Source: Actinacidiphila oryziradicis
GTDB taxonomy: Bacteria > Actinomycetota > Actinomycetes > Streptomycetales > Streptomycetaceae
Assembly (NCBI RefSeq): GCF_005047355.1
Contig: NZ_SUMC01000010.1
Location: 124,001 to 188,000 of the forward strand
Length of the DNA stretch: 64,000 nt
Reading direction: 5' to 3'
The notes beneath the pieces are model-generated. The model was not told where the DNA came from and made no database searches. It worked only from the letters and a program-made list of their open reading frames with translations. Below are positions 1-64,000 of the stretch, piece after piece; positions within the stretch are counted from its first letter, which is position 1; each line of letters begins with the position of its first letter. A program made the position numbers and the translations under genes.

Positions 1-1
1 A

Positions 2-46
2 TTCCACGAGGTCTTCAGCGCACTGCGCCGCGACTGGAACCTGTGA
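2..46 (+). CDS. C-terminal tail of an upstream gene (partial)
   Basis: Only the last 14 codons and a TGA stop lie in the window; the protein ends RRDWNL. The tail overlaps, antisense, the 3' end of the leftward gene at 15-755, so the two genes converge. Nothing about function can be read from so short a piece. Confidence 0.5.
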   Translation, partial: FHEVFSALRRDWNL

Positions 47-755
47 CGGCCTCCCGCCCCGACGCCCGCCGTCGGTGCTCCCCGCTCAGCACCAGCCCCG
101 GCGACTCCTCGTCATACGCTCCACAAGCCGTCGCTGCCCACAGTGACCACTGCTGCGGCACGGAGTAGTACGGCACCAACACCCTCACGGTGCGCCGCTT
201 CGCCTCCTGGACCGGCAGCAACGCGGGCAGCACATCCGGCAGTTGGCCGGCCAGGATCGCGTTGCGGCACGCCTCGCACGCCGGCCTGCGATCCGCGGCA
301 GCCTGACGCGGGCCGGGGCGACGACGCCGCTTCGTACACACCGGCACCGGCCGCGCCGCGCCATGCAGCGGGTTGTAGAAACACCGGACCAGTTGCGCCG
401 GCATCCGCCGCCCCTCACACCGTGCCCGCGCCATCTCCAGCCGCTCCACCGCCCGCTCGGCCAGCACCACGACGGCCGCCAGATCGGGCAGGTCCGCGGC
501 CTCGTCCAGCAGCTTCCCGGCCGCCTGGTAGGCGTCCAGCGCCCATACGTAATCCCGCCGCGCCGCCCCATCGCCCTGGCCCGGCAGCAGTTCCGCGGTA
601 CGCACGATGTCGGCCGCGTCGGCCACCCGCGCGGACGCTGCGCGACGCAGCCGGTCGCGCAGCACCTCCCACTCCCGGAGGACCAGCTCCTGCTGCCGTC
701 CGGGAGCACTGTTGTGAAACAGCCTTACCAATACAAACCACCACCGGCGAAACAC
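15..755 (-). CDS. Hypothetical protein with a CxxC pair
   Basis: A 246-residue reading with Streptomyces codon bias. The first 15 residues are aromatic and hydrophobic (MFRRWWFVLVRLF), followed by a charged helical stretch rich in Arg, Glu and Ala to about residue 115. After that come an RCFYNPLHG motif, a basic CTKRRRR run and an ACEACR segment near residue 160 that could be half of a metal knuckle. The C-terminus has several aromatic residues (YYSVPQQWSLW). I do not recognise the family. The leading Met is not well supported by a ribosome-binding site and an internal GTG could be the true start. It is a single leftward gene whose 3' end overlaps the tail of the gene entering the window. Confidence 0.55.
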   Translation of the reverse strand: MFRRWWFVLVRLFHNSAPGRQQELVLREWEVLRDRLRRAASARVADAADIVRTAELLPGQGDGAARRDYVWALDAYQAAGKLLDEAADLPDLAAVVVLAERAVERLEMARARCEGRRMPAQLVRCFYNPLHGAARPVPVCTKRRRRPGPRQAAADRRPACEACRNAILAGQLPDVLPALLPVQEAKRRTVRVLVPYYSVPQQWSLWAATACGAYDEESPGLVLSGEHRRRASGREAVTGSSRGAVR

Positions 756-839
756 GCGCCAGACTATCGCTGACCTTCCGCCCAGACCTTCAACGCCGCG
801 AAGTCATCGTCAGTCAGACCGATCCCGGGGTCCACGTAG

Positions 840-1201
840 TGCAGCAGCGCCGGCCCGGCGTGGTTCGCGGCGACCCACGCCCTCGCCGCCCTCACCCAGG
901 CCAACGACTGGACCCGGGCGGTGCTCTGCACCCTCGCCCGCCGAGGGGCCGCGATGCGCCGCGACGAACCCGAACGGGCCCGGGTACTGCTGGACATCCT
1001 CGGTCCCTGGCCCCTGTTCAAGGCCGCCCAGTTCCTCTTCGACCTCATGGAGTGGGAGGACTTCATGGTCGACGGCGAACCGCCACCCCTGCTCCCCCTC
1101 GACCGCACCGCCGTACTCGACCTCCCACTGAGCCTGGTGCGCGCCGTCGCCAGGGCCTCACTTGACGGCCTGCCAGGGGGCTGGGAGCCCGTCAAGCACG
1201 C
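840..1201 (+). pseudogene. Decayed 5' part of a gene, frameshifted into the Ig-like gene downstream
   Basis: From about 840 the plus strand reads as good coding sequence (GPAWFAATHALAALTQAND, then RARVLLDILGPWPLFKAAQ) with G/C third positions. There is no convincing start: a TAG lies at 837 in this frame, and the first candidate starts are GTG 921 and ATG 954. At about 1195-1202 good coding moves into the frame of the next gene; one missing base in AAGCACGCTGCGAG would explain it (…EPVKHA then CELAPNND…). I read this as the 5' part of one longer gene broken by an indel, or as a sequencing error. A short minus-strand reading at 764-900 (…LLHYVDPGIGLTDDDF) also looks protein-like, so another remnant may abut here. 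Confidence 0.4.
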
Positions 1202-1477
1202 TGCGAGCTCGCACCCAACAACGACACCAGCGCGGCCACCCCCGAACTCCCCGAGCTGGAATCGGGCTTCTACCTCTGTCGCGATGTCGTCCTCGGTGCC
1301 CTCGGCGCCGCCGGTCCTCTTCTGCCCGCACGTCTCACGTCAGGCCGACCCCCCGCCCCCGACGATCCGGCGCCGACGCAGGACGCGTCGCACACTCCGT
1401 CGACCGAACAACCGGCGCTCACCCTCACCTGTTCCGGCGGCCCCGCTGCTGCCGTCGCCGGCTCGGAATTCCCCGCC

Positions 1478-2239
1478 ATGAGCGTCGCCGCCCGGGACAC
1501 TGCCGGAAACCCCTTTGCCGGTCTGCTCGTTCGCTTCGACATCACTGGCTCCACCGGCTCGGCCTTCTCCGACGGCGCCGTCTCGTCCACCGCGACCACG
1601 GGGCCTGACGGCCTCGCATCCACGCCCCGCATCACCGCCGGCCCGACGCCGGGAGACTTCACCGTCCAGGCCACCGCCCCCGGTGACAGCTTTGTCGCCG
1701 GCGACTTCACCGTCCGGGCCGCTCCCGCGGCGCCCCAGTCCGAATCCGGCAACGTACTGCGGGACGCCAATCAGCTATACGTGTTCCAGGTGACGCAAGG
1801 GGCTCTGTTCACGCCTAGCGCCGCGGCGTGGCCGCAGGCAGAACCCGGCGGGGACAGTCTCATCTGCCTCGGTATCTGCTCGAAGCAGAACCTGCCGGTG
1901 CACATCGCGGATCTGCGGCAACGGATCACAGCCCCATCCGGCTTCGTATTCACCCACGTAGCGCAGTACGCGTGCTTCATGGAATTCGCGGGATGGGATC
2001 AGGTGCGGCCCAAGACGAGTCTCTCCTTCCGGCTGGAGGAAGGCGGCACCGTCTTGGTGGTGACCGGCGGCCTCAAGGTGCCCGCCTCGGGGCCCGACAA
2101 GCCGTTTCTGGGCTGGGGCCTGCACGTCAAGGCCACCATGGACGCCGTCCCCGGGCCGTCATCACCGGGGAAGGCGGAATTCGGTCAAACCGACCCCGTT
2201 ACCCTCAGCGGCGAAATTCTTCCGACGAAGAACGTGTGA
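1478..2239 (+). CDS. Bacterial Ig-like (Big_1 type) domain protein, probably part of a frameshifted longer gene
   Basis: 253 residues from ATG 1478. The N-terminal part resembles a Big_1/invasin-type Ig-like domain: AARDTAGNPFAGLLVRFDI, a TGPDGLAS turn, then GDFTVQATAPG with repeating GDFTV strands. The good coding frame continues upstream of 1478 to about 1202 without a stop and includes the first Ig strand (ALTLTCSGG). ATG 1478 therefore probably truncates the domain, and the true protein includes the decayed segment before it. The second half (residues 90-253) is an unrecognised beta-rich domain with paired cysteines (LICLGICSK). No signal peptide is visible in the surviving part. A hairpin terminator follows the stop. 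Confidence 0.6.
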   Translation: MSVAARDTAGNPFAGLLVRFDITGSTGSAFSDGAVSSTATTGPDGLASTPRITAGPTPGDFTVQATAPGDSFVAGDFTVRAAPAAPQSESGNVLRDANQLYVFQVTQGALFTPSAAAWPQAEPGGDSLICLGICSKQNLPVHIADLRQRITAPSGFVFTHVAQYACFMEFAGWDQVRPKTSLSFRLEEGGTVLVVTGGLKVPASGPDKPFLGWGLHVKATMDAVPGPSSPGKAEFGQTDPVTLSGEILPTKNV

Positions 2240-2253
2240 CCCGGTGAGGAGGT

Positions 2254-2277
2254 GCCCCGCCGGTGCGGCGGCGGGGC
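2254..2277. terminator. Hairpin terminator between convergent genes
   Basis: GCCCCGCC and GGCGGGGC form an 8-bp stem around a short loop, 15 nt after the stop of the Ig-like gene and before the stop of the leftward nuclease gene. Its position suits a bidirectional terminator. There is no clear U-run, as is usual in Streptomyces. Confidence 0.55.
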
Positions 2278-2315
2278 GCTGTTGTGCATGTGGGGGGGGT
2301 ATTTCAGGTGCTGGT

Positions 2316-2840
2316 TCAGCTGAGGCCGAGGTCGGCCAGGGCCGTGGTCCAGTCGTCGATGATGTGGGTCCGGGCCTGGGCGAGGGTGATGGTGCCCGCG
2401 CAGACGGCCTTCTTGAGCTTGTTCTCGACGGTGTCCTTGTTGGAGGCGGTCACGCTGCCGTACTGGGGCTCGGGCCAGAGGTTGAGCGCGCTCTTGGGTG
2501 AGCCGCCGAGTTCGAGGGGGACGAAGTGGTCCTCCTCGTAGTCCGAGGTGGAAGTGTCGGTGTAGCCGTACTCGACGATCTGCACCTTCTTCAGTGCCGT
2601 GGTGTACGAGCTGGAGGGCCGCACGGTGGCGGTCCAGCCGGAGACGCAGATGGTGGTGTCGATCGTCGACTGGGTGACGTCCGAGTTGAAGGCGCCGGGC
2701 TGGCAGCTCGGGTCCGGCAGTGGGAGGTAGGCCTGGCTGCAGGTGGCAGCGTGGGCGGTGCCGGTGCCGGCGGTGAGGCCGGCGGCGGCAAGGGCGACGG
2801 TGGAAACGGAGACGGCCAGAGGCCGGCGTATTCGGGACAT
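2316..2840 (-). CDS. Secreted HNH-family endonuclease
   Basis: 174 residues. The N-terminus is a signal peptide: a basic MSRIRRPL, a hydrophobic Ala-rich core, and a probable cleavage site after TAHA near residue 32. The mature part carries EEDHFVPLELGGSP near residues 103-116 and NLWPEP about ten residues later. This is the DH…N pattern of a beta-beta-alpha-metal nuclease found in small secreted actinobacterial HNH proteins; the His of DHF is the expected general base. Two cysteine pairs (TCSQ/SCQP, ICVS/VCAG) suit an extracellular disulfide-bonded protein. The expected role is extracellular DNA cleavage or nutrient scavenging. Transcribed alone, facing the Ig-like gene. Confidence 0.8.
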   Translation of the reverse strand: MSRIRRPLAVSVSTVALAAAGLTAGTGTAHAATCSQAYLPLPDPSCQPGAFNSDVTQSTIDTTICVSGWTATVRPSSSYTTALKKVQIVEYGYTDTSTSDYEEDHFVPLELGGSPKSALNLWPEPQYGSVTASNKDTVENKLKKAVCAGTITLAQARTHIIDDWTTALADLGLS

Positions 2841-3095
2841 GGTGGGGGTCTCCCGAGTGGATGCCCGGCAGAGTTCCGGGCGGTTGTGTGCATGACAGCA
2901 CCTCCCGTATCTATGCGGGTAGACCCTTTACTTCGAGCGGACCTGTCTTGGTGAAAACTTTGTGCCGGGCATGACATATCAGGATGAGGCCATGGGCAAC
3001 GCTTGGTTGGCCGGGCCTGCCGGGATTATCCGTCTGTCAGTGCCTGCTGGCAGGATGGGATCAGGCGAACAACTTCGGGGGGCTGGAGGCGGCAC

Positions 3096-3521
3096 GTGGG
3101 TACCTGGGACGTAGGACCGTTCGACAACGACCGCGCGGCGGATTTCGTCGGGGATCTGGACGAGCTGCCCGAGCAGGAGCGTATCGGGGTCCTCCGCTCG
3201 GCTCTGGCGACGGCCGCGGGTGAGGCGGCGTACCTTGCGGACGACGAGGCGGTCATCGCGATCGCGGCGGCGGCCATCGTCTCCGCAGCGATGCCGGGCG
3301 GCACCCCGATCGACTGGTCGTACGGCCCCGAGCAGCCGATACCGCAGCTTCCGCACGATTTCGCGGCGCTGGCCGTCCAGGCCCTGGACCGGGTCCTCGG
3401 CGACGAATGCGAGACCAAGGACCTCTGGGAGCATTCGGGGGCCGGGCAGGAGTGGCTCGAAGGAGTCGACGGCATTCGCCAGACGCTGCGCTCCGCCGCC
3501 GAAGCAGGCCTCCCGGGCTGA
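3096..3521 (+). CDS. DUF4259 domain protein
   Basis: 141 residues from GTG 3096, chosen because the protein then starts MGTWDVGPFDNDRAADF, the typical N-terminus of DUF4259 proteins, and because GGAGGC lies 8-12 nt upstream. Longer readings from TTG 3003 add unrelated sequence. The body is acidic and Ala-rich helix (LATAAGEAAYLADDEAVIA) with conserved WSYGPEQPIPQLP. The function of DUF4259 is unknown; members are small cytoplasmic proteins, often single genes. The hairpin at 3652-3681 would end both this gene and the leftward inositol arm. Confidence 0.8.
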   Translation: MGTWDVGPFDNDRAADFVGDLDELPEQERIGVLRSALATAAGEAAYLADDEAVIAIAAAAIVSAAMPGGTPIDWSYGPEQPIPQLPHDFAALAVQALDRVLGDECETKDLWEHSGAGQEWLEGVDGIRQTLRSAAEAGLPG

Positions 3522-3651
3522 CCCGCCCTCGCCGGGCCGGCCGGAGCGGTACCGGGTGCCCCCGGCGCGGGTTCCGCGCCCTCTGCACCTCCCGGCCGAA
3601 GGTTGGGGGAGAGAGTCAGCCCGGAGGCGACCCCGACCCACCCACCGAACA

Positions 3652-3681
3652 AGGCGCCCCGCGCAACGGCGCAGGGCGCCT
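3652..3681. terminator. Bidirectional hairpin terminator
   Basis: AGGCGCCC…GCGC and GCGC…GGGCGCCT pair around a 3-5 nt loop, followed by TAAAA on the plus strand. It lies 14 nt beyond the stop of the last leftward inositol gene and 130 nt after the DUF4259 gene, so it can serve both directions. Confidence 0.7.
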
Positions 3682-3695
3682 AAAACCCGGCCTAG

Positions 3696-4562
3696 CTAGA
3701 CCGCTGCCAGCCACGCCAGTGAATCGCGGACGTCAGCGATCGGGCCGCCGCCCGGCGCGGGCTCGGCGTCGAGGACGGTGTCCTGCTCCATGACGTACCA
3801 GCCGCCGTAGCCGGCGCCTTCAAGGGCGCCGATCAGCGAGGCGAGGTCGATGCCGCCCTGCCCGAGGGGGCGGTACATGCCGCCCGAGACGGCGCCTGTG
3901 TAGGTCGCGCGGCCTTCGCGCACCGCAGAGGCGGCGCTGGGGTCGACGTCCTTGAGGTGGACGTGGACGATGCGTTCGGCGGCGCGCCGGGCGAGGGCGA
4001 CGGGGTCGGTGCCGCCGACGAGCAGGTGGCCGGTGTCGAGGCAGAGCCCGACAGCGGAGCCGTCGAGGACGCGGTCGACTTCGCCGGGGCCTTCGACCAT
4101 CGTGCCGACGTGGGGGTGCAACGACCCGGTGATGCCGACCGAGGCGGCAAGCTCGGCGAGCCGGTCGAGGTTGGAGAGCAAGGTCTTCCAGCCGAAGGCG
4201 TCAAGCTCGGGCCGGGCGTCGTAGCCGTCGAGCCCGGTGGCTGCGGCGAGCACAAGCGTGCCGGCGCCGGCGGCGGTGAAGCCCTCCAGGGCGGTACGGA
4301 CTTCCGGCACCGGGTCGTGGGAGGGATCGTGCAGGACGACGGGCACGAACCCGCCGACGGCGGACATGCCGTGCGAGGCCAGCACGGCGGCCTTCTCGGC
4401 GGGGGCGTCGGGAAGGAAGCCGTCGGGTCCGAACTCGGTGGCCGCGAGGCCGAGCTCGGCCATCTCACGCAGCACCCGCTCAGGGGTCAGCTGGTGGCCC
4501 CAGCCCGGCACCTCGCAGACGCCCCAGGAAATGGGGGCCGCTGCCACACGGTCGAGCTTCAC
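3696..4562 (-). CDS. Sugar phosphate isomerase/epimerase-type TIM barrel, inosose dehydratase-like
   Basis: 288 residues of the AP-endonuclease-2-like TIM-barrel superfamily. It opens APISWGVCEVPGWG, typical of IolE-like inosose dehydratases. Probable metal-site segments are TEFGP (about 42-46), CLDTGH (about 174-179), HVHLKDVD (about 200) and MEQD near the C-terminus. The expected step is dehydration of 2-keto-myo-inositol or isomerisation of a related keto-inositol. GTG 4562 overlaps the TGA of the dehydrogenase upstream by four bases (GTGA), implying translational coupling. It is the last gene of the leftward arm. Of the three barrels in this arm it and 7801-8715 are the better IolE candidates; which one does that job cannot be settled here. 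Confidence 0.8.
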   Translation of the reverse strand: MKLDRVAAAPISWGVCEVPGWGHQLTPERVLREMAELGLAATEFGPDGFLPDAPAEKAAVLASHGMSAVGGFVPVVLHDPSHDPVPEVRTALEGFTAAGAGTLVLAAATGLDGYDARPELDAFGWKTLLSNLDRLAELAASVGITGSLHPHVGTMVEGPGEVDRVLDGSAVGLCLDTGHLLVGGTDPVALARRAAERIVHVHLKDVDPSAASAVREGRATYTGAVSGGMYRPLGQGGIDLASLIGALEGAGYGGWYVMEQDTVLDAEPAPGGGPIADVRDSLAWLAAV

Positions 4563-5617
4563 TGAACTACTCCTCGTGATGTCGTTCCGGCCGCGAGTTT
4601 GGCGGCCTGTTCCTCGATTTCGGCGACCGCGACCGGTCGCCGGTCCCGCCGGGAGACCTCGCAGGCCTCGGCGACAAACAGGGCCCGCAGGGCATCGCGC
4701 CCGTCGCAGGGGTTCGCGATCCCCTCAGTGACCACGCGGATGAAAGCCGCGAGCTCAGCGCGGTAAGCAGGGGCGAAGCGGTCCAGGAAGCCGGTCCAGG
4801 GGTTGGGGACGCCGGTCGCGCAGCCCCGTTCGACCGAGGTGACCGGGGTCCGGGCGTCCACGCCGACGGCGATGGTGTCGGCGGTGCCGCACAGTTCGAG
4901 GCGGATGTCGTGGCCGGCGCCGTTGTAGCGGGTGGAGGTGGCGGTGGCCAGCGCGCCACCGTCCAGGGTCAGCAGTACGGCGGCGGTGTCGACGTCGCCG
5001 GCCTCGCGGAAGAAGTCCGCGCCGCCGTTGGCGCCGATGGCGTAGACCTCGGTGATCTCCTGGCCGGTGACCCAGTGCAGGATGTCGAAGTCGTGGATCA
5101 GGCAGTCCCGGTACAGGCCGCCGGACAGCGGGATGAACTGCGGCGGTGGTGGGGACATGTCGGACGTCAGGGCCCTGGCGGTGTGCAGCCGGCCGATGCG
5201 CCCGCCGTGTACGGCTTCGCGGGCGGCGTGGTACCCGGCGTCGAAGCGGCGGTGGAAGCCCATCTGGAGGATCGTGCCGGCGGCCTCGACCTCGTGGAGG
5301 GCGGCCATCGTATCCGCCAGGTCGATGGCGATCGGCTTCTCGCAGAAGGTGGGCAGCCCGGCTCGGGCGGCGCGCTTGATCAGCTCGGCGTGGGATGCGG
5401 TGGCGGAGGTGATGACGACGGCGTCGACGGCCCCGGGCTCGAACACCTCGTCGACCGTTGCGACGGCCCGCGTCCCGGCTCCGAGCCGGGCGGCAGCTTC
5501 GGCCGCCCGCGTGGGATCGGCGTCGGCGATCAGCAGCTCGCGGACGTCGGCATGGGCGTGCAGGGTCGCCGCGTGGAAGGTTCCGATGCGGCCGACGCCG
5601 AGCTGGGCTACTCGCAT
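4559..5617 (-). CDS. iolG: Gfo/Idh/MocA oxidoreductase, probable inositol 2-dehydrogenase
   Basis: 352 residues from ATG 5617, where the protein begins MRVAQLGVGRIGTFHA; an upstream in-frame start at 5647 would add ten unlikely residues. The N-terminal Rossmann fold has GVGRIG, and the catalytic-lysine motif is FCEKPIAIDL near residues 90-99. A C-terminal alpha/beta domain follows, with GGLYRDCLIHDFDILHW carrying the His/Asp of the active site. Enzymes of this family oxidise myo-inositol (or scyllo-/D-chiro-inositol) with NAD+. This is the second of two such genes in the arm, suggesting different stereoisomers are handled. The gap before it (5618-5755) contains a very long poly-G tract. Confidence 0.85.
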   Translation of the reverse strand: MRVAQLGVGRIGTFHAATLHAHADVRELLIADADPTRAAEAAARLGAGTRAVATVDEVFEPGAVDAVVITSATASHAELIKRAARAGLPTFCEKPIAIDLADTMAALHEVEAAGTILQMGFHRRFDAGYHAAREAVHGGRIGRLHTARALTSDMSPPPPQFIPLSGGLYRDCLIHDFDILHWVTGQEITEVYAIGANGGADFFREAGDVDTAAVLLTLDGGALATATSTRYNGAGHDIRLELCGTADTIAVGVDARTPVTSVERGCATGVPNPWTGFLDRFAPAYRAELAAFIRVVTEGIANPCDGRDALRALFVAEACEVSRRDRRPVAVAEIEEQAAKLAAGTTSRGVVQ

Positions 5618-5664
5618 GGGGTGCAGCCTTTCTGCCGGGCAGGGCATGGTGCGGGAGGGGGCGG

Positions 5665-5730
<66 letters not shown>

Positions 5731-5755
5731 ACGCCAGGGACGTACGCCGCAGGTG

Positions 5756-6610
5756 TTACCAGCCTGCGACGTACTCGTTGATCTTGTCGCGCATGAAGAG
5801 CGACGACTCGCGGGCGCGCTCCTCCCACGCGAAGACGCACGCCGTGAGCGTCCCGTCGAAGCCGCCCGCGCGCAGCTCGCGGAAGAGCTCGTCGAAGTCC
5901 ACCTCACCCTGGCCGATGTCGAGGTGCTGGTGGATCCGGACGGGGGAACCCGGCGGGTTGACGATGTAGCGCAGCCCGCTGGAGCCGTTGTGGTTGAAGG
6001 AGTCGGCGAGATGCACATGCGTCAGCAGGGAGCCGGCGTGCTTGATGATGCCGGGCGCGTCGTCGCCCTGGTGGAAGGTGTGCGGGGCGCAGTAGAGGAA
6101 GGACACCAGCGGCGAGTTGATGCCGCGGATGAAGTCCACCGCCGCGTGCCCGTCCTCGATGAAGTCGTCCGGGTGCGGCTCCAGGACGAGCTTGATGCCC
6201 TCCCGTTCGAAGACCGGCAGCAGCTCTTCCATCGACCGCCAGAACTGGCTCTCGGCCTTGTCCGCGGCCTCCGGGCGGCCGTTGAACTCGGAGTTCATCA
6301 CATCCACCCCGAGGTCCGAGGTGATCTGGATGGCCCGCTTCCAGTAGCGTACGGCGGCCTGCCGCTCGTCCTCGTCGGCCGACGACCACTTGTAGAGGGG
6401 GAGTACGGAGGAGACCCCGACGCCCGCCGCGCTGAGCGCCTTGCGGAACTCCTGGACCGTGCCGTCGTCGACGCGCGGGTGCAGGAAGAAGGGGGTGAAG
6501 TCCTCGCGCGGCGAGAGTTCCAGCCACTCGTAGCCCAGCTCGGCGACGAGCGCGGGGAGTTCGAGCAGCGGGACGTTGCGGAACATGTACGGGTCGAGTG
6601 CGATCTTCAT
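5756..6610 (-). CDS. Sugar phosphate isomerase/epimerase-type TIM barrel (IolH/IolE-like)
   Basis: 284 residues starting MKIALDPYMFRNVPLLELP. Barrel-strand motifs include YEWLELSPREDF (about 27-38), VDVMNSEFNG (about 101-110), LVLEPHPDDFIEDG (about 141-154), HTFHQGDD, LLTHVHLADSFNHNG (about 195-209) and HLDIGQGEVDF. The Glu/His/Asp residues in these strands are those expected to bind a divalent metal in this superfamily. The gene sits between two inositol dehydrogenase genes, so it probably isomerises or dehydrates a keto-inositol. It is clearly different in sequence from the barrels at 3696 and 7801, so it is not a recent duplicate. Confidence 0.8.
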   Translation of the reverse strand: MKIALDPYMFRNVPLLELPALVAELGYEWLELSPREDFTPFFLHPRVDDGTVQEFRKALSAAGVGVSSVLPLYKWSSADEDERQAAVRYWKRAIQITSDLGVDVMNSEFNGRPEAADKAESQFWRSMEELLPVFEREGIKLVLEPHPDDFIEDGHAAVDFIRGINSPLVSFLYCAPHTFHQGDDAPGIIKHAGSLLTHVHLADSFNHNGSSGLRYIVNPPGSPVRIHQHLDIGQGEVDFDELFRELRAGGFDGTLTACVFAWEERARESSLFMRDKINEYVAGW

Positions 6611-6652
6611 GGCGGAAGGCCTCTCAGGCGATCAGCGATCAGCGATAAGCGG

Positions 6653-7672
6653 TCAGCGGTAGAAGGCGGGGCGCTCGATCATCTCGACCTCGACACGCCC
6701 CCCCTCGGCCTGGGCGCGTACGCCTGCCTCGCAGACGGCCGCCGCCGCGTAGCCGTCCCAGGCGCTCGGGCCGGAGATCTCGCCGCGGCGGGTGGCGTCG
6801 ACCCACTGCTGCACCTCGCGGTCGTACGCCTCCTCGAAGCGGGCCACGAAGTCCGGGGCGATCCCGCCGCCCCAGCGGCCGGCGGTGTTGACCAGTAGGC
6901 CGTGCTGGTCGCCGATTCGCGCAGTGCCCTTCTCACAGACGGCTTCTGCCTGTACCTGGTAGCCGTAACCGCAGCTGACGAAGATCTCCACGTCGACGAG
7001 CGAGCCACCGTCGGTCTCGAAGACGACGAACTGCGGGTCGTGCAGGCCCTCGGGAGCGTTGGAGGACGGGTTCGGGTGGTGGACGGTGACGGCGGTGATC
7101 TCCTGTTCGAGCAGCCAGCGGGTGACGTCCATCTCGTGCACGACCGAGTCGTTGATCAGCATCGCGTCGGTGAAACCGGGCGGGCAGTAGGCGTTGCGGT
7201 GCCGGTTGTGCAGCATCAGCGTCCGGCCCAGTTCGCCGCTCGACAGCACCCGCTTGAGCTCGATGTACTCGGCGTCGAACCGTCGCATGAAGCCGACCTG
7301 AACCCGCCGGTGGCCCAGCTTCTGCTCCGCCTCCAGCACTCGCAGCGCGGACACGGCGTCCGGGGTGAGCGGCTTCTCGCACAGCACCGGCAGATCGTGC
7401 CGGAAGGCCTCCAGCAGGGCGGCCTCGTGCGCCGGGCCGGGGGAGGCGATGAGTACGGCGTCGACTCCGGGGTCGGCCAGCGCCTCGGCCGGGTCGGTGT
7501 ACGCCGCACAGCCCTTGATGCCGTCGGCGATGGCCTTGACGCGCTCGGCGTCGATGTCGACGACAGCGGCCACCCGCGCGCCGCTGATCACATCGGTGAT
7601 ACGGCGGACGTGGTCTGCGCCCATCTTGCCGGTGCCGATGACGGCTACGCCGAGTGTTCCGTGCTGAGTCAT
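6653..7672 (-). CDS. iolG: Inositol 2-dehydrogenase (Gfo/Idh/MocA family)
   Basis: 339 residues from ATG 7672 ([18 protein letters not shown]), with GAGGGA about 6 nt upstream as ribosome-binding site. Reading further upstream runs into the antisense of the next gene. The Rossmann motif is [11 protein letters not shown]; the catalytic-lysine motif is [11 protein letters not shown] near residue 100; [13 protein letters not shown] near 180 carries the active-site Asp/His pattern. It oxidises myo-inositol to 2-keto-myo-inositol with NAD+, the first committed step. It is separated from the barrel gene at 7801 by 128 nt and from the next leftward gene by 42 nt, consistent with one transcript. Confidence 0.88.
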
Positions 7673-7800
7673 GTCGTCCCTCGAAATACTGGTGCTGACG
7701 GAGGTTGCAGCGGCCGGGTCCGGAGGCAGCCGGCGTCCCGGCGGCAGGCGCGGGTGTGGTGCTACTGGTGTTACGGGTGCTACGTGCCTGCCGGGACGGC

Positions 7801-8715
7801 CTACGCGCCGCAGCTGCTCAGGAAGCGGCGGGTGCGCTGGGCGATCGGCAGCGGCTGGTCGGGCGGGCAGGGGTACATGTCCTGCTCGACGATGGCGAAG
7901 ATGTCGGTGCCGAGCTTCTGGGCGGCGGCCAGTACGGGGCCGAGCTCGGGCACTCCGGACGGCGGCTCGCACATCACGCCGCGCTTGACGGCCGGCCCGA
8001 ACGGCACTTCGTTGGCTATGACATCGGCGAGGATCTCGGGGTCGACCTGCTTGAGGTGCAGATAGCCGATGCGCTCGCCGAAGGTCTCGATCAGCTTGAC
8101 GTTGTCGCCGCCGCAGTAGGCGTAGTGACCGGTGTCGAGGCAGAGGTTGACCAGCGCCGAGTCGGTGCCGTGGAGGAAGCGCGTGACATTTTCCTCCGTG
8201 TCGATGTGGGTGTCGGCGTGCGGATGGACGACGATGTCGAGACCGAAGGTCTCGCGCACCTGACGCCCGAGCCGCTCCATGCCGGAGCAGAGATCCGAGA
8301 ACTGCCCGGCGTTCAGCGTGTCGCTCTCGGTGCGCTCGCCGCTCGTCGGGTCGCGCCAGAACTCGGGGATGACGACGAGATGCCGGGCGCCCATCGCCTT
8401 CGTCAGCTCGGCGACCTGGCTGACATGCTCCCAGGTGGCGTCCCAGACGGCGGAGCCGCGATGAAGGGCCGTGAAGACCGTGCCGGCGGAGACGGTGAGC
8501 CCCCGGCGGGCGGTTTCGTCGGTGAGTCGGGCCGGGTCGGTCGGCAGGTAGCCGTACGGGCCCAGTTCGATCCACTGGTAACCCGACTGCGCGACCTCGT
8601 CGAGGAAACGCTGCCACGGCACCTGCTGCGGGTCGTCCGGGAACCAGACGCCCCACGAGTCGGGGGCCGACCCGATCCGGATCCGGTCGAGGACGGGGGA
8701 GGGGGCGGCGGTCAT
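7801..8715 (-). CDS. Sugar phosphate isomerase/epimerase-type TIM barrel, inosose dehydratase-like
   Basis: 304 residues. The N-terminus [20 protein letters not shown] and [11 protein letters not shown] are typical of actinobacterial IolE-like barrels. Metal-site segments: [14 protein letters not shown] (about 160-175), [16 protein letters not shown] (about 187-202), [11 protein letters not shown] (about 213-223) and [13 protein letters not shown] near the C-terminus. It probably dehydrates 2-keto-myo-inositol. It is the first enzyme gene after the transporter genes in the leftward direction. The 163-nt gap before it carries an inverted repeat at 8815-8835, so it may have its own regulated promoter. 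Confidence 0.82.
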
Positions 8716-8814
8716 GAGGAGCGCTCCTCTCGTAGGTGCGGGTGGTCGGGCGCCCGCGAAGCTCCGTCGTGTGGAAGCTTCGCCGTCCGGAGGGCGGCCG
8801 TCAATACTTGGTCA

Positions 8815-8837
8815 TGACATTCGGACGTCATGTCAGA
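8815..8837. promoter_or_regulatory. Inverted repeat, candidate GntR-type operator
   Basis: TGACAT (8815-8820) and ATGTCA (8830-8835) form a perfect 6-bp inverted repeat with a 9-nt spacer, upstream of the leftward gene at 8715. The same block contains ATTCGGAC and ATGTCAGA. Both motifs recur immediately upstream of the GntR gene (18839-18859), with 3-nt versus 6-nt spacing between them. That sharing suggests a binding site for the locus regulator; it is inference. Confidence 0.5.
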
Positions 8838-8878
8838 AAGACCTTCGTGGGAGTGTCCGTGGACGGGCCTGGCCGCGG

Positions 8879-9760
8879 TCAGGACGCGGCACTCTGCTTG
8901 AGGTCCCCGACCTCGGGCAGCTCGTCCACCGCGACCCCTTGGACCTGCGCCAGCTCGTGCTTGAGCGCGGCGAGCTCGGCGCCGCCCGCCATGTGGTTGG
9001 TGAGCTCCTCCAGACTCACCTCACTGCGTCCGGCGCTCAGCTCCAGGGTGCCGAGCCGCAGCACCGTGAAGTGGTCGCCGACCATGTAGGCGTGGTGCGG
9101 ATTGTGGGTGATGAAGATGACACCCAGGCCCCGGTCGCGGGCTGCGGCGATGTACTTGAGCACCACGCCGGACTGCTTGACGCCGAGTGCGGCCGTCGGC
9201 TCGTCCAGGATGAGCACCCGGGCGCCGAAGTAGACGGCGCGGGCGATGGCCACGGACTGGCGCTGGCCGCCGGAGAGGGTGCCGATGGGCTGCTCGAGGT
9301 CGTCGAGGACGATGCCCATGTTTCGCAGCTCATCGTTGGCGGTCTTCTTCATGGTGGCGATGTCGAGGCGGCGCACCGGCCAGGGGCCGCGGGTCACTTC
9401 GGAGCCGAGGAAGAAGTTCCGCCAGACCGGCATCAGGGGCACGGTGGCCAGGTCCTGGTAGACGGTCGCGATACCGAGGTCGAGGGCCTCACGAGGGCTG
9501 CCCAGTTTCACGGGCTTGCCGTCGATGAGGTATTCGCCCTCGCTGTGCTGGTGCAGACCCGAGATGATCTTGATGAGGGTGGACTTGCCGGCGCCGTTGT
9601 CGCCGAGGACGCAGGTCACCTTCCCGGGCGGGACGGCCAGGCTGACCCCGTGCAGGGCGCGGACGTTGCCGTAGGACTTGCCCGCGCCGCGGAGCTCCAC
9701 GATCGGCTGCCCGTCCGCTGCCACGCCGTTCGTCTCGTCGGTTGTCACATCGGTTGTCAT
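8879..9760 (-). CDS. Sugar ABC transporter ATP-binding protein
   Basis: 293 residues from ATG 9760, with GGAGGTG about 7 nt upstream; an upstream in-frame start at 9796 lacks support. It shows Walker A (GDNGAGKST), the Q-loop region ([11 protein letters not shown]), the signature [14 protein letters not shown], Walker B ([11 protein letters not shown]) and the switch His ([11 protein letters not shown]). Unlike full RbsA/MglA proteins, which fuse two ATPase domains, this has only one, so it should act as a homodimer as in FrcA-type transporters. It lies 5 nt after the permease gene. It probably powers uptake of inositol or a related polyol. The last 50 residues form a charged helical tail. 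Confidence 0.88.
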
Positions 9761-9765
9761 GGGGT

Positions 9766-10848
9766 TCACCTCCGGGTCGCCTGGCGGCGGACCCACAGAT
9801 TGACGAGCGTCGCCACGAGGAGCATCACGCCGAGGAAGAACTTGAACCAGTCGGGGTTCCAGTTGGCGTACACGATGCCCTGGGTCACCATGCCGAAGAT
9901 GAAGGCGCCGATGACGGAACCGATCGCCGATCCGTAGCCGCCGGTGAGCAGGCAGCCGCCGATGACCGCAGCGATGATGTAGAGGAACTCATTGCCGACG
10001 CCCTCGCCGGACTGCACGGTATTGAAGGAGAACAGCAGGTGCATGCCGACGAACCAGGCGCCGAACCCAACTGTCATAAACAGTATGATTTTGGTGAATT
10101 TCACCGGGACGCCGACAGCACGGGCGCTTTCGCTGTGGCCGCCGACCGCGAAGATCCAGTTGCCGAACTTGGTGCGGAGCAGCACCCAGGTCGCCAGAGC
10201 GGCGAAGACCAGCCACCACAGGACGGTGATCTTCAGTGAGACCCCGCCGAAATCGATCTCGGAGGCGAAGACCTTCTTCGCTTGGTTGAAGCCGTCCATG
10301 TTGCTGATGTCGTCGGTGGCGACATTGCCCGTGAGCAGCTTGGTGACGGCCAGGTTGAGCCCCTGCAGCATCAGGAAGCTGGCCAGGGTGATCAGGAAGC
10401 TTGGCAGCCCGGTCTTCACGAGCATGTAGCCGTTGAGCGCGCCGACCGCGAGCGACACGATCAGTGCGACGATCACGCCGACCCAGACGTTCGTGGTCAG
10501 CTGGAAACTCAGCATGGCCGCGGTGAGCGCCGAGGTGGTCACCGCGACACCGGCGGACAGGTCGAACTCGCCGCCGATCATCAGCAGTGCCACCGGCAGC
10601 GCCATGATGCCCATGGTCGAGGCCTGGTAGAGCACGGTGGCCAGGGAGTCGGCCTGCCGGAAGGACGGTGCTACCGCGAAGAAGAAGGCGTAGACGCCAA
10701 TGGCGGCGATCAGCGCGCCGATCTCCGGGCGGCCGAGCAGCCTGCGCAGCAGGGAGCGCTGGGCCGTGCGGCCGTCCTGGGCGGCAGGGGCTGTCGGCGA
10801 CGGCGGCCCGCCCACTGCCGGGGCCTCTGTGTGAGCCGTTGCCATCAC
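9766..10848 (-). CDS. Sugar ABC transporter permease
   Basis: 360 residues, strongly hydrophobic with about ten predicted membrane segments, of the RbsC/FrcC/XylH permease family. The conserved [20 protein letters not shown] segment near residues 107-126 and [19 protein letters not shown] near the end are family hallmarks. The first 45 residues are hydrophilic ([18 protein letters not shown]) and cytoplasmic. Its start overlaps the binding-protein stop by four bases (10845-10848) and the ATPase follows after 5 nt, so the three are one translationally coupled transporter operon. Confidence 0.88.
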
Positions 10849-11858
10849 CGAGTGCCGTTCGCCGCGAACTTGGCGATGGTGGCGACGTTGTCCTTCGTGA
10901 CGAAGGCCGGGCCGGTCAGCACCGGTTGCGCGCTACCACCGCTGAAGTTGCCGTTGAACTTGTAGAGCCACAGGGAGTCCACCGCGAGGTAGCCCTGCAA
11001 GTACGGCTGCTGGTCGACGGCGAACTGCACGGTGCCGGCCTGGATCGCCTTGACCACGTCCTGGTTGAGGTCGAAGGTCGCGACCTTCGCCTTGCTGTTC
11101 GCGTCGGACACCGACTGGACGGCTGTGAGCGCGAACGGACCGCCGAGCGTGACTATCTCGTCGATCGAGGAGTCCTGCCGCAGCTTGGCCGTGATGGTCG
11201 ACTTCACAGACGGCATGTCGGTGCCGTTGACGTAGAGGTTCTGGACCTTGCCCTTGAAAGTCTTCTTCAGACCCGCGCACCGGGTTTCGAGGGCGACGTT
11301 CCCCTGCTCCTGCACCACACAGAGCGCGCTCTTGGCCCCGATGCTGTTCAGCTTGGTGCCGAAGGCCTGGCCCGCGATGTCCTCGTCCTGGCCGAAGTAT
11401 TCCAGCAGCTTCTGCGACTTCCAGGCACTGAGACCGGCGTTGAAGCCGACGACCGGGATGCCGGCCGCCTCTGCCTTGGCCACTGCGGCCTTCATGGCGT
11501 CGGGCTTGGCGAGGGTGATCGCGATGCCGTCGACCTTCTGGTCGATCGCGTTCTGGACCAGGTTGGCCTGGTTGGCGGCGTTGGGGTCGCTGGAGTAGAC
11601 GAGGTTGATGTTGTCCTTGGCGGCCGCGGCTTGGGCGCCCTTGCGGATGAGGTCCCAGAAGGTGTCGCCGGGGGCGGCATGGGTGATCATCGCGATCTTG
11701 ATGCGGGCGGTGGTGGCCTTGCCTGCCGAGATGTTGTTGGCGGCAGTCTGGGCCTTCTTGCCGCCTGAGCTGCTGGAGCAGCCGGCCGCGAGCAGGACGC
11801 CGGCCGCGCATGCTGCGGCTATGGCGGTGGCCTTGCGGGTTCTGGTCTTACGGTCCAT
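10845..11858 (-). CDS. Sugar ABC transporter substrate-binding lipoprotein
   Basis: 337 residues. The N-terminus is a lipoprotein signal: MDRKTRTRKAT, a hydrophobic core, and lipobox LLAAGC with Cys at about residue 28, followed by a Ser/Gly linker (SSSSGGKK). The mature part is a periplasmic-binding-protein-1 (RbsB-like) fold with GDTFWDLIRKGAQAAAA near the start, DGIAITLAKPDAM and VVGFNAGLSAW. It would bind the sugar or inositol at the outer membrane face and pass it to the permease. It is the first gene of the leftward arm, facing iolC across a 318-nt regulatory gap. Confidence 0.88.
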   Translation of the reverse strand: MDRKTRTRKATAIAAACAAGVLLAAGCSSSSGGKKAQTAANNISAGKATTARIKIAMITHAAPGDTFWDLIRKGAQAAAAKDNINLVYSSDPNAANQANLVQNAIDQKVDGIAITLAKPDAMKAAVAKAEAAGIPVVGFNAGLSAWKSQKLLEYFGQDEDIAGQAFGTKLNSIGAKSALCVVQEQGNVALETRCAGLKKTFKGKVQNLYVNGTDMPSVKSTITAKLRQDSSIDEIVTLGGPFALTAVQSVSDANSKAKVATFDLNQDVVKAIQAGTVQFAVDQQPYLQGYLAVDSLWLYKFNGNFSGGSAQPVLTGPAFVTKDNVATIAKFAANGTR

Positions 11859-12009
11859 CGGTCCTGCACCTCACTGCGGTGGGAGGGAGTCATGAAGGGG
11901 GGCGCGGGGAGGAAGCTGTACGGCCCGGCGGCTGTCCCAATATCGCTGCCGTTAACGCGGCCGTCGCAGAACGGGAGCCAACCCCTTGCCAGAGCGCCTG
12001 TCAAGGGTT

Positions 12010-12125
12010 TGTTATGACATCAATTCATTTTGACGTAACGACGCGGTAACGTTCTCCAGGTTGGCGGTCGTTACGTTCGAATGTAAGGACAAACCGTTGA
12101 CATCGGTCCGCCCCCGGGCTAGACC
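12010..12125. promoter_or_regulatory. Divergent iol promoter/operator region
   Basis: The 318-nt gap 11859-12176 separates the two arms. ACGTAACG (12033-12040) and CGTTACGT (12069-12076) are a perfect inverted repeat, with a third half-like GGTAACGTTC between them. TGACAT occurs at 12015 and again in TTGACATCGG at 12098, echoing the 8815 and 18852 motifs. TTGACA (12098-12103) followed after 16 nt by TAGACC (12120-12125) is a plausible -35/-10 pair for iolC, about 50 nt before its ATG. Base composition is locally A/T-richer. The promoter and operator assignments are inference. Confidence 0.5.
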
Positions 12126-12176
12126 TGAGGAGCTCGCAGCGCTCCCCACCTGCCGGACGACGAGGAGTCCCCGCCC

Positions 12177-13187
12177 ATGACCCCCCCAGTGTCAACGCCG
12201 TACGACCTGATCACGATGGGCCGTATCGGAGTGGACATCTACCCCCTGCAGACCGGCGTGCCGTTGCCACAGGTCGAGACCTTCGGCAAGTACCTGGGCG
12301 GCTCGGCGACCAATGTCGCGGTCGCGGCGGCCCGCCTCGGGCGGAGCGTCGCGTTGATCAGCCGCACCGGGCGCGACCCGTTCGGCGAGTACTGCCACCA
12401 GGCGCTGAAGGGCTTCGGCGTCGATGACCGCTTCGTGACACCGGTCGACCAGTACCCGACGCCGGTCACCTTCTGCGAGATCTTCCCGCCGGACGACTTC
12501 CCGCTCTACTTCTACCGCCGGCCCAAGGCCCCCGACCTGGAGATCTACCCCGGTGAGCTGGATCTCGAAGCGATCCGCGCCGCCCGGGTCTTCTGGATGA
12601 CGGGGACCGGGATGTCCGAGGAGCCCAGCCGCACCGCGACGCTCGCCGCGATGGAGGCCCGTGCCGGTGCCGGGGCTGGTACGACGGTTTTCGACCTCGA
12701 TTGGCGCCCCATGTTCTGGGGCGGCGAAGGCGGCGCGTCCTCCGCCGGCGGCGCCACCGGTCACGCCGCCATGGCCGAGGCCCGGCCGTACTACCGGCGC
12801 GCCCTCGCGCACGCCACGGTCGCGGTCGGCAATCTCGACGAATGCGAAGTCGCCACCGGCGAACGCGAACCGCACGCCGCCGCCGAGGCACTGCTCGCCG
12901 CGGGCGTCACTCTCGCCGTCGTCAAGCAGGGCCCCAAGGGCGTGCTCGCCGTGCACCGCGACGGCACCACCGCCGAGGTTCCGCCGGTCCCCGTCGAGGT
13001 GGTCAACGGCCTCGGCGCCGGGGACGCGTTCGGCGGCTCGCTCGTCCACGGCCTGCTCGCCGGCTGGGACCTGGAGCGGACCATGCGGTACGCCAACGCC
13101 GCCGGCGCCCTCGTCGCCACCCGCCTCGCCTGCTCCTCCGCGATGCCCACCGAGTCCGAGGTCGAAGACCTCCTCGCGCGCGGCTGA
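12177..13187 (+). CDS. iolC: 5-dehydro-2-deoxygluconokinase
   Basis: 336 residues of the PfkB/ribokinase family. The N-terminal signature GKYLGGSATNVAVAAARLG lies near residues 37-55. The C-terminal ATP-site motif VNGLGAGDAFGGSLVHGLL near 276-294 contains the catalytic Asp of GAGD. The order of genes (iolC, Cgl0159-type gene, iolB, iolD) supports the substrate: it phosphorylates 5-dehydro-2-deoxy-D-gluconate at O6. ATG 12177 follows GACGAGGAGTC, a reasonable ribosome-binding site. First gene of the rightward arm; the next gene starts 34 nt after its stop. Confidence 0.9.
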   Translation: MTPPVSTPYDLITMGRIGVDIYPLQTGVPLPQVETFGKYLGGSATNVAVAAARLGRSVALISRTGRDPFGEYCHQALKGFGVDDRFVTPVDQYPTPVTFCEIFPPDDFPLYFYRRPKAPDLEIYPGELDLEAIRAARVFWMTGTGMSEEPSRTATLAAMEARAGAGAGTTVFDLDWRPMFWGGEGGASSAGGATGHAAMAEARPYYRRALAHATVAVGNLDECEVATGEREPHAAAEALLAAGVTLAVVKQGPKGVLAVHRDGTTAEVPPVPVEVVNGLGAGDAFGGSLVHGLLAGWDLERTMRYANAAGALVATRLACSSAMPTESEVEDLLARG

Positions 13188-13221
13188 CCGGCAGGACCCC
13201 CTTCACAGAAGAGAGCACCCC

Positions 13222-14100
13222 TTGAGCATCAGCATCTCCGACCTCGTCAAAGTGCGGACACGGCACCCGGAGGCCATCGCGGAGGCGGCCGGCCGCCGCG
13301 CCCGCCGCCCCCTGCTCGGTGAGAGCGGCCGGCTGATGATCGTGGCCGCCGACCACCCGGCCCGCGGCGCACTGGCCGTCGGCGACCGCAAGTTCGCCAT
13401 GGCCAACCGCGCCGACCTGCTGGAACGGCTCTGCACCGCGCTGTCCCGCCCCGGTGTCGACGGAGTGCTCGCCACCGCCGACATCCTCGAGGACCTGCTG
13501 CTGCTCGGCGCCCTCGAAGACAAGGTTGTCATGGGTTCGATGAACCGCGGCGGCCTCGCCGGAGCCGCCTTCGAGCTCGACGACCGCTTCACCGGCTACC
13601 GCCCCCAGGACATCGCCCGGCTTTGCTTCGACGCCGGAAAGCTGCTGCTCCGTATCGACTACGAGGACTCCGGCTCGCTGTCCACCATGCTCTCCACCGC
13701 CCGCGCCATCGACGAGATGGCCGAGCACAGACTCCCGGTCTTCGTCGAACCGTTCATCTCGCGCCGCATAGGCGGCAAGGTGACCAACGACCTCAGCGCC
13801 GAAGCCGTCACCAAGTCCATAGCCATCGCCTCCGGACTCGCCGGCACCTCCGCGTACACCTGGCTGAAGCTCCCGGTCACCAATGATGTCGACGACATGG
13901 CCGCCGTTATGGAGACCTCGACCCTGCCCGCCGTACTGCTCGGCGGCGAGGTCGGCAAGGACCAGGAGGCGGCGTACGAGAAGTGGCGCAAGGCGCTGCA
14001 ACTGCCCACCGTCCAGGGGCTTGTCGTCGGCCGCTCCCTGCTCTACCCCTCCGAGGGCAGCGTAGAGACAGCCGTGGACACCGCCGTCGGCCTGCTCTGA
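13222..14100 (+). CDS. Cgl0159-family (beta/alpha)8 aldolase-like protein
   Basis: 292 residues from TTG 13222, preceded by GAAGAGAG; the protein begins MSISISDLVKVRTRHPEAI. It belongs to the Cgl0159-type barrel family, related to class I aldolases. LMIVAADHPARGAL near residues 40-53 is the family hallmark, and VLLGGEVGKDQEA and GLVVGRSLLYP lie at the C-terminal barrel strands. The gene is found in inositol clusters of Corynebacterium and Streptomyces, where it probably cleaves 6-phospho-5-dehydro-2-deoxygluconate into DHAP and malonate semialdehyde in place of IolJ; that role is inference. It lies between iolC and iolB, with 15 nt to iolB. Confidence 0.82.
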   Translation: MSISISDLVKVRTRHPEAIAEAAGRRARRPLLGESGRLMIVAADHPARGALAVGDRKFAMANRADLLERLCTALSRPGVDGVLATADILEDLLLLGALEDKVVMGSMNRGGLAGAAFELDDRFTGYRPQDIARLCFDAGKLLLRIDYEDSGSLSTMLSTARAIDEMAEHRLPVFVEPFISRRIGGKVTNDLSAEAVTKSIAIASGLAGTSAYTWLKLPVTNDVDDMAAVMETSTLPAVLLGGEVGKDQEAAYEKWRKALQLPTVQGLVVGRSLLYPSEGSVETAVDTAVGLL

Positions 14101-14115
14101 GAAGGGACTCCCGCC

Positions 14116-15045
14116 ATGACTGCCACCGGACCTGCCGGACCCGCCGGCAACACCGAGTTCCACCTGTCCGCGGGGAAGGCCGCAGCCGGCCCCTACGCCG
14201 TTGACATCGACCCGGCGCGGGCCGGCTGGGGCTACTCCAGCCTGCGCGTCATCGAACTGCCGCCCGGCGGCTGGCACGCCTTCGACACCGGTGACAGCGA
14301 ATGGATCGTGCTGCCGCTCTCCGGCGCCTGCTCGGTCGCCACCGAGGGCGAGACCTTCCAGCTCACCGGCCGTCCCGACGTCTTCTCGGGCGTGTCGGAC
14401 TTCGCATATGTGCCGCGCGACGCCCAGGTCTCCATCGCCTCACGCGACGGCGGCCGTTTCGCCCTCACCGGCGCCCGCTGCAGCCGTCGTCTTCCCGCCC
14501 GCTACGGGCCCGCCTCCGGCGTGCCGGTCGAGCTGCGCGGTGCCGGGAACTGCTCACGCCAGGTCAACAACTTCGGCGCCGCCGGGGTCTTCGAGTGCGA
14601 CAAGCTCATCGCCGTAGAGGTCATCACCCCCGGCGGCAACTGGTCTTCGTACCCCGCCCACAAGCACGACGAGTGCCGCCCCGGCGAGGAGTCCGAGCTG
14701 GAGGAGATCTACTACTTCGAGATCGCCGAGGCACACGGCGCGCCCGGACTCGGCTACCAGCGCGTCTCGCCCTCCGGCCACGGCCGGGGCACCGACGTTC
14801 TCGCCGAGGTGCGCAGCGGTGACACCGTCCTGATCCCCGACGGATGGCACGGCCCGTCGATCGCCGCGCCCGGCCACCACATGTACTACCTCAATGTCAT
14901 GGCGGGACCGGACGACAACCGGGCGTGGCTCATCTGCGACCACCCCGACCAGACCTGGATCCGCGGTACCTGGCCCGACCAGACCACCGACCCCCGCCTT
15001 CCGCTGTACACCGCACCGACCACTCAAGGGGAGAGGGCTCGATGA
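14116..15045 (+). CDS. iolB: 5-deoxy-glucuronate isomerase
   Basis: 309 residues, two cupin-like halves. Conserved features: RVIELPPGGWHAFDTGDSEW near residue 40; the metal-binding HKHDECRPGEESELEEIYYF near 180-200 (His, His, Glu); and GWHGPSIAAPGHHMYYLNV near 245-263. IolB converts 5-deoxyglucuronate to 5-dehydro-2-deoxygluconate, the IolC substrate. ATG 14116 follows GAAGGGACTC. Its TGA overlaps the iolD ATG by four bases (ATGA), so the two are translationally coupled. Confidence 0.9.
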   Translation: MTATGPAGPAGNTEFHLSAGKAAAGPYAVDIDPARAGWGYSSLRVIELPPGGWHAFDTGDSEWIVLPLSGACSVATEGETFQLTGRPDVFSGVSDFAYVPRDAQVSIASRDGGRFALTGARCSRRLPARYGPASGVPVELRGAGNCSRQVNNFGAAGVFECDKLIAVEVITPGGNWSSYPAHKHDECRPGEESELEEIYYFEIAEAHGAPGLGYQRVSPSGHGRGTDVLAEVRSGDTVLIPDGWHGPSIAAPGHHMYYLNVMAGPDDNRAWLICDHPDQTWIRGTWPDQTTDPRLPLYTAPTTQGERAR

Positions 15046-16916
15046 GCAGCTCCACTCGCAGACTGACCGTCGCCCAGGCTCTGGTGGAGTTCCTCTCCCA
15101 CCAGTACACCGAACGCGATGGGCAGCGCCGCCGCCTGATCAACGCCACCTGGGGCATCTTCGGCCACGGCAACGTCGCCGGACTCGGCCAGGCGCTGCTC
15201 GAAGCCGGGCAGGAGAAGATGCCCTATCTCCAGGGCCGCAACGAGCAGGCCATGGTGCACGCCGCCGTCGGCTACGCCCGGCAGTCCAACCGGCTCGCCG
15301 CCCACGCAGTCACCACCTCCATCGGCCCCGGCGCCACCAACCTCGTCACCGGCGCCGCACTCGCCACCGTCAACCGGCTGCCGGTGCTCCTGCTGCCCGG
15401 CGACAGCTTCGCCACCCGGCCCGCCGACCCCGTACTCCAGCAGCTGGAGCACCCCGTCTCCGGGGACATCTCCGTCAACGACGCACTGCGGCCGGTCTCG
15501 CGCTACTTCGACCGGGTGACCCGGCCCGAGGCGCTGATCCCCGCCGCCCTGCAGGCCATGCGGGTCCTCGCCGACCCCGTCGAGACCGGCGCCGTCACCC
15601 TCGCCCTTCCGCAGGACGTCCAGGCCGAGGCCCACGACTGGCCCGAGGAGTTCTTCGCCGACCGCGTCTGGCACGTCCGCCGCCCGGTGCCCGAGCCGGC
15701 CGAACTCGCCGCCGCCGTCCAGGCCGTACGCGACGCCCGGCGCCCGCTGATCATCGCGGGCGGCGGCATCCACCACAGCGAGGCCGAGGACGCGCTCAAG
15801 GCGCTGGCCGACGCCACCGGCATCCCCGTCGCCTCCACCCAGGCAGGCAAGGGGTCGCTGCGCTACGACCACCCGGCCGACCTCGGCGGCATCGGCCACA
15901 CCGGCACCGCCGTCGCCGATGACCTCGCCCGTACAGCCGACCTCATCATCGGAGTCGGCACCCGCTACAGCGACTTCACGACCGCCTCCAGCACCCTCTT
16001 CGCCACGCCCGGGGTCCGCTTCATCAACCTCAATGTGGCGGCTTTCGACGCCCACAAGATGAGCGCCCTGCCGCTGGTCGCCGACGCCCGCTCCGGCCTG
16101 CTGGCTCTCGCCGAGGAGTTGGCCGGGCACCGCGTCGACGAGACCTTTGAGGCCGAGTACCGCACCGGCAAGACACGCTGGGAACGCCTCGTGGACGTCG
16201 CATATGGCGCCGACGACGAGGACGCCCGACCCACCCAGACCCAGGTCCTCGGCGCCCTGGACTCCGTCGTCGGCGACAACGACGTCATCATCAACGCGGC
16301 CGGCTCGCTCCCCGGCGACCTGCACAAGCTCTGGCGCGCCCGTTCCCCGCGCCAATACCACCTCGAATACGGCTACTCCTGCATGGGCTACGAGATCCCG
16401 GCCGGCATCGGCGTCCGCCTCGCCGCCCCCGACCGCCCGGTCTGGTCCCTCGTCGGGGACGGTACGTACCTGATGATGCCCACCGAGATCGTCACCGCCG
16501 TCCAGGAGGGCATCAACGTCAACCTCCTCCTCATCCAGAACCACGGCTACGCCTCCATCGGCGGCCTCTCCGAGGAAACCGGCGCCGAACGCTTCGGCAC
16601 CGCCTACCGCTTCCGCGCCCCCGACGGCACCTACACGGGCGACCCGCTGCCCGTCGACCTCGCCGCCAATGTCGCCAGCCTCGGCATGGACGTCATCCGC
16701 GCCGCCACCGTCCGCGAACTGCGCTCCGCGCTGGCCACCGCCCGCGCCTCCGACCGCCCCACCTGCGTCTACGTGGAAACGGATCCCGCGCCAACGGCCC
16801 CCGCCGCCCAGGCCTGGTGGGACGTGCCCGTCGCCGAGACCGCCACCCGGCCCGCCGCCGTCAAAGCCCGTGAGGAGTACGACCGCCGTGCGGCGCAGCG
16901 CAGGCGCCACCTATGA
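15042..16916 (+). CDS. iolD: 3D-(3,5/4)-trihydroxycyclohexane-1,2-dione hydrolase (ThDP-dependent)
   Basis: 624 residues from ATG 15042. It has the three-domain ThDP-enzyme layout. The N-terminal PYR domain has the catalytic Glu in LQGRNEQAMVHAA (about 65-77) and TSIGPGATNLVTGAA. A central TPP/transhydrogenase-like domain follows. The C-terminal PP domain has the ThDP-Mg motif GDGTYLMMPTEI…NVNLLLIQNHGY (about 472-505). IolD opens the inositol ring by hydrolysing 3D-trihydroxycyclohexane-1,2-dione to 5-deoxyglucuronate. Coupled to iolB by ATGA overlap. The 390-nt gap after it holds repeats, so mmsA may be transcribed separately. Confidence 0.92.
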   Translation: MSSSTRRLTVAQALVEFLSHQYTERDGQRRRLINATWGIFGHGNVAGLGQALLEAGQEKMPYLQGRNEQAMVHAAVGYARQSNRLAAHAVTTSIGPGATNLVTGAALATVNRLPVLLLPGDSFATRPADPVLQQLEHPVSGDISVNDALRPVSRYFDRVTRPEALIPAALQAMRVLADPVETGAVTLALPQDVQAEAHDWPEEFFADRVWHVRRPVPEPAELAAAVQAVRDARRPLIIAGGGIHHSEAEDALKALADATGIPVASTQAGKGSLRYDHPADLGGIGHTGTAVADDLARTADLIIGVGTRYSDFTTASSTLFATPGVRFINLNVAAFDAHKMSALPLVADARSGLLALAEELAGHRVDETFEAEYRTGKTRWERLVDVAYGADDEDARPTQTQVLGALDSVVGDNDVIINAAGSLPGDLHKLWRARSPRQYHLEYGYSCMGYEIPAGIGVRLAAPDRPVWSLVGDGTYLMMPTEIVTAVQEGINVNLLLIQNHGYASIGGLSEETGAERFGTAYRFRAPDGTYTGDPLPVDLAANVASLGMDVIRAATVRELRSALATARASDRPTCVYVETDPAPTAPAAQAWWDVPVAETATRPAAVKAREEYDRRAAQRRRHL

Positions 16917-17027
16917 GTCCGCTCTCGCCGCCGGACGGGTCGCGGCGGTCTCGGTCCGGCCGCGTCGCACATGCCGCGACCCGGCGGGGCGCTCCTGCGC
17001 CGGAGCTGCGGTCGCGGTCCGCCCGAT

Positions 17028-17106
17028 ACCGCCGTACCGCGCCGTTGTGGTTGCTCGCCGCTGCGGCAACATCTCCATCCGCCGCAACGGCGCGAGGTAC
17101 GGCGGT
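17028..17106. repeat. Imperfect 20-bp inverted repeat in the iolD-mmsA gap
   Basis: ACCGCCGTACCGCGCCGTTG (17028-17047) and its near-complement at 17085-17106 (differing by a 2-nt insertion) could fold into a long hairpin 110 nt after iolD. It could act as terminator or mRNA-stabilising structure. The rest of 16917-17305 shows no believable gene. Confidence 0.45.
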
Positions 17107-17209
17107 GCGGCTCGGCGGTGTCGGACCGGCCGTAACCCGGTGGTGCGCCGGTGCGCCGGAGAAGTCCGGTCTGCAGCCTGCCGCGCAGGCGGCGAGGCCG
17201 AAAAACCCA

Positions 17210-17268
17210 GCCCGTCCGGCGTTTGAGGGCGAAGGCCTCAGCAACCCCAGCCCGTCCGGCGTTTGAGG
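17210..17268. repeat. Two direct copies of the common Streptomyces repeat
   Basis: CAGCCCGTCCGGCGTTTGAG occurs twice (about 17211-17230 and 17249-17268), 38 nt apart and in the same orientation, followed by GG(A/C). The same unit is found in inverse orientation at 57131-57152. This sequence is dispersed between genes in many Streptomyces genomes; its function is not known to me. Confidence 0.75.
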
Positions 17269-17305
17269 ACACCTCAATCCATCCCTCCACGGAAGGCTCC
17301 GCACC

Positions 17306-18808
<1,503 letters not shown>

Positions 18809-18835
18809 TGCCATATAGAGGGCGGACTGATGCAA

Positions 18836-18859
18836 ATGTTCGGACAATCTGATGTCAGA
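18836..18859 (+). promoter_or_regulatory. Candidate operator of the GntR regulator
   Basis: ATGTTCGGAC at 18836-18845 and ATGTCAGA at 18852-18859 match elements at 8819-8837 upstream of the leftward enzyme genes. The second element overlaps the first possible GntR start codon, so a bound repressor would autoregulate. Inference from shared sequence only. Confidence 0.45.
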
Positions 18860-19652
18860 CTTTCCTGACCCCCGGACGGGCGGCTACTCTCCCCGTGTGT
18901 CCAAGCCTGAGTCCGCCCTCCTCGACTTCGCCGTGGACCGGTCCAGCCCGGTACCGCTCTACTACCAGCTCGCTCAACAGCTGGAAGGCGCTATCGAGCA
19001 CGGCCGGCTCGCCCCGGGAAGCCTCCTCGGCAACGAGATCGAGCTCGCCGGACGGCTCGGGCTCTCCCGCCCCACCGTCCGGCAGGCCATCCAGTCCCTG
19101 GTCGACAAGGGGCTCCTGGTCCGCCGCCGAGGCGTCGGCACTCAGGTCGTGCACAGCCAGGTCAAACGCCCCCTGGAACTGAGCAGCCTCTACGACGACC
19201 TGCAGGCCGCCGGCCAGAGCCCCGCCACCCAGGTGCGGCGCAACGAGATCCAGGCCGCCTCCGCCGAGGTCGCCGCCGCCCTGGGGGTCGCCGAAGGCAG
19301 CGAGGTCGTCCTCCTGGAACGGCTGCGCTCCACATATGGCGAGCCCATGGCCTACCTCAGCAACTACATCCCGCCCGACCTCCTCAACCTCGACACCGCC
19401 AAATTGGAGGCCACCGGCCTGTACCGCCTCATGCGAGCCGCCGGCGTCACCCTGCACAGCGCCCAGCAGACCGTCGGCGCCCGCAGCGCCACCCCCGACG
19501 AGGGCAAGCTGCTCGCCGAGGACCCGGGCGCGGCCCTGCTGACGATGCGGCGCACCACGTACGACGACAAGGGCCGCGCCGTCGAGTACGGCACGCACAT
19601 ATACCGCGCCTCGCGTTACGCGTTCGAGTTCCAGCTGCTCGTACGCTCCTGA
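18852..19652 (+). CDS. GntR-family (HutC/UTRA) transcriptional regulator, probable iol regulator
   Basis: 266 residues from ATG 18852; GTG 18897 (MSKPESALLDF…) is an alternative that fits the family N-terminus better, though neither has a clear ribosome-binding site. The winged helix spans about residues 30-95 (PVPLYYQLAQQLEGAI, then LGLSRPTVRQAIQSLVDKG, then VRRRGVGTQVV). A UTRA effector domain follows to the end (LLERLRSTYGEPMAYLSNYI, ending EFQLLVRS). UTRA domains bind small sugars or their phosphates. The location at the end of the rightward arm and the shared motif upstream of both this gene and 8715 point to control of inositol catabolism. Confidence 0.85.
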   Translation: MSDFPDPRTGGYSPRVSKPESALLDFAVDRSSPVPLYYQLAQQLEGAIEHGRLAPGSLLGNEIELAGRLGLSRPTVRQAIQSLVDKGLLVRRRGVGTQVVHSQVKRPLELSSLYDDLQAAGQSPATQVRRNEIQAASAEVAAALGVAEGSEVVLLERLRSTYGEPMAYLSNYIPPDLLNLDTAKLEATGLYRLMRAAGVTLHSAQQTVGARSATPDEGKLLAEDPGAALLTMRRTTYDDKGRAVEYGTHIYRASRYAFEFQLLVRS

Positions 19653-19859
19653 CCCCCGGCGCCGCCCCCGGTGACCCCCCGGGCGGCGCGCTGCCGGCCG
19701 CCCGGCGCCACCGCCGCACGCCCGGGCAAGCGGGCTGCCCGAGGCGGCCACCTGCCGCTTCCGGGCGGGACCGGTGGGACGCAAGTGCCCACAGACGTGC
19801 ACCGCCCCGCAGGATTGAGGCAGAATCGCCACGTACAGCCGCCGAGCCGGGGAATAACC

Positions 19860-20996
19860 TTGTCATCATCCGCCAGTAGTGACCGAGCCGCCCGCTATCG
19901 CACGGGCGCCGCCAGAGCGACCGTCCTGCAGACGGTCGGCCGCCGGGAACGGCGGTCGCACCTCACCGCGCCCCGGGTGCCGACCGTGGGGATCGACATC
20001 GGCGGCACAAAGGTGATGGCGGGCGTCGTGGACGCCGACGGCAACATCCTGGAGAAGCTCCGGATGGAGACGCCGGACAAGTCCAAGAGCCCCAAGGTCG
20101 TCGAGGACACGATCGTCGAGCTCGTCCTGGATCTGTCGGAACGGCACGATGTGCACGCCGTGGGCATCGGCGCCGCGGGCTGGGTGGACGCGGACCGCTC
20201 CCGCGTACTCTTCGCGCCGCATCTGTCCTGGCGGGACGAACCCCTCAAGGAACGCCTCTCGGAGAGGCTTCTCGTCCCGGTGATGGTGGACAACGACGCG
20301 AATACCGCCGCATGGGCGGAGTGGCGGTTCGGGGCCGGGCGCGGCGAGAGCGACCTGGTCATGATCACCCTGGGCACGGGGATCGGCGGCGCCATATTGG
20401 AGGAGGGCCACGTCAAGCGCGGTCGCTACGGTGTGGCGGGCGAGTTCGGCCATATGCAGGTGGTGCCCGGAGGGCACCGCTGCGCGTGCGGCAACCGTGG
20501 TTGCTGGGAGCAGTACAGCTCGGGCAACGCGCTGGTGCGCGAGGCCCGCGAGCTGGCGGCGGCCGAGTCTCCGGTGGCGTACGGGATCATCGACCGGGTC
20601 GGCGGCAGTGTCGGCGAGATCACCGGCCCGCTGATCACGGAGCTGGCCCGCGAGGGCGATGCGATGTGCATCGAGCTCTTCCAGGACATCGGCCAGTGGC
20701 TCGGCGTCGGCATCGCCAACCTCGCCGCGGCCCTCGACCCGTCGTGCTTTGTGATCGGCGGCGGGGTGAGCGCGGCGGACGATCTGCTGATCGGCCCGGC
20801 GCGGGAGGCGTTCCGCCGCAATCTGACCGGCCGCGGCTATCGTCCGGAGGCCCGTATCGCCAAGGCGGAGCTGGGACCGGAGGCCGGGATGGTCGGCGCG
20901 GCCGACCTCGCGCGGCTGGTCGCGCGCCGCTTCCGCCGGGCGAACCGCCGCAGGGTCGAGCGGTACGAGCGGCTGACCCGGGCGGTCGGACTATGA
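19860..20996 (+). CDS. ROK-family sugar kinase
   Basis: 378 residues from TTG 19860 (MSSSASSDRAARYRTG), preceded by a GGGGA sequence; longer readings extend into composition-biased sequence. ATP-site motif VGIDIGGTKVMAGV is near residue 41. The sugar-binding EFGHM lies near 195 and the ROK zinc motif CACGNRGCWEQY near 208-219. GVGIANLAAALDPSCFVIGGG near 282-302 is the second ATP motif. ROK kinases phosphorylate glucose or related sugars in the cytoplasm; the exact substrate is open, and a link to the inositol locus is only positional. Its TGA overlaps the next ATG (ATGA). Confidence 0.82.
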   Translation: MSSSASSDRAARYRTGAARATVLQTVGRRERRSHLTAPRVPTVGIDIGGTKVMAGVVDADGNILEKLRMETPDKSKSPKVVEDTIVELVLDLSERHDVHAVGIGAAGWVDADRSRVLFAPHLSWRDEPLKERLSERLLVPVMVDNDANTAAWAEWRFGAGRGESDLVMITLGTGIGGAILEEGHVKRGRYGVAGEFGHMQVVPGGHRCACGNRGCWEQYSSGNALVREARELAAAESPVAYGIIDRVGGSVGEITGPLITELAREGDAMCIELFQDIGQWLGVGIANLAAALDPSCFVIGGGVSAADDLLIGPAREAFRRNLTGRGYRPEARIAKAELGPEAGMVGAADLARLVARRFRRANRRRVERYERLTRAVGL

Positions 20997-21529
20997 CAAG
21001 CGCTCAACCCCTGAGGAAGCCGCCGCGCTGGGTCCGGTGGACGGTCGTACCGCTGCTTGTCCTGGCCCCGGTCGGATACGTGATCATCTCAGCGGAACAG
21101 AGCCGCGACAGCGGCATTGACAAGCAGAACCAGGCGGCCGCTACGCGGCTCACGCATTACTGGCCGAGCAAGGTGCAGCGCCGTATCTACCAGGTGCCGA
21201 TCCCGCTGGGGGGAGTCGCGTCAGGCGTCGCGTACCTGGAGACGAATTCCTGGACGACCAGCACCCTCTATGTACAGTTCCGGACCAACGCCGGAGCCCT
21301 CGACTCCTTCCTCGCGCAGCTCGGCACCAGCCGGGCGGCCCTGAAGACGGGCGATATCACCATTACCGCGCAGCAGCGGAAAATGGTCCGGTGGAACTTC
21401 CGCCCCGCGCACCAGTGGGCCGGAGCGTCGCTCACCGAGCACGGCGACAAGCCGGATCACAACCTCGTCGTCGACCTCACCAACCCGGACCTGCCCGTGA
21501 TCTATGTCGCGTCCACGATGAATTTCTGA
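20993..21529 (+). CDS. Small membrane-anchored protein of unknown function
   Basis: 178 residues from ATG 20993, overlapping the ROK kinase stop by four bases. After a basic MTSAQPLRKPPRWVRW there is one membrane segment (about 17-34, VVPLLVLAPVGYVIISA), then an extracytoplasmic domain with SWTTSTLYVQFRTNAGALDS, KTGDITITAQQRK and LVVDLTNPDLPVIYVASTMNF. No family recognised. Coupling to the kinase suggests joint expression. It is the last intact chromosomal gene before the accessory region. Confidence 0.7.
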   Translation: MTSAQPLRKPPRWVRWTVVPLLVLAPVGYVIISAEQSRDSGIDKQNQAAATRLTHYWPSKVQRRIYQVPIPLGGVASGVAYLETNSWTTSTLYVQFRTNAGALDSFLAQLGTSRAALKTGDITITAQQRKMVRWNFRPAHQWAGASLTEHGDKPDHNLVVDLTNPDLPVIYVASTMNF

Positions 21530-21565
21530 GGGGGCCGGTCGGTGGATCCCCAGGTTTCATCGCTA

Positions 21566-21597
21566 GTGCTCTGACCGCATAGGTTCACCGGGTTGGT
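21566..21597 (+). repeat. Left terminal inverted repeat of the IS630-type element
   Basis: Starts GTGCTCTGACCG and ends TTCACCGGGTTGGT; pairs with 24262-24293 at 28 of 32 positions. Confidence 0.85.
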
Positions 21598-21624
21598 ATC
21601 TCCGGCTCTGCACCGGACGGGAGT

Positions 21625-21927
21625 TCAAGGAGCGGTCGCCCAGGTACGGAACAGCGTGAGGGCCTCGGTGAGGTTTTTGGGGCCGCACGCGGCGTGGAAG
21701 GTTTTCTCAGCGGTCCAGGTCCGAACCCAGTCCTGCGTGCTGCGGTTGACGTCCTGACGGGGGTACTCGCGTTCTTCCAGGTCCGTCTCTTCCAGATCGA
21801 TCTCGACGGTCCAACCGGGATTGTCGAGCGTGGCGATCCTCACGCCCCACACATGCTCCCAGTCGCCGTCGCACTGCCGCGCGTACCAGCTCTGCAGCCA
21901 GCCAAGAAGAGGCTCCGAATCGCTCAT
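21625..21927 (-). CDS. Imm53-family immunity protein
   Basis: 100 residues from ATG 21927, with GGAG upstream in TCTCCTGCC read in reverse. It matches the Imm53 pattern: LLGWLQSWYARQCDGDWEH at the N-terminus, GVRIATLDNPGWTVEIDLEE in the middle and a C-terminal helix ALTLFRTWA. Imm53 proteins are predicted antidotes of polymorphic toxins. No toxin gene is adjacent, so it is an orphan, probably carried as cargo of the surrounding IS630-type element; its stop is only 28 nt from the left terminal repeat. Confidence 0.8.
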   Translation of the reverse strand: MSDSEPLLGWLQSWYARQCDGDWEHVWGVRIATLDNPGWTVEIDLEETDLEEREYPRQDVNRSTQDWVRTWTAEKTFHAACGPKNLTEALTLFRTWATAP

Positions 21928-21997
21928 GGCAGGAGATGCTAAGCCAGACGCGCGCCGGGCTCGGGCGTGTGCTGGTCCAACCGGCAGGGGAGAAGCG

Positions 21998-23106
21998 ATG
22001 GCGGAACCGGTACGAGTAGGCAGGCTGACCGACCAGGAGGGGCAACGACTGCAGCAGATCGTGCGCCGGGGCAGCACCAGCTCAGTGCGCTACCGCCGCG
22101 CGATGATGTTGCTGGCGTCAGCCGGCGGGAACCGGGTGCCGGTCGTCGCCCAACTCGTGGCGGCCGATGAGGACACCGTGCGCGATCTCATCCACCGCTT
22201 CAACGAGATCGGCCTGGCCTGCTTGGACCCCAAGTGGGCGGGAGGCCGTCCCCGCCTGCTCAGCGCTGATGACGAGGACTTCGTCGTCGCGACGGCCACC
22301 ACTCGCCCGGTCAGACTCGGCCAGCCCTTCACCCGCTGGTCGATCCGCAAACTCGCCGCCTACCTGCGCAAAGTCCACGGGCGAGTCATCCGCATCGGCC
22401 GCGAGGCCCTGCGCTGCCTCCTGTCGCGACGCGGCGTCACTTTCCAGCGCACCAAGACCTGGAAGGAGTCCACCGACCCGCAGCGAGACGCCAAGCTGGG
22501 GCGAATCGAGCACGTCCTGGAGCACTTACCCGACCGTACTTTCGCGTTCGACGAGTTCGGGCCGCTCGGCATCCGCCCCACCGCAGGATCCTTCTGGGCT
22601 CCGCAGAACCGACCCCAGCGAATCCCAGCGACCTACCATCGCACCCACGGCGTCACCTACTTCCACGGCTGCTACTCGATCGGTGACGACACCCTGTGGG
22701 GCGTCAACCGCCGCCACAAGGGCGCCGCGCAGTCCCTGGCCGCGCTGAAGTCGATCCGCGCCGCCCGTCCCGACGGCGCCCCCATCTACGTGATCATGGA
22801 TAAGCTTTCCGCTCACAAGGGCGCCAAGATCCGGGCCTGGGCGAAGAAGCACCGGGTCGAGCTGTGCTTCACCCCGACCAACGCCTCCTGGGCGAACCCC
22901 ATCGAGGCCCACTTCGGGCCACTGCGGCAGTTCACCCTGGCGAACTCCCACCACCCCAACCACACCGTCCAGACCCGCGCACTCCACACATATCTGCGCT
23001 GGCGCAACGCCAACACCCGCCACTCACAGCCCAGCGACGAGAACGCGCCCGAATCCGCAGCGAGAAAGGCATGCGCTGGGGAGGACGCCCCCTCGCTGCG
23101 GCGTGA
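21998..23106 (+). pseudogene. IS630-family transposase, frameshifted near the C-terminus
   Basis: ATG 21998 follows GGGGAGAAGCG. N-terminal helix-turn-helix region: RRAMMLLASAGGNRVPVVAQ to DLIHRFNEIGLACLDPKW. The catalytic DDE set is present: Asp in AFDEFGPLGI, Asp in IMDKLSAHKGAK and Glu in NPIEAHFGPLRQF. At about 23020-23040 the expected C-terminus (RRERARIRSEKGMRWGGRPL, stop at 23104) lies in a different frame. The unshifted reading instead runs on to 23314 across the neighbouring gene. A small indel has occurred; whether enzyme activity survives is uncertain, since all catalytic residues precede it. Confidence 0.8.
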
Positions 23107-23128
23107 CCGATCCGGCCGGTCCGCCTCG

Positions 23129-23550
23129 TCACGATCCGCCGGCAGCCGCCTCGGGGACGCCGCTCCGGTCCGGCTGGATCAAGTCCCAGCGGTTTCCGTA
23201 CAGGTCCCGGAAGACGGCGACCGTGCCATAGGGCTCACGCCTGGGTCCCTCTTCGAAAGCGACACCGGCCGCGCGCATGCGCTGGTAGTCGCGGTCGAAC
23301 GCGTCAGTGTTTAAGAACCAGCCGACGCGGCCACCGGTCTGGTCCCCGACCCGGGCCGCCTGCTCAGAGACCGCGGCTCTGGCCAAGAGCACACCCGTTT
23401 CCCGCGCCCCAGGCGGGGCGACGACCACCCAGCGCTTCGCGTCTTCCATAGTGTGTCTTCCAGTAGCTCGAAGCCGACAGCGCCAACGTAGAAGGCGATG
23501 GCCTCGTCGTAGTCACGCACGACAACAGTCACCAGTCCGATATGAGGCAT
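23129..23550 (-). pseudogene. VOC-family (glyoxalase-like) protein, frameshifted
   Basis: The reading from ATG 23550 starts MPHIGLVTVVVRDYDEAIAF, a typical first VOC module with a metal His, and continues to FELLEDT. At about 23450 coding shifts frame to MEDAKRWVVVAPPGA and runs to RDLYGNRWDLIQPDR, the normal C-terminal VOC strand and Glu/Asp region. Together they make one glyoxalase/bleomycin-resistance-like protein of about 140 residues broken by a 1-2 nt indel. Substrate unknown. Inside the IS630-type element. Confidence 0.75.
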
Positions 23551-23618
23551 CCAGCGATCCTGCCCGTCGGCTGACGAGATGCACCACCCCAACCCGGTGA
23601 ACCATCTCGCTCAGAGCG

Positions 23619-24167
23619 TTAGCGGACTGCCCACTCCGTGGTCGGGACGCAGTCGTGCACCGTGTAGGCCCAGTCATCGAACTTCGCGAGGAACGCGCGG
23701 GACAGGAGGACGTCTCCCGCCCGCTGCGCGCGCAGCATGAAGCCGAGCTCGTCCGATGCTGCGTCGCCTTCGACGGACAGCGCGGGGCTCATGTCGCGCT
23801 CGGTCACGTAGTCGAAGACCTGCTCGATGAGCTCGGACGGCACCTGCCCGACCAGCCGTAGGGTGTCCAGCCAGACCTGCGGACCGCACAGGGCGTCGAC
23901 GGCCACGCAGGCGAGGTTGTCGGAGTCCCGGAAGTAGGCCGTGCCAGCGGTCGACCATCCCGGTGCGGTCGTCGCCCGGAAGTCGGCCCGCCCGGTCAGG
24001 ACGCCGCTCCGCGTCTCAGTCTGGAGCGCGGGGCAGGTGAACCCCTGGGCCTTCATGGCCGCGACCGCCTGCTGGTGGCCCATGCCGAAGCGCAGCGGCC
24101 CTACGCTCACGAACGGGGTGTAGACCCACCGCGCCCGCTCGGCCTCCTCGACAACCGGCCACACCAC
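23619..24167 (-). CDS. Hypothetical protein carried by the IS630-type element
   Basis: 182 residues with YTPFVSVGPLRFGMGHQQAV near the N-terminus, TAPGWSTAGTAYFRDSDNLAC in the middle (two Cys: ACVAVDALCG) and a C-terminal helical part ELGFMLRAQRAGDVLLSRAF. No family recognised. The size and composition resemble immunity-type proteins of toxin systems, but that is only impression. The GTG start at 24167 is the upstream limit; GAGGAGG lies inside the reading, so a later start (GTG in PFVSVGP) is possible. Its stop lies 69 nt from the VOC gene start. Confidence 0.55.
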   Translation of the reverse strand: MVWPVVEEAERARWVYTPFVSVGPLRFGMGHQQAVAAMKAQGFTCPALQTETRSGVLTGRADFRATTAPGWSTAGTAYFRDSDNLACVAVDALCGPQVWLDTLRLVGQVPSELIEQVFDYVTERDMSPALSVEGDAASDELGFMLRAQRAGDVLLSRAFLAKFDDWAYTVHDCVPTTEWAVR

Positions 24168-24261
24168 CCGGCACCAGCCCCCTTCGCCTCAAGCCCCTCG
24201 CTGTACCGAGGCCTCAGCACCCTACAGGCGCAACGCGATGCGCTGCAGAAGCTGTGACCTC

Positions 24262-24293
24262 ACCAACCCGGCGAACCTTCCCGGTCAGAGCAC
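24262..24293 (-). repeat. Right terminal inverted repeat of the IS630-type element
   Basis: ACCAACCCGGCGAACC…GGTCAGAGCAC; inverse partner of 21566-21597, with TA at 24294-24295. Confidence 0.85.
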
Positions 24294-24306
24294 TAGCGTG
24301 GCCGAC

Positions 24307-24408
24307 ATGAGCGACGAGAACCCCCTCCAGCACCGTTTCGACGGCCCGGATGAAGCCCCGGTGCTTGTGCTCGGTCCCTCGCTGGGCACCACCTGGCACA
24401 GGTTGTAG
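24307..24408 (+). pseudogene. pcaL: Orphaned 5' end of pcaL, cut by element integration
   Basis: ATG 24307 opens MSDENPLQHRFDGPDEAPVL and continues to LGPSLGTTWH, matching the first residues of the intact pcaL gene at 54982. After the His codon the match ends and the frame stops two codons later at 24406. Codon use here is more G/C-rich than in the copy at 54982, so this looks like the original chromosomal 5' end. The IS630-type element ends 11 nt upstream, so its promoter is separated from the former upstream region too. Confidence 0.85.
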
Positions 24409-24416
24409 GGACCGTC
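24394..24416 (+). other. Left junction (attL-like) of the integrated element
   Basis: TGGCACA (24394-24400) inside pcaL codons is followed by GGTTGTAGGGACCGTC. The right junction has TGGCACA then TGTGGGACCGTC (55075-55093). The two agree except for four extra bases on the left, marking the probable crossover zone. The exact core cannot be fixed from one sequence. Confidence 0.65.
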
Positions 24417-24525
24417 CACGGGCGTCCGGCAAGTCCAAGACAGGTGCTTATTGCCAGGTCAGGGCCTCATTGTTCGGGGGAGTCCGCACAGTCGGTGAGA
24501 CCTGTGTGAGAGCGCGTGAGACGGC

Positions 24526-24557
24526 GAAGCCCCGCCGGGATGCCCTGGCGGGGCTTC
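24526..24557. terminator. Strong hairpin terminator near the left end of the element
   Basis: GAAGCCCCGCC and GGCGGGGCTTC make a perfect 11-bp stem with a 10-nt loop, followed by TGCGAG. It would insulate the element from transcription entering through the pcaL stub, or end leftward transcripts. Confidence 0.75.
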
Positions 24558-24643
24558 TGCGAGCAGCGGGCTACGATGGCGTGTTTCGTCCGGCGCGGCC
24601 ACCGTTGTACTCCGGCTCACCGCTTTTGTCGCCGACGGGTGAA

Positions 24644-24826
24644 ATGAGATTCACCCGACGCCGACACCCGTCTGCCCCGGAGATCCTGGCACCCAGCGGA
24701 AAGGAGTTCCTTATCGGGGACGCGCTGGCCCGAGGCCGTCGCCTCCGGGTGGAACTGGAATGCGGCATCAACGACCGCTCAACCACGGCACCGCCCGTTC
24801 AGCTCGAAATTTCAGAAGCCGACTAA
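24644..24826 (+). CDS. Possible small protein (60 aa)
   Basis: ATG 24644 reads MRFTRRRHPSAPEILAPSG, then KEFLIGDALARGRRLRVELE, ending LEISEAD at TAA. It begins very basic and ends acidic. No ribosome-binding site stands out and no family is recognised. It is the only believable coding stretch between the left junction and the ISAs1 remnant. Confidence 0.3.
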   Translation: MRFTRRRHPSAPEILAPSGKEFLIGDALARGRRLRVELECGINDRSTTAPPVQLEISEAD

Positions 24827-24941
24827 CGACACCAACGCCCCTTAGGCATTCCGGATACTCGTCTGTCCGGCGAAAGAGTGGCCGCTCACCTCACACCACC
24901 TGAGGCCACCGGAGACACCGAGATAGCCCCTCGCACCGTGC

Positions 24942-26109
24942 GTGCTCCCTGGCGACCACTCCGAGGAGGTAGCCGCGGCGGCCGCGCGCAGTGAGTCGCT
25001 GGCGGCGTGCGCGACGCTGGTGGTGGGCGGCGACTTGGTGGCGGCGATCTGGCAGTGGGCGGCACGCTCGCCGCAGGACAAGCTCGCCCGCATCGGTGCC
25101 CGCCTCGATCCGTTGACCGGCCGGTTCGAGGTTCCCAGCGAGCGCACCTTCCGCCGGGTGCTCGCGGATCTGGACACCGACGCCCTGGTCGCCGCCACCT
25201 GCGGCTACGCGGTGGACGTCGTACGCGGACGGCTCCGCTCCCTGAGGTCCCGCGCACTCCTGGCCCTGTGGAGCGCGAGGAGCGGCGCGCCGCCCAGCAC
25301 ACGGCCGAGCATCCGGCGCCGTTTGGCCGGCTGCCCGCGGCGGCCGTGGACAGTAAGGCCCTGCGCGGCGCACGCACCGAGCAGGGCAGGGTCTTCCTGG
25401 TCGGGGCGATCGGCCACGAGACCGGCGTGGTGCTGGGCCAGCGGCAGGTCGCCGACAAGCGCGGCGAAGGCTCCGCCGTCCGCGAGCTGCTGGCCTCGCT
25501 GGAGGTGTCCGGCATGGTGCTGACCCTGGACGCGCTGCACACCACCAAGAAGACCGCCCGCCTGATCACCGATGAGCTGCACGCCCGCTACGTCCTGATC
25601 TTGAAGGGGAACCAGCCGCTGGCCCGCGCCGCGGCCCAGGCCCTGCTGGCCGGCCCCGACGCCGACTGGGTGCAGACCACCCACGTCGACGAGGACCGCG
25701 GCCACGGCCGCGCCGCACGATCCGCACCGCCCCCGCCGACGACACGATCTTCCCCGGCGCGGCCCAGGCCTTCCGCCTGCGCCGCGACAGCGGCGACCTC
25801 GACGGCGCCTGGACGGGCAAGGAGATCGTCTTCGGTGTCACCAGCCTGCCCACCGCGCTCGCCGGCCCCGAGCACCTCAACCACTGCGAGAGGCCGCACT
25901 GGTCGGTGGAGAACCGGCTCCACTGGGTCCGCGACGTCACCTTCCACGAGGACAACTCCCAGGTCAGGACCGGTACCGCGTCCCGAGCCCTGGCCGGCTT
26001 CCGCAACCTGGCCATCAGCACGTTCCGCCTGGCCGGACGAGCCAACATCGCCCACGCCCGCCGCGATCTCCTCAACCACAACGACGCCTTCGCCGTCTAC
26101 GGCATCTGA
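24942..26109 (+). pseudogene. ISAs1-family transposase remnant with at least two frameshifts
   Basis: Three consecutive frames reconstruct one ISAs1 transposase. 24942-25220 reads the N-terminal domain (ARSPQDKLARIGARLDPLTG, then ERTFRRVLADLDTD). About 25225-25715 reads the catalytic core ([51 protein letters not shown]). About 25715-26109 reads the C-terminal part ([19 protein letters not shown], then [17 protein letters not shown]). The Asp, Asp and Glu of the DDE set fall in AVDSK, TLDALH and SVENR. The N-terminus is also missing. Dead element. Confidence 0.85.
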
Positions 26110-26243
26110 TCAACTACCACGAAGTCAGACGCAACGGAACAACGCCGGGGCCGTGCCATTCGGCCATCATAGTTCTGTACGTCCTGTACATTTCTTTCCC
26201 GGAGGAGTCACCGCGGGGAATCCACCGCAGAAAAGAGGCAGCC

Positions 26244-26447
26244 ATGAACCGGCCGTCGGGCCGCTACGTCCTGCCCGAGTTCACCGAGCGGACGAGCTAC
26301 GGAAGCCGGACGCTCGGCCCCTACTCCAAGCTCCTCGAAGGGCGCATCGTCTTCCTGGGCACGGCGATCGACGAGACCGCGGCCAACGACGCGATTGCGC
26401 AACTCCTGCCCGGTTCGCCGACTACCCGTTCGTCGAGTTCGAGCTGA
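26244..26447 (+). pseudogene. clpP: clpP 5' fragment
   Basis: ATG 26244, after GAGGCAGCC, encodes [20 protein letters not shown], then [20 protein letters not shown] and AIAQLL, a typical N-terminal third of an actinobacterial ClpP protease subunit. The match stops before the catalytic Ser and His, and the frame ends at 26447. Upstream at 26174-26190, CTGTAC occurs twice, possibly a remnant of its control region. A non-functional fragment, or at most a short peptide. Confidence 0.7.
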
Positions 26448-26738
26448 TCGACATCAGCAACGAAAGCCCTCGACATGCCGGGCAAGGTCGCCGACTTCCT
26501 ACTCGCGGCCGAACTGGACGACGCCGAGCGCGCCGCGCTCGACCAAGGCGTGACTGTACGGCGAGGTCAGGGCTACACGTTGCGCGTCAGCGCCGTGCCC
26601 TCGGTACACCGGGCACTGCTCGCCCACTGCCAGCCTCTCGACGGCGCCCCCAGCACTCCGGCGATCCCGGCGCAGCGCAAGGCCCGCCGCGAGTACGAGA
26701 ACCGCGTCAACTCCCTCGTAGCCGACGCTCGGCGCTGA
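26400..26738 (+). pseudogene. Fragment of an unknown protein, frameshifted
   Basis: [19 protein letters not shown] in one frame joins, near 26465, to ALDMPGKVADFLLAAELDDA in another; the latter continues to QRKARREYENRVNSLVADA and a TGA at 26736. Read together they form a continuous acidic then basic protein of about 110 residues with no recognised family. ATG 26475 could start a shorter 87-residue product. It follows the clpP fragment directly. Confidence 0.5.
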
Positions 26739-26794
26739 TAGACCCCCGTGACTGCAGCCCAGAACGCTACACAGGGCTACTCGCCACCTGGCCG

Positions 26795-27016
26795 TAGCTA
26801 TACGAGGACAGGGCCCAGGAGGAGGGCTACGCCATCGACCCCGAGGACCTGGCCCACATCTCGCCGTAGCTGACCGAGCACATCAAGCGGTTCGGCGAGT
26901 ACAGCACCCGTGAGCTCGGCATCCAGCCGGAGGCGTACGACCCGAAGCTGAATGTGGATTTCACACGGCTGCGGGAGGAGAACCTCACCAGCGAGGGCTT
27001 CGGTCAGGCGGCCTGA
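26795..27016 (+). pseudogene. C-terminal remnant of a Tn3-family transposase
   Basis: The frame ending at TGA 27014 reads EDRAQEEGYAIDPEDLAHIS, then LTEHIKRFGEYSTRELGIQP and DFTRLREENLTSEGFGQAA. This is the conserved C-terminus of actinobacterial Tn3-type transposases (…DLAHISPYLTEHI…). Two in-frame TAG codons interrupt it (26795 and about 26867, the latter replacing the usual Tyr). Only the last 70 or so residues remain. Confidence 0.75.
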
Positions 27017-27043
27017 CCGAGCAGAGGAAGGGGGCCGTGGCGC

Positions 27044-27388
27044 GTTAGGGGTCTCGCTGGTCGAAGCGTATCCGCAGGTCGCCGCGATGTGGCTTCAGGA
27101 GCGCAACGGCGGGCTGACGCCGCAGAAGGCGACGCCGAAGATGCAGGTCGCGGTGTGGTGGCGGTGTGCGGCCGGGCACGAGTGGGAGGAGCGGATCTCC
27201 AACCGCACCGCGATGCCGAAGTGGAGAACGGCGATGTCGCCGCCTGCCGCGAGTGCGTCGACTACCGGGTCTCCCACACCTTCCCCATGTGCGGGCACAC
27301 GGCGAGGGTGCGGGCGCTCGCGCCCTTCGGGCAGGAAGCGACGGAGCCGACAGGCGGCCAGGTCGGTGTAGCCGCCGAGGTCCGCTAG
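27044..27388 (+). pseudogene. Zinc-ribbon (DUF4379-type) protein remnant, frameshifted
   Basis: GVSLVEAYPQVAAMWLQERN, then VWWRCAAGHEWEERISNRTA, is the repeat unit of the probable-zinc-ribbon family DUF4379, with Cys and His ligands in WWRCAAGHEW. After PKW near 27228 the coding moves to another frame, giving NGDVAACRECVDYR and FPMCGHTARVRAL, which supply the remaining Cys pairs. No start codon is apparent. Such domains occur in proteins linked to restriction and other defence loci, but this copy is broken. Confidence 0.6.
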
Positions 27389-27481
27389 GCGGTGCTCGGG
27401 CTGGTCGACGAGGTGATCAGCGTGCGCGCAGGCGTACCGGCACAGCGCGGTCAGTGAACCGCTGACTCTCTGAGTGCGGCG

Positions 27482-27787
27482 TTACGAAACCAGCGATGGA
27501 TGCCGTGTGACAGGCAGGACCGACTGATCCTCGACGGTTCGCTCTGCCTGGCTAATCTCGGCCCAGACGGCGTCGAGAGACAGGCCGAGGGTGTCGGCGA
27601 TCGCTGCGATGGTCGGGAAGGCGGGGGTAGCCACACGGCCGGATTCGATCTTCCGCAGAGTTTCCGGCGAGATGTGCGAAGCAAGCGCCACGTCCAGCAT
27701 CGAGCGGCAGCCCCGGGCTCGGCGGAGCAGGGCGCCAAGGCGTTGTCCGCGTTCTACCTCGGCGGGGGTGAGCGGCAACCTGACCAT
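27482..27787 (-). CDS. XRE-type helix-turn-helix regulator
   Basis: 101 residues from ATG 27787. The HTH spans about 17-70: RLGALLRRARGCRSMLDVAL, then SPETLRKIESGRVATP and TIAAIADTLGLSLDAVW. The C-terminal tail is short and polar. It is divergent from the methionine aminopeptidase gene with 64 nt between them, containing two direct repeats (27802-27828). The pair probably forms a self-regulated divergon. Of interest because the partner is a translation-related enzyme on a mobile element. Confidence 0.85.
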   Translation of the reverse strand: MVRLPLTPAEVERGQRLGALLRRARGCRSMLDVALASHISPETLRKIESGRVATPAFPTIAAIADTLGLSLDAVWAEISQAERTVEDQSVLPVTRHPSLVS

Positions 27788-27801
27788 GACCCCATTCTAA
27801 T

Positions 27802-27828
27802 ACCGGTACAGTTAGACCGGGATAGTTA
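27802..27828. promoter_or_regulatory. Direct-repeat operator between HTH gene and map
   Basis: ACCGGTACAGTTA (27802-27814) and ACCGGGATAGTTA (27816-27828) differ at two positions and start 14 nt apart in the divergent intergenic region. TAATAC and TAGTTAT inside it could be -10 elements. The likely target is the adjacent HTH protein. Confidence 0.6.
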
Positions 27829-27851
27829 TTGGACGCACATGAGAGGCCCCC

Positions 27852-28619
27852 ATGATTGAGCTCCTGAACTCCGCGCGGCTTGAGCGGGCGAGGGACACCG
27901 GCGCCCTGGTCGGAAACATCCTGCACACGCTGAAGCAGCGCAGCACGGTCGGGACGAACCTGCTGGACATCGACCAGTGGGCCAAGGAGATGATCACCGA
28001 GGCGGGAGCGCAGTCCTGCTACGTCGACTACGCGCCTTCCTTCGGGCGCGGCCCGTTCGGGCACTACATCTGCACGGCCGTCAACGACGGAGTGCTCCAT
28101 GGGCGGCCTCACAACTACACGCTGGCAGACGGGGATCTGCTGACTCTCGACCTCGCCGTAGCCAGGGGCGGGGTGGCCGCGGACGCCGCGATCAGCTTTC
28201 TGGTGGGCAAGGCCAGGCCAGCGGAGAGCGTCGCGATGATCGAGACGACCGAACGTGCACTCGCCGCCGGCATCGCCGCCGCCAAGCCTGGGGCGCGCAT
28301 CGGCGACCTCTCCCACGCCATCGGCACGGTCCTCAGCAAGGCGGGCTACCCGATCAACACCGAGTTCGGAGGCCATGGCATCGGCTCGACCATGCACCAG
28401 GACCCACACGTCGCGAACACCGGACGGCCCGGCCGCGGATACAAGCTGCGCCCCGGACTGCTGCTCGCCCTGGAGCCCTGGGTCATGGCCGACACTGCCA
28501 CACTCGTCACCGACGCCGACGGTTGGACGCTGCGCAGCGCGACAGGCTGCCGGACCGCGCACAGCGAGCACACCATCGCCATCACCGACAGCGGAGCCGA
28601 AATTCTCACCCGACCGTAA
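27852..28619 (+). CDS. map: Type I methionine aminopeptidase (accessory copy)
   Basis: 255 residues from ATG 27852 after GAGAGG. It has the pita-bread fold with the five metal ligands in order: Asp in DLLTLDLAV (about 98), Asp in VAADAAISF (about 109), His in GGHGIGS (about 176), Glu in LLALEPWVM (about 212) and Glu in HSEHTIAI (about 242). The substrate-site His is in FGHYICTAVND. It removes initiator Met from nascent proteins. The usual N-terminal extension of housekeeping actinobacterial MetAPs is absent. Being a cargo copy, it may replace an inhibited housekeeping enzyme or modify a specific target; that is inference. Confidence 0.88.
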   Translation: MIELLNSARLERARDTGALVGNILHTLKQRSTVGTNLLDIDQWAKEMITEAGAQSCYVDYAPSFGRGPFGHYICTAVNDGVLHGRPHNYTLADGDLLTLDLAVARGGVAADAAISFLVGKARPAESVAMIETTERALAAGIAAAKPGARIGDLSHAIGTVLSKAGYPINTEFGGHGIGSTMHQDPHVANTGRPGRGYKLRPGLLLALEPWVMADTATLVTDADGWTLRSATGCRTAHSEHTIAITDSGAEILTRP

Positions 28620-28860
28620 GGGGGGTAGCGCCGAGGTAAGCCCAAAAGCCGCCAGTTGTTGATCTTGGGGGCCGGAAGCGGGCGGTGTGGTACTGGATGG
28701 CCACCTTGCCCTTGCCGGTCCGACAGGGCGAGCCCGCCGGGGCGGCGCAGGTGAACATCGGGCAGACGTGCGATTCCACGCGCTTGAAGTCGTCGCTCAC
28801 GCCCCAGATCGTTTCATCATGATCACCCCAGGTGGGCCTCCGGGTAGCGGGGTGTTTCAT
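28606..28860 (-). CDS. Small zinc-finger domain protein
   Basis: 84 residues from ATG 28860 (MKHPATRRPTWGDHDETIWG). It carries the pattern CPMFTCAAPAGSPCRTGKGK…HTARF, the CxxxxCxAxxGxPCxxxxG…H zinc finger seen at the ends of some actinobacterial recombinases and as small free proteins. The usual continuation after HTARF is replaced by an unrelated tail, so it may be a fragment. Its stop overlaps the end of map by 14 nt (convergent). Confidence 0.5.
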   Translation of the reverse strand: MKHPATRRPTWGDHDETIWGVSDDFKRVESHVCPMFTCAAPAGSPCRTGKGKVAIQYHTARFRPPRSTTGGFWAYLGATPLTVG

Positions 28861-29042
28861 GAGCGACCACCTATGAAACATCGATGCCCGGCCCATCGGT
28901 GGGACCGAGGGCGCCTTCCGTGCACGTCTCAGCCCATACGCGTCCGAACGCGCTCACACGACACCGTCCGCCTCGCCCCCCCGCGGCCCTGCGCTGGTCT
29001 CGCCGGAGCCGACCTGAGTGGCATCTGTCCCGGGGTGGATCA

Positions 29043-30032
<990 letters not shown>

Positions 30033-30083
30033 GGTGCACTCCTCTGAAAGAAGCTGAAAGGTGATTTTTGGCGGACCGTTGTG

Positions 30084-30671
30084 TCAGTGCGTTGCGGCGG
30101 TCAGTCCGGCGCGGTGGATGCGGGTGTGCTCGGCGACGCGTCGGCCGAGGTGGCGGGCGGTGTTCAGGTCTGCGTCGTGGACCGCGGGTGTGTCGTTGAA
30201 GCTTTGTGCGCCGGCGCCGAGGTAGAAGCCGAGGCGGTTGTCGTCCTGGGGGCTGGAGGTGGTGGTGTTCCAGCCCGGCAGGAGGTTCAGGCTCACCCAG
30301 AGCATTCCGTGCTGGGCCGCCAGGAGCGAGAGGTACTGCAGGGTGTGCAGCTTGTCGCCGCTCATGGAGCCGGAGTTGGTGAATCCCGCCGCGAGCTTGT
30401 CGCTCCAGGCGCGGGTCATCCACCGCTTGCTGCTGGCCTCGGCGAAGGCATGGAACGCCCCCGACGCGGTGCCCATGTAGGTGGGGGTACCGAAGATGAT
30501 GGCGTCCGCAGCGTCCATCAGTTCCCAGTGGGCGTCGCTGAGGGAGGCGACGTCCACGCGGTGGACCTGCGCCCCGGCGATGGAGCGCGCGCCGTCCTCG
30601 ACGGCCGCGGCGATCTGCGCGGTGTGGCCGTAGCCGGAATGCGACGCGATGACGATCGAGATATCGGACAT
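30084..30671 (-). CDS. Flavodoxin-family protein (WrbA-like NAD(P)H:quinone oxidoreductase)
   Basis: 195 residues from ATG 30671. FMN-phosphate loop: IVIASHSGYGHTAQIAAAV (about 6-24). The FMN-contacting GTPTYMGTASGAF is near 78-90, and GFTNSGSMSGDKLHTLQYL near 113-131. It probably carries out two-electron reduction of quinones using FMN. Divergent from the TetR gene, upstream of the aldo/keto reductase; the pair is likely repressed by that TetR protein. Confidence 0.85.
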   Translation of the reverse strand: MSDISIVIASHSGYGHTAQIAAAVEDGARSIAGAQVHRVDVASLSDAHWELMDAADAIIFGTPTYMGTASGAFHAFAEASSKRWMTRAWSDKLAAGFTNSGSMSGDKLHTLQYLSLLAAQHGMLWVSLNLLPGWNTTTSSPQDDNRLGFYLGAGAQSFNDTPAVHDADLNTARHLGRRVAEHTRIHRAGLTAATH

Positions 30672-30884
30672 GGATGTTCCTCTCCTGCCGCGATGGCGGC
30701 GTGTTCGATGGTGGTGCCGGCGGACGACGAGCTGCCCGCCGCGGCGGGCAGCCGCACTGCTCCACGCGTGGGGGACCGACGGCCCCGGCCGAGGTACGGC
30801 GCATGCCCAGGTGGCGCGGGCCGGCATCGACCACCATCGGCATGGATCGTCGCTCCGCTTTCAACCGTAACACTGGAAAGGCGG

Positions 30885-30906
30885 CGATACGCAAGATGTG
30901 ATATCG
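30885..30906. promoter_or_regulatory. Inverted repeat upstream of the TetR gene
   Basis: CGATA (30885-30889) and TATCG (30902-30906) form an inverted repeat with a 12-nt spacer, 8 nt before the TetR start codon. It is a candidate autoregulatory operator that could also control the divergent flavodoxin gene. Confidence 0.45.
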
Positions 30907-30913
30907 TTGTTCC

Positions 30914-31642
30914 ATGAACGAGGGACGACGTGCCGCGCGGCGCCAGGTGCTGCAGGTGGCCGCCAAGCTTTTGGAGGAGGGTGGCAGCGAGGCGGTCTCC
31001 ACGCGCGCTGTCGCTGCAGCCGCGGGCATCACGGCTCCCGCGCTGTACCGAATGTTCGACGACAAGGACGGGCTCCTGGCCGAGCTGGCCGCCTACGGGT
31101 TCGAGATGTACCTGGCCGAGAAGCGGGAGGCACTGGCGCTGACCCCCGACGACCCGGTGGCCGACCTCTACCGCGGCTGGGACCTGCACGTCGACTTCGG
31201 ACTGCGGCACCCCGCGTTCTACATGCTCATGTACGGCACTGTGCAGCCCGGGCGGCGGCCCCCGGCCGCGGACGAGGCGCACGCCCTGCTGGTGAGACTG
31301 CTGGGCCGGGCGGCCGACGCCGGGCGCCTTCGGGTTCCGGTGGAGCAGGCGACCCGCGTCATCCACGCGGCGACAACGGGTGCCACGCTGGCGCTGATCG
31401 GCGAAGAGTCCTCGGAGCGGGACCTGGCCACTTCGGCACGGCTGCGGGACACCGTCATTGCCTCGATCACCACGGACTCGCCCGCCTCATCCGGGTCGGA
31501 CCTGGCCTCGCGCGCACTCGCCCTCGATGCCGCACTGGAAACCGCGCTCACCACGGAGCCCCCGGCTGCGGGCGCCGGGGTACCTCTGCGAGACACGGAG
31601 GCGGCTCTGCTGCGCGAATGGCTCCAACAGCTGGCAGGCTGA
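30914..31642 (+). CDS. TetR/AcrR-family transcriptional regulator
   Basis: 242 residues from ATG 30914. N-terminal HTH: RRQVLQVAAKLLEEGGSEAV, then TRAVAAAAGITAPALYRMF (about 10-48). The ligand domain includes DVDFGLRHPAFYMLMYGTVQ and ends with a polar tail. Divergent from the flavodoxin and aldo/keto reductase genes, so it most likely represses them in response to a small reactive compound. Confidence 0.88.
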   Translation: MNEGRRAARRQVLQVAAKLLEEGGSEAVSTRAVAAAAGITAPALYRMFDDKDGLLAELAAYGFEMYLAEKREALALTPDDPVADLYRGWDLHVDFGLRHPAFYMLMYGTVQPGRRPPAADEAHALLVRLLGRAADAGRLRVPVEQATRVIHAATTGATLALIGEESSERDLATSARLRDTVIASITTDSPASSGSDLASRALALDAALETALTTEPPAAGAGVPLRDTEAALLREWLQQLAG

Positions 31643-32303
31643 ACCGGCCGCGTGCACCGCAGCAGGTGGGCGCAGTCGGTTACGCCACCCGCGCGGTGGG
31701 CGTCCAGTCGCAGGGGCAGGCTGCAAGGGGCCTTGGGCGTGTTGGTACCCCCGGCTATCCGAAGATGCGCAAGGGCGTCAAGATCGGCAGGTTCCCTGGG
31801 CCGTGGGCGCTTCGGCTTCGGCGGATCCAGCCAGCCCCCGAGGCCCCAGCGCGTTTGCCGGTGACTTTCTGGGGGTTCGTCGGTGAGCTTGCGAAGATGG
31901 GGGCGCGCCGAGCAGGTCGCAAGGCTGCGGTTCAACTGGCCCGCGGTGGGAATGTGCCGCCACGCTGAGCACCCGCCTGGAGCAGAACGCGTCCGGTCTC
32001 CATCGGAACCCGGGATCGCCCTCCCCATGTATTCGCCTGCCCCGACAGCGCTGCGGAGCGCCTTACCCGGGCAGGCCCCGCACCAGCTGGCCGGATGGTC
32101 ATGACAGCCATCGCGACAGTGGCCCTCGGCTCCCGCACGTTCCTCGGAGCTTTCACCCTTGCTCGCAGAAGGCTCGCCCTCTTCGGGGCAAGGGTGATGC
32201 CGGTGAGCCTGGGACCACAGATGCGGGAGCTTCTTGCTGATGAGGCATCGAGGCATGCTCTCAGTGGAAGGTGTTGTTCATGAGGCAAGAGAGGAGGCCA
32301 GTG
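31643..32303. other. Gap without a convincing gene
   Basis: About 660 nt between the TetR and hydrolase genes. Every frame has either interrupted or composition-driven readings; long antisense readings lack family features. It may hold decayed sequence from past insertions. Nothing specific supported. Confidence 0.5.
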
Positions 32304-33125
32304 ATGGGCTGGACGCTTGGTGAGGAATTTGAGACGCCTGAAGGGGTGGTGCGGTGGGGGACCTTGGGTCGCGGAGACCCGATCGTACTGGTGCACGGCA
32401 CGCCGTATTCTTCCTTTCTTTGGCGGGACATCGCTCCGGCCCTCGCCCGCACCCGCAAGGTCTTCTTTTTCGACCATCTCGGCTTCGGCCAGTCGGACCA
32501 ACGCGAGGGCCAGGACCTCAGCCTGGCGGCTCACGCGAGGAACTTTGCCCGGCTCCTCGACCACTGGGAGCTATCCGACCCCAGTGTGGTCGCCCACGAC
32601 ATCGGCGGGGCAGTGGCGCTTCGGACATTGCTGCTGGAGGAGAGGAGCTACCAGGATCTGACCCTCTTCGACGCGGTGAGCGGTGGCGAGTGGGAGCGAG
32701 GGCTCTTCCAGCTCTTCCTGGAGCACGAGGAGGTCTTCCAGAAGCTTCCGGGTTACGCGCACGAAGCGCTGGTCGCCAGCCACCTGCGGCACGCCACGCA
32801 CGTCGGCTTCCGGCCGGGAGTTCTCGATGCGTTCCTCGCGCCGTGGCGAGGGGACTCAGGGCAAGCGGCGTTCTACCGTCAGTACAGCCAGATCAGGCAG
32901 GCGGACACGGTCACGTACGAGCACTTGCTGGGCGGTATGTCGCTTCCGGTGCGGCTCGTCTGGGGCCGCGAGGACCGCATTCTTCCTCCGCCGTACGCCG
33001 AGTGGTTGCACGAACGCGTTCCGCACGCGGAGCTGCACTGGATCGAGGGCGCCGGCCACCTTCTCCAGGAAGACGCGCCGGGCCAGCTGTTGGCCTGCCT
33101 GACAGCCGGTTTCCCCTCGGCCTGA
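32304..33125 (+). CDS. Alpha/beta hydrolase, haloalkane dehalogenase-like
   Basis: 273 residues from ATG 32304, chosen for GAGGAGG seven nt upstream; starts at 32271 or 32280 are possible. Oxyanion motif VLVHGTPYSSFLWRDI is near 29-44. The nucleophile elbow is VAHDIGGAVAL near 93-103, with Asp where esterases have Ser, as in haloalkane dehalogenases and some fluoroacetate or epoxide hydrolases. The acid is likely in WGREDRILPP and the His in EGAGHLLQEDAP. Cytoplasmic. Substrate unknown. Single gene in the element. Confidence 0.82.
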   Translation: MGWTLGEEFETPEGVVRWGTLGRGDPIVLVHGTPYSSFLWRDIAPALARTRKVFFFDHLGFGQSDQREGQDLSLAAHARNFARLLDHWELSDPSVVAHDIGGAVALRTLLLEERSYQDLTLFDAVSGGEWERGLFQLFLEHEEVFQKLPGYAHEALVASHLRHATHVGFRPGVLDAFLAPWRGDSGQAAFYRQYSQIRQADTVTYEHLLGGMSLPVRLVWGREDRILPPPYAEWLHERVPHAELHWIEGAGHLLQEDAPGQLLACLTAGFPSA

Positions 33126-33455
33126 GCCGCGGTGCGCGCGGCGGTCCTCGGCTGAGCGCTCCGGCCCGAAGGCACACGCGAGTCCAGTGCACTGTTTTCC
33201 CTCGTGCGGGGGCGGGCTGCGGTACTCACTGCCCGGCGGACCCAGACGGGGCCCCGGATTCGTCAACAGAGCCAGTCCTCCCTTCAGCAGGAGAACGCCC
33301 ACCTGTTGGGCCGCTCCAGCGGGCGGGAGCGGGGCAAGGCTGGTCGCCCGAAGGGCTCGCACTGTCCCGCAGAACACCGTAGTCAACCTTGAGGTGACCC
33401 CTGTGGTGTGGACACTCTGACAATGGATCTTGCAGATCCAAGGGAAGGTGTCCTG
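33126..33455. other. Gap before the IS3 remnant
   Basis: No clear gene. It contains a palindrome GGATCTTGCAGATCC at 33426-33440, just before the IS3-type remnant, and a minus-strand reading (33226-33441) with no family features. Possibly IS end sequence. Confidence 0.4.
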
Positions 33456-33612
33456 GTGGGACGTAAGTCTCCGTATCAGGCGGAGTTCAGGAACGATGCC
33501 GTCGCGCTGACCGAGCGGCTGGCGGGAAGCGCACGTACGCGGCGATCGCGGCCGATGTCGGGGTGACCGGCGAGACTCTGCGGAGCTGGGTGCGCCCGGC
33601 CGACGAGCACGC
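33456..33612 (+). pseudogene. IS3-family OrfA remnant
   Basis: GTG 33456 reads MGRKSPYQAEFRNDAVALTE; then after a base change near 33525 another frame continues YAAIAADVGVTGETLRSWVR. This is the N-terminal helix-turn-helix of IS3-type OrfA proteins. The coiled-coil part and OrfB are gone. Confidence 0.75.
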
Positions 33613-33676
33613 GGGCCGCGATCACAGCCGCCCCGGCCAGGTGTGCGACATCCCGTGAGTTCCCCTGAGCCCCGCC

Positions 33677-33704
33677 GAGTCCCCGGGCCCGTGGCCGGGG
33701 GCTC
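33677..33704. terminator. Hairpin terminator
   Basis: GAG-CCCCGG and CCGGGG-CTC pair around GCCCGTGG, followed by TTCCTCCTT, which is U-rich for this genome. Rightward terminator ahead of the decayed integrase. Confidence 0.55.
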
Positions 33705-33797
33705 TTCCTCCTTCGTGTGCTCTGTGTGCCTGTGACGTAACTTCGGGATTCCTGAAGCGTTCTCATCTCGTCCGACCGATCCGCAGTCGGGCCGAAG

Positions 33798-34885
33798 GTG
33801 AGGAGGCTCGGGTTGGCGGCGCTGGCGGTCGTACGGGACCTGAGTGAGCACTGGGCGCCCGCGTCGGCGGAGGAACTGGAGCGGTTCGAGACCGACGTGC
33901 TGTCAGGGTTCGTCCTCGCACGGGCCTCGGCAGGGCTGGCGGACGGCACCATCCGCGGGGACGTCGGTCACCTGGATCAGATCAGGTCCTGGTTCGGCCG
34001 GCCGCTGTGGGGCATAAAGCCCGCCGACGCTGACGTGTACTTCGGGAAGGTGTTGCGGCACTCGCCCAGCGGCACTCGGCTGGCCGGTCACAGGCGCTGA
34101 GTACGTACTTCATGTTCTTGGAGCTGCGGCACAAGGTCGAAATCCACCGGATGGCCGGCCGGGTGGTCGAGTGCCCGATCGACGAGATGAACCGGCCGCG
34201 CGGGGCCAAGGACGCCCAGTTGCGGATCCCACCGAGTGAGCCGGAGATCGGGACGCTGTTCACGGGCTGGGGCGGCGAGCTGGCGACCTGCCGCAAGTTC
34301 GCCCCGACCGCCCGGAACTACACCGCCTCGAAGCTGATGTCCCAGGTCGGCCTGCGGGTGAGCGAGGCATGCGGACTCGACCTGGACGACACCAAGTGGG
34401 ACCTGGGCCGCTTCGGCAAGCTCCACGTCCGCCACGGCAAGGGCGCCCGCGGCTCGGGGCCGCGCGAGCGGATGGTGCCGCTGATCAACGGCGCCGACCG
34501 GACGCTGAGGTGGTTCATCGAGGACGTGTGAGGCCAGTTCGACGACGACCACACCCGGCCCGGCGCCCCGCTGTTCCTGAGCGAGCGGAAGAACACCGAC
34601 GGTTCCGCCCGCCGGGTCGGCGACGACGCCCTGCGCAACGGTCTCGACAACGCCGTCGAGGCTCATCTGCCGGGCTGGACGGACAAGTTGACGCCGCACG
34701 TCCTGCGGCACTTCTGCGCGTCCCAACTCTACGGAAATGGGCTGCTCGCAATCCAGGAGGTCTTGGGACATTCCTGGATCGCCACCACCATGCGGTATAT
34801 CCACGTGCAGCAGACCCGGGTCGAGGACGCCTGGGTCGCCGGGATGGAACGGGCCGCGAAGCGGCTGGAAGGACTGGCCCGATGA
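33798..34885 (+). pseudogene. Tyrosine recombinase (site-specific integrase), inactivated
   Basis: The N-terminal part (RFETDVLSGFVLARASAGLA, to about 34075) is in one frame. The rest lies in another after an indel: LMSQVGLRVSEACGLDLDD (first catalytic Arg), LHVRHGKGARGSG (Lys), TPHVLRHFCASQLYGNGLL (His and Arg) and EVLGHSWIATTMRYIHV (His and Tyr). An in-frame TGA at 34529 (…FIEDV-stop-GQFDDD) looks like a Trp-to-stop change. All catalytic residues remain visible but the gene cannot make an intact protein. Its TGA overlaps the ATG of the next gene, a layout typical of integrase plus small regulator. It is unrelated to the integrase at the right end. Confidence 0.82.
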
Positions 34886-35178
34886 GGTGGAACCTGCGGC
34901 TGACCGCCGCGAACAAGGGTATCTGGAAGGCGTCCGAGCTCCAGCGGAGCCTGGCCGAGCACGGCCTGGTGATCTCGGCCGGGAAGATGTCCGGGCTGTG
35001 GTCCGGCCAGCCGGTCTCCCTCAAGCTGGACGACCTGGACGTCATCTGCGTCGTGCTCGGCTGCGAGATCGGCGACCTGCTGATCCCGGAACCGCAGAAG
35101 GTCACCCGCCCCGGCGAGGAGGACGTCACCCAGACCGCTGTCGGCGCCGCCGCACCGGCGCCGACGGTGGTGGTCTGA
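34882..35178 (+). CDS. Cro/C1-type HTH DNA-binding protein
   Basis: 98 residues from ATG 34882, overlapping the integrase stop (ATGA). MRWNLRLTAANKGIWKASEL, then GLVISAGKMSGLWSGQPVSL and LDVICVVLGCEIGDLLIPEP, match the small HTH family found after integrases in actinobacteria. The C-terminal 25 residues are low-complexity (VGAAAPAPTVVV). It probably regulates the adjacent recombinase or element. Four TTGACGCT-type repeats lie 55-105 nt after its stop. Confidence 0.8.
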   Translation: MRWNLRLTAANKGIWKASELQRSLAEHGLVISAGKMSGLWSGQPVSLKLDDLDVICVVLGCEIGDLLIPEPQKVTRPGEEDVTQTAVGAAAPAPTVVV

Positions 35179-35232
35179 CCTGCGGGTTTGGGTGATGTGC
35201 GGTATGTGCTTTGTGTGCGCTACGGGCGATAT

Positions 35233-35283
35233 CTTGACGCTGAAATGACGCTCTCGGAGGTGTCTTGACGCTCATTTGACGCT
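35233..35283 (+). repeat. Four (T/A)TGACGCT octamers in two 20-bp units
   Basis: Octamers start at 35234, 35245, 35265 and 35276 (spacings 11, 20 and 11 nt), i.e. about one, two and one helical turns. They make two 20-bp direct repeats, 35233-35252 and 35264-35283, 17 of 20 identical. The geometry suits co-operative binding by a small HTH protein or an iteron-like site. The rest of the 35179-35710 gap holds no believable gene. Confidence 0.7.
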
Positions 35284-35710
35284 TGTTCTGATAGGGCGTC
35301 AGGCTGCCGTGACCTGCTCTGATGCCATGCGCCTGGCTCGAGAGAATCCCCGCCCGCCGACCCGCTGCAGGTCGCCAGTACGACCACCACGGCACCCACC
35401 CACCACCGCATCCCAGCGCCTCCCGGCCCGATCCGCTCATGCGATTACCAGCAATGCCCCGCCTTCCAGGAACCGCGCTGGTGCGGGCCTGGGATACGGT
35501 CTGCGACGGCTTCCGCGCCGACGGCGCGAACCGCCGCGCCATGGCGGACGGTAGCGATCCGGACCGCCGGAGTGCACCAACTGTGACAGCCTAGTCACGC
35601 GATGGGCCGTATTTATGTCGCGCCGTCATGAGGTTGCCGGGAGGATGGGGCAGGGAGTCGGACCGGTCCGGTGCGGACCGGGGTGAGTTCGGGGTCGTGG
35701 AGGGGGTTGG

Positions 35711-36664
35711 ATGCGGCAGGCCGGTGTGCTTGACGTCGGGTGCCACAGCGCTCTGCTCACTGTGGTGCGGTGGCGGGCGGGTGCGGCACTGGAGCCGGTG
35801 TTCTCCCGCAAGGTGCGGCTGCGGCTGCAGGAGACCCTTGACCGGAAGGGACGGCTGGGCGAGGCCGGGGTGGAGAGCGTGGAGCGGGCGGTGGCCGAGG
35901 CGGTGGCCGCTGATCCGGATCTGCGCCTGCCGGAGGTGTTCGCGTTCGCCACTTCCATCATCCGGGACGCGCCCAACCGCGATGAGGTGATCGCGCGGGT
36001 GGCACGGGCCACCGGCACCCGGCTGCGGGTGCTGCCGGGTGAGGAGGAGGCGCGGCTGGCCTATGTGGCCGCCCGCCAGTGGGCGGGCCCTGCGGCCGGC
36101 CCGTTGTTGGTCCTGGACATCGGCGGCGGCACCGTGGAGATTGCCTCGGGCACGGGGGAACAACCGAGCGCCGTGTGCTCGCTCCCGCTGGGCGCCCGCA
36201 GGATCACCCGGGACTGGCTGCCCGGCGGCTCCATCCCTTCCAAGCGGCGCCTGGCCGAGGTACGGCAGCATCTGCGCCGGTCCCTGAACGCGGCAACCGG
36301 CCTGCCGCAGGCCGAGCCGGGCTGGCCCGTGCTGGCATGTTCCAAAACCTTCGAGCAGCTCGCCCGGCTCGCCGGCACCCGGGGCACGGCACCACGAGCG
36401 CGGCGGCGGCTGAGCCTGCCCCAGCTGCGGGCGGCGGTCCCGCTGCTGGCCGGCGTGGGTCCGGCCCGCCGTGCCAAGCTGCCGGGCATCTCCCGGCACC
36501 GCGCCGAGCAGGCCCTCGCGGGGGCTCTGATCGCCGAGGCCCTCATGGAAGCGTGCGGGGTCAGGACCGTCGAGATCTGTCCCTGGTCCACCCGGGAAGG
36601 ATTGCTGCTCGAACGCCTCGGCGTGCCCCTCACCACATCCCCCCGTCCACGCCTGGCCGGCTGA
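35711..36664 (+). CDS. ppx: Ppx/GppA-family exopolyphosphatase
   Basis: 317 residues from ATG 35711 after GGAGGGGG. It has the ASKHA fold: LDVGCHSALLTVVRW near 7-21 (phosphate-1 loop), LPGEEEARLAYVAAR near 106-120 with the catalytic Glu, and VLDIGGGTVEIASG near 130-143 (phosphate-2 loop). The C-terminal HD domain of long Ppx enzymes is absent, as in the short actinobacterial form. It hydrolyses polyphosphate or pppGpp. Its presence on the element is unusual; it may be a captured chromosomal gene with a possible stress-signalling role. Confidence 0.85.
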   Translation: MRQAGVLDVGCHSALLTVVRWRAGAALEPVFSRKVRLRLQETLDRKGRLGEAGVESVERAVAEAVAADPDLRLPEVFAFATSIIRDAPNRDEVIARVARATGTRLRVLPGEEEARLAYVAARQWAGPAAGPLLVLDIGGGTVEIASGTGEQPSAVCSLPLGARRITRDWLPGGSIPSKRRLAEVRQHLRRSLNAATGLPQAEPGWPVLACSKTFEQLARLAGTRGTAPRARRRLSLPQLRAAVPLLAGVGPARRAKLPGISRHRAEQALAGALIAEALMEACGVRTVEICPWSTREGLLLERLGVPLTTSPRPRLAG

Positions 36665-36809
36665 AGGACCCGGCAGACTGGGGCGTCGGGCCACCGGCTG
36701 ACGCCGTGAGGCCGCGCCCGCAGCCGATCCCGCCGTCGAGGCCCTGCCCAGCGGTGGCTCAGGGCCCAGGCCACGTCCCTCGCCAACCGGGCGGGGACAC
36801 GGAACGGGA

Positions 36810-37778
36810 TCAGGGGCAACAAGTAGCCGCAGGGGCCCTGTGGGTCTCGGTGGAGCCGGTCAGTACCCACGGGTCAGGGAGTGGCAGCGGCGGGGCTTGG
36901 GACGCAGGGGTGGGGGCGCAGGCACAGGGCATCGTCTGCAGGTACCAGTCCCCGTGTCGTGGGCAGCCCTGCCCGCCGGGGTCGGGTTGCCCTGCCTCCG
37001 CGGGGGCCTCGTTGGAGCCGTAGCAGTAGGTGCGCAGCGGCGGCTGGGAGTCGTGCGGGGCCAGGGTGCCGTCCCGGAGGGGCACGACGCGGTTGCAGCG
37101 GGCGCAGCGGCCGTACGGGATCTCTGCGGTGTCGCTCACGTGGTTCCTCGGGGCCTTGGGCTTGTACTGGGCGATCGGGCGCAGGTCCACAGCGGCGGGC
37201 CGGAGCCCGGCCAGGCTGCTGAGCTGGCCGGTTCTGCTCTTCGGGTTGGGGAACCGCTCGACCAGGTGCGCGAGGTGGACCTCGACCACCTCGCGGGTCA
37301 GGGCCTCGGGCCCGTTCCGCAGGGAGGGGAACGACTGGGCGAACAACGTGATCGCGCGGATGTCGGCGCCGACGGTGGCAAGGGCGACGCCGGTGGACAT
37401 TCGCCAACGGGCCCAGCGTTTGGTCAACTGCCGCAGCCAGAGCGGCTCGATGCCGGTGAACCGGAACCGGGCATCGCGGCCGGGGAAACCCAGACGGCGC
37501 AGAAGCCAGACGTCGCGGGGGAACTCCGCGTCCCAGCCGACGCCTTCTTCGACGTCGCGCAGATAGCCGATGGCGTCCAACAGAAAGCGGCGCTCGATGT
37601 GGCCGCGCTCGTTGGAGAAGCCCAGATATGTCATCCAGGCTTCGGGGCTGCGGTCCAGGAGTGAGGTGGCGCCGGCCGCGGGCAGCGCCCGCAGCAGTCG
37701 TCGGATGGAGTGGGGCCGGGTGATGGTGCGGCGTTCGTCGACTCGGCACTGGATCGCGAAGGCGACCCCGCAGATCAA
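36810..37778 (-). pseudogene. Integrase-like N-terminal part joined to a zinc-ribbon tail
   Basis: Residues 1-200 (LDRSPEAWMTYLGFSNERGH, RFTGIEPLWLRQLTKRWARW, ALATVGADIRAITLFAQSFP) resemble the N-terminal and core-binding parts of Tn554-type tyrosine recombinases. No catalytic domain follows. Instead, from about residue 225, there is YGRCARCNRVVPLRDGTLAP, then TYCYGS and three more Cys, a zinc-ribbon of a kind common in small Streptomyces proteins. The N-terminus is open to 37800 with no good start (TTG 37778 is the first). I read it as a deletion fusion of two genes; it may still be expressed. Confidence 0.5.
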
Positions 37779-37918
37779 CTCAACGGCCGGATCCTATATT
37801 TGAGCCCCACAGGGTCAGGGCACGGGCAGCGCGGCGGGATGGCGAGGTCCCGCAGCCGTGTGTCGCGATGCCAGGTACTCTGTTGGTCACGGAGCGCGTG
37901 AGTGGCGAAGGGGGCCGT

Positions 37919-38326
37919 ATGGATGCGGAGTTGGCCGCGCTGGCCGCGTCGGGGGCCACTACGGTCGTGCAGTTGATGGCTCAGGACGCCTGGACGACCG
38001 TCAGGGAGCGGGTGTTGGCGCTCTTTGGCCGTGGGGCGGCGGACAGGACGGAGTCGGTCAGGGCCGCGCTCGACGAGGCGCGGATCATCGTCGCGTCGAG
38101 CGGCGGGCGCGACGACGATCCGCGCCTGGTCGCGCTCACCTCCGACTGGCGGGAGCGGTTGCTCGTGCTGCTGCAACAGGAACCGGCGCTGGCCGAGGAG
38201 TTGCGGGCACTGGTGGCGCACGCGACCGATCAGCCGGGCTCCGTGCACAACGTCATCACCGGCGCCAAGGTGCGAGGCCCAGTGATCCAGGCCCACACCA
38301 TCACCGGTGACCTGCGCTTCGGCTGA
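37919..38326 (+). CDS. Small leader protein of the TIR/STAND operon
   Basis: 135 residues from ATG 37919 with AAGGGGG about 8 nt upstream. An N-terminal amphipathic helix (LAALAASGATTVVQLMAQDA) is followed by a helical domain (WTTVRERVLALFGRG, DWRERLLVLLQQEPALAEEL). The C-terminus is GAKVRGPVIQAHTITGDLRF, a short beta-strand motif that many Streptomyces proteins linked to STAND NTPases carry. It is the first gene of the operon, with 62 nt to the next. Perhaps an adaptor or sensor; the role is inference. The same motif type (GVIRGDVHIH) opens the convergent NB-ARC protein at 47895-50051. Confidence 0.75.
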   Translation: MDAELAALAASGATTVVQLMAQDAWTTVRERVLALFGRGAADRTESVRAALDEARIIVASSGGRDDDPRLVALTSDWRERLLVLLQQEPALAEELRALVAHATDQPGSVHNVITGAKVRGPVIQAHTITGDLRFG

Positions 38327-38388
38327 TCGCCACAACGGGCCACGCGGCACACGCTGTTGACGGGAACACGGGCACGAGGGGGCGGGTC

Positions 38389-40086
38389 GTGGAGCAGCGG
38401 CGATCGGAGCATCCGGCAGCGGACGGTCAGGCAGCGGGTCACCTGGCGAGGTTGTTCCTCGGTCCGACCCATGGGGGCAGTCGTGGGGCGTATCTGCCGG
38501 GTGGCTTCGACCTCTATCTGCGCGGCCGGGGCGACGACGCCGAACGACTGGTCCATCATCACGAAGCGCAGCACGTCCTGTTGACCGACACCACCGCGTG
38601 GGGTGCCGCTCTCGTCCTCACGTCGCAGGTGCCTCAATGGGCTCAGTTGTTCAACCAGTTGCTGGAGCTGTGTCGCACCACGCACGAGTCGTTCGCGACG
38701 TACATGAGTTGCAGCGTGGTCGCGGCGAGCACCGGTTCGCCCGAGGCGGCGCTCGCCTCGTACCCGGACTACGTGGGTCTGGTGGATCGGCTCGACCGCC
38801 ATCTCGCCGCGATTCCGGGAGAACACCGGCGCTCCCTCGCGGCGACGGCCCTGGCGCGGGCCTGTATGCAGACGCCGGTGATCGGACAGATGGCCGCGGC
38901 CTGGCCGCAGGCGTTGACACCCGGCGAGCTGCGCGAGATCGACGTACCGGACGGGCGTCTTCGCACCCTGTACCGGGACCCGGCCGGGCTGCCCGTCGAC
39001 GTGGTGGCGGCGGCCGACGAAGCGGTGGTGGCCGAGTTCGGGCCGCAGCCCCTGTCCGCCGACCTCCCCGGTGCCGGGGCGGCCGCGCTCGACGACCGCT
39101 TCGACGAGGCATGGGCCCGGTGGGAGGACACCGTGTTCGCAGGGCTCGCGGCCCGGCTGACCGAGGCGGGAGCAACGGTGCTCGGCAGTCACGAACATCT
39201 GCCCGCCGCAGCCGAGTTGGTGGCACGGGTCGCCGTGACCGTTCCCGGACTGCGGCTGACCGTCGACCTCGATCCGGACCCGCCGGACAGGCGCATGGTC
39301 GCCCAAGTGCTGCGCCAGGCCCGCCTGTGGCTGACGACGGAGCCGCGGCCTGCGCGTCTGATCACGTTCGGGCAGGACGTCGATCCGGAAGAGGTGGTGC
39401 GGGTCGTGGACGCGACCACCCGGGTGGCCGGGCGTCCGAACGTCGTGTTCGGGGCGCGCCTGCCGACCCGGCTGCTGGACGGTTACGCCTTCCCGGAGAG
39501 CGACCGCGCGCGACTCGCCGGTCTCGACGGGCCGGTACTCGCGATCCGGACCCTCGCCGACGACGGCACCGACCGCGACACCGACGCCGTCTGGCACGTC
39601 CGGCTCAGCGATCCGGCGGACGTCGCGGAGCTCATCGCCGCCTGGGACGGCGGCGCGGACGTGACGTGCTGCGTGGCCGCGAGCTGTCTCTCCGACGAGC
39701 GGTGGCGCACACGGTGGCTGCCCGTCCTCCAGGACGCGGCACCCGTGATCTGGCTGATCGACGTCCCCGTGGCGTCCCTGGCCGGTGAGTTCACCGGGGG
39801 CCGGACCGTGCACGGCATCTACCTGGATCTCGGGGCCAACCCGACCGGTGCGCGACGGGCGGTGGCCTTCAAGGTGTCCGGGCAGACGGGGGCGTGGCTC
39901 GCGGTGGCCGACGACGTCGGCATCCAGTTGCTGACCGGGCAGTTGGCGGACCTGCCGGGCATCGATCTGCGGATGACGGGCGCCAACTGGACGGGCGCGG
40001 TGCCCGCCCTCCGGCTGGTCCTGCTCGACCTGCTGCGGACCGAGTCGTACGTCGATCTGCGCGCCCTGGTGGACCACGGGAACTGA
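38389..40086 (+). CDS. HExxH-motif protein A of the TIR/STAND operon
   Basis: 565 residues from GTG 38389 after GAGGGGG. An HEAQH motif at residues 58-62 is followed 38 residues later by Glu100 in CRTTHESFATY, the layout of a zincin active site (HExxH…E). A Leu/Ala-rich middle contains ALARACMQTPVIGQMA near 165. The C-terminal half has alternating strands and helices, with CVAASCLSDERWRTRW near 430. It is paralogous to protein B (42654-44312) along its whole length. No membrane segment or signal peptide. Likely a metallopeptidase-like effector or a degenerate binding domain; not recognised as a named family. Seven nt separate it from the TIR gene. Confidence 0.8.
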   Translation: MEQRRSEHPAADGQAAGHLARLFLGPTHGGSRGAYLPGGFDLYLRGRGDDAERLVHHHEAQHVLLTDTTAWGAALVLTSQVPQWAQLFNQLLELCRTTHESFATYMSCSVVAASTGSPEAALASYPDYVGLVDRLDRHLAAIPGEHRRSLAATALARACMQTPVIGQMAAAWPQALTPGELREIDVPDGRLRTLYRDPAGLPVDVVAAADEAVVAEFGPQPLSADLPGAGAAALDDRFDEAWARWEDTVFAGLAARLTEAGATVLGSHEHLPAAAELVARVAVTVPGLRLTVDLDPDPPDRRMVAQVLRQARLWLTTEPRPARLITFGQDVDPEEVVRVVDATTRVAGRPNVVFGARLPTRLLDGYAFPESDRARLAGLDGPVLAIRTLADDGTDRDTDAVWHVRLSDPADVAELIAAWDGGADVTCCVAASCLSDERWRTRWLPVLQDAAPVIWLIDVPVASLAGEFTGGRTVHGIYLDLGANPTGARRAVAFKVSGQTGAWLAVADDVGIQLLTGQLADLPGIDLRMTGANWTGAVPALRLVLLDLLRTESYVDLRALVDHGN

Positions 40087-40093
40087 CGGGATC

Positions 40094-42661
40094 ATGCCGG
40101 GAATCTTCCTCAGTTACCGCAACATCGAGCGGTCGTACGCGCCGATGCTCGTCGATCGTGAACTCTCCCGCCGGTTCGGCCCGGAGAACGTGTTCCAGGC
40201 CGGTCGGTCCAATCTGCCGGCCGTCCACTTCCCGACCGAGATCGACCGGCGGGTCGACGAGTGCGACCTGCTCATCGCCCTCATCGACCGGCCGTGGGTG
40301 GGCGAGGACCTGCATCTGCTGCGGGAGCCCGGCGACTGGGTCCGGCGGGAGATCGCCCGCGCGCTGGGGCAGGGCAAGCGGGTGCTGCCCGTGCTGCTGG
40401 ACGGGGCGGAGATGCCCAGGACGGCAGAGCTGCCCGCCGACATCGCGCCCCTGACGCGGAACATCGCCCTGCGGATGCGTCCGCGTACCGTCGACACCGA
40501 TCTGCTGCGGCTGATCGGTGAGGTGGAGCGGCTGGTACCCGAACTCGTCCTGGTGACGCTCATGGACTCGGCCCCGCCCAAGAACGTCGGCGGGCCCGCT
40601 CTGCTCCGCGCCGAGCACCAGGTCCTCCCGTTCCGGCACCGCGGCGAACTCGACCTCCTGGCCGAGTGGTGCTCGGCGCCGGCCGGGCCACCGGTCAAGC
40701 TGGTCGTGGGTGCCCTGGGCGCGGGCAAGACCCGGCTCGGGCTCCGGCTGGCCGCACAGGTGCGCGGGTCGGGCCGGCCCGGCGGGCTGCTGTCGGTGAC
40801 CGCTCCGGCGGAGTGTCTCGATCGGCTGGGAGAGATCGGCAGTCCCTGCCTGGTCGTCCTCGACGACGCCGAGGCGCGTCCGGTACAGGTCCGCGCGGCG
40901 CTGCGCTCGCTCGCCGTCGCGCCCGAAGCCCCGGCCCGGCTGCTCCTGTTGGCGCGCTCCGGCGGTGACTGGTTGGACGACCTGCGCGACGACGCCGACG
41001 ACGCGGTCGCGGACCTCGTGGACAGCATCGTGCCGCTGTCGCTGGCACCGCTGCGGCCGGCCGAGGGGGACTTCGCCACGGCGTGCGGCGCGTTCGCCCG
41101 GCATCTCGGACTGCCCCTCCCGTCCCTCCCCTCCGATCGGCCGGAGACACCCACCCTGCTCGAACTGCAGGCCGCCGCTCTCACCCATGTCCTGTCCCCC
41201 GACACGCCGTTGGACCGACCCCTGCGCCGGATTCTGGGGTTGGAGCGGGCGTACTGGCGCAAGGCGGGGACAGCGTTCGGGCTGCCGGTGTCGAGCGATC
41301 GCGTCCTGGCGGAGGTCATGGCGACGGTGACGCTGTTCGGTGCGGCCTCCGAGCCGGAGGCGGATGGCCTGCTGACCTCCCTGCGGGCGTTCCGGGGCGG
41401 GCCGGTGCATGCCATCGACTCCTGCCGCGACCTCCTGCGCACCGTGCTGCCGGGGCCGGCTCCGCTGAATCCGCTGCAACCGGAGCAGTTGGCGCAGGAG
41501 TTCGTGGCGGAGTTCCTGGACTCCGACTACCGGCTCGCGGACCTCCTGGACGGTGTCTCCGACGAGCAGGCACGGCGGGCCCTGCGGAACCTGGGCCGGT
41601 GTCTGGAGCGTCATCCCCGGATCAGTGGTCCCGTCGAGGACTTCCTCGCCGCGGCCCCGGGCCGACTGCTGCCCCTGGCGTTGACGGTGCTGCCCTCCGT
41701 ACCTCAACCCCGGCTCCTGGTCTCGGCCATGTCCGGCGCCCTGGGCCGCACCCCCCAGGGCGAACTCCCCGCCGTAGTCGATGCGTTGCCACTGCGCAGC
41801 GACGCCCTGGCCCGGTTTGCCGTGGACGCGACCGAGCGCGCCCTCGGCGCACGAGACGCCGACGCGGGTGACTTCACCACGGCCCGGCTGGCCCGTCGGC
41901 TCTCGGTGCGGCTGACCTACCTCGGGGAGCGTCCCTCGGACGCCGTGGAAGCGGCTCGTTCGGCCGTAAGAGCCCTGACCGCGCTGACGGTCAGGGAGTC
42001 GGCACACGTGGAGTCCGTGGCCGCGGGCTCGGGCCCGGGCTCGGTCAACGCCGAACTGGCCGAGGCGCACGCCGCGTTGGCACTGGCGCTCGACCTCGAT
42101 CCGTCGTCCAGGGACGAGGCTGTCGCGGTCGGTGAGACGGCCGTTACCCAGTACCGCGCTCTGCCGGGCGGGGACCGGCACGGCGCGGCGCTGGCAACAG
42201 CCCTGCACAACCAGTCGATCCGGCTCCGCCGGGTCCGCGCGATGCCGGCGGCCCTCGCGGCCGCGACCGAGGCCCGCCAGCTCGTCGAGCCCCTGCACGC
42301 GGAGCGGCCGACGCGATTCCGGTCGCTGTACGCGGACGTCCTAGACAACCTGTCGATCGTCACCCATCTGACGGGCCACCCCGAAGAGGCCGAACGGCTC
42401 GGTCGCGAAACCCTCGCCCTGCGCCGCGCGTTGGCCGCCGCCCGACCGGACGCCTACCGATCACAGTTGGCGGGCACGCTGTTCAATCTCGGTCTTCTCT
42501 TCACCGAGAACGAGCGAAAAGGGGCGGAGGCGAGGCAACTGTGGGACGAGTCGCTCTCGATCTACGATGCTCTGTCCGTTCGTCGGCCGGGGCACTACGA
42601 CGAGCCGCGTGACCGTGTCCGCGCCCACCTCGACCGTCGGAAGGCGGACCACGATGACTGA
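40094..42661 (+). CDS. TIR-STAND NTPase-TPR protein
   Basis: 855 residues. The TIR domain covers about 1-150: IFLSYRNIERSYAPMLVDRE, DECDLLIALIDRPWVG, then DWVRREIARALGQGKRVLPV, with Glu at the position of the TIR NADase catalytic residue (WVRRE). The STAND NTPase starts near 185: P-loop GALGAGKTRLG near 206-216, Walker B LVVLDDAEA near 254. The C-terminal third is helical, with TPR-like units (AVAVGETAVTQYRALPGG, AERLGRETLALRRALAA). This is the domain order of bacterial NLR-like proteins that degrade NAD+ or oligomerise on sensing a trigger. Its end overlaps the next start by 8 nt. Confidence 0.88.
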   Translation: MPGIFLSYRNIERSYAPMLVDRELSRRFGPENVFQAGRSNLPAVHFPTEIDRRVDECDLLIALIDRPWVGEDLHLLREPGDWVRREIARALGQGKRVLPVLLDGAEMPRTAELPADIAPLTRNIALRMRPRTVDTDLLRLIGEVERLVPELVLVTLMDSAPPKNVGGPALLRAEHQVLPFRHRGELDLLAEWCSAPAGPPVKLVVGALGAGKTRLGLRLAAQVRGSGRPGGLLSVTAPAECLDRLGEIGSPCLVVLDDAEARPVQVRAALRSLAVAPEAPARLLLLARSGGDWLDDLRDDADDAVADLVDSIVPLSLAPLRPAEGDFATACGAFARHLGLPLPSLPSDRPETPTLLELQAAALTHVLSPDTPLDRPLRRILGLERAYWRKAGTAFGLPVSSDRVLAEVMATVTLFGAASEPEADGLLTSLRAFRGGPVHAIDSCRDLLRTVLPGPAPLNPLQPEQLAQEFVAEFLDSDYRLADLLDGVSDEQARRALRNLGRCLERHPRISGPVEDFLAAAPGRLLPLALTVLPSVPQPRLLVSAMSGALGRTPQGELPAVVDALPLRSDALARFAVDATERALGARDADAGDFTTARLARRLSVRLTYLGERPSDAVEAARSAVRALTALTVRESAHVESVAAGSGPGSVNAELAEAHAALALALDLDPSSRDEAVAVGETAVTQYRALPGGDRHGAALATALHNQSIRLRRVRAMPAALAAATEARQLVEPLHAERPTRFRSLYADVLDNLSIVTHLTGHPEEAERLGRETLALRRALAAARPDAYRSQLAGTLFNLGLLFTENERKGAEARQLWDESLSIYDALSVRRPGHYDEPRDRVRAHLDRRKADHDD

Positions 42662-44312
42662 CCATCTGGCCCGGCTGTGCTTCGAGGGGCTGGGCAGCAC
42701 CGGCCGCTACACCCCGCACGCTTACACCCTGCGGCTCCAGGGCGTCGAGCAGTCCACCGACCACGTGGTCTACTTGCACGAGGTGCATCACGCGACGCTG
42801 AACGACGTCACCGCCTGGGGCAGCGCGTTACACGTCTACGCACGCCTCCCCGCAGCCGCGGGCCAGGCCTTCGTCCACCTGCTGGACGCCTGCCGCACCA
42901 CCCATGAATCGCTGGCCACGTTCGCGAGTGTGCGGCTCGCCGCCGCCCGGCACGGCGTGCTGGACGGCGTGCTCGCCGCCTATCCGGACTACGTGGGGCT
43001 GTACGACACGGCCACGCGGCTGGTCCAGGAGATTCCGGGGCCCGGTCGCAAGCAACTGGCGGTGAGCGCCCTGGCGCGGCTGTGCATGCAGACCCCGGTC
43101 CTCGACACCGTCGACGAGGTCGGTCTCGAAGCGTTCCGCCTTGCCGACGTGCCCGACGCGGACCGGCCCGACAGCCGCTGGAGATGGTTCGTCCGCCAGG
43201 GCCCGGCCGCGCTCGCCGCCGCGGCCGAGGCCGCCGATCGCATGCTTGCCGAGCGCTTCGGCCCGGCCGCGCTGGCCACCGACGGGCCCGACGGCGACCT
43301 GTACGAGTCGACGGCAAGCGTCCACGATGCCACGTGGGACGCCTGGGAGGAAGCGGCGTACGAACATCTGCGGTCCCTGATCGGCGCGACGGGGGCCCGC
43401 ACGCTGGACCTGAACGGCCATCGGGAGAGCTCCGAGGCACTGATCAGCTCGGTCGAGGCGGTCCACGGCGACATCGGGCTGCGCGTCCCGATGAGCGACG
43501 AACAACGGCAGGACGACGCCGCCGTGGCCAGTTCGGTGCTCCAACAGGTACGGCACGACCTCGCCGCGGGAGACCGGCACCGGGCGCGGCTGCTGGAACG
43601 GACGCCGGCCGACCTGGTGGACGTACTCGCGCGGCGGGCCGTGCACGGCGACCGGCCGGCGCTGATCGTGGACGCCCGACCGGTCCGGCGGCTCGCGGCT
43701 CTCTACCGGTGGCCGGACGACACCCTGCCGGAGCCCTCGGGCGAGCCTCTGGTCGCCGTACGCGCTGTCGTCGACCACACAGAAAACGACACAGAGGACG
43801 GCACAGATCCGGACAAGGTCGTCGGACACGCGCTCGTGCCGGAGCCGGACGCGCTGCCCGAACTGGCCGAGCGATGGGGTGGCCGCGGCCCGCTCGCCGC
43901 CTGTGTGAGCGCGAGCTGTCTGGTCGACACCGCTTGGACGCGGCGCTGGCTGGAGCCGCTCGGCGCCCTCGGGCCGCTGTTCGTGCTGGCCGACGTGGAG
44001 CCCGACCGGTTCGTCCCGGCCTGGGTCAGGGACGACAGACAGGTCAACGCCCTCACGATCACCGTGGAGGAGACCGGCCGCCGCCGCGCCGCACTCCTGT
44101 TCACCGCGGGCACCGCCTGGTGGCTGGTGCTGGCCGAGGACGTCACCGTGGCGCTCATGGTCGAGTACCTGGGCAGGCGGCTCGGCCCCCGGCTGAGCAG
44201 CGACCTCGCACCGTTCGAGCCGGTTCGTGACGCCGCCACGGCGGTGATCGGCCATCTGCTCGCCACCGAATCGTTCGTGAGCTTCGACGCGCTGGGGAGC
44301 GGCCATGTCTGA
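42654..44312 (+). CDS. HExxH-motif protein B of the TIR/STAND operon
   Basis: 552 residues from ATG 42654, inside the end of the TIR-STAND gene. HEVHH occupies residues 42-46, with Glu85 in CRTTHESLATF as probable third ligand; LARLCMQTPVLDTV near 140 and CVSASCLVDTAWTRRW near 420 match protein A. Retaining the zinc motif and its spacing in both paralogues argues that it matters. No secretion signal. The two may form a heterodimer, or one may be substrate-recognising; this is inference. It overlaps the following gene by 8 nt. Confidence 0.8.
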   Translation: MTDHLARLCFEGLGSTGRYTPHAYTLRLQGVEQSTDHVVYLHEVHHATLNDVTAWGSALHVYARLPAAAGQAFVHLLDACRTTHESLATFASVRLAAARHGVLDGVLAAYPDYVGLYDTATRLVQEIPGPGRKQLAVSALARLCMQTPVLDTVDEVGLEAFRLADVPDADRPDSRWRWFVRQGPAALAAAAEAADRMLAERFGPAALATDGPDGDLYESTASVHDATWDAWEEAAYEHLRSLIGATGARTLDLNGHRESSEALISSVEAVHGDIGLRVPMSDEQRQDDAAVASSVLQQVRHDLAAGDRHRARLLERTPADLVDVLARRAVHGDRPALIVDARPVRRLAALYRWPDDTLPEPSGEPLVAVRAVVDHTENDTEDGTDPDKVVGHALVPEPDALPELAERWGGRGPLAACVSASCLVDTAWTRRWLEPLGALGPLFVLADVEPDRFVPAWVRDDRQVNALTITVEETGRRRAALLFTAGTAWWLVLAEDVTVALMVEYLGRRLGPRLSSDLAPFEPVRDAATAVIGHLLATESFVSFDALGSGHV

Positions 44313-44853
44313 TCCGCTCGACCCGGTCCTCAAGGGTGCGGACGTCGACGCGCAACTGCTGCGGCGCGCCGAGCTGGAAGCGGTCGGGCGAACCGTCAGC
44401 GGCCTCGACCCGGACGAGTTCATCGACGCCGTCACCCAGGTCTGCGCCCGGTCCTGGGACGACGAACGCACCAGGCCCCCGGGCTACTTCGAGATCCACG
44501 GCCAGAACTGGTGGATCGACACGTCCGGGACCGAGAACCGGCGCGGACTGCTCCACGCCGTGACGGCGGCCGCGCTGGTGGACGCCATCGGACTCCCCCG
44601 CAGCACCGCCTGGGTGGCCCGCGTCCTCGCCGGCGTACTAACCGTCCAATCGATCAGCGGGAGCGCGTCGACCGGGCTGTGCTTCGTCCTCGAACGGCAC
44701 GACGCGAGCCCGCTGCCGGACCATCTGGCCCATGACGTCCACCCCGGCGACTACGCCGAGTTCGCCACCGCGGTCGCGACCGCCGCCGAGGTGCTGTCCC
44801 TGTCCGTCGGCGGCTCGATCCGGTTCACCGACCCGCCCCGGCCCGCGCCATGA
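44305..44853 (+). CDS. Small operon protein of unknown function
   Basis: 182 residues from ATG 44305. Acidic N-terminal helix region (LEAVGRTVSGLDPDEFIDAV), then a Trp-rich strand segment (YFEIHGQNWWIDTSGTENRR) and a Gly/Ser-rich SISGSASTGLCFVLERH. No known domain. It lies between HExxH protein B (8-nt overlap) and the second TIR protein (4-nt overlap), so it is translated in step with them, perhaps as a chaperone or inhibitor. Confidence 0.75.
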   Translation: MSDPLDPVLKGADVDAQLLRRAELEAVGRTVSGLDPDEFIDAVTQVCARSWDDERTRPPGYFEIHGQNWWIDTSGTENRRGLLHAVTAAALVDAIGLPRSTAWVARVLAGVLTVQSISGSASTGLCFVLERHDASPLPDHLAHDVHPGDYAEFATAVATAAEVLSLSVGGSIRFTDPPRPAP

Positions 44854-47342
44854 CCATCTCGTCGCCGGACGCCGGCGAACCGCCGTACGACATCTTCATC
44901 TGTTACGCCTGGGACGACTCCAAGCAGTTGGCCGACGAGCTTCACCAGGCGCTGACCGAGGTCGGTCTGAACGTCTTCCAGGACGAACCGAGCATGGACG
45001 ACTGGGACGAGATGGCCCCCGAGATCCGGGCAGCGCTCCTCTCGTCGCGCACGCTGCTCCCGTTGGTCAGCCCGGGTTTTCCGCGCAGCCCGCACTGCCG
45101 GCAGGAAGTGCACCTCGCGCTGGACTGCGCCTTCCGGCTGGGGCGCACGGACCGGGTCATGGCTGTGACGTCCGGGGTGCGGCCGGACGACATCCGGCCC
45201 AGCGAGCTCAGCCGGTACCGCACCCCGCGCCAGGGCAGGAGCGCCCGGGAGCTGGCCGTCGGCATCGCCGAGCGGGTGCGCGCGCTGGCGGCCGAGGACG
45301 ACCGCACCTTCGGCGACGCTCCCCTGCCGTCGTCCCCCGACTGGTTCCCCGAACATCTGCCGGGCGGTCGGCACTTCCACGGCCGGCACGCCGAACTGTG
45401 GGAGATCCACGAGGGGCTGCGGGCCATGGACAAGGCCCGGAACATGGGACATCCCGTGGTGTCGGTGAGCGGTGTGGGCGGGCAGGGCAAGACCGCGCTG
45501 TGCGCCCAGTACGCCCGGCTGTTCGCCCTGGACCACTCTGGCGGTGTGTTCCTCGTCCGGCTCTCCGGCAGCGACCGGCGCGTCCGGGCCTCGCCGGACG
45601 CGGTGCGCGCCCAGTTCACGGAAGGGCTTCGTGCCATCGGGCTCAAGCTCGAGCTGACCGCCGACGAACTGGGGTCGGACCGTCTCCCCGGGGCGCTGCG
45701 AACCAGGTTGAAGAACCTCGCGCAGCCGTATCTGTGGATCGTGGACGACATCCCCTCCGGCTTCGACGCGGAACTGCTCCCCGAGTTGTGCGCGCCGACC
45801 GGGAACGGCAGGACGCTGCTGACCACCCGCGGACGGTTCACGAAGGGGGTGTCGGCGGAGATCGTGCTCGGCGGCCTCGATCCGCACGACGGACTGTCCT
45901 TGCTGACCGGTCACCGTCCGCCGGCGGCACGTGCGGAGACGAGGGCCGCGAGGCTCCTGACCGAACTCCTGCACGGCCACCCCCTCGGCCTGACCCTGGC
46001 GGCGGGGCTGACGACCCAGGACGACTTCGAGGGATACGCCGAGCTGTACCGACAGCTCGCGACGCCGGATCCGGAGGACGACCTGCTGGAGCTCGTCCAG
46101 TACCTGAGGGCGGAACTCCCCGCCGGGTACGCGCGGCCGTTCGCGGCGACCATGCTGCGCAGTTTCCGGGGGCTCACCGACGCGGGCCGCGACGTGCTGT
46201 CCGCCGTCGGTGTCCTGGCGGCCGAACCGGTGCCGCTTACGCTGCTCGACGAGATCATCGCCGGGTCCGGCGCTCCCGGCGGACCGGCGCGCGTGGCGGA
46301 CGGCCTCGCACACGCGGTGCGCCACGGACTGGCAGAACTGACGGAATCGACGGATCTGACGGAACTGACGGACGGTCCGGACGACACACCGGACTCCCGT
46401 GCCTGCGCGGTGCACCCGCTGGTCGCCCGCGCGACCCGTGTGCTGAATCCACCGCCGACACGGCGAAAGCTCCGCGACGCGGCCGTGGTCGCGCTGACGC
46501 AGGCCCTCAGTGCCACGCGGCACTCGTTCACCCACCGTGCGGTCGCGCGCAGTCTGCCGCACGTACGAGCGGTGACGGGACTGCTGGCGGGCACGGACCA
46601 GTGGAGTATCGGCGCCGACGAGAGGTATCTGCTCGACGAGGCCGGTCGGGCGTACGAACAACTGGGCGACGGAGAAGCCTCGTTGCGGCTCTACGCCCCG
46701 CTGGCCGAGGCCTGCGAGGAAGCACCGGAGTGCGACGAGTACACCCGGCTCGTCGTCCGGCTCCATCTCGCCTCGGCCCACTTCCGGTACGGGCAGTTCT
46801 CGGCGGCGCGCAGTCTCCAGGAGGACGTCGTACCCCGGATGCGGGCCCTGCTCGGGCCCGCGGCACGGGAGACCCTCACCGCTCAGGACAACCTGGCGAA
46901 CACCCTCGGCGCCCTCGGCCAGCACGAGGCGTCGCGCCTGCTGCACACCGAGGTCTACCGGGCGCTGCGCGACGGGACGGGACCGACGGACGCCGACACA
47001 CTGCGCGTACTGGGGAACCTGGTCATCGCCGTGGGAAGGTGCGGCGACACCGACGCGACACGCCGACGGATGCGGCTGACCGCCGTCCGGTACGCCCGTG
47101 GGGCCCACGTCCTGTGGCGGCGCGCCGCGAAGGCCAAGGGGCCGAAGTCCTGGGAGGCACTGGGCGCGCTCGACATCATGAACACCCTCGGGAAGAACCT
47201 TCTGGCGCTGGGGAAGAAGGACGAGGCACGCGACGCCTTCCGCACGGTGTGGGAGGGGCGGCGAGCGGTTCTGGGAGAACACCACCCGGACACCCTCGAC
47301 GCCTGGGAGAACACGATCATCGCGGAGGAAGGTCTGTCGTGA
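44850..47342 (+). CDS. TIR-NB-ARC-TPR protein
   Basis: 830 residues. The TIR domain spans about 1-140: YDIFICYAWDDSKQLADELH, NVFQDEPSMDDWDEMAPEIR, then SPGFPRSPHCRQEVHLAL, which has Glu in the catalytic-type SxxCxxE position. The NB-ARC starts near 170: P-loop VGGQGKTALCAQ near 208-219, Walker B YLWIVDDI, the sensor-like LLTTRGRF and GHPLGLTLAAGL. TPR units cover about 590-830 (TLTAQDNLANTLGALGQHEA, DIMNTLGKNLLALGKKDEA). It is a second NLR-like protein in the same operon, different enough from 40094-42661 not to be a recent copy. Overlaps both neighbours by 4 nt. Confidence 0.88.
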   Translation: MTISSPDAGEPPYDIFICYAWDDSKQLADELHQALTEVGLNVFQDEPSMDDWDEMAPEIRAALLSSRTLLPLVSPGFPRSPHCRQEVHLALDCAFRLGRTDRVMAVTSGVRPDDIRPSELSRYRTPRQGRSARELAVGIAERVRALAAEDDRTFGDAPLPSSPDWFPEHLPGGRHFHGRHAELWEIHEGLRAMDKARNMGHPVVSVSGVGGQGKTALCAQYARLFALDHSGGVFLVRLSGSDRRVRASPDAVRAQFTEGLRAIGLKLELTADELGSDRLPGALRTRLKNLAQPYLWIVDDIPSGFDAELLPELCAPTGNGRTLLTTRGRFTKGVSAEIVLGGLDPHDGLSLLTGHRPPAARAETRAARLLTELLHGHPLGLTLAAGLTTQDDFEGYAELYRQLATPDPEDDLLELVQYLRAELPAGYARPFAATMLRSFRGLTDAGRDVLSAVGVLAAEPVPLTLLDEIIAGSGAPGGPARVADGLAHAVRHGLAELTESTDLTELTDGPDDTPDSRACAVHPLVARATRVLNPPPTRRKLRDAAVVALTQALSATRHSFTHRAVARSLPHVRAVTGLLAGTDQWSIGADERYLLDEAGRAYEQLGDGEASLRLYAPLAEACEEAPECDEYTRLVVRLHLASAHFRYGQFSAARSLQEDVVPRMRALLGPAARETLTAQDNLANTLGALGQHEASRLLHTEVYRALRDGTGPTDADTLRVLGNLVIAVGRCGDTDATRRRMRLTAVRYARGAHVLWRRAAKAKGPKSWEALGALDIMNTLGKNLLALGKKDEARDAFRTVWEGRRAVLGEHHPDTLDAWENTIIAEEGLS

Positions 47343-47884
47343 CATCGGAACAGAACGGGGTCGCCGGGAGCAGGAACCCGTATGTGGCCGTCTACGCGCA
47401 ACGGCTCGATGTGCAGGGCGCCGGGCATCCCGGCACCGTGGCGACACTGCTGAACGTGCTGGGACATGGGCTGTCCCACTCCGCCGGCCAGGACGCGACA
47501 GCGGCGAACCGACCGGTGCCGAGCGAACTACCGCCAGGAACCGGCCCGGAGGGGGTCAGGCTGGAGGGGGATCACGTCGACCTGCTGGCGGAGGCGCTCG
47601 AACGGGCCGTAGCGCTGCAGGAGGAGGAGACGGCGAGCCATGGGCCCGATCATCCGCGGGCGCTGCTGGCGACCTGTCTGCTCGCGCACGCGCTCGCCGC
47701 CGCGGACCAGTTGGACGGACAGCTGGAAGCGGCACAGGTGCTGATCGACGACGCCCATGACGGACTGGTCGAACTCGCGATGTCCCCGGGAGCCGTCGAC
47801 CCCGACGCCGTGCGGATCGCCGAGGCGCTGCACCAGTGGATCCACGGCCGGATCGAGGACGGCGACGACGAGTCCGACGAGTGA
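47339..47884 (+). CDS. Terminal small operon protein, TPR-like
   Basis: 181 residues from GTG 47339, overlapping the previous stop (GTGA). N-terminus NPYVAVYAQRLDVQGAG, a helical middle (LAEALERAVALQEEETA, ALLATCLLAHALAAADQLDG, the latter TPR-like), and a very acidic end (RIEDGDDESDE). No family recognised. It is the last gene of the operon; its stop lies 10 nt from the stop of the convergent NB-ARC gene. Confidence 0.75.
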   Translation: MTSEQNGVAGSRNPYVAVYAQRLDVQGAGHPGTVATLLNVLGHGLSHSAGQDATAANRPVPSELPPGTGPEGVRLEGDHVDLLAEALERAVALQEEETASHGPDHPRALLATCLLAHALAAADQLDGQLEAAQVLIDDAHDGLVELAMSPGAVDPDAVRIAEALHQWIHGRIEDGDDESDE

Positions 47885-47894
47885 ACCGTCCCCC

Positions 47895-50051
47895 TTACCG
47901 GTCCAGCGTCGCCAGGTCCGCCGCGACCCTGTCGGCCTTCGCGGTCCCGAGCCCTTGGTACAGGGCCAGGGCCTGCGTCCAGTGACAGCGTGCCGCCTCG
48001 GTGTCGTGGCGGGCGGCGGCCACGGCACCGAGTCGGTGCAGCGCCCGGGCCTCCTCGTAGGTGCTGCCGCAGCGTCGGGCGACGTCGAGTGCCCGTAGGT
48101 ATGCCTCCTGAGCCCGGTCGTCCTCGCCCGCCCGGTGCAGGACGAGACCCAAAGTGCTGAAACCCTTGGCCGCCTCCTGGTGGAGGTCCAGATCGAGGAA
48201 GCCGTCCAGCGCCTCCTCGACATGGCGCACGGCGTCGGCGAAGCGGCCCAGTCCCAACTCGTTGAGTGCGATGGCCCGCAAGGTGATGGCGATCTTCCGG
48301 GCGTCCGCCTCCTGCCGGTAGAAGTCCAGCGCCCGGTGGTTGTCCCGCAGGGCTTCCGCGTACTTCCCCTGCCCCCGAAGCATGACGGCCCGGTTGGCCA
48401 GCATGTCGCTGAGCCCGTGCCGGTCCCCCACTTCCTCGTAGAGCCGCAGGGCGCACGCGTAGTGCTCGGCCGCCTCGTCGTGCCGACCCCTCTCCAGCAT
48501 CGCTCGTCCGAGGTTGTTGTGGGTGGTGGCCTCCGCGCCCCGGTCTCCGGAACGCCGGCAGGCGGCCAGGGCGAGCGAGTGCGTCTCGATCCAGTCGTCC
48601 CAGCGCTTCGTCAGGAAGAAGTAGCCGCGCAGAACATAGGCCAGCTGCCAGCGCCGTCCGTCCAACTCCGGTCGGTCCAGGCGGCACAGAGCCACCAGGT
48701 TGCGCCGCTCCTCGTCGAGCCAGCTCAACGCGTCGCCGTAGTCGTCGATCCGGGGTCCCGGTGAGGGCACGCCGTCGAGTGGCATCCGGTACCGATGCCT
48801 GTTCAGGACGCGGTCGGCTCGGTCGGCGGTGTGCAGGTAGTAGTCGAACAGACGGCACAGCGAGGCCTGCCGGGCGGTGTCGTCGTCGAGGGCCTCGCCG
48901 AGTTCGCGGGCGTAGACGCGCAGCAGGTCATGGATGTCGAAACGGCCGGGGGCGGACTCCGCGATCATCTGGGCCCGCGCCAGCCGCATGAGCAGGGCTA
49001 CGGCCGTCCGGTGGCCGGTGCCCGCGCCGTGGCCGGTGTCTGTGCCGATGCCCATGAGGGCCGCCGCGGCGTACGCGTCGACGCCGTACCCGGGATGGAG
49101 TCCCAGCGCGCGGAAGAGCCCACTGTCCGCGTCCCCCAGCCGGTGATAGGACCAGGAGAAGACCGTCCGCACGGCGGAGCGTGGGTCGTCGCCGGAGTCG
49201 AGCACGTCCAGCCGGGTCCGTTCGTCGTCGAGTTCCGCGGCGAGCGCGGTCAGTGGGAGCGTCGGCCGGTCGGCGGCGTGCTCCGCCGCGATCCGCAGGG
49301 CCAGGGGAAGGCCCGTGCAGCGGCGCGCCAGCGACGCCGCGGCCTCGCGCTCCCGGGAGACCCGCTCGCCCAGGCTCTTCTCCAGCAACTCGACCGCGTC
49401 GTGGGCCGGCAGCCTGCCCACGGAGAGGAGTTTCGCCGCGTACTGCACCGCCAGACCCGTCAGTGGCTGGCGGCTGGTGACGACCACGACCGAGGAGGAC
49501 GCCCCCGGCAGCAGGGGGCGCACCTGCTCCTCGGACGCCGCGTTGTCCAGCACGATCAGCAGCCGGCGACCGCTGACGGCGGTCCGGTAGCGCGCCGCAC
49601 GGTCCTCGAGCGTCGTGTCGCTCTCGGATCCCGTCTCGTCCAGCGCCCGGAGGAACCCGGCCAACGCGGCGTGGGCCGGCACCGGTTGTTCAGGACCGTA
49701 TCCGCGCAGATCGACGTACAACTGGCCGTCGGGGAACGCGTCGACCACCCGGTGGGCCCAGGCGACGACGAGCGCCGTCTTGCCCACGCCCGCAGTGCCC
49801 GACACCACGGCCAGGGCGGGCAGTGGGGAAGCGTCCGCCACGACGGCGTCAAGCCATGCCGACTCCGCCGTCCGGCCGGTGAAGCGCCGTGTCCCCATGG
49901 GGAGTTGTCGGGGTACCGGAGCGGCGGTGCGCTCGGCATGGATGTGCACGTCGCCGCGGATCACACCCGTCTGTACGACGGTGCCTGCCCGTCCGTCGAG
50001 CCGGTTCTCCACACCGGGCAGGTGCGGACCCGCCCTGTCGTCGCGCGCCAT
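47895..50051 (-). CDS. NB-ARC/TPR (AfsR-like without DNA-binding domain) protein
   Basis: 718 residues from ATG 50051 after GGGGGA; an upstream start at 50213 adds 54 poorly supported residues. It begins with VVQTGVIRGDVHIH, akin to the leader-protein motif at 37919-38326. The NB-ARC domain follows: P-loop SGTAGVGKTALVVAWA near 83-98, Walker B LLIVLDNAA, VVVTSRQPLTGLA and CTGLPLALRIAAEH. The winged-helix region has RFDIHDLLRVYARELG near 355-370. TPR units fill 440-710 (THNNLGRAMLERGRHDEAAE, ALRDNHRALDFYRQ). The SARP DNA-binding domain of AfsR-type regulators is absent. Converges on the TIR operon; may sense or control it. Confidence 0.85.
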   Translation of the reverse strand: MARDDRAGPHLPGVENRLDGRAGTVVQTGVIRGDVHIHAERTAAPVPRQLPMGTRRFTGRTAESAWLDAVVADASPLPALAVVSGTAGVGKTALVVAWAHRVVDAFPDGQLYVDLRGYGPEQPVPAHAALAGFLRALDETGSESDTTLEDRAARYRTAVSGRRLLIVLDNAASEEQVRPLLPGASSSVVVVTSRQPLTGLAVQYAAKLLSVGRLPAHDAVELLEKSLGERVSREREAAASLARRCTGLPLALRIAAEHAADRPTLPLTALAAELDDERTRLDVLDSGDDPRSAVRTVFSWSYHRLGDADSGLFRALGLHPGYGVDAYAAAALMGIGTDTGHGAGTGHRTAVALLMRLARAQMIAESAPGRFDIHDLLRVYARELGEALDDDTARQASLCRLFDYYLHTADRADRVLNRHRYRMPLDGVPSPGPRIDDYGDALSWLDEERRNLVALCRLDRPELDGRRWQLAYVLRGYFFLTKRWDDWIETHSLALAACRRSGDRGAEATTHNNLGRAMLERGRHDEAAEHYACALRLYEEVGDRHGLSDMLANRAVMLRGQGKYAEALRDNHRALDFYRQEADARKIAITLRAIALNELGLGRFADAVRHVEEALDGFLDLDLHQEAAKGFSTLGLVLHRAGEDDRAQEAYLRALDVARRCGSTYEEARALHRLGAVAAARHDTEAARCHWTQALALYQGLGTAKADRVAADLATLDR

Positions 50052-50238
50052 TGGTCCCCCTCCCACGGTGCCGGCGGCTCGGTCCACTCCCGGGGAAGCT
50101 CGCTCCAGCGGCTCAGGACGGGCGTGGACGGGCCTTCCCAGACATACCCCTCGACGGGGATCGACAGTCCGACGATCACGTCGGCCGACGAACATGCCAC
50201 CGACCGCGCTCACGAAACACCTCCCGCCCCGCCAGCCG

Positions 50239-50640
50239 TCAGGCTTCGGCTCCGCGCACCGCGACCGGGTCGCCGGCCGACGTCAGCGGGTGGACGGCGG
50301 TCATGGCCTCGTCGAGGAGCCCGGGCAGCGGGAGACGGACGTCCTCCTGGACCCAGGCTTCGACGGCGGCGTCCAGACAGCTCAGAGCGCTGGCGATCAG
50401 GGCGGAGGCCGCGGGGTCGGGACGGCCGGTGGTGGCCGACGTGATGCGGCGGGTCACCTCGGGCAGGAGCAGTTCCCGCCAGCGCCGGTTCCGCTCGTGA
50501 AGGCGCGCGCGGGTGGAGGGTGACTGCACGACCACCTGGGCGGTCTGCAGGGCGGCGCCCAGATCCTTGGCCTGCTCGCGGACCGGCGGTTCGAGCGCGT
50601 GCCGCAGCGCCGTCCACACCGGTTCGTCCTCCGGGCGCAC
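50239..50640 (-). pseudogene. C-terminal remnant of a TetR regulator
   Basis: VWTALRHALEPPVREQAKDL, then RARLHERNRRWRELLLPEVT and ALIASALSCLDAAVEAWVQE, is a typical TetR C-terminal ligand domain (TetR_C of actinobacterial type). The DNA-binding half is missing: coding in this frame ends near 50640 and a plus-strand fragment begins. Deletion remnant. Confidence 0.7.
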
Positions 50641-50648
50641 ACCAGGGT

Positions 50649-50790
50649 CACCGAGGTCGCCGAAGCCATGCACTGGTTCTCCGACAACTGGGTGTCCTGG
50701 GGCCACTGGACCGAAATGTACGAGCGCGCCGCCGAGGCCGGAGCGGCCCTGGGCGAGCCGTGCTGGAAGCCACCCACCGTAACCTCATTA
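50649..50790 (+). pseudogene. Fragment of an unknown gene
   Basis: The plus strand reads VTEVAEAMHWFSDNWVSWGH, then WTEMYERAAEAGAALGEPCW, with good codon bias but no start and no continuation after about 50780. It abuts the TetR remnant in opposite orientation, marking a recombination joint near 50640-50650. Confidence 0.35.
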
Positions 50791-51169
50791 GGCCGAGTGG
50801 TGCCAAGAATCGCGACCAGGTTCCAACTAACGTGTCCCGGCTCAGGAAGTTGTCCCTCTCGATTGCGTTCGATGAAACGGCGACTGGGTTACGTGAGAAC
50901 GGGAGGCGGTCGGCGGCTGTCCGGGCCAGCGATGTGGATGAGTTTTGACGGTACTCGTCCGCGGCGAAGGCTGGCCGGTGGCGGCGATGGGGACCGGCGG
51001 ACACGGCTTCCACGGCCGGGGCCGGTGCGTTGACAGATCGCCGGCGTGGAATGATGAGCCGCTCCGACCGGGCCCCCGGGCCCCTCGGAGCCTTCCGCGG
51101 GTGTGCGCCCGCGGCGAGCGGGGGCCCGAGCCGGGCACCCCTCGTGGAACGTTCCCTGGGGAGGGACTC
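50791..51169. other. Gap of about 380 nt without a supported gene
   Basis: Lower G+C than its surroundings. A minus-strand reading (…DRLPFSRNPVAVSSNAIERD…) is uninterrupted but lacks a start and family features. It probably also contains the promoter of the surface-protein gene that begins at 51170, whose ribosome-binding site GGGGAGGGA is clear. Confidence 0.4.
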
Positions 51170-51850
51170 GTGATATCCAAGCGTGCCGTCACCGCTGCCG
51201 CCGTGGCCGCAACAACTGCCGTGCTCCTGGCCTCCGGTGACGCCTATGCCTGCAGCATCGGCGACTTCACCGCGAAGGCGACGTGCGACACCAGCACGGG
51301 CGAGGCCCGGGCCGCCATCACGGTCACGGACAAGGACCCCTCCGGCACGCCCGCGGACATCACCGTGCGGATTCGGATGGCGAGCGGTGCCGACGGCGAG
51401 AACGTCGGCAGCGGGCACATCGACCACGCCACGGCGGAAGGCGTGAGCACGACGATCTTGGTGCCGTGGCTCCAGGGCTACCAGTGGAACGTCTCGGTGA
51501 CGGCGGGCAGCCTCGTCGACGAGCGGCTGACGGACCTGCCGATCTCCCCGGACACCCCGTGCGTGCCGGCCGCCTCCCACCCGTCTGGCACCCCGACGAC
51601 CGGCCAGGCCTCCTCGGCGTCGCCGACCACCACCGTGACGCCGACCTCTCCGGCTGCCGCCGCGTCGGTGGTCTCGACTTCCCCGGCCCCTTCGACGTCC
51701 GCGTCCGCGCCCGTTGCGGGGACCGGACTCGCCGAGACCGGAGGCGGCAGCGACACCAGTCTGATCGCAGGGTCGGCCGCCGCGTTGATCGCTGCCGGCG
51801 CAGGCGTGCTGTTCGTGATGCGCCGCCGCACGGCGGCCGGACGGCACTGA
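51170..51850 (+). CDS. LAETG-type sortase-anchored surface protein
   Basis: 226 residues from GTG 51170 after GGGGAGGGA. Signal peptide: MISKRAVTAAAVAATTAVLL with cleavage near DAYA-CS (residue 28). A beta-rich domain of about 120 residues follows (AAITVTDKDPSGTPADITVR, WLQGYQWNVSVTAGSLVDE) with three Cys. A Thr/Ser/Pro/Ala stalk comes next, then LAETGGGSDTS, a membrane helix (LIAGSAAALIAAGAGVLFVM) and RRRTAAGRH. LAxTG is the motif used by class E sortases of Streptomyces. It should be displayed on the cell wall. No sortase gene is nearby; a hairpin terminator follows. Confidence 0.85.
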   Translation: MISKRAVTAAAVAATTAVLLASGDAYACSIGDFTAKATCDTSTGEARAAITVTDKDPSGTPADITVRIRMASGADGENVGSGHIDHATAEGVSTTILVPWLQGYQWNVSVTAGSLVDERLTDLPISPDTPCVPAASHPSGTPTTGQASSASPTTTVTPTSPAAAASVVSTSPAPSTSASAPVAGTGLAETGGGSDTSLIAGSAAALIAAGAGVLFVMRRRTAAGRH

Positions 51851-51879
51851 CCGCGGGCCCGCGCCGGGCCGAGGGCAGG

Positions 51880-51911
51880 GGGCCGTACGCGTCTGACGAT
51901 GCGTACGGCCC
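51880..51911. terminator. Hairpin terminator after the surface protein gene
   Basis: GGGCCGTACGC and GCGTACGGCCC make a perfect 11-bp stem with a 10-nt loop, 30 nt after the stop. The rest of 51851-52189 shows no gene. Confidence 0.75.
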
Positions 51912-52189
51912 GTGCCCGTCGACCACCGGCTTGTACGGGTCCAGGCGGTAGCCCCCTGGGGGATCCTCTTCCGGGGCTCGGGCCAAGCCGAGTCCATGGC
52001 CTTGCGGACTGTCCGCCATGACAGGTTGTCCTTGCGCTCAAGCTCGCGGGAACCAGCCAGGCGGGCGGCGTGTCGCAGGTAGTTCGCCGACGGCAGACGG
52101 CAATGCCCGGATCGGACTGGAGATGCGTTGCGGAGACATGTCAAAGTCGACCTGTTCCGAAAAACAGCAAGTCGCAGAGGGGATAGCCC

Positions 52190-52552
52190 GTGAGCACCGA
52201 TCTGGCCCGGCCCGGTTTCTCCACCACCGTGGAGGCTCTGCGGCTGCGTCACTGGCGGCTCGGCGCCGGCCAGCCCACCCTGGTCCTGGACCAGTTCACC
52301 GATGTCGACTTCAAGCTCGTCGTCGATGACCGGGGTGATGTCCACGTCAACTCGCGTGACGGCCGCTTCTATCTCGGCTGGTTCCCCGACGGCCGTCCCG
52401 GCACGACCGGCGAGGGATGGAAGCTCGCCGTCACCGGCACGGCTAAGGTCCCTGGCTACCACGTCACGTTCGACCCCCAGACCCCGGCCGGTATCGTCGC
52501 CGCCGCCGTGGCCACAGTGATCGCCACATCCCGCCGCGTTCCGTTCCCCTGA
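52190..52552 (+). CDS. DUF317 domain protein, short form
   Basis: 120 residues from GTG 52190 after GAGGGGAT. TVEALRLRHWRLGAGQPTLV, then VHVNSRDGRFYLGWFPDGRP and GYHVTFDPQTPAGIVAAAVA, match one DUF317 unit; full Streptomyces DUF317 proteins usually have two, so this is a half-length form. Function unknown. The family is often found on integrating elements of Streptomyces, which fits the setting. Locally followed by 1.2 kb with little coding. Confidence 0.75.
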   Translation: MSTDLARPGFSTTVEALRLRHWRLGAGQPTLVLDQFTDVDFKLVVDDRGDVHVNSRDGRFYLGWFPDGRPGTTGEGWKLAVTGTAKVPGYHVTFDPQTPAGIVAAAVATVIATSRRVPFP

Positions 52553-52928
52553 ACCCGGGGCCGGACCGGCCACATCCCCGATGCTGGTCAGGGTGGAGGC
52601 GGCGCCGATCAGGGCGAGGAAGGCTCCGGTATTTCGACGAGCATCTCGTTGAGGGTGTGCATGCCCCACGACGAGTCGATCAGATCGACCGCATGCGCCC
52701 GGTAGGACACCAGACCACCTCCCCGTCACCAAGGTGAAGATTCTGGCATGAGCATGTTGTGTCTTGAATTGCACCGCTGGATCGCTGCTCCTTCAACAGG
52801 ACTGGGACGCCCCCAGCCTGAGTGGCATACAAACTGCTGTGGTCCTTGACCGTGAGGTCGCACAGAAGCTGCGGTACCGGCAGTACTGCCGGATGCATGG
52901 CGCTCGGCGGGGATTCGCCCACGGCAGA

Positions 52929-53173
52929 TGCGACTTTTCGAGATAGGTGGCACCAGGGTCGCGGGCTGACCTGGTCTTTGGCGGCGAAGTTGTCGCGCCG
53001 CTTGACATCAGAAGGTCGATTTTGTTGACACCTGCTGCAAGTTTTTAGCCCAGTTGTCACCAGAGGCGGGACGTTTCCGCTGGTCGCAAGAGTCGGAGAC
53101 CATCCATCGCCGTCGGCGCGTGCCGCTGGTGCCAGTCAGCTCGATCCGATGTCACCTATCTCGAAAAGTCGCA
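52929..53173. repeat. 245-bp MITE-like unit with 21-bp perfect terminal inverted repeats
   Basis: TGCGACTTTTCGAGATAGGT(G) at 52929-52949 is exactly complementary to 53153-53173, with 203 nt between and no coding capacity. A further pair, CTGACCTGGT (about 52967) and ACCAGGTCAG (about 53252), lies partly outside. It could be a miniature inverted-repeat element or a paired protein-binding site near the integrase. Confidence 0.55.
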
Positions 53174-53387
53174 GCAGACGAGAAAGCGCCCAAAGGGACT
53201 GGAATGTTTTCCAGGACCATGTCAACGTACAACGCCCCCCGAAAACACCAGGTCAGCAAAGGGTCACGAGACCCAGGCCCTAGCCGGGGCGCCAGTAGAC
53301 CGGCGACTGCGCATCCCCAGATGCGGGCCAGCCTCTTCGCTACTCCCCGCCTCACCCGAGGCCCGATCCAGGAGCCCACCTCGCGCC

Positions 53388-53582
53388 TCAGTTAGAGGGG
53401 TCTTCGTCCGGAGCCTTCGGCGGCGATGCGATGGCGAGCTGTTGGTAACTGGCGGGGGGCTCGGGGGTCTTACGGGAGTGCCGAATGGCGCCGGCGGCCA
53501 CCGCAGGGAGAAGGCGCAACATAGCCGACCATCGCCGGTTAGCCAAACCGGGGATCGTGACGACCATGGAGGGTGTTCGCAT
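53388..53582 (-). CDS. Possible small protein (64 aa)
   Basis: From ATG 53582 the minus strand reads MRTPSMVVTIPGLANRRWSA, then MLRLLPAVAAGAIRHSRKTP and PPKAPDEDPSN, ending at TGA 53388. Codon bias is fair and the reading continues upstream without a better start. Basic, with one hydrophobic stretch. No family recognised; could be a remnant. Confidence 0.3.
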   Translation of the reverse strand: MRTPSMVVTIPGLANRRWSAMLRLLPAVAAGAIRHSRKTPEPPASYQQLAIASPPKAPDEDPSN

Positions 53583-53753
53583 TCGGCTGCGCTTGGCGGT
53601 GGAGTCGTAGCGGACGCAGTAGACAGCGCCGCAAACCCCCGAGGAGAAAGAGGGCGGCACCGTTTGCGGCTGCCCTGATGACCGCGGTGCCCTTCGCTGA
53701 AACGCAGCGACGCCTCCGCCTATATGGAGTTTCCACGCCCTTAAGGAGAGTGA

Positions 53754-54962
53754 GTGGTCCTGTCCGACCCGATCAAGAAGCTCCCGCCGAACGCGAAGGG
53801 GCAGATCCGGTACCGGTTCGTGGTCGACGTAGGGATCGACCCAGCCACCGGGAAGCGCAAGCAGCTGACACGCACCTTCGACACGTTGAAGGCAGCGAAG
53901 GCCGAGTACGCACGCATCACGAACCGTCGCCACGAAGGGACGTTCGTATCGCCCAACAAGATCACCGTGAACGAATGGCTCGATCAGTGGCTTGCCAAGA
54001 AGGCGGAAGACCTGGAAGAGACTACGATCTACAACTATGCGGTGACCCTGGGCCGTGTCCGGGGGAAGCTTGGGCACATCCGGCTTCAGGAACTCACCGA
54101 GGACCACGTCGAGACGTGGATGACGTGGGCGCTTCGGGAGGGCCGCGTTCGTGGCGGCAAGGCGGGCACGGGCCTAGGGGTGACCTCGGTAGAGATGTCC
54201 CTTGCGCGGCTGAAGGACGCACTTAACCGGGCGGTGACGCGGCGCTTGGTCGCCGTGAACGTTGCCCAAGAGGTCACGATCCCTCGGAAGGCACGCAAGG
54301 CGGAGCGCAGGACCAAGAAGGTGTTGCAGCCCTGGAATGTAGCGGAGGTTCACGCCTTCGTGCTCGCGGTGAAGGACGATCGGCTGTATGCCCCCCTCCT
54401 TCTCTCCCTGATGGGCCTGCGTCCGGCAGAGGTCTGCGGCCTGCGTTGGTCGGACATCGACCTGAACGCGGCCACCCTGGACATATCCAACACGCGAACA
54501 CTCATGGGTAACAAGACGGTGGTGGAGAAGGACACGAAGTCGATGGCGGGCGAGCGACTGCTCCCCCTGCCCGCGTTGGTGCGTGAGGCCCTGAAGGAGT
54601 TCCGCGCCACGCAGGCGGCCGAAAAGCTGGCGGCGGGGGAGGCGTACAGCGGCAGCGGGTACGTGATCGTGGATGAACTCGGCGCCGCGCTGAATGGTCG
54701 GCAGTTGCGCGTGAGGGCATACAAGATCATGGACGAGAACGGTTTTCGCAGGGTCCGCTTGTACGATGTGCGCGCGTCGTGCTTGACGTACCTCGCGAAC
54801 AGTGGTGTCCCGGATCACATCCTGGCCCGGTGGGCGGGGCACACCAATGTGAAGACGACCAAGAAGTGGTACGTGAAGCCGGACGTGGAGGATCTGCGTC
54901 CGGCGGCGGAAGCCTGGGGAGGTTTGGCGAGCCTCGCGACCCCCTTCAGTGAGAAATTGTGA
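53754..54962 (+). CDS. Tyrosine recombinase, integrase of the element
   Basis: 402 residues from GTG 53754 after AAGGAG. An N-terminal arm-binding domain (RYRFVVDVGIDPATGKRKQL, about 19-38) and a core-binding domain (TVNEWLDQWLAKKAEDLEET, about 71-90) are present. Catalytic residues: Arg in LMGLRPAEVCGLRW, Lys in VVEKDTKSMAG, Arg in RLYDVRASCLTYL, His in ARWAGHTNVK and nucleophile Tyr in TTKKWYV. The box II His of HxxR is Tyr (YDVR), a tolerated variation. Its location at the edge of the element, 19 nt before the chimeric pcaL start, marks it as the enzyme that inserted the element. Confidence 0.9.
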   Translation: MVLSDPIKKLPPNAKGQIRYRFVVDVGIDPATGKRKQLTRTFDTLKAAKAEYARITNRRHEGTFVSPNKITVNEWLDQWLAKKAEDLEETTIYNYAVTLGRVRGKLGHIRLQELTEDHVETWMTWALREGRVRGGKAGTGLGVTSVEMSLARLKDALNRAVTRRLVAVNVAQEVTIPRKARKAERRTKKVLQPWNVAEVHAFVLAVKDDRLYAPLLLSLMGLRPAEVCGLRWSDIDLNAATLDISNTRTLMGNKTVVEKDTKSMAGERLLPLPALVREALKEFRATQAAEKLAAGEAYSGSGYVIVDELGAALNGRQLRVRAYKIMDENGFRRVRLYDVRASCLTYLANSGVPDHILARWAGHTNVKTTKKWYVKPDVEDLRPAAEAWGGLASLATPFSEKL

Positions 54963-54981
54963 GATGTGGGAGCGTGAGCAG

Positions 54982-56250
54982 GTGAGTGACACGAACGCCG
55001 AAACCCTGCAGTACCGCTTTGACGGGCCAGAAGACGCCCCGGTCCTGATCTTGGGACCGTCCCTCGGTACTACATGGCACATGTGGGACCGTCAGATACC
55101 CGAGTTGATCCGGCAGTGGCGCGTACTGCGCTACGACCTCCCCGGTCACGGCGGCGCCGCCGCCCACCCGGCGACCTCCACGGCCGAGCTCGCCGACCGG
55201 CTGACCGCGACCCTCGACCAGCTCGGTATCGAGCACTTCGGCTACGCCGGCTGCTCCATCGGCGGCGCGATCGGTCTCCAGCTGGCCCTGCGCCACCCCC
55301 ACCGGGTCGCTTCGCTGGCCCTGGTCTCCGCCGCGGCCCGCTTCGGGACTCCCGACGCCTGGCGGCAGACCGGCGTCATCGTACGGGCCAACGGGCTCGG
55401 GCAGATCGCTCAGGGCACCCCCGAGCGTTGGTTCACGACCGGGTTCCGGGCCGCCCAGGGCGGCATCGTCGACTGGGCCGTGCAGATGGTGAGGACCACC
55501 GACCCCGGCTGCTACATCGCCGCCTGCGAGGCGATGGCCGCGCACGACTGCCGCCCGGACCTGGACCGGATCACCGTGCCCACCCTCGTCCTCTGCGGCG
55601 CCGATGACCCGGTCACCCCGCCGGCCGACGCCCGGGTCCTGGTCGCCGCCATCCCCGACGCCCGGCTCGCCGTCGTCCCCTCCGCCTCCCACCTGGTGCC
55701 GGTCGAGCAGCCCGCCGCCGTCACCGATCTCCTCGTACGCCACTTCGGCACCGCCTGGAACGAGCCGCCCGTCTCCGCCATCTCCGCCGCGCTGCCCACA
55801 CGGATCCTGGCCGGTGCCGACCCTGCCGCCGTGCCCGCCGATGGTGCCGGATCCCCGTACGACGGCCGGCCGGACCCGTACGAGAACGGCATCAAAGTCC
55901 GCCGTGAAGTGCTCGGTGACGCCCACGTCGACCGGGCCGCCGAGAACGCCGACGACTTCACCGGCGATTTCCAGGAGTTCATCACCCGCTATGCCTGGGG
56001 CGAGGTGTGGGGCCGGCCCGGTCTCGACCGCCGCACCCGCAGTGTCATCACTCTCACCGCGCTGGTCGCCCGGGGTCACTACGACGAGCTCGCCTTCCAC
56101 ACCCGCGCGGCACTCCGCAACGGCCTCAGTGCGGCCGAGATCAAGGAAGTGCTCCTGCACACCGCCGTCTACTGTGGCGTGCCCGCCGCGAATTCGGCTT
56201 TCGCGGTCGCCCAGCGAGTCATCCGCGAGGAAACCGCTCCCCAAGGGTGA
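54982..56250 (+). CDS. pcaL: Fused 3-oxoadipate enol-lactonase / 4-carboxymuconolactone decarboxylase, 5' end restored by the element
   Basis: 422 residues from GTG 54982 (GGGAG upstream; ATG 54964 is an in-frame alternative). The N-terminal alpha/beta hydrolase has oxyanion region LGPSLGTTWHMWDR, nucleophile elbow YAGCSIGGAIGLQ near 88-100, acid in LCGADDPVTPP and His in SASHLVPVEQP. The C-terminal decarboxylase domain starts near 300 (YENGIKVRREVLGDAHVDRA, GLDRRTRSVITLTALVARGH, AVYCGVPAANSAFAVAQRVI). Together they convert carboxymuconolactone to 3-oxoadipate in protocatechuate catabolism. The first 33 or more codons are A/T-richer than the rest and differ from the stub at 24307, so this is a chimera. 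Now probably read from the int transcript. Confidence 0.88.
   Translation: MSDTNAETLQYRFDGPEDAPVLILGPSLGTTWHMWDRQIPELIRQWRVLRYDLPGHGGAAAHPATSTAELADRLTATLDQLGIEHFGYAGCSIGGAIGLQLALRHPHRVASLALVSAAARFGTPDAWRQTGVIVRANGLGQIAQGTPERWFTTGFRAAQGGIVDWAVQMVRTTDPGCYIAACEAMAAHDCRPDLDRITVPTLVLCGADDPVTPPADARVLVAAIPDARLAVVPSASHLVPVEQPAAVTDLLVRHFGTAWNEPPVSAISAALPTRILAGADPAAVPADGAGSPYDGRPDPYENGIKVRREVLGDAHVDRAAENADDFTGDFQEFITRYAWGEVWGRPGLDRRTRSVITLTALVARGHYDELAFHTRAALRNGLSAAEIKEVLLHTAVYCGVPAANSAFAVAQRVIREETAPQG
55075..55093 (+). other. Right junction (attR-like) of the integrated element
   Basis: TGGCACATGTGGGACCGTC lies within pcaL codons 32-38. Its TGGCACA matches 24394-24400 and TGT-GGGACCGTC matches 24404-24416. 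Codon use becomes the local chromosomal type shortly downstream, near 55130. Confidence 0.6.
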
Positions 56251-56261
56251 AGATTGACTCC

Positions 56262-56906
56262 ATGAAGTTGACCAAGAAGGGCCACGCCTGCGTCCGCATC
56301 GAGCAGGAGGGCCGCACCCTTGTCATCGACCCCGGCGCCTTCACCGAGGAGGATGCCGTCGCCGGCGCCGACGCCATCCTCATCACGCATGAGCACTTCG
56401 ACCACTTCCAGGAGGACCACCTCCGCGCCGCCCTCGACGGCAACCCCGCCGCCGCTGTCTGGACCCTCGCCAGCGTCGCCGACCAGGTCTCCGCGGCCTT
56501 CCCCGGCCGCGTCCACACCGTCGGCGAAGGGGACACCTTCACCGCCGCCGGCTTCGACATCGAAGTCCACGGCCAGCTCCACGCCGTCATCCACCCCGAC
56601 ATCCCCCGTATCACCAACGTCGGTTACGTCATCAACGGCTCCCTCTTCCACCCCGGCGACGCCCTCACCGTCCCCAACCGCCCCGTCGACACTCTGCTCC
56701 TGCCGGTGCACGCGCCCTGGAACAAGCTCTCCGAGGTCATCGACTACGTCCGGGCGGTCAAGCCGCAGCGCGCGATCGACATCCACAACGCCCTCCTCTC
56801 CGACATCGCCCCCGTCGTCTACGACCGCATGCTCGGCCCGGAGGGCCCCGGCGTCGGCGGTGCGGAGCACCTGCGGCTGGCTTCGGGGGAGCACGTCCAG
56901 CTCTAG
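56262..56906 (+). CDS. MBL-fold metal-dependent hydrolase (UlaG-like)
   Basis: 214 residues from ATG 56262 (MKLTKKGHACVRIEQEG, the family N-terminus); GTG 56247, overlapping the pcaL TGA, is an in-frame alternative. Metal site: THEHFDHFQEDHL near 46-58 (HxHxDH-like), Asp in LFHPGDALTVP near 129 and His in IDIHNALLSDI near 172. The family hydrolyses diverse esters or lactones; a role with pcaL in lactone metabolism is possible because they are adjacent, but it is not shown. Confidence 0.82.
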   Translation: MKLTKKGHACVRIEQEGRTLVIDPGAFTEEDAVAGADAILITHEHFDHFQEDHLRAALDGNPAAAVWTLASVADQVSAAFPGRVHTVGEGDTFTAAGFDIEVHGQLHAVIHPDIPRITNVGYVINGSLFHPGDALTVPNRPVDTLLLPVHAPWNKLSEVIDYVRAVKPQRAIDIHNALLSDIAPVVYDRMLGPEGPGVGGAEHLRLASGEHVQL

Positions 56907-57069
56907 GGCCTGTCCGGCCGATCTCCGTGGGAGAAGGAGCGGGGTCTGGCGCCTGTGATCGCAAGGCGGAGGAGGGAGGCGACGCGGAGCGTCGTCGACT
57001 GACGACAACGCCGCGAGCGCTGGTGCCAGGGCACGCGACGCCGCGGAGATCGGCCGGACAGGCCCTAGG
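56903..57069. mobile_element. 167-bp MITE with 28-bp terminal inverted repeats
   Basis: CTAGGGCCTGTCCGGCCGATCTCCG(T/C)GG at 56903-56930 and its inverse at 57042-57069 match at 27 of 28 positions. The outer CTAG may be the target duplication. The interior includes AAGGCGGAGGAGGGAGGCGA and GACTGACGACAACGCCGCGA, a pattern I know from repeated MITEs in Streptomyces genomes. It starts at the stop codon of the MBL gene (TAG 56904). Confidence 0.8.
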
Positions 57070-57130
57070 CCGCCTGCGGCGCTTTCCCCTCCGGGGGCTC
57101 CGCCCGAGGACCTGGGGGCCCGGGGGCTCC

Positions 57131-57152
57131 GCCCCCAGGTCCTCAAACGCCG
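57131..57152 (-). repeat. Inverse copy of the common Streptomyces repeat
   Basis: CCTCAAACGCCGGACGGGCTGG is the reverse complement of the unit found twice at 17210-17268. It is preceded by GC-rich GGGGGCTCCGCCC repeats able to form hairpins (57090-57130). Confidence 0.75.
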
Positions 57153-57250
57153 GACGGGCTGGGTTCAGCACCGTTGTGGGCAGGCGTGCCGCAGGCCACG
57201 GGTCCAGGGGTCAGCCCCTGGTGTCGGCGGCAGCCGGTAAGTTGGCCGGC

Positions 57251-58036
57251 ATGGCACTACGTATTGCGACGTGGAACATCAACTCGATCACGGCCCGCCT
57301 TCCCAAGCTGCTCGGCTGGCTGGAGGCCAGCCGGCCGGATGTGCTGTGCCTCCAGGAGCTGAAATGCGCCGAGGACGCCTTCCCGTACGAGCCGCTGCGC
57401 GAGCTCGGCTATGAGGCCGCGGTGCACGGCACCGGCAGGTGGAACGGGGTGGCGGTGCTGTCGAAGGTCGGCCTGGCCGAGGTGGCGCACGGCCTGCCGG
57501 GGGAGCCGGAGTACGAGGGGGTGCTGGAGCCCCGGGCAGTGGCGGCGACGTGCGGGCCGGTGCGCGTGTGGTCGGTGTACGTGCCCAATGGCCGCGAGGT
57601 GGAGCACGCGCACTACGCGTTCAAGCTGCGCTGGCTCGGCGCGCTGAAGGCGGCCGTGACCGAGGACGCGGCCGGGGAGCGCCCGTTCGCGGTGCTGGGG
57701 GACTACAACATCGTCCCGACGGACGACGATGTGTGGGACCCGGCGCTTTTCGTGGGCCAGACGCATGTGACGCCGGCTGAGCGCGCGGCGCTTGAGGCGC
57801 TGCGCGAGGAGGGGCTGAGCGATGTGATGCCGCGCCCGCTGAAGTACGACCGGCCGTACACCTACTGGGACTACCGCCAGCTGGCGTTCCCGAAGAACAA
57901 CGGCCTGCGGATCGACCTGGTGTACGGCAATGAGCCGTTCACCAAGGCGGTCGGCGACTCCTACGTGGACCGGGAGGCGCGTAAGGGCAAGGGCGCCTCC
58001 GACCACGCGCCGGTAGTGGTCGACCTGACCCTCTGA
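57251..58036 (+). CDS. xthA: Exodeoxyribonuclease III
   Basis: 261 residues from ATG 57251. EEP-nuclease motifs: IATWNINSITARLPKLLGWL (Asn), LCLQELKCAEDAF with the catalytic Glu near 35, VYVPNGREVEHAHYAFKLRW with the Tyr, VLGDYNIVPTDDDVWDP near 151 (Asp, Asn), LRIDLVYG and GASDHAPVVVDL near 250 (Asp-His). It acts as an AP endonuclease and 3'-5' exonuclease in base excision repair. The gene is shortly downstream of a MITE and GC-rich repeats. Its last 76 nt overlap the convergent gene at 57961. Confidence 0.9.
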   Translation: MALRIATWNINSITARLPKLLGWLEASRPDVLCLQELKCAEDAFPYEPLRELGYEAAVHGTGRWNGVAVLSKVGLAEVAHGLPGEPEYEGVLEPRAVAATCGPVRVWSVYVPNGREVEHAHYAFKLRWLGALKAAVTEDAAGERPFAVLGDYNIVPTDDDVWDPALFVGQTHVTPAERAALEALREEGLSDVMPRPLKYDRPYTYWDYRQLAFPKNNGLRIDLVYGNEPFTKAVGDSYVDREARKGKGASDHAPVVVDLTL

Positions 58037-58794
58037 CCGGGCCCGGGCCGGCCGGCCGGGGTGCGCGGGAAGCCGACGGCGAAGCGGCCGCCGAGGCGGC
58101 GCTGGAATTCGATGTGGCCGCCACGCAGCCCCGGCGGGGACGGCAGGTGCAGGGTGGCGGGAGCGGCGACCTCACGCAGGTCGACGACAAGGGCCTCGTC
58201 GGGCAGCCCGGCGAGCACGGCGGCGAGTTCCGGGTCCGCGCCGGGCCGGGCCTGCAGCACGGGGACACCCCGTAGATCGGGCCGGTAGGAGAAGACGTGC
58301 GCGGCCTCGGCCAGCCGCTCCAGGACGGGCTCCTCGTCCGGCGCGGCGCCGAGGGCGGCCCGGGCCAGCCCGGTCACCCAGTCGACCAGGGACGGCGCGA
58401 CATAGGCCCAGGTCTCGCGGAAGTCGGCGGTGGCGGCGAAGACTCGCCCCCAGGCGCCGCTCGCGCAGTCCACGTCGACGAACAGGGCGTTCCCGCCCGC
58501 CTCGTGCAGCAGGTGCGCCGAGCCGGGAGGTCCGATCGACCAGCCGCCGGGCGTGAGCCCCCGCTCCGGGGCCAGCCGGTACACAGCCGCCTCCTCGGGT
58601 GCCCCGACCCGGAACCCTCGCACGCGGCGGACCAGCTGCCGCACATCCTCCGGCAGCGGTACGCCCCAAGCGGCGATCTCGTCCTCACCCGCGCCCGGCG
58701 CGAGCTGCATCGCCCGTGGCGCGCGCTGGGCCAGTTCCGCGAGCATCCGCCAGGCCCGGACGGCCGACCCGGCCGCCTCCGGTCCTGCGTTCAT
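57961..58794 (-). CDS. SMI1/KNR4 (SUKH)-like protein
   Basis: 277 residues from ATG 58794 after GAAGGGG. LAPGAGEDEIAAWGVPLPED near 32-51, VRQLVRRVRGFRV, then GGWSIGPPGSAHLLHEAGGN and FVDVDCASGAWGRVFAATAD follow the SUKH-type pattern (AxE…G..LP.D…F…). The C-terminal third is less conserved and ends in a polar tail (RSTTTGAWSEAPLPLRAS) that overlaps the end of xthA antisense, suggesting a read-on extension. SUKH proteins serve as immunity or regulatory proteins. Function here unknown. Confidence 0.6.
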   Translation of the reverse strand: MNAGPEAAGSAVRAWRMLAELAQRAPRAMQLAPGAGEDEIAAWGVPLPEDVRQLVRRVRGFRVGAPEEAAVYRLAPERGLTPGGWSIGPPGSAHLLHEAGGNALFVDVDCASGAWGRVFAATADFRETWAYVAPSLVDWVTGLARAALGAAPDEEPVLERLAEAAHVFSYRPDLRGVPVLQARPGADPELAAVLAGLPDEALVVDLREVAAPATLHLPSPPGLRGGHIEFQRRLGGRFAVGFPRTPAGRPGPGQRVRSTTTGAWSEAPLPLRASRST

Positions 58795-58999
58795 CGCATG
58801 CCCCTTCGTCCGCCGGGCAGGCCTTACGTAACGTATTGTGCGGCAACGGAACGTATACATCACGCGTTTCCGGCACCGTGTCACGTTCCGTGCGGGCCCG
58901 GTGTGCTCGCGGCCAGACGGCGATGGTGTCACGCCCCCGGATACGGAGCCGGCCCGGGAATCACTCGATCCGGGGTGGTCCTGTGCCACTCTGAGGATT

Positions 59000-59425
59000 A
59001 TGGAGATCCCCTTTATGGACAAATGGCGCAAATGGCAGACACCGGCGCGTGGTGTCTCCGTCATGGCCCCGGAGGGCGCCATCGACCTGCTCGGGGAGTG
59101 CGACCTGCTGCGCGCACAGGCGTCGGCGGTGGGGATCGAACTCGATGACACCGTGGCGTCGCTGGAGCGGCTGGACCAGCTGCTGCCGCGCTGGCGCGAC
59201 GACCCGGACGCGCTCAGCTGGCTGGGGAACGACGCGGGACTGTACCTGGGCACGGTGATCGTCCGCACCGTGCCGGGCGCCGCCTGGCAGGTATGGCCGA
59301 ACGGGCAGCCGGTGGTGCGGCTCGCCTCCGGGCGCGAGATCGACGTCGTCGCGAACGGCCACGACTGGGCGGAGAGTGGCACTCCCGAGCTGTCGCAGCT
59401 CTACTTGGAGGCGTCGGAACGGTAG
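59000..59425 (+). CDS. DUF6278 family protein
   Basis: 141 residues from ATG 59000; ATG 59015 (MDKWRKWQTPARGV) has GGAG nine nt upstream and may be the true start. APEGAIDLLGECDLLRAQAS, LPRWRDDPDALSWLGNDAGL and VWPNGQPVVRLASGREIDVV are the conserved parts of this Streptomyces family. Small cytoplasmic protein of unknown function. Transcribed divergently from the SUKH-like gene with a 205-nt gap containing A/T-rich promoter-like sequence (ACGTAACGTATTG near 58828). Confidence 0.8.
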   Translation: MEIPFMDKWRKWQTPARGVSVMAPEGAIDLLGECDLLRAQASAVGIELDDTVASLERLDQLLPRWRDDPDALSWLGNDAGLYLGTVIVRTVPGAAWQVWPNGQPVVRLASGREIDVVANGHDWAESGTPELSQLYLEASER

Positions 59426-59472
59426 GGCAGGCGCCGGCGCCCCGCCCCGGAGCCGCCGGCGAGGATCCGCGG

Positions 59473-60330
59473 TCAGATGGCGCGTTCGGCGTCACCCAGT
59501 GTCGCCGCGAAGAGCCGGTCGAAGCCGTACGAGAGACAGCCCGGCGGAGTGGGCGTCAGCCGGTAGACGAGCGAGGTCCGCGCGTCGCTGCGGCAGCCGA
59601 TGACGGAGGCGAACACCGTGGCGTCCAGCCGGATCATCCGCCACACCGGCGGTGTCCGGTACCGGTACACCTCCAGCCGTACCGTGCCGAGTTCCGCCAT
59701 CTCGCCCAGCAGGTCCTCGGAGAAGCGCAGACTCGCGGCCAGGAAGCGCGGTGTCTCACCGATCTCCTCGGCGATCCGGGCGACGGCCGGGCTGTCCGGA
59801 TGCAGCAGCAGGACCCGCACATGCGCAATCGAGTCGCGGCCCTCGCGGATCAGCGGGCCGCGCAGCAAGGAGTCGCCGAGCGCGAGCATGCCCAGCGCCC
59901 GTACACCGATCACATCCACCGTTTCGGCGGTCGCGGCGAGCGAGGTGATCTCGGATCCGGCCTCCGGCTTGGTGCGGGCGATGGCGGCGACCTGAGGGTG
60001 TTCCAGCAGATCCCTCGGCCCATGCCCGGAGAAGCGCAGGGGCGCGAGCCCCATGAGCATGCGTGCCGCGTCCGGCATGCCCAGGCCGAGGGCTATCCGC
60101 TCGAAGACGTCGATGCGCACGACCGATCGGCGACCTCTGACGATTTCGTTCACCCGGCCCTGCAACAGGCCGGTGGCGGTGGCTATACGTGACTGGCTGG
60201 CGCCGCCGTACTGCTGGGCGAAGCGCAGGATCGCCCCCGCGTCGCGCTCTCGCAGGGCTTCGTGGATCTCCGTACGCTCCCAGGCCCAGGCGGGAATTTC
60301 GACAGTAGCACCGGAAGCCGGAGCAGACAT
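59473..60330 (-). CDS. HTH regulator with a C-terminal sensor-like domain
   Basis: 285 residues from ATG 60330. An N-terminal lambda-repressor-like HTH covers about 15-75 (IHEALRERDAGAILRFAQQY, SQSRIATATGLLQGRVNEIV, IDVFERIALGLGMP). The rest (IARTKPEAGSEITSLAATAE, HVRVLLLHPDSPAVARIAEE, VRLEVYRYRTPPVWRMIRLD) is a conserved Streptomyces domain of unknown ligand. It is divergent from the anti-sigma-type ATPase gene at 60473, an arrangement often seen for regulator and ATPase pairs in Streptomyces. Confidence 0.75.
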   Translation of the reverse strand: MSAPASGATVEIPAWAWERTEIHEALRERDAGAILRFAQQYGGASQSRIATATGLLQGRVNEIVRGRRSVVRIDVFERIALGLGMPDAARMLMGLAPLRFSGHGPRDLLEHPQVAAIARTKPEAGSEITSLAATAETVDVIGVRALGMLALGDSLLRGPLIREGRDSIAHVRVLLLHPDSPAVARIAEEIGETPRFLAASLRFSEDLLGEMAELGTVRLEVYRYRTPPVWRMIRLDATVFASVIGCRSDARTSLVYRLTPTPPGCLSYGFDRLFAATLGDAERAI

Positions 60331-60472
60331 GGACGAACACTCCCGACGGCGAGGGCGGCCCACCCTGGCGTTACCAGGGGGTATATCGCCGTGAGAATAG
60401 CGCTGGGGTATGGCGCACACACGGTCTTCACAGGAATGCTCGGCGCCACCTGCAACCCATTGAGGTGGGCAA

Positions 60473-60976
60473 ATGAGTGAAAACCTGGCCGCACAGGCGC
60501 CAGTCCGGCGATTCGCCGAAGGTGATTCATCGGATGTGACCGCGGAGCCCCCTCCTGAACCTTCCCTCGAACCGGTGGATTACCCGCCGACGACGACACT
60601 CGTTGGCGAGGTTTTTCTGCCTTGCGACGAACAGGCCTCCGGCCAGGCCCGCCGGATCCTGTCGGCCACCCTCGACGTCTGGGGGCTCGGTCACCTGTTC
60701 GAGACGGCGAGTACCGTGCTGGCTGAACTCGTCAGCAATGCCGTACGGCACGCCGGGGGGCGGCAGATCGGTCTGACGCTGTGGCGCAGGCTCACCCTCG
60801 TGCACATTTCGGTACGCGACTGCTCCCGCGCGCTGCCCTGTCTGATCATGACCGGGCCCTTCCCCACCACCGCCGAGAGCGGACGCGGCCTCCAGCTCGT
60901 CGCCGCCCTCACCTTCCGCTGGGGCACGGAACTGCTCCCGGGCGGCAAGCGTGTCTGGGCCGAGATCGCGGTCTGA
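60473..60976 (+). CDS. ATP-binding protein, RsbW-like anti-sigma factor type
   Basis: 167 residues with a GHKL (HATPase_c) domain: LAELVSNAVRHAGGRQIGL near 79-97 (N box with Glu and Asn), VRDCSRALPC (G1-like) and ESGRGLQLVAALTFRWG near 135-151 (G2 box). The first 45 residues are a disordered acidic/Pro-rich lead (SSDVTAEPPPEPSLEPVDYP). Such proteins bind sigma factors or anti-anti-sigma factors; no sigma gene is adjacent. TfoX-like gene follows after 29 nt. Confidence 0.82.
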   Translation: MSENLAAQAPVRRFAEGDSSDVTAEPPPEPSLEPVDYPPTTTLVGEVFLPCDEQASGQARRILSATLDVWGLGHLFETASTVLAELVSNAVRHAGGRQIGLTLWRRLTLVHISVRDCSRALPCLIMTGPFPTTAESGRGLQLVAALTFRWGTELLPGGKRVWAEIAV

Positions 60977-61005
60977 CGGGCCGTCGGGCAGTGCATGATG
61001 TCGGA

Positions 61006-61257
61006 ATGGACTCCCTGCAGCAGATGCCCAATATCGGATCAGTCCTCGCGGGCCGGCTGCGCCGTGCCGGTGTGACGGACTCCGAGGAGCTGCGCCGCCT
61101 AGGAGCGGACCGCGCCTTCGACAGGATCCGCGCGGAACTTTCGGAGGACGCCCGCACCCACACCTTGCTGGCCCTGGAAGGCGCTATCCGCGGCACCAGA
61201 TGGACGGCCATCCCCACAGCGGAACGAGAGATCCTCGTCAGCCGCGTGCTGGGCTGA
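61006..61257 (+). CDS. TfoX/Sxy C-terminal domain protein
   Basis: 83 residues from ATG 61006 (GTG 60991 is an alternative). LQQMPNIGSVLAGRLRRAGV, then SEELRRLGADRAFDRI and LLALEGAIRGTRWTAI, match the helix-hairpin-helix-like TfoX C-terminal domain as a stand-alone protein. Probably DNA-binding or structural; role in Streptomyces unknown. Possibly co-transcribed with the ATPase gene. Confidence 0.85.
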   Translation: MDSLQQMPNIGSVLAGRLRRAGVTDSEELRRLGADRAFDRIRAELSEDARTHTLLALEGAIRGTRWTAIPTAEREILVSRVLG

Positions 61258-61394
61258 CGCGCTGGAATCTTGATCCTGTCTTTGTCAAAACCACAGGCTC
61301 AGCACAGCACTGTCACACCTTGGTGGGATGGACTCATGCGGGTCGAACGATCCCCGGGCGCGAGCGCGCCCGACCCCTGAGGAGCCATTGATCC

Positions 61395-61730
61395 ATGACT
61401 CGTGTCCTGCGGACCCGCCGCCGCGCAGTGCCCGCCGCTGTCGCTTTGCTGGCTGCTTCGACCCTGTTGCTGGCCGGATGCGGCTCCAACTCCTCCTCGT
61501 CGAGTGGTAGCGGCTCCGCGAAGAGCGGCTCTTCGAGCTGTCCGAGCGGCCGCCCCGGCGGCGGTCGTCCGTCCGGGATGCGGAGCGGCGGCGCCCGTCC
61601 CAGTGGCTTCCCGTCGGGGAGCGGCAGGCCGTCCGGGATGCCCAGCGGCTTCCCTGGTGGCAAGGGCGGCGGTGGTTGCGGCTTCGGCGGCCGGGGCGGC
61701 GCGGCCCCGCAGGCCTCGCAATCCTCCTGA
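61395..61730 (+). CDS. Gly/Ser/Pro-rich lipoprotein
   Basis: 111 residues. Lipoprotein signal MTRVLRTRRRAVPAAVALLA with lipobox LLLAGC (Cys 29). The mature part is low-complexity: SSSSSGSGSAKSGSSS, then repeated (R)PSG(M/F) units (GRPSGM, ARPSGF, GRPSGM, MPSGF) and a GGKGGGGCGFGGRGG tail with two further Cys. GAGG upstream as ribosome-binding site. A cell-surface anchored, probably unfolded polypeptide. No family recognised. Confidence 0.7.
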   Translation: MTRVLRTRRRAVPAAVALLAASTLLLAGCGSNSSSSSGSGSAKSGSSSCPSGRPGGGRPSGMRSGGARPSGFPSGSGRPSGMPSGFPGGKGGGGCGFGGRGGAAPQASQSS

Positions 61731-61855
61731 TCGGGGCCAGGGCCGGGGTGACCCGGCCCTGATCGCCCGACCCCCGGGCGCGTGATGAACGCGTCCCGGG
61801 GGGTCGGGGCGTGTCGGGGCCGATATGCCCGTTTGCTGTGGATAGGTTGCCATCC

Positions 61856-62608
61856 ATGGCCGACGAAACGGGCGATCCGCTGATCGTGCTGTCCGCAGTC
61901 AACAAGCACTTCGGGCCTTTGCATGTGTTGCGGGACATCGACCTGACCGTCGGCCGCGGCGAGGTGGTCGTGGTCATCGGGCCGTCCGGCTCAGGAAAGT
62001 CCACGCTCTGCCGGGCCATCAACCGGCTGGAGCCGGTGGAGTCCGGCACGATCACCATCGACGGAGATCCGCTGCCCGCCGAGGGCAAGGCGCTGGCCAG
62101 GCTCCGGGCCGATATCGGCATGGTCTTCCAGTCCTTCAACCTCTTCGCGCACAAGACCGTGCTGGAGAACGTCACACTGGCGCCCGTGAAGGTCCGCAGG
62201 CGCAGCCGCGCGGAGGCCGAGCGGCGGGCCCGCGAACTACTGGACCGGGTCGGCCTTTCCGGGCACGCCGACAAATACCCGGCCCAGATCTCCGGCGGTC
62301 AGCAGCAGCGCGTCGCCATCGCCCGGGCACTGGCCATGGACCCCAAGGTGCTGCTCTTCGACGAGCCGACGTCCGCCCTCGACCCGGAGATGATCAACGA
62401 GGTCCTCGACGTCATGCGGCAGCTCGCCCAGGACGGCATGACGATGGTCGTCGTCACCCATGAGATGGGCTTCGCCCGAGCCTCCGCCAACCGGGTCGTC
62501 TTCATGGACACCGGCAAAATCATCGAGGACCGGCCGCCCGAGGAATTCTTCACCGCGCCCCGCAGCGAGCGCGCCAAGGACTTCCTGTCCAAGATCCTCC
62601 ACCACTGA
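61856..62608 (+). CDS. gluA: Amino-acid (glutamate-type) ABC transporter ATP-binding protein
   Basis: 250 residues from ATG 61856. Walker [21 protein letters not shown] near 40-59, Q-loop [20 protein letters not shown], signature [19 protein letters not shown], Walker [16 protein letters not shown] and switch His [13 protein letters not shown] are all present. This is the polar amino-acid uptake family; with the binding protein and permease that follow it forms a GluABC(D)-type operon for glutamate or glutamine import. Confidence 0.9.
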
Positions 62609-62624
62609 GCGCGGGGGCCCGGAC

Positions 62625-63524
62625 ATGCACGGCGCGCGTATGATCCTGTGCTCCGCCCTGGCCTGCGTCGCCCTGCTCACCGCCTGCGGCAAGTCCGGCA
62701 GCCCGCCCGTAAAGGGTCCCCGCTCGGAAGATCTGCCCACCTACACGGTGGACGGCACCTTCTCCCTCCCATCGTCCCCGGTCTGGGGAAGGGCCCACCG
62801 CCGCGGCGGGGTCGTCGTCGGCGTCAAGGACGACCAGCCGTACCTCGGTCAGCGCGACCCCTCCACCGGCACCTACTCCGGCTTCGACATCGAGATCGCC
62901 AAGATGATGGCCGCCTCCCTCGGCTTCGGCGTGGACCACATCCAGTACGCGGCCATCGCCTCCGCCAACCGCGAAACCGCGCTCCGCAACGGCCAGATCG
63001 ACTACTACGTCGGCACCTACACCATCAACGCCCTGCGCAAGAAGCAGGTCGGCTTCGCGGGCCCGTACTACCTCGCCGGGCAGAGCCTGCTCGTAAGACG
63101 CAACGAGAAGGGCATCAACGGACCCCAGGACCTGAACGGCAAGAAGGTCTGCTCGGCCGCCGGCTCCAGCTCGATCCAGCGAATCCAGGCCGACTACCCC
63201 AAGGCGGTGCCGGTCGCCTATGACAGCTACGCCGTCTGCGTCGACAATCTGCTGACCTACCAGGTCACCGCCGTCACCACCGACAACACCATCCTCATGG
63301 GTTTCGCGGCCAAGGCGCCCAAGGAACTGAAGGTCGTCGGCAGGCCCTTCTCCGAGGAGCCCTACGGCATCGGGGTGCCCAAGAGCGACCGGGCGTTCCG
63401 CCTCGCCCTCGACACCGCCATCGTCGCCCATGAGAAGAACGGCGACTGGCGGAAGGCCTACGACGCGACCCTCGGCCTCTCCGGGATCCCGGCGCCCGCC
63501 CAGCCTCCCGTGGACCGGTACTGA
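62625..63524 (+). CDS. gluB: Glutamate-type ABC transporter substrate-binding lipoprotein
   Basis: 299 residues from ATG 62625 (ATG 62640 is possible). Lipoprotein signal ILCSALACVALLTAC with lipobox LLTAC. SBP family 3 features: VVVGVKDDQPYLGQRDPSTG, YSGFDIEIAKMMAASLGFG, NGQIDYYVGTYTINALRKKQ, AGPYYLAGQSLLVRRNEKG and GKKVCSAAGSSSIQRI. It captures the amino acid outside the membrane. Sixteen nt after the ATPase gene, 25 nt before the permease. Confidence 0.9.
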   Translation: MHGARMILCSALACVALLTACGKSGSPPVKGPRSEDLPTYTVDGTFSLPSSPVWGRAHRRGGVVVGVKDDQPYLGQRDPSTGTYSGFDIEIAKMMAASLGFGVDHIQYAAIASANRETALRNGQIDYYVGTYTINALRKKQVGFAGPYYLAGQSLLVRRNEKGINGPQDLNGKKVCSAAGSSSIQRIQADYPKAVPVAYDSYAVCVDNLLTYQVTAVTTDNTILMGFAAKAPKELKVVGRPFSEEPYGIGVPKSDRAFRLALDTAIVAHEKNGDWRKAYDATLGLSGIPAPAQPPVDRY

Positions 63525-63549
63525 GAGGGCCGCAGCACATGGACGTGAC

Positions 63550-64000
63550 ATGGACGTACTGACCCAGAACTTCTCCCTCTACGCCAACGGCTTCCTCGGC
63601 ACCGTCGAACTCACCGTCTACTCCGGCCTGCTGGCCCTGGCCGTAGGCATCGTCATCGCGGGCTTCCGGGTCTCCCCGGTCAGGTCGCTGCGCGTCTTCG
63701 GCACAGCCTGGGTCACCGTGCTCCGCAACACCCCGCTGACCCTGCTGTTCTTCGCGGTGCTGCTCGGGCTGCCGCGCTTCGGCATCATCCTGCCGTTCAA
63801 GACCTTCGCCGTATCCGCCCTGACCGCCTACACCTCCGCCTTCATCTGCGAGGCGGTCCGCTCCGGCATCAACACGGTGCCGGGCGGCCAGGGCGAGGCG
63901 GCCCGCAGCCTCGGGATGACCTTCGGCCAGACGCTCAGTCTGGTCGTCATGCCGCAGGCCTTCCGGGCCGTCATTCCGCCGGTCGGCTCCACCCTGATCG
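63550..64000 (+). CDS. gluC: Amino-acid ABC transporter permease (partial, runs off the window)
   Basis: The first 150 residues are visible from ATG 63550. HisM/GluC-type permease: GFLGTVELTVYSGLLALAVG, VLRNTPLTLLFFAVLLGLPR, YTSAFICEAVRSGINTVPGG and the EAA loop GQGEAARSLGMTFGQTLSLV, then MPQAFRAVIPPVGS. It forms the membrane channel with a second permease expected just beyond the window. Confidence 0.9.
   Translation, partial: MDVLTQNFSLYANGFLGTVELTVYSGLLALAVGIVIAGFRVSPVRSLRVFGTAWVTVLRNTPLTLLFFAVLLGLPRFGIILPFKTFAVSALTAYTSAFICEAVRSGINTVPGGQGEAARSLGMTFGQTLSLVVMPQAFRAVIPPVGSTLI

What the first reader, a model, noticed from the sequence alone, without database searches (positions are those of the whole stretch)
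37919..47884. Seven-gene operon with two TIR-STAND/NB-ARC-TPR proteins and two HExxH paralogues: a possible undescribed conflict system
Order: small leader, HExxH A, TIR-STAND-TPR, HExxH B, small protein, TIR-NB-ARC-TPR, small acidic protein. Six of the seven are packed with 7-nt gaps or 4-8 nt overlaps, implying fixed stoichiometry. Both TIR domains keep the Glu expected for NADase activity and both NTPases keep P-loop and Walker B. I know NLR-like and AVAST-type defence systems and the actinobacterial STAND conflict systems described by Aravind and colleagues, but not this pairing of two TIR NLR-like proteins with two zincin-like proteins.
Basis: partly seen in the sequence, partly recalled or inferred. 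Interest (0 to 1): 0.85.

Follow-up and report, generated by a model that had tools for sequence, protein, structure and literature searches.

The report
TIR immune operon with paired metalloprotease-like proteins
A rare, gene-dense bacterial locus joins suicide-type TIR immune receptors to a duplicated, undescribed family of metalloprotease-like proteins, and related genomes keep its core together, so it looks like an uncharacterised cell-defence system.

Summary
The core is A–TIR1–B–S, read directly also in Paractinoplanes (L006). TIR2 joins it only in some loci; leader, TIR2 and the last small gene were not found in L006. A third NB-ARC–TPR gene (N3) just outside the stated coordinates lies beside the core in both loci read. 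Distant single relatives sit beside an S-like partner in five loci; in a sixth, beside a ComEC-like hydrolase and a WD40 protein. A, B and S match no Pfam, NCBIfam or PADLOC family above chance level. Best reading: an NLR-like abortive-infection system in which TIRs destroy NAD+ and an A/B metalloprotease acts on or through S. Linkage is well supported; the immune role is likely; protease action and S's role are inferred. An amyloid-signalling link between leader and N3 is only suggestive.

The parts
37919..38326 (+). Leader: 135 aa helical-type protein ending in a Gly/Val/Gln-rich motif; possible Bell-like effector or adaptor
   Evidence: ORF; no Pfam, NCBIfam, PADLOC or PHROGs family above chance; two paralogues in own genome, one of them next to an ORF that reads like an NB-ARC protein (read by eye)
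38389..40086 (+). A: HExxH protein, 565 aa, predicted metal-dependent enzyme
   Evidence: 36 homologues; HExxH intact in 34 of 37 rows, the rest gaps; downstream Glu in 35 of 37; model pLDDT 83.6
40094..42661 (+). TIR1: TIR-STAND-TPR protein, 855 aa
   Evidence: sub-threshold Pfam matches; weak SARM1 match; 42.8% identical orthologue between A and B in L006; motif residues kept there
42654..44312 (+). B: paralogue of A, 552 aa
44305..44853 (+). S: small partner, 182 aa
   Evidence: 36% identical gene after B in L006; weak profile match to the small partners of stand-alone HExxH genes
44850..47342 (+). TIR2: TIR-NB-ARC-TPR protein, 830 aa, member of a wider family
47339..47884 (+). Small acidic protein, 181 aa, GTG start
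   Evidence: ORF and 4-nt overlap; no family
47895..50213 (-). N3: convergent NB-ARC-TPR protein, 772 aa (a start at 50051 giving 718 aa is also possible); linked third NLR, outside the finding
   Evidence: NB-ARC and TPR above Pfam cut-off; best of 13 own-genome matches of the NB-ARC-TPR gene upstream of A in L006
34112..34531 (+). Integrase-like fragment upstream (context)
   Evidence: Phage_integrase 24.6 bits, below the cut-off of 27.1
53754..54962 (+). Tyrosine recombinase downstream (context)
   Evidence: Phage_integrase 61.4 bits, above cut-off

Best explanation
The locus is an NLR-like abortive-infection (regulated cell-death) system with a proteolytic arm. Shown: a co-inherited core A-TIR1-B-S with intact TIR, P-loop and HExxH residues, and an NB-ARC-TPR protein beside it in both loci read. 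Inferred: STAND proteins with TPR repeats sense an invader and oligomerise; their TIR domains cleave NAD+; the duplicated A and B act together, probably as a heteromeric zinc metalloprotease, on S or with S as adaptor, to switch on or amplify the response. TIR2 and the small genes are additions present in only some lineages.
For: Same order A-TIR1-B-S in L006. A and B each form one group at 100/100 support, and their distances correlate at r=0.858 (0 of 10,000 permutations). HExxH and downstream Glu conserved in both. TIR Glu and P-loop kept. N3 linkage. Sparse presence and a tyrosine recombinase nearby. A relative of A/B overlaps a ComEC-like MBL gene in L021; MBL pro-nucleases are activated by partner proteases in known antiphage systems (PMC12799240, abstract and sections 4 and 8).
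Against: No phage, NAD+ or protease experiment. No solved fold matches the A model, so a zincin fold is unproven; HExxH also occurs in iron/2-oxoglutarate enzymes (PMC12636437, passages). One third paralogue in L006 reads HKAHH, so HExxH is not always needed in this family. S of this locus relates only weakly to the stand-alone partners. In Dactylosporangium sp. NPDC005572 the A and B tags are far apart and on contigs of different length. Direct reading of the whole core rests on two loci. PADLOC gives no system. N3-type proteins are also regulators.
Confidence: 0.5

Rival explanations
1. A peptide-modification system like the FxSxx-COOH systems: A/B are peptide-tailoring enzymes (peptidase or iron/2-oxoglutarate hydroxylase), a small gene encodes the precursor, and TIR2 is the coupled TIR-AP-ATPase-TPR effector described by Kaur et al. 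2020.
For: TIR2 matches the FxSxx TPR model (E 8.5e-44, 150 bits); the published arrangement MPTase + small variable protein + TIR-AP-ATPase-TPR is alike (PMC7159879 section 24); a B12/radical-SAM gene lies downstream of the L006 locus.
Against: FxSxx_TPR score is half its cut-off of 300. No TIGR04267 match in the own genome or in 13 family members. No radical SAM among nine products. 0 of 223 ORFs between 33 and 56.5 kb end in FxSxx, and the acidic protein has at most 3 acidic residues in a row where 4 define that type.
Confidence: 0.15
2. A developmental or stress regulator locus rather than defence: STAND-TPR proteins act as AfsR-type regulators and A/B process a regulatory protein (S).
For: N3 and its L006 counterpart score against the AfsR model, far below its cut-off; the stand-alone S-like partner has a winged-helix-like end in a low-confidence model.
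Against: Sparse presence, TIR domains with catalytic residues kept, a nearby recombinase.
Confidence: 0.15
3. Two systems side by side: leader and N3 form an amyloid-signalling pair (Bell-like effector plus NLR with matching BASS-type motif), and A-TIR1-B-S-TIR2 is a separate unit.
For: Leader C-terminus and N3 N-terminus (718-aa start) carry similar Gly-Val-Val-Gln motifs and score best of 166 C-termini against N3; only these two of 166 proteins match a pattern, which was written from the two themselves; published architecture alike (PMC7889193 passages); one leader paralogue next to an NB-ARC-like ORF.
Against: 193 of 5,000 shuffles reach the score, the next C-termini score 32 against 33, and N3 ranks only fourth of 166 N-termini against the leader. 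The two genes are not adjacent. N3 stays with the core in L006 without a leader.
Confidence: 0.12

Closest known systems
FxSxx-COOH / MPTase peptide-processing systems with TIR-AP-ATPase-TPR (Kaur et al. 2020, PMC7159879; outline, section 24 and passages seen)
   Same: HExxH-type protein, small variable protein and TIR-AP-ATPase-TPR gene in actinobacteria; TIR2 is a distant relative of the FxSxx TPR protein.
   Different: Different HExxH family, duplicated; no radical SAM product, no FxSxx precursor, no MoxR-vWA partner; an additional unrelated TIR1.
Protease plus MBL pro-nuclease pairs of Hachiman, AVAST, Lamassu, DRT and Canu (Tuck et al. 2025, PMC12799240; abstract and sections 4 and 8 seen)
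   Same: A protease-like gene kept tightly with a partner effector or substrate and carried by several systems; relative L021 has an MBL partner.
   Different: HExxH instead of trypsin or caspase type; in the window the partner is S, not an MBL nuclease; no activity shown.
Bacterial BASS/Bell amyloid NLR pairs (PMC7889193, PMC8086366, PMC12261475; passages seen)
   Same: Small helical-type protein with C-terminal motif and NB-ARC-TPR protein with N-terminal motif.
   Different: Genes not adjacent; motif match weak; Bell profile not available here.
alpha-ketoglutarate-dependent HExxH peptide enzymes (PMC12636437; passages seen)
   Same: HExxH motif in proteins of zincin-like character.
   Different: No TIGR04267 match in 13 family members; no precursor peptide recognised.

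Membership tests
FxSxx-COOH peptide-processing system | Precursor ending in FxSxx | tested here: not met
   0 of 223 ORFs of 25 aa or more between 33,000 and 56,500
FxSxx-COOH peptide-processing system | Radical SAM-SPASM enzyme | tested here: not met
   no match among nine products of the locus at E up to 1; neighbours outside were scanned only in part
FxSxx-COOH peptide-processing system | TIR-AP-ATPase-TPR protein of the FxSxx equivalog | tested here: not met
   TIR2 150.2 bits against a cut-off of 300
alpha-ketoglutarate HExxH enzymes (TIGR04267) | Match to the family profile | tested here: not met
   none at E up to 1 for 13 members; none in own genome
Zincin-type metalloprotease | HExxH plus a downstream conserved ligand-type residue | tested here: met
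   A and B family alignments
Zincin-type metalloprotease | Zincin fold | tested here: inconclusive
Zincin-type metalloprotease | Metal-dependent peptide hydrolysis | not testable with these tools
   needs biochemistry
TIR-NLR abortive-infection system | TIR domain with catalytic Glu fused to STAND and TPR | tested here: met
   TIR2 by Pfam and conservation; TIR1 by sub-threshold matches and motifs
TIR-NLR abortive-infection system | NAD+ loss and phage protection | not testable with these tools
   needs experiment
AVAST, Thoeris and other PADLOC systems | Profile matches that together define a system | tested here: not met
   only TIR- and TPR/NTPase-level matches in window products and L006 relatives; PADLOC-DB 2.0.0 of 2023
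MoxR-vWA ternary systems | MoxR AAA+ and vWA proteins in the operon | tested here: not met
   no such Pfam match among nine products
BASS/Bell amyloid NLR pair | Shared motif at effector C-terminus and NLR N-terminus | tested here: inconclusive
   193 of 5,000 shuffles reach the score; circular pattern test
BASS/Bell amyloid NLR pair | Adjacent or overlapping genes | tested here: not met
   leader and N3 are separated by the six-gene block and convergent

The most novel reading that the evidence does not exclude
A previously undescribed family of immune metalloproteases (HExxH plus a downstream His-Glu, with partner S) serves as a movable proteolytic module of bacterial NLR systems, as trypsin- and caspase-type proteases do elsewhere. 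Here it was duplicated once into an obligate A/B pair and built around a TIR-STAND receptor; in another genome it is coupled to a ComEC-like nuclease.
Probability: 0.35. Interest if true: 0.86.

Novelty: new variant of a known kind. Interest (0 to 1): 0.68.

Why it matters
If true, it adds metalloproteases to the proteases known to act in bacterial NLR-like immunity and offers a compact, testable system with paired enzymes, TIR receptors and a candidate substrate. Ten literature searches of the held library, seven of them on such domain combinations, listed no paper whose title or abstract start describes this gene set; most listed papers were not opened, and papers outside that library were not searched.

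Tried and rejected
Rejected: that all seven genes form one fixed unit (no hit in L006 for leader, TIR2 or the acidic protein at E up to 1e-3). Rejected: membership in FxSxx, TIGR04267, MoxR-vWA or a PADLOC system (see Membership tests). Led nowhere: PDB sequence search with the A profile, best E 0.15; Foldseek and VIA-align with the A model; S-family model, pLDDT 61.2, weak winged-helix-like and other matches; Pfam on seven S-family members, at most one member per family, EAD8 E 0.12; B against plasmids and phages and A/B profile against viral contigs, no homologue; leader against plasmids, none; N3 against plasmids, 149 records, all under 60% identity, two regions inspected without an annotated leader-like neighbour being recognised; direct repeats in 33.0-56.5 kb, three short two-copy families; GC content, no step at the operon.

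Limits: in the larger genome samples only 3 to 7 candidates per genome were scored, so absence is weak evidence. Doubtful short hits at E 5e-4 to 9e-4 were set aside. Contig sharing is inferred from identical longest-contig length of clusters, not read from DNA, and searches scored only the candidates sharing most words. Gene calls in comparison loci come from my own script. TIR1 was not searched in the large protein database. In one search the alignment left out P0003, P0004, P0035 and P0036; one search used all 36.
Full report
WHAT IS THERE. The seven ORFs are at the stated places and tightly packed; after the 62-nt gap behind the leader, junctions are a 7-nt gap and overlaps of 8, 8, 4 and 4 nt. 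A and B share 34% identity over nearly their full length. TIR1 and TIR2 are both TIR-STAND-TPR proteins but show no significant similarity to each other. TIR2 passes Pfam cut-offs for TIR and TPR; TIR1's matches are all sub-threshold, though its TIR part matches SARM1 weakly and its key residues are kept in the one orthologue aligned. The nearest A homologues are 92-96% identical proteins of four Streptomyces strains.

THE REAL UNIT. In Paractinoplanes deccanensis (L006) the order is an N3-like NB-ARC-TPR gene, A, TIR1, B, S, then a convergent third paralogue whose HExxH reads HKAHH. Leader, TIR2 and the acidic protein gave no hit there. Locus tags put A and B two tag steps apart, so probably one gene apart, in Streptomyces fuscichromogenes, a Streptosporangiaceae MAG and Paractinoplanes deccanensis, the last being the L006 genome again; in Dactylosporangium sp. 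NPDC005572 the two tags are far apart and on contigs of different length, which counts against or reflects a broken assembly. TIR2 relatives share a contig length with A and B in two cases (52,100 and 22,436), with B alone in two (23,021 and 67,685) and with A alone in three, all Streptomyces (259,965; 322,602; 431,069). Most of the 59 TIR2 relatives listed are on contig lengths at which no A or B was listed, so TIR2 belongs to a wider family.

A THIRD NLR. The convergent gene at 47895-50213 lay outside the finding. The NB-ARC-TPR protein immediately upstream of A in L006 has exactly this gene as its best of 13 matches in the whole own genome, 447 bits against 263 for the next. Position and orientation differ between the two loci. 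With two loci this suggests, but does not prove, that it belongs to the system.

A AND B. In a tree of 34 proteins, A (12 rows) and B (12 rows) each lie on one side of a branch with 100/100 support; of ten rows in no group, five single relatives from other loci fall outside and five further database rows fall near A or B. In A the HExxH residues are intact in 34 of 37 rows (3 gaps) and the downstream Glu in 35 of 37 (2 gaps), the preceding His in 33 (2 Gln, 2 gaps). In B the HExxH Glu is kept in 58 of 60 rows (one Lys, one gap) and the downstream Glu in 58 of 60 (2 gaps). Across 13 members, 19-58% identical to B, these positions are among the few invariant or nearly invariant columns. That pattern fits a metal-dependent enzyme needed in both copies. 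The A model (pLDDT 83.6) puts HExxH and His99-Glu100 on successive helices but has no significant solved relative, so the fold is unproven.

THE OLDER MODULE. In the sample of 250 genomes around L006's, 6 had any relative, two of them being the genomes of L006 and L008. In L007, L008, L022, L023 and L024 the next gene overlaps or abuts it and encodes a 195-218 aa protein of one family. Window S and L006 S match that family only weakly (hhalign probability 68.7, E 4.5e-5 for one comparison). No TIR gene lies directly next to these five pairs among the genes called, but neighbours were profiled only in part, and in L008 a TIR-like stretch was read by eye about 4 kb downstream. In L021 the HExxH gene instead overlaps a gene for an MBL-fold protein with ComEC-type matches (Pfam Lactamase_B above cut-off; ComEC structures E 5e-9; PADLOC LmuA and RTasMBL about 22 bits; NCBIfam ComEC below cut-off) and faces a WD40 protein with an APAF1_C match just below cut-off, cut by the contig end. 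In Hachiman, AVAST, Lamassu and DRT systems MBL nucleases are paired with trypsin-like proteases, and in Canu with a caspase; activation by the protease was shown for some of these (PMC12799240; abstract and sections 4 and 8). This is the best indirect argument that the HExxH family is a protease acting on a partner.

DISTRIBUTION. Besides the own genome, relatives were found in 0 of 199 same-family genomes (query B), 0 of 395 of the phylum, 0 of 34 of the genus, and, bar one doubtful short match in each, 0 of 392 of another genus of the family (query A) and 0 of 375 of the phylum with the broader profile; in the phylum of L007, 1 of 188 besides one doubtful match, namely L007's own genome. 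Only a few candidates per genome were scored. Yet four A and four B clusters at 92-96% identity are named as Streptomyces. With the recombinase at 53.8 kb and a sub-threshold integrase fragment at 34.1 kb this fits an accessory, horizontally moved locus. Island borders were not tested.

MECHANISM. Shown: gene content, linkage, conserved catalytic-type residues, one duplication. Inferred: TPR-STAND sensing and oligomerisation, NAD+ cleavage by TIR domains, A/B acting as a pair, S as substrate or adaptor. Leader and N3 might form an amyloid-signalling effector/receptor pair: the architecture fits the BASS/Bell description (PMC7889193 passages) and a leader paralogue lies next to an NB-ARC-like ORF, but the motif match is weak (193 of 5,000 shuffles; N3 fourth of 166 N-termini) and the genes are not adjacent. 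The main rival, a peptide-modification system, lacks the defining parts that could be tested.

VERDICT. Observation confirmed; interpretation partly supported. A new variant of NLR-like TIR conflict systems with a protein family (A/B, and partner S) that none of the libraries searched covers.

Noticed in passing
L021:9004-11905 and L021:12264-15068: A relative of A/B with a C-terminal extension overlaps a ComEC-like MBL-fold gene and faces a WD40 protein with a near-cut-off APAF1_C match, cut by the contig end: a possible metalloprotease-nuclease pair.
   Followed up: partly
L006:15884-17329 (-): Third, degenerate HExxH paralogue (HKAHH) convergent with the L006 operon, next to a B12-binding/radical-SAM gene.
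   Followed up: partly
L035:993-8796 (own genome): Leader paralogue (5377-5793) in a cluster that reads like a cyclase, CRP-like regulator, kinase-like and vWA-like conflict system; annotated by eye only.
   Followed up: no
L034:8508-10308 (-) (own genome): Leader paralogue directly before an ORF with a P-loop that reads like an NB-ARC protein; not profiled.
   Followed up: partly
window 50239-50706 (-): 155-aa ORF matching only the TetR_C_14 (MftR C-terminal) domain, without a DNA-binding domain match.
   Followed up: no
window 36810-37778 (-): 322-aa ORF upstream of the leader without a Pfam or NCBIfam match.
   Followed up: partly
window 52001-54000: GC content drops to 0.640 just upstream of and into the recombinase gene, against 0.71-0.73 across the operon.
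   Followed up: no
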